This document shows, one piece after another, positions 1-36,101 of a stretch of DNA of 36,101 bases. Position 1 is the stretch's first letter; each line of letters starts with the position of its first letter. Origin of the DNA: a virus; IMG/VR virus record IMGVR_UViG_3300046468_002641, positions 1 through 36,101 of that record. The stretch is one strand, 5' to 3'. The notes under the pieces were generated by a model. The model made no database searches and had not been told where the DNA came from. It saw only the letters and a list, made by a program, of their open reading frames with translations. The position numbers and the translations under genes are program-made.

Positions 1-392
1 ATGAGAGTACTAAGGACACAGAAGTTTCCAGTCTTCAAGCTCAACGCGAAAGCGATGAGAGCACTAAAGATACAGAGGTTTCTAGCTTAACAGCTAAAGA
101 CGCTGATCTCGATACAGATATCTCTAGTTTAGCAGTTGTTGCTTCTGAGAATGATGTAAGAGTTATCACAGTATCTCTTAATGAAGGAGACACCTCTAAG
201 GCAGTAACATTCCCAAGCGCATTCCCGAATGGATCGGATGTTTCTGCTATCGGAATGATTAAAGCCGGAACTAATGACGCTATCGTTGCATGTCAACTTA
301 GCGAAATTAGCGTAACTTCTGCAACATTCCAGTTCTCTGATGATATTCCAGCTGGTGGGGCATACTCATTGGTTGTAATGGCTTCTGCGTAA
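1..392 (+). CDS. C-terminal part of a coiled-coil virion/fibre-type protein (5' end outside window)
   Basis: The frame is open from base 3 to a TAA at 390-392, giving about 129 residues with no start in the window. The first part is two near-identical polar units beginning ESTKDTEVSSL, followed by a related DTDISSL segment. This is the spacing of hydrophobic residues expected of a trimeric coiled coil. The last ~75 residues form a beta-rich module (VRVITVSLNEGDTSKAVTF near its start, FSDDIPAGGAYSLVVMASA at the end). This resembles C-terminal domains of phage fibre or decoration proteins, where sequence like 'YxLxxMAS' closes the protein. A strong terminator follows 24 bases after the stop, so this is the last gene of an upstream transcript. 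The exact virion role cannot be named from this fragment. Confidence 0.7.
   Translation, partial: ESTKDTEVSSLQAQRESDESTKDTEVSSLTAKDADLDTDISSLAVVASENDVRVITVSLNEGDTSKAVTFPSAFPNGSDVSAIGMIKAGTNDAIVACQLSEISVTSATFQFSDDIPAGGAYSLVVMASA
3..107 (+). repeat. Degenerate coding tandem repeat (54 + 51 bp units)
   Basis: Bases 3-56 and 57-107 encode two consecutive units starting ESTKDTEVSSL. The units differ mostly at third codon positions, so the protein repeat is conserved more than the DNA. Bases 1-2 (AT) fit the last two bases of a preceding GAT codon, as at the end of each visible unit, so the array probably continues upstream. Confidence 0.7.
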
Positions 393-415
393 TCGAGCAA
401 GATTTATTTATCTTG

Positions 416-441
416 GGCGACCCTTCGGGGTCGCCTTTTTT
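416..441 (+). terminator. Rho-independent terminator
   Basis: An 8-bp perfect stem GGCGACCC / GGGTCGCC encloses a UUCG tetraloop and is followed directly by six T. It lies 24 bases after the stop at 392 and would end transcription of the upstream structural gene. The next gene starts 15 bases further on, so it needs its own promoter or read-through. Confidence 0.95.
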
Positions 442-455
442 GTGTATTTATATAT

Positions 456-1064
456 ATGCGAGAAAATAAAGGTGAAGTTTCTAAGAGTGTGAATAAAGAA
501 AAATCAAAACATATAATTGATAAGAAATTTTCAAAATTAAGGCACAAGGCTCTTTATATAGATTTAGAATATCAAGAAGTCTCGGATATTTTTAAGCAGG
601 CCCAAAAGAATTTTATATCATCAATGTTTCAATATTGCTCTGAAAGAAAAATAAGGCCGCCTCTAGATGACCCTGGGGGTGGAGATAAAAAAAAGAATTC
701 AAAAAATAAAGACGAAGGTATAAAAGATTTATATAGAGAAATAGTTAAGATGACCCATCCTGATAAAACGGCAAATTTATCAGAAGAAGAAATCGAATCT
801 AGGACCGAGCTTTACAATGAAGCGGTTAAGGGAAAGCAGGAGGGTGATTTTTGGACTATATTTAAAACTGCATTAGAATTAGATATACCAATTAATAATA
901 TATCTTTTGAGTATATAGAAAAGATAGAAAAAACGATATTTAAATTAGAGGGTAAAATAAATAAAATAAAAGATGATTTGATGTATAAGTGGTATTTTGC
1001 GGAAGAAGATATTCAACTAGATATCTTTGATAAAATAACTGCTAATCAAGAAAAATACGAATAA
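456..1064 (+). CDS. J-domain (DnaJ-like) protein
   Basis: This is a 202-residue protein with a J-domain core at about residues 88-125. Helix II ends in the hallmark HPD (residues 101-103, context KMTHPDKT), followed by an acidic stretch and ELYNEAVK as helix III. The HPD loop is what stimulates the ATPase of DnaK/Hsp70, so the protein probably recruits the host chaperone, for example for virion assembly or replication. The N-terminus (1-85) is basic and lysine-rich with a glycine/proline hinge (DDPGGGDKKK). The C-terminus (150-202) is charged and probably helical. There is no glycine-rich or zinc-finger region, so it is not a full DnaJ. The start has no Shine-Dalgarno sequence and follows a T/A-rich leader directly after the terminator. 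Confidence 0.75.
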   Translation: MRENKGEVSKSVNKEKSKHIIDKKFSKLRHKALYIDLEYQEVSDIFKQAQKNFISSMFQYCSERKIRPPLDDPGGGDKKKNSKNKDEGIKDLYREIVKMTHPDKTANLSEEEIESRTELYNEAVKGKQEGDFWTIFKTALELDIPINNISFEYIEKIEKTIFKLEGKINKIKDDLMYKWYFAEEDIQLDIFDKITANQEKYE

Positions 1065-1080
1065 TTTTATATAATATATT

Positions 1081-1272
1081 ATGAAAGTTGAATTTTACAA
1101 CGTAAAGAAAAAAACAAAAGTTCAGGTGGACAGAGATAGGGTCAGTAAGCATGCGTACGAGAAAGCTTCCAAGATGGGTTCTTTAGTTATAAGATACGCT
1201 CTTAAGGCTGTCGATGAGGATGGCACCAAGCTTAGTAAGTTTTGCAGCAAAGCCGATTACGATAGTATTTAA
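1081..1272 (+). CDS. Small conserved-looking protein of unknown function
   Basis: This 63-residue, very basic protein begins MKVEFYNVKKKTKVQVDRD. I do not recognise the family. It has no membrane segment or cysteine pair; the single Cys is near the C-terminus. The start lies in the element TATAATATATTATG, which also precedes the L-like tail gene at 31297, and there is no Shine-Dalgarno. It is 16 bases downstream of the J-domain gene, probably in the same transcript. Its stop (1270-1272) abuts the stop of the convergent 861-residue gene with no terminator between them. Confidence 0.6.
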   Translation: MKVEFYNVKKKTKVQVDRDRVSKHAYEKASKMGSLVIRYALKAVDEDGTKLSKFCSKADYDSI

Positions 1273-3858
1273 CTATTCGGATATCACGAATGTGGCCGGA
1301 TTTGACGTGGAGCTATTTGCAGCTCTATTTAATTTATCTAAATTAAAGACGTAATCTGCGTTGGGGTTAACTAATCCATTTTGGTCGCAAACTGTAAATT
1401 TATTGTTAACATCAAAAGAATTGTTTAATTGTGTTCCGTTGGCGTATGACTGGTATGTGTATGACGTACCTCCGTTAGGAGCCGTACCCCCTTCTGATAC
1501 ATTCTCAAACGTAATATTACTTGGGTTTATTGAGGTGGTACCTATTGGTGCTAAACCTGCGCCCAAACTATTTGGTGAGGCTATAACAGTTCTTGAGGTA
1601 AAACCTTCGAGAGTGTATGTGGGGTTGCTTGATATTGAGGTAGTTTCTATATTTGCTAAATTAAAAGCTGACACCTGCCAATCAAACGTTCCTTTTGAGT
1701 CTGCATCGGATACCGTTAAGGTGTAAGCATTACTAGTTTTTCCAGAACCAGAAGCTGTTTGAGTGAGCTGGGAGGGGTTTATTTGGGAAGCGTCTACATT
1801 TAGAGTTGGTGAATTCAGCATTAGTTGACTTGTTGTTAAATTGAAATTATCACTAGTTGGAGATGTTGATGTTTTTATCTTTAAAGCTAGGTTATTTATA
1901 TTTATTGTCAAAGGCGTGTTTGCTATATTTACAGTTTTATAAGATTCTAGGACTGCGCCGTTCGAGTCTCTTGTAGCTGTTATTCTTAGATTGCTTTGGC
2001 CGCCATCTCCATCTACATTATATCCTCCAGAAAGGTAATCCACGCTTTTATTTGTTTCAAATAAGGATGGGTTACTTATTGTTATTTGATTGTTTGGTGA
2101 TGTGTAGCTTATTAGATCGTGATTTATCACTATGTTCTCTACGCTAGCTGATTCCGTAGACTTTATGGCTTGTTGGTTAGCTGGGTACGTTACTGGGCCA
2201 AAGCTTATAGATGGAACTGTAGAGTTGTGAATTTCCGCTTTATCGGCCGTCCCAACTGAATCACTGATCGTTCCGAAATTGTTCCTAGCCTTGAATGTTG
2301 CGCCTTGATAACCGTCTCTAGCTGAAGAGCCTAGTGGTCCAAATACATCAATAGGTATGGAGAATTCAAAATTACCATTAGGTAGCGAATTTTTTGAATA
2401 ACCTGAGGAGAATGAAGATTGACTTCCGTCACTAACCCCTAGGTTTTCTACCGATATAGATATATCATTTATAGAAACTCCGTTTCCGTTTATTTCTATT
2501 TTTGAATTAACTACATCACCAGCCTTAATTTGAGATGACCCTATGACATGAGGGGCGGAGGAAGAACTTGCTAGTGAATCTAATTGTGTTGAAACTATTA
2601 CTGGGCCGTTGGCGATTTTAACTTTTACTTTTTTTGTATCGGTCGCTCCGTTGCCAGTTCTTGCTGCATAAATTTCTATGTTATCATTATTATTATATAT
2701 CCCGTTGACATAATCGACAGTTTTCGTTGCTTCAAAATCAATTTGATTTGTCATTGATATCTGCGGGTCTAGTATTTCATAACTAACAAAATCTATTCCA
2801 TCTACCCAATTAGATATTGAGTTTGAAAAAGTGGTTGATTCTCCTTCTCTTAGGCCATCTGACCTACCGTTATAAGACGAAGGGTCTGATACCAAGATTG
2901 TTGGGTAGACTTGATCTAAGTCTCTGGTTCCGCTATTATGGCCAAAGTCAGAAGACTCTTTTAAGTCTCCCGTGCTCCCAAATGAATCTATCGCTTGAAC
3001 GGCCACAGACAAGGATCCCTGTCTATTCGAGATATCAACTGGTATTGTGGCTCTATACAACCCGTCTAAGCTTTGTAATGAATAGTTTGCGTAATTCACT
3101 TCTTCAGCCAAACCAAAATCATGAACCTTAATTAAATCGACATCATTTCTGTCAAAATCTACATAAATATTGATAGAGTCTCCTTGTTTTAAATGGCTTG
3201 AACCTAAGGTCTCCCCAGGTTTCGCTGTTGCATTTTGAAGTTCATCTATTAATACGTTAACTGGAGTTGGCCCTCCCCCTAACTCTAATAGGGGTAATAC
3301 GGAGGTTCTCCCGTTAGCTGAGCCAGTTATCCCCGTTAGACCTTCTGCGTTTAAGTTGTCGATGAAGCCCATAAATCTTCTAGTATCTGTACCTAGCTGA
3401 GATATGTTAGATTCGGGTATTTTTTGACCATTGATATAAGCTTCGCCCATGTACGTTTCATTTGGTCCGTCCCATTTGAAATAAACCTTTAGGTCTTCTG
3501 CTGTAGCTACAGTAACTCCGGATAGGAAAATGTTTGAATCCGGGGTGTTATAGAATGTTTTTTGAGTAACTCCGATATTATCTTCGATATCCGAGAAAAA
3601 GCAAAACTCAGATGCCCCAGATTGGATTTGCGATACTGATGTTCCTAATCTCGAGACGTCGACCCCGTCAAGAGTTAAACCGCTTACGAAATTACCACTA
3701 ATAAATTCAACACTATCAGAAGTTCTCACATTCTGATTCATTGAGAATTCTACGTCTCCGATATATAGATTATCAAAAACACCCGTAGCCCAAGCCTTGC
3801 TTACTTTACCTACGCTACCTTCTCCGCTATTTCGTGGTACTAAATTTCTGGTTGCCAT
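1273..3858 (-). CDS. Large beta-rich virion protein, tail-fibre/appendage type, with an internal duplication
   Basis: This is an 861-residue protein. Residues ~22-70 (WATGVFDNLYIGDVEFSMN, then SVEFISGNFVSGLTLDGVDV) resemble the N-terminal attachment and stalk regions of phage fibres. Residues ~201-418 and ~420-648 are a diverged tandem duplication. Each copy has a GSSxxKxGD segment, an IPxDxxxxxGS segment, a Thr/Ser-rich turn, then a KxVDYxxGxY block ending in VxIAN. The C-terminus (650-861) is Ser/Thr/Asn-rich beta structure. No enzymatic motif is visible. It is the last of three structural-type genes and starts 23 bases after the 134-residue gene. It is preceded by AAAGTGTAATAA, also found before the 314-residue gene. 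Fibre or appendage is inference from composition, length and repeats. Confidence 0.65.
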   Translation of the reverse strand: MATRNLVPRNSGEGSVGKVSKAWATGVFDNLYIGDVEFSMNQNVRTSDSVEFISGNFVSGLTLDGVDVSRLGTSVSQIQSGASEFCFFSDIEDNIGVTQKTFYNTPDSNIFLSGVTVATAEDLKVYFKWDGPNETYMGEAYINGQKIPESNISQLGTDTRRFMGFIDNLNAEGLTGITGSANGRTSVLPLLELGGGPTPVNVLIDELQNATAKPGETLGSSHLKQGDSINIYVDFDRNDVDLIKVHDFGLAEEVNYANYSLQSLDGLYRATIPVDISNRQGSLSVAVQAIDSFGSTGDLKESSDFGHNSGTRDLDQVYPTILVSDPSSYNGRSDGLREGESTTFSNSISNWVDGIDFVSYEILDPQISMTNQIDFEATKTVDYVNGIYNNNDNIEIYAARTGNGATDTKKVKVKIANGPVIVSTQLDSLASSSSAPHVIGSSQIKAGDVVNSKIEINGNGVSINDISISVENLGVSDGSQSSFSSGYSKNSLPNGNFEFSIPIDVFGPLGSSARDGYQGATFKARNNFGTISDSVGTADKAEIHNSTVPSISFGPVTYPANQQAIKSTESASVENIVINHDLISYTSPNNQITISNPSLFETNKSVDYLSGGYNVDGDGGQSNLRITATRDSNGAVLESYKTVNIANTPLTININNLALKIKTSTSPTSDNFNLTTSQLMLNSPTLNVDASQINPSQLTQTASGSGKTSNAYTLTVSDADSKGTFDWQVSAFNLANIETTSISSNPTYTLEGFTSRTVIASPNSLGAGLAPIGTTSINPSNITFENVSEGGTAPNGGTSYTYQSYANGTQLNNSFDVNNKFTVCDQNGLVNPNADYVFNLDKLNRAANSSTSNPATFVISE

Positions 3859-3863
3859 TATAT

Positions 3864-3875
3864 TTATTACACTTT
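3864..3875 (-). promoter_or_regulatory. Candidate late-promoter/initiation element AAAGTGTAATAA
   Basis: The minus strand reads AAAGTGTAATAA, then 5 bases (ATATA), then the ATG at 3858. The same 12-mer occurs 8 bases before the ATG at 5236. The gap between genes here is only 23 bases and has no Shine-Dalgarno, so this element is the main conserved feature before the start. Its role as a promoter for the phage sigma factor is inference. Confidence 0.4.
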
Positions 3876-3881
3876 ATATTT

Positions 3882-4286
3882 CTAAATTGATATATCATCC
3901 GTAAATGCCTCTGGGCCTGTATTATATCTCCAATGATTAGATCTTAGTTCTAGATCATTCTCATTCCTTAGTATCCACATTGTATCTGATATGTGCTTAG
4001 CGTTTGAGGGTGTCAAGTCTCCATTTTCATCTTCCTCAAAAGCTTCATTTAATGTATATCTAGATTCGGCAAAGTTGTTTTCTATGTTTTGTAAAAAAGA
4101 AAGGTCTCCAGTTAGATATTCTATGAAGTTTAGGCCACTAATAAATAAACCAGAAGTCGCTTGTACTTGAGCGACTTCAAGTTTGCCATCATCTAGTTTT
4201 AGTTGGGGTTGTAGGGGGTTTTGTCCTATTATATAATTATTTGGACCTACTCTTTTGAGGGGTTTTTGAACTTCGAAAAATTGCAT
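3882..4286 (-). CDS. Hypothetical structural-type protein
   Basis: This is a 134-residue acidic protein that I do not recognise. The N-terminal ~45 residues (LKRVGPNNYIIGQNPLQPQL) look like a beta-structured attachment region. They are followed by SGLFISGLNFIEYLTGDLSFLQNIENNF, given here only as positions ~45-72, a probable short helix or coiled coil. The segment SGLFISGLNF echoes SGNFVSGLTL near the N-terminus of the next gene's 861-residue product, suggesting related stalk segments. The start follows an AT-rich leader (TTATTAAATATTATG) with no Shine-Dalgarno, 5 bases after the upstream stop. Position between two structural-type genes suggests a virion component. Confidence 0.5.
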   Translation of the reverse strand: MQFFEVQKPLKRVGPNNYIIGQNPLQPQLKLDDGKLEVAQVQATSGLFISGLNFIEYLTGDLSFLQNIENNFAESRYTLNEAFEEDENGDLTPSNAKHISDTMWILRNENDLELRSNHWRYNTGPEAFTDDISI

Positions 4287-4291
4287 AATAT

Positions 4292-5236
4292 TTAATAAAT
4301 TATGTCAGAGGTTCCGGTCTCTTTGTACGTAACTGTATACTTAACAGTATATCCAGATATTGTGTGAGGTCTCTTTACAAAGACTTTTTTAGCTTCATCG
4401 CTGTTAATTTGAACTGATGTATCTGGGTATAAATACATTATATTGTTATTTTCTGGATCATCTGTTCTATTTATATCGTAAGTCTCATCTATAGTATGAA
4501 ATTGTATAGGGTACGGAGATTCATTAAATATCAACACACTTTCTGCTAGGCCCATATCATATAATTCCGAAAAATCTTTAAGTTCATATGAGTTTATGGG
4601 GCTAGCTTTATCGTTTTCCTGGCGTAATCCATAAGCAGTATCCGTATGAAATACACCTTCAGAATGCTGCGGTCTGGAAGGGTCTGTACCCTCTGCGTGG
4701 ATGAAATAATCTGGATGACCTGTTTCTGGTGTGCTCGGGTTAGTTCTGGCGTTTGAAAAGTGAGTGTTGTAGATATCATCCATAACGAATCTGTCAATAC
4801 CATAAGTATTCCCAGAGTATGTGCCATGTCTATCGCTATCAGGTATGTTCTCTAGTAGGATGAAATCTTCTTCAATTTTTTGATTAACCGTCTTTGTTAG
4901 TAATTTCCATTCCTGGGTGTCTATTCTGTCGATATTTACTATCGCTCCAGTTTGACTTGCAATACCAGAAGAGATTTCGGAAAGTAATCCTGATACCACA
5001 TCCCCACCTAAACCAACATTAATCGAGCCTGATAGCCCTGATATTAAGTCTGACAGGTTCCCTATGTCTATACTACCACTAGCTAAACCTAAATTTCCAC
5101 CACCACCAGCACCAGCTGGTTCCCACCTACTTTCTCCGCTATTCCAGTTGTAACTAAAGACTGGCTGGGGAGACAGGTGGTCTAATTTTGTAATATCCGT
5201 ATATAACGGATTGTTTTTAAATCCTGAATTCGACAT
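4292..5236 (-). CDS. Hypothetical virion-type protein
   Basis: This is a 314-residue protein. Residues ~40-52 contain a flexible Gly-rich linker (PAGAGGGGNLGLASGS). Residues ~53-95 are small-residue, Ile/Leu-periodic repeats (GNLSDLISGLSGSINVGLGG) that could form a coiled or beta-solenoid stalk. The rest is a polar globular domain with many His, Asp and Tyr residues and no catalytic signature that I recognise. It is the first gene after the early operon and is preceded by AAAGTGTAATAA. It may be the first member of a late three-gene set encoding an appendage. Function is unknown. Confidence 0.5.
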   Translation of the reverse strand: MSNSGFKNNPLYTDITKLDHLSPQPVFSYNWNSGESRWEPAGAGGGGNLGLASGSIDIGNLSDLISGLSGSINVGLGGDVVSGLLSEISSGIASQTGAIVNIDRIDTQEWKLLTKTVNQKIEEDFILLENIPDSDRHGTYSGNTYGIDRFVMDDIYNTHFSNARTNPSTPETGHPDYFIHAEGTDPSRPQHSEGVFHTDTAYGLRQENDKASPINSYELKDFSELYDMGLAESVLIFNESPYPIQFHTIDETYDINRTDDPENNNIMYLYPDTSVQINSDEAKKVFVKRPHTISGYTVKYTVTYKETGTSDIIY

Positions 5237-5244
5237 TTCAGGAG

Positions 5245-5256
5245 TTATTACACTTT
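5245..5256 (-). promoter_or_regulatory. Candidate late-promoter element AAAGTGTAATAA at the early/structural boundary
   Basis: The sequence lies in the 23-base gap between the FmdB-like gene and the 314-residue structural-type gene, 8 bases before the ATG. The identical 12-mer stands before the 861-residue gene. Its position, where the early operon gives way to structural genes, would suit a late promoter. No -35 hexamer is evident. Confidence 0.4.
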
Positions 5257-5259
5257 TTT

Positions 5260-5604
5260 TTAGCCCCTATCTAGAGGATGCTTTAAACCTCTTCTTTTTT
5301 TACTATATTCTTTGAAGTATTTCTTCTGCAAGGGGTCGTAACCAAGCTTATCTTCTCTTTTCTGGCTCATTTCTTTACTTTGATCTATTATATCTCCATA
5401 TGTACCTTTTTGGTTTCCAGTTTTACTTATAAAACTTTTGTTGTCAAAAGGGTCTATCTTTGAATCTATATTTGCTTGCGGGCTGTGAAAAACTCTTTTC
5501 CATCGAATCCCTTTTTCATCTACGTAGATATGTTCTTCATTCATGGTTTGAATGATATCTATAGTTTTTTCTGTCTCAGGGTGCTCGTATGTATATAAAG
5601 GCAT
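5260..5604 (-). CDS. FmdB-like small phage protein lacking zinc cysteines
   Basis: This 114-residue protein opens MPLYTYEHPETEKTIDIIQTM, which matches the start of the FmdB/zinc-ribbon family (MPxYxYxC..CG). However, the CxxC positions are not cysteine and the protein contains none at all. The remainder (WKRVFHSPQA, then a charged tail rich in Lys and Asp ending KHPLDRG) resembles versions of this family carried by other phages. The ATG overlaps the TAA of the upstream glycosyltransferase gene (TAATG), implying coupled translation. Family assignment rests on the N-terminus only and the molecular role is unknown. Confidence 0.55.
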   Translation of the reverse strand: MPLYTYEHPETEKTIDIIQTMNEEHIYVDEKGIRWKRVFHSPQANIDSKIDPFDNKSFISKTGNQKGTYGDIIDQSKEMSQKREDKLGYDPLQKKYFKEYSKKRRGLKHPLDRG

Positions 5605-6659
5605 TATTCTAATATTTTTTCTAATGTATTTTTGTATGTAAATTTTTCTTTCAATTTTATTCCTTCTTTGTTGTTTATCTTACATAGTTTCTCAGCTTTT
5701 TCCATAGCGGATATTAAATCATTTTCATCAAATGTATATATACTACCTTGATTGAAGTTAGATCCTTCATGAAAAAAGATGTTATCATAAACTTTTTCCT
5801 CACCATTAGGATCAACTAGTATGCAGTTTTCTTTATTTGCCCAATCTTTATGGGAAGTAGAGTTTAAAACTATACTCCACTTTCCTAGACAGGTTGCGTT
5901 AAAAGAAGGGAGATTCCAACCTTCGGCTCCGCTCATACCTCCTAAGTCGATATCTATTGAGTTTATGAAGTCATTAACTTGGCTGTTATGAGGCAGGAAG
6001 GGTAGAAAATTAATGTTACCATATCTAGTTCCCCCTAGGAGATTATTGATAAGAGATTCCATTTGTTCTTTTTTAAAGAAAGGGTTATTGATGCAACAGG
6101 TCAGTTGGTAGTTGTAATTATTTCCGTATTTCTTAATCCAAGTTTTAATTATCTTCTCCGTATGCTTTCTTTTTTCAAATTTGCCCATTAAGCCAAAATG
6201 AATCTTATCGGGCATGTAAGATTTATTTGTATTGTGAAAGTAGTTGTCGAAACCGAGGGGGGCGAAACTTGATTCACTAAAGCTGGATTGAGCGTAAGAA
6301 CTGCTAAATACAACCTTATCTTGCATTTTAGCTAAGTTTATTTCGCTTTCGGTTGGTTGGTTTAATTCGTAAAAGGTATAAAGGATTTGCCTTGAGGATA
6401 TCCTGTTTTCGCAGCCATTTAGGTGCCACATTTGTAATGTTGTTGAATTCCTGTCTATTTTTTTATACCTATCATCTACGGATTCCTTGATCCATGATAA
6501 GAAATCTTTATCCTTGTTATCGAAGGAACTTAAGTCAACTTTTCCTATAGGGAAGAAAGCTAGATCTAGATCTAATTTGTATATTTCTTTTAATAGATTG
6601 ATTGAAACATTACCGAATGATAATGAATTTATTGGGCCTTTGTATATTATATTTTTCAT
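5604..6659 (-). CDS. GT-B fold glycosyltransferase (GT4/GT1-like)
   Basis: This is a 351-residue protein with a GT-B layout. After an N-terminal half without clear motifs, the second Rossmann half begins at about residue 152 (IHFGLMGKFEKRKHTEKII), typical of GT4-type enzymes: a G-x-x-x-x-R/K-K segment followed by a long helix. The segment DIDLGGMSGAEGWNLPSFNATCLGKW at about residues 236-262 corresponds to the donor-binding acidic region (AEGWNLPxxNA, compare EGFGLPxxEA). It probably transfers a sugar from a nucleotide-sugar donor; acceptor and sugar are unknown. It lies in the early operon, 2 bases after the SSB stop, away from the other glycan genes on the plus strand. Confidence 0.75.
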   Translation of the reverse strand: MKNIIYKGPINSLSFGNVSINLLKEIYKLDLDLAFFPIGKVDLSSFDNKDKDFLSWIKESVDDRYKKIDRNSTTLQMWHLNGCENRISSRQILYTFYELNQPTESEINLAKMQDKVVFSSSYAQSSFSESSFAPLGFDNYFHNTNKSYMPDKIHFGLMGKFEKRKHTEKIIKTWIKKYGNNYNYQLTCCINNPFFKKEQMESLINNLLGGTRYGNINFLPFLPHNSQVNDFINSIDIDLGGMSGAEGWNLPSFNATCLGKWSIVLNSTSHKDWANKENCILVDPNGEEKVYDNIFFHEGSNFNQGSIYTFDENDLISAMEKAEKLCKINNKEGIKLKEKFTYKNTLEKILE

Positions 6660-6661
6660 GT

Positions 6662-7045
6662 TTAAAATGGGATATCCGCGAATTCGTCTTCTTGGATTAT
6701 TTTCTCAGCAACCTCTTCGGCTTTTATTTGCTGCTTATCTTCTTTATGTTTATCTAAAAATGTAACTATATCTCCAACACAGTATATCTTGCTCCTCTTT
6801 TCTCCGGATTGAGATGTCCAGGATGATTGCTGCAATCTACCTTCTATTAAAACTTTCCTACCTTTTGATAGAAATCTATTACAATTTTCTGCAACTTTGT
6901 TCCATGTCTCAATGTCCATAAATACTGTAGAGCCACTAACTATATTCGTTATACCTATAGAGAACTCACATACATTTTTGCCGCTTTTTGTTGTTTTAAA
7001 TACTGGGTCTTTAGTTAAGTACCCTAATCCTATGAATTTATTCAA
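6662..7045 (-). CDS. ssb: Single-stranded DNA-binding protein (OB fold)
   Basis: This is a 127-residue SSB. The OB-fold pattern is clear: NKFIGLGYLTKDPVFKTT at the N-terminus, FSIGIT at about 28-33, the aromatic strand METW-like DIETWNKVAENCNRFLSKG at 44-62, and VLIEGRLQQSSW at 65-76. The C-terminal tip DEFADIPF matches the acidic SSB tail ending in D-I-P-F, which recruits replication and repair proteins. It would coat phage single-stranded DNA during replication. The start is TTG at 7045, one base after the sigma-gene stop, with a G-rich stretch (AAGGGGG) upstream. No ATG lies nearby that would keep the first beta strand. Confidence 0.93.
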   Translation of the reverse strand: MNKFIGLGYLTKDPVFKTTKSGKNVCEFSIGITNIVSGSTVFMDIETWNKVAENCNRFLSKGRKVLIEGRLQQSSWTSQSGEKRSKIYCVGDIVTFLDKHKEDKQQIKAEEVAEKIIQEDEFADIPF

Positions 7046-7046
7046 T

Positions 7047-7649
7047 TTATAGGCCCCCTTCTATTTCTTCGCTCAGTTCGTCTTGTATGTAATTTACTAC
7101 TGAGTTATGTATATTTATACAACCTTGTATACTGAGGTTCATCTCTGATCCGATATCTTTCCATGGCATGACTTTATTTCTCTGTCCTATAATATATCTC
7201 ATATTGAATATTTTCTCAACTCTTTTATCTGGGTGCTTAGAAATTAACGATAGGACTTTGTTGAATAGATCCCTCTTTATGTTTGATTCTATTGAGTTTT
7301 CCTGAGGGTCGTTATTTTCTGGCATATTTTCTATATTTTCTGCATGAAATGCTGGCCTACGCTTATTCTTGTTGTAGCTATTGAGGCACATCCATTTGGT
7401 TTCATTTCCGAGATAAGTACTGAATTTCGCGCCTTTAGTTTTGTCAAATTTTAATGCTGCGCTGTAGATTTTATATTCTTTATCTTTTATCAATTCGCCG
7501 TAGTTTGCGAATTGGTTATCGGGGCTAGAGTAGTTGTTAACCATATCTAGGTATATACCGCTGTGTCTATCTATTAATGTAGATAAGCTTTTTTCTATCC
7601 TGATGTCTGATTGAATGTTCTGTATTAAAGTTTCGTCTGATATTTCCAT
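7047..7649 (-). CDS. Phage-encoded sigma-70-family factor
   Basis: This is a 200-residue protein. Residues ~52-98 match sigma region 2: KDKEYKIYSAALKFDKTKG, then AKFSTYLGNETKWMC and a basic NKNKRR. Here F-D-x-x-K-G-x-K-F-S-T-Y is the core polymerase-binding and -10-contact hallmark. Residues ~125-190 look like region 4, with a helix-turn-helix candidate at MPWKDIGSEMNLSIQGCINIHNSV (given as positions ~161-184). It would redirect host RNA polymerase to phage promoters, probably late ones, because it is encoded in the operon fired early. ATG and the upstream dNMP kinase stop overlap (TAATG). It is about the size of short phage late sigma factors. The regions are moderately diverged. Confidence 0.8.
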   Translation of the reverse strand: MEISDETLIQNIQSDIRIEKSLSTLIDRHSGIYLDMVNNYSSPDNQFANYGELIKDKEYKIYSAALKFDKTKGAKFSTYLGNETKWMCLNSYNKNKRRPAFHAENIENMPENNDPQENSIESNIKRDLFNKVLSLISKHPDKRVEKIFNMRYIIGQRNKVMPWKDIGSEMNLSIQGCINIHNSVVNYIQDELSEEIEGGL

Positions 7650-8200
7650 TAGTTTATAATTGTTTTTAAAATTTCTCTAACCGCCAATTCTTGGTTTTCG
7701 CGGATGTTATCCCTGAAGTCCTCCCATGTGATTTTATGTCTTGATTTTTCGCGCAGAATCGGATCATTTTTTGTCTCGTCTTCGTTAGGTGGAGAGATCC
7801 CTTTTCTTGTTATATGTATTGACTCACCCCCTATATCATGAACCCAGTTTATCTCATTCGGGAATCTGACGTCAGTTATAAAAACTAACTTTCCTGATTT
7901 TACTTCGCTTTTTACGCTATCGTTGATTTTATCAATCCAGCAATTTTCATCAAGCTTTCTTCTTATATGAGTTCCGTAGGTCACCAAGAAAGGTCTAATT
8001 AAAGCTTTCTCTTCTGAGTTTTCGGTAAACGCTGAAATATTTACATTCCTAATTAGAAAAGGGTCACATTCATGTTTTAAGCAGTCTGCGAAGGCATACC
8101 TTTTGTGCTTTATACCCATTTGCTTAAGCAGAGGTTTTGATATTTCATAAAAAGAATCTTTTCCACTTCTCGCCAGGCCAGATATTCCTATAACTTTCAT
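7649..8200 (-). CDS. Deoxynucleoside monophosphate kinase (T4 gp1-like)
   Basis: This is a 183-residue P-loop kinase. Walker A is GLARSGKDS (residues 8-16; Lys14 and Ser16 contact phosphate). It is followed by the family signatures YAFADCLKHECDPF (~40-53), LVTYGTHIRRKLDENCWID (~72-90) and FITDVRFPNE (~107-116). These match phage dNMP kinases that convert dNMPs to dNDPs for DNA synthesis in the infected cell. The start is one base after the stop of the upstream 98-residue gene. Its presence next to SSB and a sigma factor marks this operon as early/replicative. No lid or base-specificity residue could be assigned safely. Confidence 0.88.
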   Translation of the reverse strand: MKVIGISGLARSGKDSFYEISKPLLKQMGIKHKRYAFADCLKHECDPFLIRNVNISAFTENSEEKALIRPFLVTYGTHIRRKLDENCWIDKINDSVKSEVKSGKLVFITDVRFPNEINWVHDIGGESIHITRKGISPPNEDETKNDPILREKSRHKITWEDFRDNIRENQELAVREILKTIIN

Positions 8201-8201
8201 A

Positions 8202-8498
8202 TTATGCCCCGAAGATGTATCTCACATCGTTGGATAACTCGTAGAGTCCCGCGTTGGCTAACATCATTGATACTGAATGATAGGATATTAGTTCATCGTA
8301 TTCTTCTTCCATCGCATCTGGTTTTAACTCATGAGATATCATAACGGATGATAATTCTAAGCTTTTCCCCTTGCGAAGTAACATTTCTTTGAGCGCCTCG
8401 GTGCAGGCCTCTTGCTCGTCGTAGGCTTCAATTATGACCGACCAACTAGAACATCTTATCATAAAGTATTTATTTTCACTTAGGTCTATAAATTTCAT
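8202..8498 (-). CDS. Hypothetical early protein, first gene of the leftward operon
   Basis: This is a 98-residue acidic protein (MKFIDLSENKYFMIRCSSWS at the N-terminus) with helical, charged composition and no motif I recognise. I chose ATG 8498 rather than the TTG at 8534. The TTG and following ACA form the -35 hexamer TTGACA of a good promoter whose predicted transcript would start at about 8499, so the TTG cannot be on the mRNA. The result is a nearly leaderless message. As the first product of the operon it might be regulatory or a host-takeover protein, but nothing in the sequence shows this. Confidence 0.6.
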   Translation of the reverse strand: MKFIDLSENKYFMIRCSSWSVIIEAYDEQEACTEALKEMLLRKGKSLELSSVMISHELKPDAMEEEYDELISYHSVSMMLANAGLYELSNDVRYIFGA

Positions 8499-8505
8499 TG
8501 TTACT

Positions 8506-8534
8506 ACTTTACCACATAAAAGATTATTTGTCAA
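8506..8534 (-). promoter_or_regulatory. Leftward sigma-70-type promoter
   Basis: On the minus strand TTGACA (8534-8529), a 17-base spacer and TAAAGT (8511-8506) make a sigma-70-type promoter with a consensus -35 and a weaker -10. The ATG at 8498 lies 7 bases after the -10, so the mRNA would begin at or next to the start codon. It would drive the early operon 8498-5260. Confidence 0.7.
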
Positions 8535-8596
8535 TATTTTTATATATTATATATATTATTTTAAAATATATCATTATTCCTATATTATTAACATCG

Positions 8597-8633
8597 TTCA
8601 ATTTTTTGAATGTCCCACGTTCATTTTTTTGAA
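8597..8633. repeat. Two operator-like boxes, TTCAATTTTTTGAA and TTCATTTTTTTGAA
   Basis: Boxes at 8597-8610 and 8620-8633 differ at one base and start 23 bp apart, close to two helical turns. The first is a near-perfect inverted repeat (TTCAA / TTGAA half-sites). The second ends 6 bases before the rightward -35. This arrangement is typical of a repressor or activator site; the small winged-helix protein encoded just downstream is an obvious candidate ligand (inference). Confidence 0.55.
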
Positions 8634-8639
8634 TTTAAC

Positions 8640-8668
8640 TTGACTAAAAAACATTTTTACTGTATGAT
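8640..8668 (+). promoter_or_regulatory. Rightward sigma-70-type promoter
   Basis: TTGACT (8640-8645), a 17-base spacer and TATGAT (8663-8668) each match the sigma-70 consensus at five of six positions. The ATG at 8677 is 8 bases after the -10, so the transcript would have a leader of about 0-3 bases. It would drive the rightward operon from the winged-helix gene into the glycan genes. Confidence 0.8.
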
Positions 8669-8676
8669 AATTGCAT

Positions 8677-8988
8677 ATGAAGAAATTTATACAAGTTCCA
8701 GTAGAAATTCAAAACGACGTAATAGATGGTAAACTAATAGGAAACGACTTATTAATTTATAACTACCTAGTAATTAAAGCTGGACACGGAAAGCCGATTT
8801 ACTACTCAAACGAGAAGATAGGGGAAGACTTAGGCGGAATGTCCTACGGGAAGATATCTGCAAGCTTAAATAGACTAATGAAAGCTAAACATATAAAAAG
8901 AAGAAAAACTTGCAATAAAACAGAAACACAGCTAAGGACAGTAATAAGGGATTCTAATAACATTTTAATAAGAGGACAGAAGAAATGA
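8677..8988 (+). CDS. Small winged-helix DNA-binding protein, probable regulator or replication protein
   Basis: This is a 103-residue basic protein. The layout is FIQVPVEIQNDVIDGKLIGNDLLIYNYL (positions ~4-31), then IYYSNEKIGEDLGGMSYGKIS (~44-64) as helix-turn-helix, and LNRLMKAKHIKRRK as the end of the recognition helix and wing. This is the pattern of N-terminal winged-helix domains of phage replication initiators and MarR-like regulators ('vP..ll...Ls.....vy..L...s...ia..lg.s..tvs..i..L...g.I'). I prefer ATG 8677 over the upstream TTG 8671 because the promoter -10 ends at 8668. It is the first gene of the operon, beside two operator-like boxes, so autoregulation is plausible. Confidence 0.65.
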   Translation: MKKFIQVPVEIQNDVIDGKLIGNDLLIYNYLVIKAGHGKPIYYSNEKIGEDLGGMSYGKISASLNRLMKAKHIKRRKTCNKTETQLRTVIRDSNNILIRGQKK

Positions 8989-9698
8989 AAACAGCTTTAT
9001 GTTTTAGTGGTAAATTAGGCAAATGGGAGCTAACTAAAAAATCAATTCTTGAAAAAATAATAAAGCCCTTCAAACCTGATATATTTCTTAGTACATGGAA
9101 AAATGAAAATTTTAAAGAATTTATCAGTTTCTATAAACCCAAAAAAATAGAAATATTAAATTTCGAAGACTGTAAAAAAGATATTTTCGGAAAAAACTGC
9201 AACCAGAAACTAGGCTTAAGACCTATGTGTTATGGCATGTCCAGGAGCTTCAGCCTAATCTCAAGAAAATATAAGGATTACGATCTAATAATTAGATTAA
9301 GACCGGACCTAGAGATCATCGATTCACTTAAGAGGCATGAGATAAAAACCAATAAATACATAAAACTACCATTTTACGAAAGCCATTCGATATACAATCA
9401 TGAAAAAGAGTTATCTAAGGGCATGTCATTTAGTTTCGTTTTTGAAAAATCAATATTACCCAATCAAATCAATGACCAGATAGCTTTGGGCCCACCTCAA
9501 TTAATGAAGCAGTACATGAATTGCTTTAATTTAATCGACCACGCAGTGGAGTTCCTAAAGAATAATGGCTACCCAAGTTACATGTCAGAGGTTCCAGAGA
9601 GTGTATTAACTATGTGCTTAAAGCTTAACAACATTCATTACGCAAGGTTGTCGGGCACTTCTGACTTCGGTAACCTAAAGGTAAAACTAACTAAATGA
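8985..9698 (+). CDS. Glycosyltransferase-like protein of a glycan locus
   Basis: This is a 237-residue protein starting MKTALCFSGKLGKWELTKKS. The N-terminal beta-strand plus glycine loop, the segment KPFKPDIFLSTWKNENF (~32-48) and YKDYDLIIRLRPDLEI (~95-110) recall the group of small GT-A-like enzymes related to WavE and similar LPS proteins. There, 'D-x-F-x-x-x-W' and 'Y-D-x-x-x-R-x-R-x-D' are recurring. Substrate is unknown; a surface-glycan role is inferred from the neighbours. ATG overlaps the previous stop (ATGA) and an AGAGGA Shine-Dalgarno lies about 8 bases upstream, one of the few good ones in this window. Confidence 0.55.
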   Translation: MKTALCFSGKLGKWELTKKSILEKIIKPFKPDIFLSTWKNENFKEFISFYKPKKIEILNFEDCKKDIFGKNCNQKLGLRPMCYGMSRSFSLISRKYKDYDLIIRLRPDLEIIDSLKRHEIKTNKYIKLPFYESHSIYNHEKELSKGMSFSFVFEKSILPNQINDQIALGPPQLMKQYMNCFNLIDHAVEFLKNNGYPSYMSEVPESVLTMCLKLNNIHYARLSGTSDFGNLKVKLTK

Positions 9699-11071
9699 TT
9701 AAGCTTATAATATTCGACCTGGATGGTGTTTTAGTTGAATCAAGAAACCTTCACTACATTTGCCTAAATAAAGCCTTGGAAGAAATTGACCCAAGCTTTT
9801 CAATAAACAAAGAAGAGCATCTCTGCAAATACGACGCTCTAACCACAACACAAAAACTCAATAAACTAACAAAAGAAAAAGGTCTCCCCAGAAACCTCCA
9901 CGATAAAGTCTGGAGGATCAAGCAAGAAAAAACAATTGATCAAATCAATTCTTACGACAAGGATCAAAGGATAATATCTATCTTAAAAAAACTAAAACAA
10001 AAGGGTTATAAGTTAGCGTGCGCAACAAACTCTATCAGGGAAACTTCTAAATTAATTTTAATTAAAAAAGGTTTCTTCGACTATATAGATTTACTATATT
10101 CTAACGAGGACGTAAACAACCCGAAGCCTAGCGCAGAGGTCTATATGAGGTGTATGATAAAGCTCGGCGTAAACCCTGACGAGTCAATCATAATTGAAGA
10201 TTCGCACATAGGCCGTAAGGCGGCAATCAGGAGTGGAGCTCACTTATGCGCAGTAAAGGATTCGAGTGACTTGACTTTTGATAAAATTAATAATACTATA
10301 GTTGATGCAGATAAAAAAACGCAAATTTCACCAAAATGGCAAGGAGGTAAAATGAATGTTCTGATACCAATGGCAGGTGCCGGCTCAAGGTTTGAGCGGG
10401 CAGGGTATACCTTTCCGAAGCCTCTTATAGATATAAACGGTAAACCTATGATACAAAGGGTTGTCGAGAATTTAAACATTGACGCAAGGCATATATTTAT
10501 AGTTCAAAAGCACCACTATGAAAAATATTCATTAAAACATACATTGAATCTAATATCACCGAATTGCGAGATAGTTCAAGTGGAAGGAGTAACCGAAGGG
10601 GCAGCCTGCACGACACTACTAGCAAAAAAGTTTATAAACAATGAAGAACCCTTAGTGCTAGCAAACTCTGATCAATACGTAGACTGGGACAGTAATCAAT
10701 TCATGTATTCATGCATGGCTGACAACATAGACGGATCGATACTAACCTTCAATTCAACTCACCCAAAGTGGAGTTACGCCAAGTTAAATAACGAGGGGCT
10801 CGTCATTGAAGTCGCAGAGAAAAAACCGATTAGTAATAATGCTACAGTAGGAATATACTTCTGGAAGAGGGGCCTAGATTACGTACGTTGCGCGGAATCT
10901 ATGATAGAAAAAGATATAAGAGTTAATAATGAATTCTACGTTTGCCCTACTTACAATGAGGCATTACTTATTGGAGGGAGAATAAAAACTTTCCATATTG
11001 AAAAAATGTGGGGACTCGGAACCCCAGAAGATCTTGAGGCATTTCTTAAGCATGATCCTTGTAGCTCATAG
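9695..11071 (+). CDS. HAD-family phosphatase/phosphomutase fused to a sugar nucleotidyltransferase
   Basis: This is a two-domain protein of 458 residues. Residues 1-~205 are a HAD enzyme with a C1 cap: nucleophile/acid motif FDLDGVLVES (D8, D10), TNS at 111-113, NPKP with K144, and IIEDSHIGR with E168/D169. It resembles beta-phosphoglucomutase/Gph-type members. Residues 220-450 are a nucleotidyltransferase: MNVLIPMAGAGSRFERAGYTFPKPL (G228-x-G230-S-R232, K242) and NSD (D326) for metal binding, ending HIEKMWGLGTPEDL. Together they could convert a sugar phosphate and activate it as an NDP-sugar for the downstream glycosyltransferases (inference). ATG overlaps the upstream stop (ATGA). An internal ribosome binding site lies exactly at the domain border. 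Confidence 0.85.
   Translation: MIKLIIFDLDGVLVESRNLHYICLNKALEEIDPSFSINKEEHLCKYDALTTTQKLNKLTKEKGLPRNLHDKVWRIKQEKTIDQINSYDKDQRIISILKKLKQKGYKLACATNSIRETSKLILIKKGFFDYIDLLYSNEDVNNPKPSAEVYMRCMIKLGVNPDESIIIEDSHIGRKAAIRSGAHLCAVKDSSDLTFDKINNTIVDADKKTQISPKWQGGKMNVLIPMAGAGSRFERAGYTFPKPLIDINGKPMIQRVVENLNIDARHIFIVQKHHYEKYSLKHTLNLISPNCEIVQVEGVTEGAACTTLLAKKFINNEEPLVLANSDQYVDWDSNQFMYSCMADNIDGSILTFNSTHPKWSYAKLNNEGLVIEVAEKKPISNNATVGIYFWKRGLDYVRCAESMIEKDIRVNNEFYVCPTYNEALLIGGRIKTFHIEKMWGLGTPEDLEAFLKHDPCSS
10341..10354 (+). promoter_or_regulatory. Internal ribosome binding site and in-frame ATG at the HAD/nucleotidyltransferase border
   Basis: AAGGAGGT (10341-10348) is a full Shine-Dalgarno, 4 bases from GGAGG to ATG 10352. 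The ATG is codon 220 of the fusion gene and is the natural first residue of the nucleotidyltransferase (MNVLIPMAG). It is the strongest ribosome binding site I see in the window and could give a separate ~239-residue enzyme. Confidence 0.75.
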
Positions 11072-11474
11072 GGGAAATATCAACGGGCCAAACCCGGAAA
11101 AAGAAAACTCAATAGAGTATATAGAAAGTGCAATCAAGCAAGGTTTTGATGTCGAAATAGACCTATGGGCCAAAGAGAAGCTTTGGCTGGGTCACGACAA
11201 GCCCCAGTATGAGTGCCCAACAGAATTTCTAATAAAAAACAGCAACAAACTCTGGATTCATTGTAAAAATCTAGAAGCTATGGATATACTCGCCGAATTT
11301 AGAACATTGAACTTCTTCTGGCACGAGTCTGATGATTTCACATTAACTTCGAAAAAATTCATATGGACATATCCGGGCAAAATGGTTTGCAATAAAAGCG
11401 TACTAATAGTAGAGGATGCTAGGCAATACTCGGGGCAGATATGTTTTGGATTATGCTCTGATTATTTAAGGTGA
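11052..11474 (+). CDS. Glycerophosphodiester phosphodiesterase-like (PI-PLC/GDPD superfamily) small protein
   Basis: This is a 140-residue protein starting MILVAHRGNINGPNPEKENS. The opening matches the GDPD superfamily: H-R-G-x-x-x-x-x-P-E-N catalytic strand, then GFDVEIDLWAKEKLWLGHD, equivalent to the E-x-D metal-binding strand and the second catalytic His. The usual GDPD barrel is ~240 residues, so this is a short form. Such short forms sit beside the HAD and nucleotidyltransferase genes in polysaccharide loci, as here. The start was set at ATG 11052, inside the end of the previous gene, because the AHRG strand normally begins the protein; a longer frame from 10998 adds unrelated residues. 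It may act on a phosphodiester-linked glycan precursor; activity is unproven. Confidence 0.65.
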   Translation: MILVAHRGNINGPNPEKENSIEYIESAIKQGFDVEIDLWAKEKLWLGHDKPQYECPTEFLIKNSNKLWIHCKNLEAMDILAEFRTLNFFWHESDDFTLTSKKFIWTYPGKMVCNKSVLIVEDARQYSGQICFGLCSDYLR

Positions 11475-12352
11475 AATACTGGAACCCGCACAACCTAAAA
11501 GATGAATACGGAAATCCAGTTGATTACGTACCCAATTTTACAAATCTCCAACTAACACTCCAAAATAACCTTCTAAAAAAATTTGAAGAGCTTGAAAATA
11601 AAATATCAATAATCATCCAAGGTCCACTAAATAAAAGGTCAATTAATACGATACCTCGTTATTTAAATTGCGGCGAAGTTGTACTAAGCTACTGGGATCA
11701 GGACGACAAAAAACTTCTAGAAAAGGTAAGCGGAAAAGTGAAATTAGTTGAAAATAAAATAAAAGACGTATCCCCCTTTCTATTTAAAACAAGAAATAAA
11801 AATCCATTCGCATACCAATACTTCACCACATTAAATGGATTAAAGTCCGCGAGCTCAAATCTAGCAATTAAAACTAGATCCGACGAATCATACCCCGACT
11901 TAAATCCTTTCATAAAAAATATGAAAGATAATATGAATTTCAAAAATAAAGATGGATCTTACAATTGGTTTAAGTTAACATGTTGTAATATATATTTCAG
12001 AAAAGATAAAGAATTTAAATTCCACCCATCAGATCACCTTATAGGCGGAAATAGATCTAGATTAATAAATACATTCGAAAAATGTTTACACAAATGTAAA
12101 TTCGGCCAAACTAAATACACAACACCAGAACAGCTAATAGGAACAAGCGCCATTGAGACCTATTTTGACCCACTGTTGAAGAAAAACGATATAGCTAACC
12201 CAACAATTTCATCAAGCCTAATGAAGAAGCATTTCTCAATAGTTAGGATAAAAGATCTACCAAAATGCACGTGGACATCGAGCTACAGGCAATACCACGA
12301 ACTAAAAGGGGAAGAGGACTGGTGTCACAGTATTAACGAAATAGATAGTTGA
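11471..12352 (+). CDS. WavE-like LPS-type glycosyltransferase
   Basis: This is a 293-residue protein. Residues ~44-75 (ISIIIQGPLNKRSINTIPRY, then GEVVLSYWDQDD) match the WavE-family start: I-x-x-x-x-Q-G-P, then a predicted nucleotide-binding strand with S-x-W. Residues ~110-140 (NPFAYQYFTTLNGLKSASSN, then LAIKTRSDESYPDL) match the conserved N-x-x-x-Q...NGL and K-x-R-x-D block, where the R-x-D acidic residue probably binds the metal-donor complex. WavE proteins act in lipopolysaccharide core synthesis in Vibrio; the acceptor here is unknown. Start is GTG at 11471 overlapping the preceding TGA (GTGA), after TTAAG. This suggests translational coupling to the GDPD-like gene. Confidence 0.72.
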   Translation: MKYWNPHNLKDEYGNPVDYVPNFTNLQLTLQNNLLKKFEELENKISIIIQGPLNKRSINTIPRYLNCGEVVLSYWDQDDKKLLEKVSGKVKLVENKIKDVSPFLFKTRNKNPFAYQYFTTLNGLKSASSNLAIKTRSDESYPDLNPFIKNMKDNMNFKNKDGSYNWFKLTCCNIYFRKDKEFKFHPSDHLIGGNRSRLINTFEKCLHKCKFGQTKYTTPEQLIGTSAIETYFDPLLKKNDIANPTISSSLMKKHFSIVRIKDLPKCTWTSSYRQYHELKGEEDWCHSINEIDS

Positions 12353-12357
12353 GAAAA

Positions 12358-12387
12358 TTGTAAAAACTCATAATATCATTATATTAT
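12358..12387 (+). promoter_or_regulatory. Possible internal promoter before the SSB-like gene
   Basis: The 45-base gap 12353-12397 contains TTGTAA (12358-12363), an 18-base spacer and TATTAT (12382-12387), 10 bases before ATG 12398. An alternative pair is TTGAGA (12349) with TAATAT (12371). Both are weak matches, but this is the only real gap within the rightward operon and the start has no Shine-Dalgarno. Confidence 0.3.
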
Positions 12388-12397
12388 TTAAACTATT

Positions 12398-12970
12398 ATG
12401 AGCATATCACTATACAAACCAAACAGCAAAAACGCGGGTTGCGCGTTTAAATTTTCAATCGGTCAAAACAAAAAAAAAGAACCAACTCTTTACGTTAGCG
12501 CGATCCAGCAGTATAGCTGGGATGATACTAAAAAAATCGGAAGCTTCTCCGGTAATGGGGACGATCCAGATAAAAAAATTAGCTTAAAGTTTTCAGAATT
12601 CGAGGTGGGAGGTATGATTAGTTCCTTCAAAAATAGGAATGAGTATTCATCATTTCACTCTTACGACACAAACAAAACCTCAATAAAATATACCCCCTGG
12701 GATAAAAAATCAAAAGTAAAGAGGGGGGACAAAGAAGAGTGGATAACCCTACCAGCATTCGGTATCACTTTTGTTAGAAATGGAAATCAAACATTCAGAA
12801 TACCGCTTGAGCCGGGTGAGGTGGAGAACCTAATTACCTTCTTTAAATTCTTTTTAAGTACCTTGTACTCATATAGAAGGGAACAGGAAGCGATCTCTCT
12901 TGAAGAATACAGGTCAAAAAACAACACAACTCAAGGCTCTAATAATCAAGAAGATGATGCCCCTTTTTAA
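12398..12970 (+). CDS. Putative ssDNA-binding protein with an SSB-like acidic C-terminal tip
   Basis: This is a 190-residue protein with no OB-fold signature. It has a beta-rich core (LYVSAIQQYSWDD; LKFSEFEVGGMISSFKNRNE; SSFHSYDTNKTSIKYTPW) whose strand-strand-helix order recalls Whirly/PC4-like ssDNA-binding folds. The C-terminus is a polar, Asn/Gln-rich linker ending EDDAPF, close to the bacterial SSB tip (acidic residues plus P-F). That tip in true SSB binds partner enzymes, so this protein may coat ssDNA or compete for SSB partners. It stands in the middle of the glycan operon, upstream of the GT4/GT9 genes and overlapping the next ATG (TAATG). Fold assignment is by pattern only. Confidence 0.5.
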   Translation: MSISLYKPNSKNAGCAFKFSIGQNKKKEPTLYVSAIQQYSWDDTKKIGSFSGNGDDPDKKISLKFSEFEVGGMISSFKNRNEYSSFHSYDTNKTSIKYTPWDKKSKVKRGDKEEWITLPAFGITFVRNGNQTFRIPLEPGEVENLITFFKFFLSTLYSYRREQEAISLEEYRSKNNTTQGSNNQEDDAPF

Positions 12971-14880
12971 TGAAAAAGAAAAAGGTATTAATCCACAGCA
13001 ACCACTGTAAGGCTCTTACTGGTTTTGGTAAGCATACTAAAAATATACTTATATACTTACAGAAAACAGGTAAGTACGAATTAGTTGAACTCTCGAATGG
13101 GGTAAAACAGGGTGACCCTTCACTTAAAAAACTCCCATGGACTTGCGAGGGCTCTCTACCAAATGATCCAAATTTACTAAAAAAGTTAAATAAAGATCCT
13201 AAGTTAGCGAGGAATGTGAGCTACGGCTCCGAAATGGTTGATAAAATAATAGAACGAGAAAAACCTGATGTCTATATAGGGATAGAGGATATTTGGGCTT
13301 TTTCGGGATACCCCGAAAAAAGTTGGTGGAATAAAATTAACTGCATGATATGGACCACGCTTGACAGTCTACCCATCCTACCGGACGCAGTAAAAGCTGC
13401 ACCGAATATAAAAAATTACTACACCTGGGCTTCGTTCGCGCAAAAATCTCTAAATGAAATGGGTCAAAACCATGTAAAAACATTAAGAGGTAGCCTTGAC
13501 GCTTCTAATTTTTTCAAAATTGAAAAACAGCAAAGATCTCAAATTAGAGAAAAGCTTGGTATTAAGAAAGATGACTTTATCATAGGTTTTGTTTTTAGAA
13601 ATCAGTTAAGAAAAAGCGTACCGAATTTACTTGAAGGTTTTAAATTATTCTTAAACAAAAACCCGTCATGTAATGGGAAATTGTTACTCCACACGCACTG
13701 GAATGAAGGTTGGGATATACCTAGGTTACTAAAAGAAAAAGATATCGACCCATCAAAAATATTAACAACGTATTTCTGCAAAAAGTGCGGGGAATATGAA
13801 ATCAAAAACTTTACAGGTGAGAATATTAATTGTCAACTCTGCGGTTCTGAAAAATCTCAAACCACAACCAACACGAAGTCGGGAGTCTCAGAAGAGCAGC
13901 TAAATGAAATTTACAATATCATGGATGTATACTGCCACCCATTCACAAGTGGCGGGCAAGAAATTCCGATACAAGAAGCTAAATTAACTGAATTAATAAC
14001 CCTTGTGACAAACTATAGTTGCGGAGAAGACTGTTGCGTAGAGGAGGCTAACAGTCTACCCTTAAGCTGGAGCGAATATAGAGAGCCTGGAACCCAATTC
14101 ATCAAAGCAAGCACAAGCCCTGATAGCATATGCAATCAGTTATCAAAGGTCCTATCTATGACTGACAAAAAAAGAAAAACGATGGGTAAAAACGCAAGAA
14201 AGTTTGTCTTAGAAAACTACAGCATAGAAGTTATTGGAAAAAAACTTGAGTCAATTATAGATGAAATGCCAGAAGTTTGCTGGGATTTTGATTTTAAAAT
14301 AGAGGAGAGAGACCCTGATTATAAACCCAACAACAGTTTAAGCGACCCAGATTGGATTCTAGACCTTTACAAAAATATCTTAAAGATTGAAACTAATAAT
14401 CTAGAAGATGGACACAAACATTGGATGAATCGGTTACAGACAGATCTAACAAGAGATGATGTTCTTAAATATTTTCGAGAGGTTGCAAAAAAAGAGAATA
14501 AAGAAAACAAAAAAACAGAACTAGCGGACTTACTAGATCAGGACGACGAGGGTAAGAGGCTTTTGATTGTTATGCCTGAAAGAATAGGTGATATTTATTT
14601 ATCAACCTCCCTTCTACCCAACATTAAAAAGCAGTATCCAGAATATAATATATACTATGCAACAAGACCCCAGTATTTTGAAATTCTAGATGGAAATAGT
14701 TACATACATAAATGTATACCCTATCAAGACTCTCTCGCAAACCTCCCCGTTATGGAAGGGCAATGGGAGAATAAAGGTTATTTTGAAATAGTTTTTATAC
14801 CATTCCTAGGGACACAGAGAGTGATCAATTTCCCTCATAACACGAAAGATAGAATACAATTTGATTTATGCACCTACTAG
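12970..14880 (+). CDS. Glycosyltransferase: GT4 enzyme with an inserted zinc ribbon, plus the N-terminal half of a GT9 domain
   Basis: This is a 636-residue protein. Residues 1-~430 are a GT4-type GT-B enzyme: KKVLIHSNHCKALTGFGKHT at the start, the donor-domain entry IIGFVFRNQLRKSVPNLLEG (~197-216), and SGGQEIPIQEAK (~327-338) in the acidic E-x7-E region. A probable zinc ribbon is inserted in the donor domain, CKKC at 270-273 and CQLC at 288-291. From about residue 528 (KRLLIVMPERIGDIYLSTSL) the sequence is the N-terminal Rossmann half of a GT9 heptosyltransferase-like domain. It stops at 636 before the C-terminal half, which is encoded by the next gene in the -1 frame. Probably two sugar transfers in surface-glycan synthesis (inference). 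Confidence 0.8.
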   Translation: MKKKKVLIHSNHCKALTGFGKHTKNILIYLQKTGKYELVELSNGVKQGDPSLKKLPWTCEGSLPNDPNLLKKLNKDPKLARNVSYGSEMVDKIIEREKPDVYIGIEDIWAFSGYPEKSWWNKINCMIWTTLDSLPILPDAVKAAPNIKNYYTWASFAQKSLNEMGQNHVKTLRGSLDASNFFKIEKQQRSQIREKLGIKKDDFIIGFVFRNQLRKSVPNLLEGFKLFLNKNPSCNGKLLLHTHWNEGWDIPRLLKEKDIDPSKILTTYFCKKCGEYEIKNFTGENINCQLCGSEKSQTTTNTKSGVSEEQLNEIYNIMDVYCHPFTSGGQEIPIQEAKLTELITLVTNYSCGEDCCVEEANSLPLSWSEYREPGTQFIKASTSPDSICNQLSKVLSMTDKKRKTMGKNARKFVLENYSIEVIGKKLESIIDEMPEVCWDFDFKIEERDPDYKPNNSLSDPDWILDLYKNILKIETNNLEDGHKHWMNRLQTDLTRDDVLKYFREVAKKENKENKKTELADLLDQDDEGKRLLIVMPERIGDIYLSTSLLPNIKKQYPEYNIYYATRPQYFEILDGNSYIHKCIPYQDSLANLPVMEGQWENKGYFEIVFIPFLGTQRVINFPHNTKDRIQFDLCTY

Positions 14881-16055
14881 AACAATATGCCCTATCCTGT
14901 GGCGTAAAGATAGATAAACCCTTCATAGAAACTTCTTATTTTCCAGTAGTTCCTGAAAAATATATAACACTGCATGCGAGCGAAAGGATTCAATCAAAAA
15001 CATACGACTATTATAATGACGCAATAGCATTAATCAGACCTTTTTTATTAAAAGAGGGTATACAAATAGTTCAAATAGGATCAAATAAAGAGTCCTGTAT
15101 ATCCAACTGCATACAACACCAAGGTAACACAACTATAAAGCAAGCTGCATATATAATCAAAAACTCGCTACTTCATTTAGGCACTGATTCATTCTCAACC
15201 CATGTCGCTTCGGGGTTTGGTAAAAAAATAGTAAGCCTTTATAGCACATTATATAAAGAATGTTGCGGTCCATACTGGGGCAACCCGAGTGAACAAGTCC
15301 TCCTTGAACCTGACAGGAAAAACAAAAAAGCCTCCTTCTCTGACGTGGAGTACCCAAAATCAATAAATACCATAATGCCTGAAAAAATTGCTTGCGCAGT
15401 TCTAGACTTACTAAAAATAGAACACAACTTATATAATATAGAAACATTTCACATAGGCGAATCTTATCATTCTGGATCATTAGCCGTTATACCCAACCAC
15501 GTAATGCCTGATAATTTCGCACCAAACCAACCAGCAAATATACTTGGACACGAGCATTTTGACGAACACAATATAACGAAATGGGCGTACAGCAGAAAAG
15601 TTAATATCTTCTTGAACAAACCGATGCATATCAATTATCTTAGAAGCGTAAAACAAAACATCAACCAAATTAATTACTTCGCAACACCAGACGATAACGA
15701 GTCATTTTTTAAAGCAGTATCCAAATTAGGCATTCGAGTAAAGATAATATCTAAAGATGAAAATACAATAAATGATTTAAAATTAAAATTCTTCGACTGG
15801 GATGTAAATCTTGTAACAAAAAAAACTAAAAAAGATATTGACAATTACGAAAAAATATGCAATAATACTCGTTATAAAAGTTCTCAAATCATCGCGTCAG
15901 AAAAAAAACTTTACGCAAGTAAAGCTGCTTGGAAAAATAATATCAATGGAAACCATGATAAAATCATTGACTGCGAAGAGTTCTGGGAAGATATTTCAAA
16001 CCTAAAACTTTACAACGACAAAAATTATGGCAAAAACGCAAACAGCAACAGATAA
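14868..16055 (+). CDS. C-terminal half of a GT9 (heptosyltransferase-like) domain plus an unknown C-terminal region
   Basis: This is a 395-residue protein whose first ~185 residues complete the GT9 domain begun in the previous gene. The order is HLLEQYALSCGVKIDKPFI, then YITLHASERIQSKTYDYYN (donor-side strand), IQIVQIGSNKES (~65-76) and LHLGTDSFSTHVASGFGKKIVSLYS (~102-126). The last corresponds to the conserved D-t/s-x-x-x-H-x-A...G-k-x-x-v-x-L-y/f motif of ADP-heptose:LPS transferases. Residues ~190-395 are not recognised; they are Asn/Lys-rich and mixed alpha/beta. ATG 14868 lies 13 bases inside the upstream frame, with no Shine-Dalgarno, so translation should be coupled. A lone half GT9 is unlikely to be active without its partner. 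Confidence 0.7.
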   Translation: MHLLEQYALSCGVKIDKPFIETSYFPVVPEKYITLHASERIQSKTYDYYNDAIALIRPFLLKEGIQIVQIGSNKESCISNCIQHQGNTTIKQAAYIIKNSLLHLGTDSFSTHVASGFGKKIVSLYSTLYKECCGPYWGNPSEQVLLEPDRKNKKASFSDVEYPKSINTIMPEKIACAVLDLLKIEHNLYNIETFHIGESYHSGSLAVIPNHVMPDNFAPNQPANILGHEHFDEHNITKWAYSRKVNIFLNKPMHINYLRSVKQNINQINYFATPDDNESFFKAVSKLGIRVKIISKDENTINDLKLKFFDWDVNLVTKKTKKDIDNYEKICNNTRYKSSQIIASEKKLYASKAAWKNNINGNHDKIIDCEEFWEDISNLKLYNDKNYGKNANSNR

Positions 16056-16857
16056 CTCAATCACATTAAGTTCTGAATCAGAAAAAAGTAAAAAACAAAC
16101 ACAGTATATAAAAAATTATATAGATGGGCCCGGGAAGTTCTCGAGGAACGAATATGGATTATTAAATAATGTAGATTATGAATTTGCTGAAGACGGATCT
16201 GTTAACTGGAGGTCAATGATAAAAGATGAACATCTCTTTCCTAATAAATCGTGGTTCGATCTAAGAAAGAAAGATGTACCTAGATCTATCGATGGACTAA
16301 AGGATCATCAGCTCTTGATTAAATTAAGCGGAATTAAAGAGCTTGCGAAATTAAGAGGCTTTTCTGACGTTGAATATGAAACCGTCAAGTGTGAAATGAA
16401 CCATGTAGCTATTTTATGCCGAATGAAATTCTCACCAAACTATGAAACCTTTGGCCAATCGGTCATATTCCAAGATATGGCGAATGCAACACTAGACAAT
16501 ACAAGCAGCTTCGCTACAAAATTCCTCGAAACGATAGCTTGCAATCGAGCTTTTGTAAGATGCGTAAGAAACTTCTTGAATGTTCACATCGTAGGAGACG
16601 ATGAGATTGATAAATCAAACAGTATAAACAAAAATATCGGATCTTCTATATCTCCATCTCTTACTCCTCATTCTATGGTAGAGAATTTAGTTAGAGAAAA
16701 ATTAAATTGTTCAAACTTTGATGAATTTAAAGTCGTATTAAGGGATTGGTGGAAAGCGGGAAAGTATCAAAATGATAACGCTAAAGACTGGGGTGATTTT
16801 GGCGACATCTCCCCAACTGATTCAAGAATCTTAATGAAAGTTATAAATTCAGGATAA
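16027..16857 (+). CDS. Putative ssDNA-annealing/recombination protein, Rad52/Sak-like
   Basis: This is a 276-residue protein. After a polar N-terminus (1-55) come HQLLIKLSGIKELAKLRGF (~94-112), a VKCEMNHVAILCRMKF strand (~119-134), and a helix with ACNRAFVRCVRNFLNVHIVGDDEI (~168-191). The pattern of a short strand pair, then A-x-T/N-R-A-x-x-R-x-x-R-x-x-x-N followed by an acidic end, is that of Rad52-superfamily and related phage proteins that anneal ssDNA. A role in replication or recombination would fit the SSB-like gene upstream. It starts 29 bases inside the GT9 gene with no Shine-Dalgarno. It ends by overlapping the convergent S74 gene by 9 bases. The assignment is a pattern match and needs a profile search. 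Confidence 0.5.
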   Translation: MAKTQTATDNSITLSSESEKSKKQTQYIKNYIDGPGKFSRNEYGLLNNVDYEFAEDGSVNWRSMIKDEHLFPNKSWFDLRKKDVPRSIDGLKDHQLLIKLSGIKELAKLRGFSDVEYETVKCEMNHVAILCRMKFSPNYETFGQSVIFQDMANATLDNTSSFATKFLETIACNRAFVRCVRNFLNVHIVGDDEIDKSNSINKNIGSSISPSLTPHSMVENLVREKLNCSNFDEFKVVLRDWWKAGKYQNDNAKDWGDFGDISPTDSRILMKVINSG

Positions 16858-17376
16858 CCTCAGTTCTTCAATTTCCCTCTCCATTTCATCAATCAGCTTT
16901 TGCTGATCCTGAATTGCTCCAATCAATATTGGAACTATCTTCTCGTACTTAATGGCCTTATATCCATTTTTCCTAGTTTCAACAATTTCTGGAGCAATAA
17001 CTTCAACTTGCTGAGCTATTAAACCAATATCTATGCCAGTATAAGTAGATTGATTGTTATTCCATTCGAAATCTATAGCGTCAATACTCAACACCTTATC
17101 TAGGCAATTTTCGATCAAAGAAATATTGTCTTTAAGCCTTTCATCTGAAGAGGAAAAAGCCTCAACATCACCCTCGCAATATAATCCATCCGCGCATCCA
17201 ATAAAAAATGAGTTATTTGTTCCGTTTGGGACAACAACTGAATCCCCAATCACATGGACGTTTGAACTGTTCGCAGGAATTAAGTTATCCGAACCTTGGA
17301 TTATAGAACATCCGTTACAATTCGAGCCGATTGAATTATTCTCCCCCCCTATTATAGAATTAAACTTACCTCCCAT
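16849..17376 (-). CDS. Small fibre-tip protein with peptidase S74 intramolecular chaperone domain (second copy)
   Basis: This is a 175-residue protein. Residues 1-~60 are beta-roll repeats (FNSIIGGENNSIGSN, CSIIQGSDNLI, VHVIGDSVVVP) like those ending the 2062-residue fibre. Residues ~74-175 are a complete S74 domain: SSSDERLKDNIS with the self-cleavage Ser77-Asp78 and Lys82, the F-x-W strand (FEWNN), IGLIAQQVEVIAPEIV, YKAIKYEKIVPILIGAIQDQ and a C-terminal coiled coil. In known systems S74 trimerises a fibre, then cleaves itself off N-terminal to the Ser. The start has a Shine-Dalgarno-like AGAGG 6 bases upstream of the ATG and overlaps the previous gene by 11 bases. It begins in mid-repeat, as though cut off a longer fibre. 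Confidence 0.85.
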   Translation of the reverse strand: MGGKFNSIIGGENNSIGSNCNGCSIIQGSDNLIPANSSNVHVIGDSVVVPNGTNNSFFIGCADGLYCEGDVEAFSSSDERLKDNISLIENCLDKVLSIDAIDFEWNNNQSTYTGIDIGLIAQQVEVIAPEIVETRKNGYKAIKYEKIVPILIGAIQDQQKLIDEMEREIEELRLS

Positions 17377-18073
17377 TCCTAACCTCTTTTATTTTTTGTT
17401 TCATTTTGTTGATTTTTTTATTCTGATCCTGTATTGCTCCGACAATAATTGCAGTCATTTTTTTATAAGATAAAGCTTTGGTTCCGTCGTGCCTGGTTCG
17501 CACTATTTGAGGTTTTATCCTTTCTACCTCTTGAGCAATTAAGCCGATATCCCTTTCTCCATTCCTGTTCTTCCAATTAAAATTAACGCATTTTATTTTT
17601 AATAAATCTCCCAAGCAATTCTTCATTAATGAGACATTATCTTTCAATCTAATATCCGAAAGATTAAAAGCTCTTATATCACCTGTGCACCTCAAGAATT
17701 CGCAAAACACATAGACGCGATGATCCTTGGAATGGAGCTTAGCATCAATATAATCATAATTCTGAAAGCCCCAAGATGTGTCGTTCTGCATTATTTGATA
17801 AATATACCAAATATGAGGTACGCCCCAGTTCCCAATGATATGCAAATTATAGCAGTTGTACATTTGCACAACATAATTACTTTGAGTGCTGCTACACCCT
17901 ATCATAGAGCATCTCCTCGAATCACTTATTAGCGTTTTTTCTGATGAACTTTCTGCCCCAGAAGAAATAATCAAATTAGAAGCATCAATACCTAAAGCAT
18001 TGTATCCGGCATTAGTTATCGAGTCACCAGGTGGCGAAATTTGATTAAAATTTGGAGGATTGTATAATGCCAT
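17366..18073 (-). CDS. Small fibre-tip protein with peptidase S74 intramolecular chaperone domain (first copy)
   Basis: This is a 235-residue protein. Residues 1-~135 form the mature part: a short N-terminus (MALYNPPNFNQISPPGDSIT), degenerate beta-roll repeats (LISDSRRCSMIGCSS; NCYNLHIIGNWG) and an aromatic segment (WGFQNYDYID). Residues ~136-235 are the S74 domain with NLSDIRLKDNVS (Ser139-Asp140, Lys144), FNWKN, IGLIAQEVERIKPQIV and a basic C-terminal coiled coil. It is paralogous to the next gene but its mature region differs, which suggests two alternative or successive fibre tips. The ATG overlaps the upstream stop (TAATG) and the C-terminus overlaps the next start. Confidence 0.85.
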   Translation of the reverse strand: MALYNPPNFNQISPPGDSITNAGYNALGIDASNLIISSGAESSSEKTLISDSRRCSMIGCSSTQSNYVVQMYNCYNLHIIGNWGVPHIWYIYQIMQNDTSWGFQNYDYIDAKLHSKDHRVYVFCEFLRCTGDIRAFNLSDIRLKDNVSLMKNCLGDLLKIKCVNFNWKNRNGERDIGLIAQEVERIKPQIVRTRHDGTKALSYKKMTAIIVGAIQDQNKKINKMKQKIKEVRNGR

Positions 18074-18984
18074 TATCTATTTATTTTTTTAAATGTTATT
18101 TGATTTGGTTGATGCGAAGCTAAGGAGTACATTGCTATAAAAGCATCATTATTACTATTCTTCATAATTAACCACCAAGCATCTAGGTTATTCCACTCTC
18201 TATGTACAAATGTTACTTGTAAAGTAATATAATTAATTCCATTTTCAGTGACTTGCGAATTACTGAAAACATATCCGCCCTGAGTAACCTCCGAAAAATC
18301 AAATCTACTGGAGTCGACTTTAAGTCTCATAATAAAGCTAGGCTCACAGAAAATCCAACCTATTTTATCAGCCGTACTACTTCCTGGTTCAAGATTTTGG
18401 ACAGTTGAATGAAGATAAAAAAAAGAACCCCTTGTTCCTCTGGGTGGCCCCAAGTACATCCATCCTAAATCCACAGAGTATATATTCTTGGAATTAGCTT
18501 TTTTATATATTCTACCTGTTTTATCTGAATAATTCGGTATTGGGCTAATATTTATTGAATTACTTGATACTTGAGTTACGGTATAAGTTTGGGTAGGACT
18601 GTATTGAAAGCTTATTGTATTACCTACATTTAATATACTGCTTAAATTTACAGTAGTTATGACCTGTGAGTTGCCCGCAGTAATTTCGACAACACCTGCC
18701 AGAGGTGTATAAAGCTGGTCTACGTCTTCTGATATTATTTTACCCAAAGGTGTGTTCGCAATCCAGTATGCATTATTCCAGTAAGTAAATTGCAGTCCAA
18801 CAGATTCTGAGTAACCAAAAAACCATGTATCATACATCCAACCCAGATTATTAACCCTTGCGTAATTACCATCTTTACCTGAATAATATTTTGAATATAT
18901 AGAAAACCTTGAATCTAAAGCGAAGGTTGGGTGACTGAAGCTATTCTCCGCGCCATTACTTGTGTTATGAATAATATCAACCAT
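18073..18984 (-). CDS. Fibre-associated protein with tryptophan-rich LGW repeats
   Basis: This is a 303-residue protein. It has three spaced aromatic motifs: NLGWMYDTWFFG (~46-57), DLGWMYLGPP (~170-179) and KIGWIFCEPSF (~206-216). These recall LGW-type repeats in surface and secreted bacterial proteins and in the I-J fusion of this phage. Between the first two lies an inserted beta domain (EITAGNSQVITTVNLSS, then TISFQYSPTQTYTVTQVSS). The C-terminus (~217-303) is another beta sandwich. No catalytic motif is seen. It overlaps the ends of the 2062-residue fibre and the first S74 gene by one stop/start each, so the genes are co-translated. It is probably a fibre or receptor-contact component; family unknown. 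Confidence 0.5.
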   Translation of the reverse strand: MVDIIHNTSNGAENSFSHPTFALDSRFSIYSKYYSGKDGNYARVNNLGWMYDTWFFGYSESVGLQFTYWNNAYWIANTPLGKIISEDVDQLYTPLAGVVEITAGNSQVITTVNLSSILNVGNTISFQYSPTQTYTVTQVSSNSINISPIPNYSDKTGRIYKKANSKNIYSVDLGWMYLGPPRGTRGSFFYLHSTVQNLEPGSSTADKIGWIFCEPSFIMRLKVDSSRFDFSEVTQGGYVFSNSQVTENGINYITLQVTFVHREWNNLDAWWLIMKNSNNDAFIAMYSLASHQPNQITFKKINR

Positions 18985-21900
18985 TAGTTAATTACATTAA
19001 AATTACCACCGATTATAGACTGACTAGATCCATCAAGTATTTGGTTACCCTTCCCTCCACCTATGAAATTACCGCCACCATCCTGTGTTGCATCCGTTAG
19101 TCTACTCACCTCTTGAGCGCCTGTGTCTATTTCGTTCTGATAGCCCCCAACTATCGAAGAGAAATTATCTTCGCATACATTTCCATAGCCATTACCTATG
19201 AAAGAAAATCTTCCCTTTATCAAATTATTGGATCCAGCAACGATGGAAGAAGCTAGAGATTTATAATTGTTTGCATTATCTACATTTTCTGTTATTGAAT
19301 TCGAATAACCTCCTCCTATAAAAGTTGCCAATGTATCACTAGGATCATTTAAATTTTGCGCAAGTGCGCTGACAGTCTGAATGGAAGAATTATTTGTAAA
19401 ACTTCCCTTAATTTCTATCTTACCCTTTTTTGAGCTGAACCTTAAGTAAGATTCTATAACATTCCCGCTTGAATCTAAAACGTTATTTATTCCCCCGCTG
19501 TCTTTTATTGGTCCACCAACGTCAAAATATACATTATTAGAATTATCCCTACCTAACAAAAATCCTGCGGTATTATAATTTTCTACAGAAACAGCAGCTT
19601 GATTGCTATTATTATATAATCCTCCTATGAAACCGTTAGAGGCGATAAGCCCTCCTAAGTTTCTGCCTAATATAATTCTTTCCTCTACAAAACTTTGCTC
19701 TGCTACTAATAATTTTGTAGCGACACTGGAGAATACAGCCCCGAAGGGTTTCCAGTAAACCGAAGAGCTATTCGGTGTTTGTGAAGACCCATTAATACCG
19801 CCGTTACTTTGTAAGCATACGTAATAATCAGATAAATGCTTGACTATATCTCCCCTACTGGGCTCAGTCCTGGTGCCATCTATAAAAAAGTAAGACTCGC
19901 TAGGATCCCACTCCCCCCTATAAGTAGGGGAGGCCCCCATTCTACCATCCAAGCCATCTTGCCCTATCTTTCCATCGATAATTCTTGTTATAGTAACTGA
20001 ATTTTCTAAAGATGATGTTTTACTTTTAGCATAAACTACTATGCTATCCCCAGTTGTATTAAAGCTTTTAAGTATATCATCAAAGCCAACCTCTGAGCTT
20101 ATACCAGCTTTTAGATACGCTTTGAAATTTCTATTAGAACCATCTATTTCAAAATCATCAATATCATAAGAAAACCCGCTTAATGTAGGTCCTGAATATA
20201 TTTGATTATTGATATCATAAGCGCTATCAAATTGATCATAAGAAAAAACCTGATGATTTTGGTTTTCGCTTATTAAATCCATCCTAAATTGAATATCTGT
20301 AGTAGTTGCTGAACTATTTCTGAGAACCCCACTTATGATTATATCAGAAGAATTTACCATCTGGTAGTTATTATTCACTTCTTCATAATTAACATATGAA
20401 GGAATACTCTGCAAACCACCTATATCAAAATCGTTGCCATCTGTCTGCCTTATTCTTCCCTGTAAGGTCAAAAGCCCATCCTTGAAACCAAGACTGCCTC
20501 CGGGAGTTTTAAAACCAAAAGTTCCGTCCCCACTCAGAAAAAAGCCTTGATTTATACTTTGATCATCGATATCGTAAAAACCTAAGGATCTTACAACACC
20601 TCCATTCGAAGCGCCATCTGTTGTCAACTGAATATCTGCGCTTTTTATTAATCCAGCCTTTAATTTATCAACCTTTAAGTCATTTATCTTTGCGTCTACA
20701 ATTGCGGCGTTAGCGATATTAGCTGTACCTATTAAGGCGTTAGCGAATGAGTAGTAAACTGGAGTAGCAACACCTAAATCTGCCCGCGCAACTATAAAAT
20801 CTCCATCATCAAAACCGTTTATAGCCCCTTGTCCCTGAGATCCTGCCGGGTGACTTTCTGAAAAATTATAACTAGAATCCCCCCTATTCCACCATATATA
20901 ACCACTCGACTTAGTTATATCAGTTTCGCCTGGATCGATTATATACTCTGCCCCAGTAAAATACAATTTATGACTAATCCACTCGACTTGATTACTTGTG
21001 CCAACTTGAGAGAATGGGTTATTGGGGACGAGGGATATAGTATTAGGAAACTTTTCGGTCATCCTTATTTCGAAACCAGATATATCAGTAGCTACCGCCT
21101 CTCCAAGTGTAAGCTCCAAACCCTTTATGTATAACAAATCCGATTCTGGTTGAAGATTAGCTTGCCCAGTGAAAGGGCCTTTATTGCCAGCGTAATCAAC
21201 AGATCTTACCCAGAAATATTTCTTATCATTAGTCTTTCCGAAATGCGAGACTTCAACCTCTGGACCATTTGCGTTTACATTGAATATTCTTTTTGCATTA
21301 GTGATACCTAAAGCGGGGTCTTGGCGCTCTATAGGGATGGGCTGACCGCCCTCTATATAATTAGGTATATTGCCTTCTATCCTCCTATATCCACTATTAT
21401 TAGAAAAGTCCAAAGGCTTAGAGAGATCCTTCTCATCTTTTAAAAACGCATTTATGCTACCGAGCTCAAGTTTATCGTCATCTGACGCCCAAACCTCATA
21501 ATAACTTATATCATTGGGTATTTCATCGACATTTTGAATATTACCGCTTGGATGGCTCCAACTTAAAAAATAATTCTCAAACGCAGTGTCGCCACTAAAA
21601 CTTACAACGGGCCCAGGAATGTCGTCCTCCGAAGTTCTAAAAACTGGGCCGATTGACCCATTAGGGTTCTTATTGTTGTAACTTCTAGGCCAAACCATAA
21701 CCTTTTGCAAATCTTCCGTATTATCTAACACTCGATATAAATCTCCACTACCAAAATCATCAAAAGGTAATATTTTATAAAAATAACCCGTGGGTTGATC
21801 TATACCATCCACTCTAGGGATTGGTGGCTCATCCACTATTTGCGTAACATTGTCCCCAAAAGATGCGTCCGCTGCGCCTAGAGTTACCTTAACTAAAGTG

Positions 21901-24900
21901 GAATCTAAATTTATATTATTTTCAAAATCAGGAAGAGAGTCGTAAGGTCTACCATCCGAGCCGGTGATCTCAAAATTTTCTTGACTAGATCTATATAAGT
22001 TAACTTTTGTCGTTTTTTCTTGAGTCGAAAATGCGTATGTAAAATTAAACTTAACTCTCGTCACTTCGTCCGTACTATTAACAGCGAACCCATCCTCCTT
22101 TATGCTAGGCTCCTGATTAATTCCTATTATTTTCTCACTATTTAATATATTTCCATCTTTATCTATTATGCCAACTTCAATACCTACACTCCTCTTTCCG
22201 CTCTCTGGGATACCTATATGACCAAAAACAAAATCGTCATAACTATCATCACGCAGCCACACGGGAATCCATTGAGATTCCTGAAAAGTTGAGTTAACAT
22301 ATTCGCCAGAACCAATGTATGCATCCAAGGGCCCCCCGGTAGGGTTGTCCTCCAAGGCGTAATATAATGAATTATTATGGTAAACGATGTCATTTTGATT
22401 ATATCCAGAAGGGTAAATATCGTCTCCACCCGCATCAATATTTGTCCAAAAACCTTCTCCCTGAACAGGAGTCATTGAAGTGTTCGTAATCAATCCGCTC
22501 CATATATCATTGTCGTACAAAACTAAACTACCACGAGTATAAGTTTTATCGGCTGACCAATTATATGCATCTAACTTATAAGCTGGATACAACAAGTTAA
22601 ACCATTCGCTATTATCCGGTGTCTGTTTAGTCCAATTATTAACGTCCATAGAAGGACTAAATCCATTAAAATCCCAATGCGATAAGGGAGCCTTCTTCCA
22701 TCCATCAGAAGTATATACTTCAATAAAATGATAATCTGGCTCTATATCACACAACGAATGAGAACCATCATCCACCTTATCAGATTCGTGCAGGGCGATT
22801 TTACCCCAATTCCCATCTGAAACATTAACGTAAAGAAAATTTGAATCACATTCTACATCTCCATTATTTCCCGCGCTCCTGGTTACTGGAATAAGCGGGA
22901 TTCTGCCCCAATTATCATAATCGAAACAGTAATACAAATAATGATCAACAACATTTCTATCTCCTGGATTTCCTGGAGACGAATGATCAAAAGAACTGGT
23001 TCCTACAGAAATATCCACATTCACTTTATATATAGAGCACGGAACTTCGTCAAATAACGAAAGAACTCTCCACCTCGTCCTATCTGTTCCGGGAATAAAG
23101 CTTTGATTTGCTTCCTGATCTCTCAAACACAAGTAAAAAGTCTGATAATGCAAGACTACATCACCAGCTATATAGCTTGTTCTCGAAGAATAAGAAAATA
23201 TCTGATCATCAGAACTTATTACTAAATCGTCCACAAAGTAATTCACGCGGGAATCAAAAACCCCCTTAACATTGCTAGAATTTGGACCAAATGACCCATC
23301 TAAATGAGCATAGGGTTTCTCTACCCTATAGATATTACCTTTGTATTGAAGTTGATTATTAAAACCGTTCCAGTAATAAGTCTCTGAAGTACTCCATTCT
23401 TCATAATGAGGTCTTGGGTTATTTATAAACATAAGGTCAAGGAAAGAAAACATCGTATCAACATTGAACTTATATATATGTTTATTAAAATCTGCTACAA
23501 AATCACCAGAATTATAATATCCATTTGCATCAAATATCTGAAAATTAGAAGCAAATCCCCCTGTTCCATAAATCTCATTATTCACCTCTCTTGTGTATTC
23601 GTACGAATCAATTAATTTCGTAGTGGGGAGATCAAAAATCACAGTTCTATTTCCATCAGTATCTATGGATGATATCTTAGAATTTTCTCCCTGCGTTATT
23701 CCTGTAAGGAAATCTTTTGTGTGAGAATCAAATAAAGATCCGCTTATGCCTAATATAGAAGGGGTGTCAGAAGTAGAGAGAGCAAATCTATATTGTTCTA
23801 AATCAACCAAATTATTATCTTGATCTAGTATATTCCAATCAAAAATCAAATCATCCTTCCTTTCTCTAAATCTTAGATTAGAAACCTTGACCTCGGAAAC
23901 CAAACCCTTAAGTTCCCCTGATTGAGTCAACCCCCCCTGGCTTAAGTTCAAAATATCCGAGCTCCCATATCCATCATGGGCCTGAAAGGCGTAATAATAA
24001 GATAAGCCCCATGTCTGAGTATCCGAATATTGATTATTTGTTATGTTGAAACTCGAATAATCATAAAGAACCTTATCCTCCCTTATGAATTCCCAATAAT
24101 TACCATTATCGGGGGTTCTATTCTTGTCGCTAGAGTGAGTCTGAATGCACTTAAAAATACCCGTTTGAGGAGGTGTGTTGTAAGTTACCATATCCCCAGA
24201 CAGGTAGTTGCCGAACCCAAAATTCCATTGATTAGCTAAAAGCACATCTCTAAAATAATCTATATTCGTCTGAAGATTTTCGTAGTCAACAAGTTCCACA
24301 GAAGATGGTATCCCCAACCTTTGGAGAGAGACTTTATTAAAATCGGTATCATTGGAAAACCAAGAAAAAGAAACGTCCGAGCCCCTCAAACTGTAATTAA
24401 AACCCTCTATATTTGACTCATAATTTACACCCGTCAGTACACCGGTCGCGGTTCTACCGAAAGAATCATGAGATACTATCCTTAGGCCAAACGTGCGATC
24501 TAAATTTAAATCATCAAAAACTGACTCGTTCAAACTTAAAGAAAATTCCCTATAGTTAGATAACGCCTCACTAGGAGCTCCAGCTGAAATAGAATTTTGC
24601 AAGCCCGGGCTAGCATCTAGCACTGATGCGGGAATAACAACAGCCCCTGTTCCATTTTCTATAGTTATATCAAATTTCTCAAACAAACTGTCCTTCAATA
24701 ATTCGGAATCAATAGACTCCCCCTGCTTCGCATGCCCAACCGGAGGGATCAACTCCCATGAAATTTGAGAGTTTTTGTTTATAAATTCAGACTTAACCTC
24801 TAGTTTATCACCCTCGAACTGAGGGGAGTGGATATTAACGGAACCGACATCTGTTCTAACCGGAAGATTAGTGATTCTTAAGTTATTAAAAGTAAAAGTA

Positions 24901-25172
24901 TTGTCGAATTTCGGAGGGCTTATATTTATTCCGGTTTCAACGAAAGCCGACCTAACACCTATATCACTTATAGCATAGACCCTAACATCAAAAAACCCAT
25001 ACTTACCCTCTAATGAAACTGATTTCTGAATCGCCTCCCCCTCAAAGTCGGCCAAATCCCTACCTACGCCTAAATTATACTGAAAAGAATAGTTATCGGA
25101 TGATCCGGCAACCTCGTAATGAGCATCAAGATCATTTACATTAAATTGAATTCCTAGAGCAGTAGATAACAT
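18984..25172 (-). CDS. J C-terminal part / long central tail fibre with beta-roll tip
   Basis: This is a 2062-residue protein that continues the lambda J architecture begun in the next upstream gene. Residues 1-~470 are fibronectin-III-like beta sandwiches. Several modules with W/Y..G..V..Y.W spacing at about 310-362, 636-700, 866-911, 917-970 and 1747-1809 look like carbohydrate-binding modules (CBM5/12 type). About 740-835 holds three ~40-residue repeats with YDNWGRIPL, DGNWGKIAL and SDGWKKAPL. Around 1480-1510 ANIANAAIVDAKINDLKVDK is the J-type stalk helix repeat. At ~1737 comes a short collagen-like GQDGLDGRMG. The end (1947-2062) is at least six S-x-I-x-G-G-x-x-N-x-I beta-roll repeats and stops in mid-array. 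Probably the receptor-binding fibre. Confidence 0.82.
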   Translation of the reverse strand: MLSTALGIQFNVNDLDAHYEVAGSSDNYSFQYNLGVGRDLADFEGEAIQKSVSLEGKYGFFDVRVYAISDIGVRSAFVETGINISPPKFDNTFTFNNLRITNLPVRTDVGSVNIHSPQFEGDKLEVKSEFINKNSQISWELIPPVGHAKQGESIDSELLKDSLFEKFDITIENGTGAVVIPASVLDASPGLQNSISAGAPSEALSNYREFSLSLNESVFDDLNLDRTFGLRIVSHDSFGRTATGVLTGVNYESNIEGFNYSLRGSDVSFSWFSNDTDFNKVSLQRLGIPSSVELVDYENLQTNIDYFRDVLLANQWNFGFGNYLSGDMVTYNTPPQTGIFKCIQTHSSDKNRTPDNGNYWEFIREDKVLYDYSSFNITNNQYSDTQTWGLSYYYAFQAHDGYGSSDILNLSQGGLTQSGELKGLVSEVKVSNLRFRERKDDLIFDWNILDQDNNLVDLEQYRFALSTSDTPSILGISGSLFDSHTKDFLTGITQGENSKISSIDTDGNRTVIFDLPTTKLIDSYEYTREVNNEIYGTGGFASNFQIFDANGYYNSGDFVADFNKHIYKFNVDTMFSFLDLMFINNPRPHYEEWSTSETYYWNGFNNQLQYKGNIYRVEKPYAHLDGSFGPNSSNVKGVFDSRVNYFVDDLVISSDDQIFSYSSRTSYIAGDVVLHYQTFYLCLRDQEANQSFIPGTDRTRWRVLSLFDEVPCSIYKVNVDISVGTSSFDHSSPGNPGDRNVVDHYLYYCFDYDNWGRIPLIPVTRSAGNNGDVECDSNFLYVNVSDGNWGKIALHESDKVDDGSHSLCDIEPDYHFIEVYTSDGWKKAPLSHWDFNGFSPSMDVNNWTKQTPDNSEWFNLLYPAYKLDAYNWSADKTYTRGSLVLYDNDIWSGLITNTSMTPVQGEGFWTNIDAGGDDIYPSGYNQNDIVYHNNSLYYALEDNPTGGPLDAYIGSGEYVNSTFQESQWIPVWLRDDSYDDFVFGHIGIPESGKRSVGIEVGIIDKDGNILNSEKIIGINQEPSIKEDGFAVNSTDEVTRVKFNFTYAFSTQEKTTKVNLYRSSQENFEITGSDGRPYDSLPDFENNINLDSTLVKVTLGAADASFGDNVTQIVDEPPIPRVDGIDQPTGYFYKILPFDDFGSGDLYRVLDNTEDLQKVMVWPRSYNNKNPNGSIGPVFRTSEDDIPGPVVSFSGDTAFENYFLSWSHPSGNIQNVDEIPNDISYYEVWASDDDKLELGSINAFLKDEKDLSKPLDFSNNSGYRRIEGNIPNYIEGGQPIPIERQDPALGITNAKRIFNVNANGPEVEVSHFGKTNDKKYFWVRSVDYAGNKGPFTGQANLQPESDLLYIKGLELTLGEAVATDISGFEIRMTEKFPNTISLVPNNPFSQVGTSNQVEWISHKLYFTGAEYIIDPGETDITKSSGYIWWNRGDSSYNFSESHPAGSQGQGAINGFDDGDFIVARADLGVATPVYYSFANALIGTANIANAAIVDAKINDLKVDKLKAGLIKSADIQLTTDGASNGGVVRSLGFYDIDDQSINQGFFLSGDGTFGFKTPGGSLGFKDGLLTLQGRIRQTDGNDFDIGGLQSIPSYVNYEEVNNNYQMVNSSDIIISGVLRNSSATTTDIQFRMDLISENQNHQVFSYDQFDSAYDINNQIYSGPTLSGFSYDIDDFEIDGSNRNFKAYLKAGISSEVGFDDILKSFNTTGDSIVVYAKSKTSSLENSVTITRIIDGKIGQDGLDGRMGASPTYRGEWDPSESYFFIDGTRTEPSRGDIVKHLSDYYVCLQSNGGINGSSQTPNSSSVYWKPFGAVFSSVATKLLVAEQSFVEERIILGRNLGGLIASNGFIGGLYNNSNQAAVSVENYNTAGFLLGRDNSNNVYFDVGGPIKDSGGINNVLDSSGNVIESYLRFSSKKGKIEIKGSFTNNSSIQTVSALAQNLNDPSDTLATFIGGGYSNSITENVDNANNYKSLASSIVAGSNNLIKGRFSFIGNGYGNVCEDNFSSIVGGYQNEIDTGAQEVSRLTDATQDGGGNFIGGGKGNQILDGSSQSIIGGNFNVIN

Positions 25173-25188
25173 AATATATATTATTATA
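25170..25188 (-). promoter_or_regulatory. AT-rich TATAAT-type element before the J C-terminal gene
   Basis: The minus strand reads TATAATAATATATATTATG, starting within the upstream stop codon and ending in the ATG. It resembles the exact TATAATATATTATG found before the genes at 1081 and 31297. No Shine-Dalgarno is present. A promoter or initiation role is inferred from recurrence only. Confidence 0.3.
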
Positions 25189-28100
25189 CAGTTAAATCAA
25201 ATAATAACAACCCATCTGGAGCATCAGGTAATGACATGTCCGCTTGAGGCGGAATTGGCAGCGCAGGAGAGCGGGGAGGTCCTTTTTGTTCTACAGCTAG
25301 AAACTTTGAAGGGTTATATTCTAATGCAGTAACTTCGTATTTATTTTCGGATAATTCTTTCACAGAAATAGTTCTAAATAATTGAGACTCAAGCTTCCTG
25401 AAAATTTTAGACTCGGGGGGTAATTCTATACTAACAAATCCATATTCAGTGACACCAATCATTAAACCAATCAAGGACGCACTGGATTCCAGTTCTATCA
25501 CATTAGTATCAACCTTACTGAAATACCACTCACCATTAATCAAATTATCGAATTGCTGACTGGAAGACAACACCGCTGAAATATCAATTGTTTGTGTTAA
25601 ATCTAAATTTATACCATGCCCACCGCTTAGTTCCACTCTAATTGCCGACTCCCCTTGAACGCTCTGGTTTTCATCAACGCTGTACATTGCAGATATATCA
25701 GATTTTACAGCTCTTGGGTTTTCCAAATCAGAGAAAGATGGAGGGTTATTAGAAGATGCCTCCATATAATTCGCTACATCACCCGTTTCACTAAACATTA
25801 AGAAGAAGCCGTTGGAGTCCTTACCTGATATAAATAACCTTTGATCTTTCCCTAATATATAATAATCACCAACACTTAAATTCGTTCCGCTATCATATAC
25901 ATAAAACCCAACAATATTATCTCTAGAAGAATTATCATATATTAGGTATACCCACTTTTTAATAGTGTTTATATACCAAAAAGTATTCTTATAATTATCA
26001 TTAGTCCAAACCCATCCTATACCTGTTGATTCAACTTCTGATTGACTTCCTCCTATATACATCCAGAAACCATCTTGACTATCTATAACTCTATTCTTCA
26101 ATCTCCCTATGTATAGCCACAGCCTCGATTGGTATATAAAAATCCAGTCTGCCCCTGAGTTATAATACCAACCTAAGAAGTCGGACCTATACCAATTAGC
26201 TGCAGATAGAGCTGCTGTTGAGTTAGAGCCAATCGACTCTGCAGTAGAACTAGATATTTGCTCCAGCTCCCCTGTTACTGATACCAACCCTCTTATTGAA
26301 TACGCTGCTCCTAAATTAATTTGATCTAAAAAATCCTTTAACATATCAGCATCAGAGCTGATTAAATAATGCCGCCCCCCAACATTCCCAAACATATCCA
26401 AGCCAATATTAAATATATTCACAACCAACCCGTCAGAAGTCTTCGATATTTGAAAAGTGTGCCGTGTGGAATTGGTTACAAAATAATTCGACGAACCATC
26501 ATTTGTTTTATTTATGCCGCCGGGAAGCTTCCCATCAGAAGTAAAAGAAACCTTCTGTCCATCGGAAAAACCGTGGTTATATATTTTTATTAAATTATCA
26601 GAGACAGAAACCTCCATTTGTATTTTTATTTTTAAATCCTCTATAATCGTCTTTTGCCCTTGTGGTCCAAAATTCCTAACCGTAGGGTCACTAGAGACCC
26701 TACCCTCAAACCTAAGAATCTGAGAAGTTCTCAAAGACTCTATTTCCTGATCTTGGTCCTCCTCGCTCTCCTCGACCCTAGCTCTTTGCTCGATCATTTC
26801 TAGAGACTCATTCGTTCTAGCTAAGGAAATAACTATTTCAACTTTATCTATACCAGGAGAAGATAGATGGGATTTATCTATAAGAATATAGGGTTCAAAA
26901 TATTCTTGATATTGCTGGGTGAACGACCCAGAACTCTGTGAGACTAAAATCTTATTTCTGTATAATTGAATATCCAAGATTCTACCACTCTTATCTGAAG
27001 AGGTTCTAACTTCGTCTGAAATTTCAATGATTGAACCAGCAGTTAAATACGAAGCCTCTTGCCCTGCGTTAAATTTTACTGTTTCTGTTTCTAGTTGAGA
27101 TGTCATCAAAATCCACCTTGCCAGCCTCCTCGCCTGACTTTCTGAAGTTATACCAAACCCCATAGTTTCGTTTTCTATGTACCCTAAGGATATCATAGAA
27201 CTCTCATCTTCTTCGTAGACGATGTCAGGCTTAAAGGATTTGTCCTTATTGTTAAACCTAACCAAACAAGCCGTTGCTTTTTTATTCTTATGGACGCCTG
27301 CGTATGAAAAATCTCCTCCTAATATATTAGAATTATTAAAAAGCTGAACGGGAATCTTATCTCTATCGTATGTAGCCCCGACCTTACCAGAAGAATAAGC
27401 TATCATACCCCTAAATATAGAAGCCATGGAGTTTATTATTTCCAATGCCTCGGATCGCTCTGTTAAATATAAATTAGCTGTAAACCTAGGTTCAACTATA
27501 GGATAATTTATTTGAGTAGCGCACGCTGCAATCAGTTTAATTCCGTTACTTTCGAAATTAGCGGAGTCATCCCTCAAATCTGGCCCTTTTACTGTAATTT
27601 TCCTTGTTGAGGTATTAGAATAAACTATAACTCTCTCGTAAACCTTAATTTCGCCCTCCCTATTTATGGATTTCCTAGTAAGAGTATCTTGTTGATCTGA
27701 ATCTAACCCCTGCCCTTGACCAAAATTATGTTGATGAACAAAAATAGCTATTTTTTTACCAGCGAAAGATGTACCGCTACCAAATTCTTTTGTAAATACT
27801 GATGCGCTTACAGCGCTATCATCAACATTAATTTCAAAATTCGATCGTCTTCCTCTAGAGGAGATGTAAATTTTGCAACCCCTAGGTTCTGAGGTTTGAG
27901 TTTCTACAGGAAAATCTGTCTCAATTAATTGATCGCAGTACTTACCTACTTTATAAAGCTGCCACCTATCAATTGAATATTCTTCGAGTCCGTATTTACC
28001 AATTCCGTACCTAGGATTATGAAGCATATCAAAAAACACCCAAGCAGGATTATCGCTCCAAACTTTATTTGACTCAGAAATTTCATTAACAGATTGTGCC

Positions 28101-29896
28101 AAATCTGTCTGACCTTTAAATAACCCATCCCACGGTCCATCATAAGTCTTTGATTCAGGGTTATAATTCGAAGGAATTAGTATTTTTTTTAATTTTACGT
28201 GATAAGTCCTATTTGGAGAACTAGAAAAGTTTTTTGAATCAATATTTACTCCAACCATTGAACTGTGGGGGTAAGTTAACTTCTGATTTATGATTTCAGA
28301 AAAACTTGCCAATTGAAGAACTTTTCTTTTGTTTAATCCCCCAGTATCACCGTCTTTCGCAGAGGGGTCATACTCGCAACTTAATTTTATAACTTTGAAA
28401 GTTACTCCCGAAGAAACCTCGCTAGATCCATTATCTGGGTTATAGTGTATATTAACATCAAACTGATAAGGGGCGGTCGCTATTCCAATCAGTTTAAAAT
28501 GAGATTCGCCATTCGAACTACTCACTAAAGATAGCCCGCTTTTGGATTTTTCTTGCTCTTTAATAAATTTCTGTCTTTGCATAGTATGATAGAAGCCTCT
28601 TCCTATAAGACCGCCGACATTCCCCTCCTGCCAATTACCGTTTTCCTGATCCCATCTTTCTAAATCTTCTTCTTTTTCTAAATCGAAATTTCTCAAAGAC
28701 ACCCCTTCCGAGTCTAAAACAATACTTCTGGGATCATCGAGCACATTAAACTCTCCATCGTGCCTATTCATTAAAATAATAAACCTAACATCATTATGAG
28801 AAGTGCTTCCGTCACTTTGGTTTACTTGTAGTTCTGTCTTAAATGAAATCCTAACTTGGTCAACTTCCTTATTTGCCACAAAATGAGAAAACACTTTTGC
28901 AGATTGACTTATCGCCTCTGAATGAGATACATAATTAGCCTTCGGTTTATCCTTGTTATTATTTTCGTACGGCCCAGGGCCATATAGCAGAGTGTTGTAT
29001 TCAAGATAAGAAGAAACACTACTAGATATTATTTTGTCATCAAATGCACTTCCCGCCTTAAATTGGCACTTCCCCTCTTCCGAGTCTTCAGACTCGTTAA
29101 GTATATAATTAAAGGTTCCTTCTTGCCCATTTGAGCTTGGGGTGTTTTTCACCTGAACATCATTTAAATATATACCTTCCCTTATGTCGCCCCCAGATAT
29201 TGGCCCCCCATATTTATTAACAAAACCCTCTATAGGACCTTCGCACAATAAATCAACAAATCCCATATTCGAAAAAGATTCTAACGTTAAATCGTTTGAA
29301 CTATTTCGAATCCTCTTTGCTGAACTATCGTGAGATATGGTAGCGCCACCAATTCTCAATCTACCATAACCTAATGGAACAGCAATTCCTTGAGCTTGTC
29401 TAGTTTGCGACCCAGACATCAAAAAAGACTTCGTCGTAGTCGGGGTACCTCTCTTTGGTGGTTTTGGTGGCTTAAATAAAACATTCATTCCGATTTGAGC
29501 TACAGTCCCCCAAACCATCGCAGACGCAACGGCGCCTATAGTAGCTGCTTTTATACCAAATAAAGTAGCACCCTTGATTAAACCACCGACAAAACCCGCT
29601 ACGACACCCCCGTACGCTCCAGAAACAATATGAATTTCTTCATTTTTATATTTTATTTCAGTTTCTAATTCATTTACTGAACTATCCTCAACATCTTTTT
29701 CGCTTGATATATATTTCGGATCCTTCTTTAGAAAAATATAATGTTCGCCATCAATGGCTTTTTTTTGTATATAGTCTATAAAGCCTTCGCTGTTGGCCTC
29801 TAACGCCTGAATAATCTCGATAGGAGTTTTCGCAGCGATTCTCCACTTCCTACCAAAGCGTTTTCCCAATTTACCATGTAAATATACCGTTTTCAT
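25184..29896 (-). CDS. Fusion of tail assembly protein I to the N-terminal part of tail tip protein J (lambda-type)
   Basis: This is a 1570-residue protein. Residues 1-~135 match lambda gpI: VYLHGKLGKRFGRKWRI at the start, then a ubiquitin-like region and a small-residue, glycine-rich hydrophobic segment (SGAYGGVVAGFVGGLIKGAT). From ~143 J begins: PPKPPKRG, QTRQAQGIAVPLGYGRLRIGG (~163-183) and LLCEGPIEGFVNKYGGPISG with LNDVQVKN (~215-250), all J hallmarks. The middle (~500-1090) is the J hub and barrel. Residues ~1235-1342 are a tryptophan-rich stretch (FLGWYYNSGADWIF, SRLWLYIG, GIGWVWTND). J normally also carries the stalk domains, but here they are in the following 2062-residue gene. It probably forms the tip hub that closes the tail tube. 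Confidence 0.85.
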   Translation of the reverse strand: MKTVYLHGKLGKRFGRKWRIAAKTPIEIIQALEANSEGFIDYIQKKAIDGEHYIFLKKDPKYISSEKDVEDSSVNELETEIKYKNEEIHIVSGAYGGVVAGFVGGLIKGATLFGIKAATIGAVASAMVWGTVAQIGMNVLFKPPKPPKRGTPTTTKSFLMSGSQTRQAQGIAVPLGYGRLRIGGATISHDSSAKRIRNSSNDLTLESFSNMGFVDLLCEGPIEGFVNKYGGPISGGDIREGIYLNDVQVKNTPSSNGQEGTFNYILNESEDSEEGKCQFKAGSAFDDKIISSSVSSYLEYNTLLYGPGPYENNNKDKPKANYVSHSEAISQSAKVFSHFVANKEVDQVRISFKTELQVNQSDGSTSHNDVRFIILMNRHDGEFNVLDDPRSIVLDSEGVSLRNFDLEKEEDLERWDQENGNWQEGNVGGLIGRGFYHTMQRQKFIKEQEKSKSGLSLVSSSNGESHFKLIGIATAPYQFDVNIHYNPDNGSSEVSSGVTFKVIKLSCEYDPSAKDGDTGGLNKRKVLQLASFSEIINQKLTYPHSSMVGVNIDSKNFSSSPNRTYHVKLKKILIPSNYNPESKTYDGPWDGLFKGQTDLAQSVNEISESNKVWSDNPAWVFFDMLHNPRYGIGKYGLEEYSIDRWQLYKVGKYCDQLIETDFPVETQTSEPRGCKIYISSRGRRSNFEINVDDSAVSASVFTKEFGSGTSFAGKKIAIFVHQHNFGQGQGLDSDQQDTLTRKSINREGEIKVYERVIVYSNTSTRKITVKGPDLRDDSANFESNGIKLIAACATQINYPIVEPRFTANLYLTERSEALEIINSMASIFRGMIAYSSGKVGATYDRDKIPVQLFNNSNILGGDFSYAGVHKNKKATACLVRFNNKDKSFKPDIVYEEDESSMISLGYIENETMGFGITSESQARRLARWILMTSQLETETVKFNAGQEASYLTAGSIIEISDEVRTSSDKSGRILDIQLYRNKILVSQSSGSFTQQYQEYFEPYILIDKSHLSSPGIDKVEIVISLARTNESLEMIEQRARVEESEEDQDQEIESLRTSQILRFEGRVSSDPTVRNFGPQGQKTIIEDLKIKIQMEVSVSDNLIKIYNHGFSDGQKVSFTSDGKLPGGINKTNDGSSNYFVTNSTRHTFQISKTSDGLVVNIFNIGLDMFGNVGGRHYLISSDADMLKDFLDQINLGAAYSIRGLVSVTGELEQISSSTAESIGSNSTAALSAANWYRSDFLGWYYNSGADWIFIYQSRLWLYIGRLKNRVIDSQDGFWMYIGGSQSEVESTGIGWVWTNDNYKNTFWYINTIKKWVYLIYDNSSRDNIVGFYVYDSGTNLSVGDYYILGKDQRLFISGKDSNGFFLMFSETGDVANYMEASSNNPPSFSDLENPRAVKSDISAMYSVDENQSVQGESAIRVELSGGHGINLDLTQTIDISAVLSSSQQFDNLINGEWYFSKVDTNVIELESSASLIGLMIGVTEYGFVSIELPPESKIFRKLESQLFRTISVKELSENKYEVTALEYNPSKFLAVEQKGPPRSPALPIPPQADMSLPDAPDGLLLFDLTV

Positions 29897-29919
29897 TTAT
29901 ACCCTTAAACCTTATATTT

Positions 29920-30285
29920 TTATACACTTATACTTCGATATAGGTAAAAATCATCGTCAGTTAAACTATATATTAAAAAAGGTATACATAATTCGTCAGA
30001 ACTTTTTATATCACAAGAAGACGGCCTGGAGCCTCCATTCCAATGGCTATGAAAAATATACTCAACTACATTATCTACTAAATTCATTGGATTAATTGCG
30101 AAAAAATATTTTTTATCAGGATGAATATTTTCGCAAGATTTGAATAAAAAACTATTATTATGCTTTACTATTATACCACAACTCTCTTCTTCTTCAAACT
30201 TAAGCGCATAATTTTTGCATTGCAATAAAACTTCTTTAGGAATGTTATTCAACTGGGAATTTTTCCGTTCCAGGGAATCCTCCAA
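29920..30285 (-). CDS. Lambda K-like tail protein, JAB/MPN metalloprotease domain only
   Basis: This is up to 121 residues. The JAMM zinc motif is complete: EEEESCGIIV (~31-40, Glu34) and HSHWNGGSRPSSCD, giving H79-x-H81-x7-S89-x2-D92. Lambda K joins a JAB domain to an NlpC/P60 peptidase. Here the NlpC/P60 part, with its Cys-His pair, is absent, so cell-wall cleavage must come from elsewhere. The order L-K-(I-J) fits. The frame starts at TTG 30285, 41 bases inside L, but a second TTG at 30252 (8-base overlap) may be the true start. Neither has a Shine-Dalgarno. Confidence 0.85.
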   Translation of the reverse strand: MEDSLERKNSQLNNIPKEVLLQCKNYALKFEEEESCGIIVKHNNSFLFKSCENIHPDKKYFFAINPMNLVDNVVEYIFHSHWNGGSRPSSCDIKSSDELCIPFLIYSLTDDDFYLYRSISV

Positions 30286-31297
30286 ACGGAAGGCCTAAGG
30301 ATGCTCCAGATTTATTGAAACTTGATAAAGAATCATGTCTGTCGCTAAATCTCTTTCCGCATGAAGATAAAGTCTTCCTGCATTGATCCTTGATCCAGTG
30401 CTCTGAGTCAAAGAAAGGGTGCCTAGCTGTCGACCCGATATGACTCTTTTTGCATATAAAAACTTGTGGTATTTTCTTGTAAGGGTCAGAAGAACTTTTG
30501 CCTATAATTTTAACTAATTCACCTCTTGTATATGAAGCCAGTTCATTCTCGGTCCCGCCAAGCCCATACTTATTCCATTCTGGAATATCTTTTATACCAT
30601 CTGGGTATTTTGAACTATCACTAAAAGTTAAGGCTTCACCAGAAGAAGACTCTATAGCCAACCCTCTATAGTTGCAACCAATATTACATCTATAAACCCA
30701 TCCGCAAGAACCCGAAAGAACCACTCTAGCAGGAACCGGAGAGTTTTCTAATTCGAGGACTGACACCAGCTCAAATTGTATATATTGCTTATTTTCGTTA
30801 CTTTTTTTATTTATATAATATACATCGTCAGGTAAATGAGATTCTGAATCTGCTTGTCCAAAAGGGTTACTTCCTTCTTGATTTTCGTTTCTATTTTGAA
30901 AATTTTCATCATCCAAAAACCTCGCATATGTCCTTTTTCTAGTTACCTTGCAATTAGAAAAGTCTTTATTAGAATGCACTATTCTAGAAAACAAGCCGTG
31001 AGGATTTGCAATTGTAAAAGTTGGCCTAGACAAGGTTCCGTCCGCCTTTTGCTCAAACCCCTCCATATTAACAGGTAAAGGTTGATAAGATTTTCCTTGC
31101 CAAATTATAGGGTTCGTGCCGTTTATCATTGGGCAAAACCTATAAACAGTATCCGCTCCAATATTCACTCCGTACAAATCCTCAATCATTTCAAAATTAA
31201 TCTGCAAATTACTAAAATCTATTTCATATAAATCTATCAAAGCATCAGGAGTCAGTGATAAAAGTTGTTTATTTAAATTTGATTGAGACTTACCCAT
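30245..31297 (-). CDS. Lambda L-like minor tail protein with iron-sulphur cysteines
   Basis: This is a 350-residue protein. Residues ~15-130 match gpL: LIDLYEIDFSNLQINF, VYRFCPMINGTNPIIWQGKSY (~51-71), MEGFEQKADGTLSRPTFTIAN (~78-98) and CKVTRKRTYARFLDD (~116-130). The C-terminal part has the clustered cysteines expected to bind a 4Fe-4S cluster (C198, C204, C208, C306, C313; contexts SCGWVYRCNIGCNYRG and QCRKTLSSCGKRF). Between C208 and C306 sits an inserted module (YTRGELVKI ... VFICKKSHIG ... EHWIKDQC) of the carbohydrate-binding W/Y..G..V type. gpL sits between M and K in the tail-tip initiator complex. The ATG is in a TATAATATATTATG element at the M stop. Confidence 0.9.
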   Translation of the reverse strand: MGKSQSNLNKQLLSLTPDALIDLYEIDFSNLQINFEMIEDLYGVNIGADTVYRFCPMINGTNPIIWQGKSYQPLPVNMEGFEQKADGTLSRPTFTIANPHGLFSRIVHSNKDFSNCKVTRKRTYARFLDDENFQNRNENQEGSNPFGQADSESHLPDDVYYINKKSNENKQYIQFELVSVLELENSPVPARVVLSGSCGWVYRCNIGCNYRGLAIESSSGEALTFSDSSKYPDGIKDIPEWNKYGLGGTENELASYTRGELVKIIGKSSSDPYKKIPQVFICKKSHIGSTARHPFFDSEHWIKDQCRKTLSSCGKRFSDRHDSLSSFNKSGASLGLPFGGFPGTEKFPVE

Positions 31298-31308
31298 AAT
31301 ATATTATA
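31295..31308 (-). promoter_or_regulatory. TATAATATATTATG element before the L-like gene
   Basis: This exact 14-mer is also at 1070-1083. It begins within the stop codon of the M-like gene and ends with the ATG of L. A -10-like TATAAT 5 bases before the ATG would give a leaderless mRNA; the sequence 17 bases upstream (TTCGAT) is a poor -35. Confidence 0.3.
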
Positions 31309-33499
31309 CTACAAAAATTTTAATTATCGAAGAAGAAGTGATATTTATACCTGTATGTTTAATTATAACTCCCCCAGTATACTCTCCAGATTTAGACGGA
31401 CTCAACCCTAAGGAAGATATTGAGTGTCCACTACCAGGGCTAGAAACTACATCAACATAAACCTCAGACTTCGGCTGTATAATAGTTTTGCCATTATTTT
31501 CAAAAAGTTTAGTAACAACAAAATAATCACAATCAACAAAGGATGAATTTGCGGTTTTAATTTGCCCCTTATTGTTTTGAAAGTAAAAATTGGATGCGCC
31601 AGAACCATCTGGAGTAAACTCGCCGTTAACAATTTTCATAGCTATAAATGAATGACCGCCGTCCGGCCCATCTGAATATGTTTTTGAAATTTTTACAAGT
31701 TTACCATTTAGACCAAAAGGCATTCCTGAAGTTGGTAGGTAAAAGATATAACCGCTTCTATCAATATCCTTCGACAAAACCGACCCATGAATCAAGTTAA
31801 AACTCCTTCCTCCATCACTCACTGCTCCCATTGAATTTATAGAGACAACTTGATCTCCTACATTTTTAATATACAATCTCTTTTTTAATTTTTCATCTGC
31901 ATAAATGGTTGAACCCACGTTTTCTTCGGACATTACAAATGGACTCGTTAAAAACACCTCGCCAGGCTGAAGAGGTGCGGGGGCAGATTGATTATCGTAT
32001 TGCTGGGCGGAGTAATTAAAAGCGCATTGCTGAAACCTTGCTGTTATACTGTGATTATTCTTGTACGTATAAGTATGTTGCCACTCTTGGCATGTAAAAT
32101 TTTGAAGCGTCTCATAAGGAGCAGGAGGAGTAAACAAAAAGGGAATACAACCATAATGCTGCTCAAGAAAATGTAATATAGCGTAAGCCTCAGAATCGTC
32201 TCTATTGTCAAACTTAAGGTCAAGCTCTAACAAACTTTCATTTATGCCGTCTTTATAGACTTGGGTATACCCACCAATCAAAGACAAATCCAACACTCTT
32301 GGTTTTTGAGAAACACTTAAACCAATAGACGGTTTCCAGAAAAATTCCCTAGACCAATAATCTTTATTAATATCCTTAAAATGCCCATCCAATCTTGTCC
32401 ATATTTGATTTTTTTGAACAGGTTTTAAATTATTATTTTGTTTTTTGCAATAATAGTATCTATGATTTTCTGAATTAAAAACAACATCATTTCTCTCGTA
32501 GTACTCGCTTGAGCTGTATTCATCAGCCTTGTTTGTTAATAAGCTTTCAGATTTTTGTAATAAAGAAGTATCAAGACTGCTTAACTTTACGGTTATATTA
32601 TTACTGTTCTCAAAAGATAAATCGTGACTAAATTCACTGCAATAAAAATTTTTCGTCTGAACCTCTAGGGAGTCATAAGGATGGAAAGTCGCACTTCCAT
32701 CCCATCTAAAACCGGAAATGCCCTGAGAGTACAATAAATTCTGAGAAGGTTTATCCTTCTCTTTTTGACCTTGATGATTCTCTAAAAAGTGGATGATTGC
32801 ATTCGCTTCCCTATTTGTTCTATTTTCAAACTTCAAATCAACTTCAAAATTTAACGAGTTTACCGTTTTTGGTTGCTTGATTGAATATCCATTTCCATAA
32901 TCATAACTATAATTATTACAAGTAAAATTCGCAGTCGATCCATAATCCGCGTCAAAGAAAAATTTATCAGCAGTCCAAAGATTATCGTTTTCACTTGGTG
33001 CAACATTTATTTCAGATAAAGTTAATTGATTTGCTCCTGAAATTTCCAACGAATTTATACCATCAGATTCAATACCAACAACAGTAATAAGAGCACCAGT
33101 TAAAAGATAAGAATTATTTATAGAATTAACAACATCAGTTTCTATATTTAATATTTTATATTTTCCATCATTATTTTTTAGAGAACCACTTAAAGAAATT
33201 AATTGGCCAACCTGAAAATCAGAACCAACAGAATATGGATCATTAAATCCATCAACTATATAATGACCGCGACCTTCCGATGTGTACGGACCATCTGGCA
33301 CAAGAGATAATCGATTGGAGTCCTGTATATTTGATCCTCCACCAAAAACCATATCCTCTCGCGCATAATAAAAAAGCCCATCACCAGTGCTGTATACAAA
33401 ATCAAATTTTTTATAACTCACACCGGTTTCAAATATACCGCTATAATTTGATATATGAGATAATTGCTCAGAGGCTAAGACTGAATACAAATCTGACAT
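31304..33499 (-). CDS. Lambda M-like minor tail protein with two M domains and accessory modules
   Basis: This is a 731-residue protein, against about 109 residues for lambda gpM. Two M-type domains are visible. The first, ~200-310, has YGNGYSIKQPKTVNSLNFEV, ANAIIHFLENHQG and NFYCSEFSHDL. The second, ~405-495, has GGYTQVYKDGINESLLELDL, AYAILHFLEQHYG, FLFTPPAPY and NFTCQEWQHTY. Before and between them lie carbohydrate-binding-like W/Y modules (~20-75 and ~328-385). The C-terminal part (~530-731) is an Ig-like sandwich of the ASH/HYDIN kind (LYIKNVGDQVVSINSMG; SGEYTGGVIIKHTG). It sits between tail-tube-type proteins and L, as in lambda H-M-L. The ATG overlaps the upstream stop (TAATG). Confidence 0.82.
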   Translation of the reverse strand: MSDLYSVLASEQLSHISNYSGIFETGVSYKKFDFVYSTGDGLFYYAREDMVFGGGSNIQDSNRLSLVPDGPYTSEGRGHYIVDGFNDPYSVGSDFQVGQLISLSGSLKNNDGKYKILNIETDVVNSINNSYLLTGALITVVGIESDGINSLEISGANQLTLSEINVAPSENDNLWTADKFFFDADYGSTANFTCNNYSYDYGNGYSIKQPKTVNSLNFEVDLKFENRTNREANAIIHFLENHQGQKEKDKPSQNLLYSQGISGFRWDGSATFHPYDSLEVQTKNFYCSEFSHDLSFENSNNITVKLSSLDTSLLQKSESLLTNKADEYSSSEYYERNDVVFNSENHRYYYCKKQNNNLKPVQKNQIWTRLDGHFKDINKDYWSREFFWKPSIGLSVSQKPRVLDLSLIGGYTQVYKDGINESLLELDLKFDNRDDSEAYAILHFLEQHYGCIPFLFTPPAPYETLQNFTCQEWQHTYTYKNNHSITARFQQCAFNYSAQQYDNQSAPAPLQPGEVFLTSPFVMSEENVGSTIYADEKLKKRLYIKNVGDQVVSINSMGAVSDGGRSFNLIHGSVLSKDIDRSGYIFYLPTSGMPFGLNGKLVKISKTYSDGPDGGHSFIAMKIVNGEFTPDGSGASNFYFQNNKGQIKTANSSFVDCDYFVVTKLFENNGKTIIQPKSEVYVDVVSSPGSGHSISSLGLSPSKSGEYTGGVIIKHTGINITSSSIIKIFVV

Positions 33500-34416
33500 T
33501 ATTTAATAATTTCCTTTATTGTTATAGAACCAATTGATTGTTGCCCTTCTGACACTGAATAAGATTGTTGCTGAATTCTTCCAGATGTCTTAAAGCGAGC
33601 TATCTTGTTTCCATTTATATCCTTTAAAAAAGCTTCTATTTCTGATTTATTTCTATCTCCTATGTAACTAGTTGTTTGTTGATCTCCATATGCATTCAAA
33701 TCAGGAATAATACCATTTGAATCGATACTCATTTCAGATTCAATACTTTCAATAGAAACTCTACTTGGAACAACTCCATCTGCATCTGTGCTCACCAAGG
33801 TGTTTTCTGATGATCTTATTCTATTATGAACTTTCCTATTAACGACTATATTATACTTTAGGGATGTTATTTCAAATTGCAATTGAGTTGCAGAATCCGC
33901 AGAAGCTCCGTTCGCTTCCATCAACCCAAAAGATTTTAATCCGTGCGCAAAATCAGCACTCAAACGGGTAAACCTTCCCGGCCCTGTTCGATTTATCGTT
34001 CCATATATATCATAACTCGCATTCGCTTCAATTACCCTAAATGGTTCAAGCGAAAACCCAAATGACTTTAAATACATATTATCAAAAGAATATCTTCCAA
34101 CAATATTTCTATTTATAGGAGCCTCACTCATTCCATCTTTTATATCGAACAATCGATTAATATTATTAGGAACACCAGATTCAGCAAATGTTTCAGCAGA
34201 TATTAAAAATTTTATATCTAATTGTCCTTGAATATTTCCTTGCGGAGCGAAGTCTATAAATTCTGTTTTCGCACCAGCTATTGCCGCATCATAATCCCCA
34301 TAAACTCTTTCGGCACTCAAGGTTGGGGTAATAGATAAATCGGCAGATTGAACAAGTAGATCTTTTCCTGCTAAAGAAATTTTACCATCCTCAAATCTTA
34401 AAAATGGCTTGCTCAT
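33499..34416 (-). CDS. Tail structural protein, paralogue of the adjacent upstream gene
   Basis: This is a 305-residue beta-rich protein. NIVGRYSFDNMYLKSFGFSL and EANASYDIYG (~110-140) align with IGKYKFDEEEIDG and EMDFTVYG of the neighbouring 293-residue protein. The C-terminal halves share a block with VPSRVSIESIESEMSID (compare SPVQIDTQYPIETDINF) and a final GQQSIGSITI-type strand. This two-lobed organisation suggests two tail-tube-like sandwiches per chain, but I cannot name a family. It lies between the tape measure and the M-like gene, where lambda has no gene. The ATG overlaps the previous stop (ATGA). Confidence 0.6.
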   Translation of the reverse strand: MSKPFLRFEDGKISLAGKDLLVQSADLSITPTLSAERVYGDYDAAIAGAKTEFIDFAPQGNIQGQLDIKFLISAETFAESGVPNNINRLFDIKDGMSEAPINRNIVGRYSFDNMYLKSFGFSLEPFRVIEANASYDIYGTINRTGPGRFTRLSADFAHGLKSFGLMEANGASADSATQLQFEITSLKYNIVVNRKVHNRIRSSENTLVSTDADGVVPSRVSIESIESEMSIDSNGIIPDLNAYGDQQTTSYIGDRNKSEIEAFLKDINGNKIARFKTSGRIQQQSYSVSEGQQSIGSITIKEIIK

Positions 34417-35294
34417 GATGTTGGATTATGCAAGGTCTCATAACCTTTGTATGTTAACGATATGCTCATCTCTCCCTCGATGGATGAATTTATACTTTCA
34501 CTAATCAATCGCATATTATGGCCAGTAAATGCATTTATTATGCTTTCATTATCCTGAGCGTCCCTTATTTCAATTACAACATTACTTTTTGGCGCAGCTT
34601 GTATTCTATCTTTTATTTCCCTAATTTCATATTCATCCGCAATCATCGTAAAATTAATATCAGTTTCTATAGGATATTGAGTATCTATTTGAACTGGGCT
34701 TAAATTAGGATAATCAACAATTCCATCGCTCCAATCTTGACTTGTCCCTTTGGGAATAGCGTATAGCGATTGTAAATTTAAACTACGACTATAAGAGAAA
34801 TCACTTATTGCGTCTACGCTAAAATCACTAACTAATATTTTTATACTCGACTGATCTGGGTATCTTATTTCAGGGTGAGCTTTCGTCTCAGGTTGAATCG
34901 AAACTCCACTACCCAAATTACCATAAACCGTAAAATCCATCTCGATATCAGGAACGTCCCCAATAGAACATACAACAGAATATCTGGTCACTCTTGCCTG
35001 AGTAAAGCCAAAACCTTTTGTTCCGCTTTCATATAATATCGCTCCGTCAATTTCCTCTTCATCGAATTTATATTTGCCTATCGAATTCAATTCAAGTAGA
35101 GGATCGGAGCTAACCATTTTCCTCGATAAAGAGAAACTTCCTTCAAGTGGGGCATTTATTAATGCATCAATAAAGCCAACCCCAGCCACACGGATGGGCT
35201 TTTCGCTTATTCCGTAACTGCCATCAACATTTTGAACCCCAGATAAAGAGTATCCATTGACAATCACATTCTGTTCGTAATTTGAATAACTCAT
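34413..35294 (-). CDS. Tail structural protein, paralogue of the adjacent downstream gene
   Basis: This is a 293-residue beta-rich protein. The N-terminal lobe has VNGYSLSGVQNVDGSYGISE, then an IGKYKFD strand and a DFTVYGNLGSG turn (~120-131). The C-terminal lobe has FSYSRSLNLQSLYAIPKG, PVQIDTQYPIETDINF and a closing EGEMSISLTYKGYE strand. It lacks cysteine-rich or catalytic motifs. Position just after the tape-measure gene and before M points to a tail-tube or tail-tip adaptor role (inference). Start follows the tape-measure stop by two bases (TAATCATG) without a Shine-Dalgarno. Confidence 0.6.
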   Translation of the reverse strand: MSYSNYEQNVIVNGYSLSGVQNVDGSYGISEKPIRVAGVGFIDALINAPLEGSFSLSRKMVSSDPLLELNSIGKYKFDEEEIDGAILYESGTKGFGFTQARVTRYSVVCSIGDVPDIEMDFTVYGNLGSGVSIQPETKAHPEIRYPDQSSIKILVSDFSVDAISDFSYSRSLNLQSLYAIPKGTSQDWSDGIVDYPNLSPVQIDTQYPIETDINFTMIADEYEIREIKDRIQAAPKSNVVIEIRDAQDNESIINAFTGHNMRLISESINSSIEGEMSISLTYKGYETLHNPTS

Positions 35295-35296
35295 GA

Positions 35297-36101
35297 TTAA
35301 TCACTTAGTAATCCCCCTGGGCGCTGCTCCTCAACAATTACAGAAACAACTTGTTGCTTTATTTTTTCCGCAAGCATGGTTGAGCTCTGCTCAGAGTCTG
35401 ACTTTTCTACTGGATCCCGGTTTGATCCTGATGAGTTTGTTTTTGATGACCCTTTCTTACCCGCTTCTAAATTGATGGAAATATTTATATTATTAGTGCT
35501 TCCTCCCGAAATCCCTGACTCCGAAGAAGTGTTTATTGGAGATACCGACCCTCCATCATTAAATTTACCTGCATTAATTCTGTCGAGCGTCGGCTTACCG
35601 AGTTGACGAGCACTACTTGCGCGAATTACATATTCTCCCTCGCTGAGCATCGCTGGAATTTGATCGATGCCAGATTTTCCTGCGATGTGGCCACCGCTGG
35701 CGTATTTGCGGATTGGGCCACCGGCGTAGAATAGCGATGAAGCATTAGCATTTTTAATTCCCTCCGCTAAAGCTGTAGAGCTGGGAGAAGAGAATGAGCT
35801 CTTTATCGAATCCAGACCCTGAAACGAGCTCGCGGGCATTCTTGATAAAGTTTCCCTCCCCATTCCCATTTTTGCACCACCTCCACCTAATTTCAAACTG
35901 CTCACTCCATAACTCACTCCCGCACTTAAGGCGGTGCCAAGTAATTGTTTCCAAAATGCCTTTTTCTTTGCCTTCTTTGCAGCTGCAGCCTGTCGAGCTC
36001 TTTCCTCTTCTGCAAGCACGCCAAGCAGAGATTCTCTATCTTCCCCGAGCCCAACGTTACCAGATTGACTATAAAAGAACCCGCTCATCGCTCGACTTTG
36101 G
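35297..36101 (-). CDS. Tape measure protein, C-terminal end (partial, starts beyond the window)
   Basis: At least 263 residues are visible. The signature is GGPIRKYASGGHIAGKSGIDQ (~123-143), followed by IPAMLSEGEYVIRASSARQLG and LDRINAGKFNDGG. This is the conserved C-terminal block of siphophage tape measure proteins. The N-terminal part here contains a basic Ala/Lys-rich helix (~27-48), a small hydrophobic segment (~50-65) and Gly/Ser-rich linkers. After the signature come Asn/Ser-rich residues and a closing helix (LAEKIKQQVVSVIVEEQRPG). There is an ATG at 36088, but no leader element and the frame stays open to the window edge. I therefore take it as internal. The protein sets tail length. 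Confidence 0.8.
   Translation of the reverse strand, partial: QSRAMSGFFYSQSGNVGLGEDRESLLGVLAEEERARQAAAAKKAKKKAFWKQLLGTALSAGVSYGVSSLKLGGGGAKMGMGRETLSRMPASSFQGLDSIKSSFSSPSSTALAEGIKNANASSLFYAGGPIRKYASGGHIAGKSGIDQIPAMLSEGEYVIRASSARQLGKPTLDRINAGKFNDGGSVSPINTSSESGISGGSTNNINISINLEAGKKGSSKTNSSGSNRDPVEKSDSEQSSTMLAEKIKQQVVSVIVEEQRPGGLLSD

Follow-up and report, generated by a model that had tools for sequence, protein, structure and literature searches.

The distal end of a lambda-type central tail fibre is probably split in the 36.1-kb viral contig analysed here (the whole stretch is called the window), with a separately encoded tip protein and S74-bearing caps that would join the long fibre in trans. 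S74 is the textbook case of an intramolecular chaperone, and the window likely holds a variant of this autochaperone system, for which completion in trans is favoured over a simple insertion of a cassette. The tail genes were of lambda type by profile matches, with J-, L- and M-like genes adjoining the fibre (Phage_tail_L E 2e-41 and Phage_min_tail E 2e-25 for the latter two). On the minus strand, the order was J-like gene, fibre (2062 aa), tip (303 aa), S74a (235 aa) and S74b (175 aa), followed by a convergent 276-aa gene:

25184..29896 (-): J-type central fibre protein, 1570 aa, upstream of the fibre (PHROG 31, E 4e-117)
18984..25172 (-): fibre gene, 2062 aa, C-terminal extension of the central (J-type) fibre (ORF, 25 relatives)
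18987..19325 (-): fibre roll, approximately aa 1950-2062, about six rungs (35-row alignment, predicted strands)
18073..18984 (-): tip protein, 303 aa, with W-rich (LGW) repeats, a gene of its own in the window
17366..18073 (-): S74a protein, 235 aa, with a Pro-rich N-terminus, a degenerate roll and an S74 domain (PF13884 E 9e-12)
17369..17659 (-): S74 domain of S74a, predicted cut before Ser139, Lys at +5
16849..17376 (-): S74b protein, 175 aa, with a roll from the first residues, then S74 (PF13884 E 1e-13)
17197..17376 (-): roll of S74b, approximately aa 1-60 (profile scores and AlphaFold2)
16852..17148 (-): S74 domain of S74b, predicted cut before Ser77, Lys82 at +5, nearest fold the MyRF ICA domain
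16027..16857 (+): convergent gene, 276 aa, conserved, bordering the module in all relatives used

The fibre and tip genes, and likewise the tip and S74a genes, were joined by TAATG overlaps, and S74a and S74b overlapped by 11 nt. PF13884 was absent from the 2062-aa fibre in a Pfam profile search, and its C-terminus reads ...SIIGGNFNVIN followed by a stop, one residue past a beta-roll rung. The coordinates and contents given in the original prediction for the fibre, 303-, 235- and 175-aa genes were all correct according to the ORF calls and profile searches, including the lack of S74 in a fibre with this ending, and the PF13884 matches began exactly at Ser77 and Ser139, the residues before which cleavage is predicted.

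Several other features of the window were recorded. The J-type protein apparently has tail-assembly protein I fused at its N-terminal end (aa 1-200; PHROG 32 and Lambda_tail_I at aa 1-196), and the shaft of the fibre gave two CBM_5_12 (carbohydrate-binding) matches at aa 871-901, within an insert that is not present in L003. A sugar-gene cluster at 8985-16055 (+), with a HAD fused to a nucleotidyltransferase, a WavE-like gene and two glycosyltransferase families (one with DUF4214), is possibly involved in modification of phage or host glycans. An 861-aa protein at 1273-3858 (-) matched PHROG 15433, labelled 'tail sheath' (E 2e-52); this label is odd beside a lambda-type tail and may be wrong.

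To gather relatives, an S74 alignment, the fibre, the 175-aa protein and the 276-aa gene were used as queries against viral contigs, which gave approximately 45 distinct contigs with the module (all counts are of contigs, and some of these are nearly identical to one another). In these relatives the parts always ran fibre, roll, tip, roll, S74, and only the gene borders differed. A one-gene form was found in L051/L231, where a single 3418-aa ORF holds all five parts, and a two-gene form in approximately 35 contigs, where fibre and tip form a single gene, with one separate roll-S74 gene after it. The three-gene form occurred in L103 only (tip and S74a fused as a 422-aa protein), and the four-gene form in nine contigs (the window, L003/L107, L006, L007, L009, L019, L045, L117 and L122), of which L117 and L122 were counted without inspection of the fibre itself. 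L085, the fibre frame of which was missing from the ORF call, was left out of the layout counts. Among the roll-bearing relatives, S74 was in the same chain as the fibre in L051 alone, and a search with the end of its 3418-aa gene returned no second contiguous gene; in L028, L032, L034 and L041, S74 was in cis on fibres with neither roll nor tip. Two single-cell marine viruses, AG-345-D19 and AG-345-L05, had S74 fibres of the ordinary cis type, and matches in GTDB genomes were mostly restricted to the S74 domain. The 303-aa tip, the fibre end and the 276-aa gene had no match among 50,697 phage records, and the viral-contig scan with the 303-aa protein as lone query found nothing.

At least 164 viral-contig stretches carried the 276-aa gene in strongly conserved form, and 0 INPHARED records did; the gene gave no Pfam or PHROG match and is possibly a marker of an uncultured phage lineage. 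In the more distant relatives found through this gene (L046-L084, leaving aside L051 and L065), no S74 match lay beside it.

The 3418-aa ORF is the contiguous fibre-roll-tip-roll-S74 gene that had been sought as a check of the original prediction. The proposal that a fibre-S74 gene was opened by insertion of a tip cassette was not supported in this simple form, as this contiguous gene already has the tip between two rolls, and as most relatives have the tip fused to the fibre and S74 separate. Nor did all relatives keep the same separate genes with unrelated repeats: layouts varied, and the rolls were related. The variable feature is the position of the gene borders, together with an apparent S74 gene duplication.

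In an alignment of 35 fibre ends, the rungs were shared up to and including the last one. Fibres of the three- and four-gene forms stop 1-4 residues after this last rung, and two-gene fibres continue into the tip there. Because the split fibres end at the rung where two-gene fibres enter the tip, the gene break lies at a domain border, and the stop in the window fibre is the regular end of the fibre's part of the array. The description of an array that stops 'mid-array' was therefore misleading, the stop being the end of the conserved last rung, whereas its resumption in the S74 proteins was supported by profile comparisons. A roll profile built from the relatives' fibres (window excluded) scored 101.5 bits against the window fibre and 11.4 bits against residues 1-68 of the 175-aa protein, the latter value being reached by 4 of 2000 shuffles. 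In profile-profile comparison, fibre rolls and 35 S74 N-termini gave a score of 38.9 (best of 200 column shuffles, 23.3), in which the last two rungs of the fibre aligned with the first two of the S74 proteins. Taken alone, the 235-aa protein has a degenerate roll that was not significant (142 of 1926 shuffles). A profile of S74a proteins, in which the 235-aa protein was not retained, scored 90 against the S74b/single profile, and the 235-aa N-terminus matched the single-S74 profile at E 2e-8; the roll of this protein is recognisable only through its relatives.

The AlphaFold2 monomer of the 175-aa protein contained a roll at aa 11-60 (pLDDT 87-95) and a predicted C-terminal helix at 144-174 (pLDDT 84-94), a candidate trimeric coiled coil. 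The fibre end was predicted, with moderate confidence, as strands to its last residues, and this model gave no useful PDB match. Divergence of the fibre roll and of the S74 domain was correlated beyond that of the 276-aa gene (partial r 0.51, permutation p 0.0005), which may reflect linkage on one exchanged block. The extent of such a block was given by comparison with a sister contig, L004, which matched the window at 96.4% identity across 14.0 kb and at 97.5% across 2.76 kb (blastn):

17031..20661 (-): exchanged block, no DNA similarity to L004 inside, 96-97% identity outside (blastn)

The block, of approximately 3.6 kb, extends from near residue 1504 of the fibre into the 175-aa protein, up to about residue 115. 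The window carries the four-gene module and L004 the two-gene module, so that, given the identity outside the block, the same phage backbone bears either form, and the exchange implies that fibre end, tip and S74 roll were inherited as a unit. Earlier work on marine phages described variation islands in host-recognition genes, among them a fibre that has YadA-like and S74 domains (PMC3909814).

The 303-aa tip gave no Pfam or PHROG match and has no Gly-rich motifs in its sequence, and as a lone query it matched the tip of L019 only, which indicates that tips diverge fast. A profile of seven separate tip genes matched the C-terminal domains of two-gene fibres (for example, L106, L088 and L105), as well as the N-terminus of the 422-aa tip-S74a protein of L103, and the single tip gene of L009 matched the fused tips of L108 and L088 at E ~1e-9. 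W-rich repeats related to the tips were also seen at approximately aa 1150-1310 of the J-type protein (tip profile E 6e-6); the LGW module is thus present twice along the fibre.

The two S74 proteins scored 51.5 and 45.5 bits against PF13884 (curated cut-off 22), and the best PDB match of the S74 profile was 6f45. A Ser with Lys at +5 was kept in 55 of 55 S74 proteins (S77/K82 and S139/K144 in the window). In T5 pb1, Ser1264 and Lys1269 have been proposed to act in cleavage (PMC4690869), and by analogy the window proteins would be cut before Ser139 and Ser77. In a tree of S74 domains, S74b grouped with the lone S74 of two-gene phages, and S74a formed long branches apart, owing to which the fine structure of the tree is unsure; S74a appears to be a diverged paralogue. 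The Pro-rich N-terminus of the lone S74 form is kept in S74a, and S74b begins directly at the roll. This pattern suggests that the S74 gene was duplicated and that S74a was left free to diverge. Between L006 and L007, dN/dS was 0.24 for the tip, 0.18 for S74a and 0.09 for S74b, and all three genes are under purifying selection. On the 87-kb contig of L003 there was no additional S74 domain available to the fibre. The S74a protein of L045 (reverse-complement 6255-9506, equal to L110:6739-9990) is 1083 aa long and has a large insert between roll and S74, which carries HEVAHAFGIGR, a zinc-metalloprotease-like (HExxH-like) motif; Pfam finds S74 alone in this protein, and the tip of this phage may bear an enzyme.

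In the proposed assembly, the distal end of the central fibre would be encoded as four co-translated pieces, which are variously joined in relatives. The S74 proteins would trimerise through their C-terminal domains, and their short N-terminal rolls would extend or cap the fibre roll at its open end and template its folding, with the tip held at the junction of the fibre roll and the S74 rolls. The S74 domains would cut themselves off before Ser139 and Ser77, and the short rolls would remain on the virion. Completion in trans is the best reading because the separate parts of the window are fused in relatives (L051/L231, the approximately 35 two-gene contigs and L103). The second proposal of the original prediction, that short S74 proteins complete a long fibre in trans, gained support from these fusions; the physical assembly itself, the order of stacking, the cleavage and distinct roles for the two S74 forms are inferred. 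Parts that are fused in a relative are likely, though not proven, to interact. Against assembly in trans are the degenerate roll of the 235-aa protein, the finding of no more than one contiguous gene, and structure predictions that are of monomers only. Chances are about even that the module represents a natural intermolecular S74 system, in which the self-cleaving chaperone has been detached and duplicated, each form adds a short roll in trans, and the distal fibre consists of exchangeable parts.

It is unlikely that the S74 proteins are independent small spikes or appendages off the long fibre, with rolls that are alike since the repeat is common. They do have rolls of their own, S74a tolerates large inserts (as in the 1083-aa protein of L045), and roll repeats of the same type are known elsewhere, for example in autotransporter heads. 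However, roll, tip, roll and S74 form one chain with the fibre in L051, the gene order is invariant across relatives, and the single block exchanged between the window and L004 took in the fibre end, the tip and the S74 N-terminus. We also consider it quite unlikely that the S74 proteins act as trans chaperones only, folding fibre and tip and then leaving the virion wholly, as do the separate chaperones T4 gp57A/gp38 and Pam3 gp25, which are absent from the particle (PMC9608196): each S74 protein keeps a fibre-like roll before the predicted cut, for which a pure chaperone would have no need, and in L051 the S74-side roll belongs to the fibre chain.

Blockwise swapping of the module between sister phages would also be expected if the downstream S74 genes were silent cassettes that recombine into the fibre gene and alter specificity. 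This is very improbable, as start/stop overlaps suggest translation of all four genes, dN/dS is well below 1, and the downstream pieces are different parts, not alternative fibre ends. There is scarcely any likelihood that programmed frameshifting, or read-through of the stops, turns the adjoining genes into one long protein after all. The fibre/tip TAATG overlap, with a -1 relation, occurs in the window, L006, L007 and L045, but the 56 junctions were mixed in frame relation (30/19/7), those between fibre and tip showing all three relations. Junction gaps ranged from -14 to +31 nt, and junction frames were not conserved; with such mixed frames and gaps, separate and probably coupled initiation is likelier than frameshifting. 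An assembly error or gene decay, for which nothing speaks beyond the unusual layout, is next to inconceivable and already contradicted by the relatives, given nine four-gene contigs, breaks at domain borders and dN/dS well below 1.

In literature searches, no account of S74 in separate genes came up, which is weak evidence of novelty. As the same parts occur both fused and split, even in near-identical sister phages, it is directly testable in this system whether S74 can act in trans. If correct, the proposed reading would show how separate, exchangeable proteins can make up a trimeric fibre tip, and how marine phages alter a host-recognition module as one block.

Among known systems, the predicted roll of the 175-aa protein resembled the heads of trimeric (YadA-like) autotransporters, with Z 7.0 and 1.4 A over 51 residues for UspA1, and Z 4.9-5.4 for SadA, 4.3 for CbpF and 4.1 for AtaA, where values of Z <8 may reflect a common arrangement only. 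The Pfam YadA families gave no match at E up to 1 in the 2062-, 235- and 175-aa proteins, and, unlike the autotransporters, the window is without any autotransporter parts. In phage S16, the receptor-binding tip adhesin gp38 is separately encoded and attached distally to the gp37 fibre, which carries S74. The tip is thus encoded apart from the fibre in both phages, but S74 is in cis on gp37 and in separate genes in the window, and the 303-aa tip is without the polyglycine motifs of gp38 and is homologous to fibre-chain domains in its relatives. Phage S16 is described in PMC9608196. The L-shaped fibre protein pb1 of T5 and the K1F endosialidase hold the same domain family (PF13884, above the curated cut-off in the window), and, as in the window, their S74 has the Ser with Lys at +5 and a predicted C-terminal helix and follows a trimeric beta-structured part of the fibre (PMC4690869). 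In these proteins, however, S74 lies within the protein that it folds, whereas the window has a long fibre without S74 and two diverged S74 copies in separate genes with their own starts, each with a short roll. In phages DT57C and DT571/2, the fibre is formed from the adjacent LtfA and LtfB, both ending in PF13884, and a natural deletion has fused the two into one working fibre (PMC4728585). As in the window, a single fibre is formed from the products of adjacent genes, but each long Ltf protein has its own S74 and the fibre branches, whereas S74 is absent from both the 2062-aa fibre and the 303-aa tip, and the S74 proteins of the window are short and seemingly continue the same roll. The natural fusion of LtfA and LtfB supports the tolerance of such fibres to splitting and fusing.
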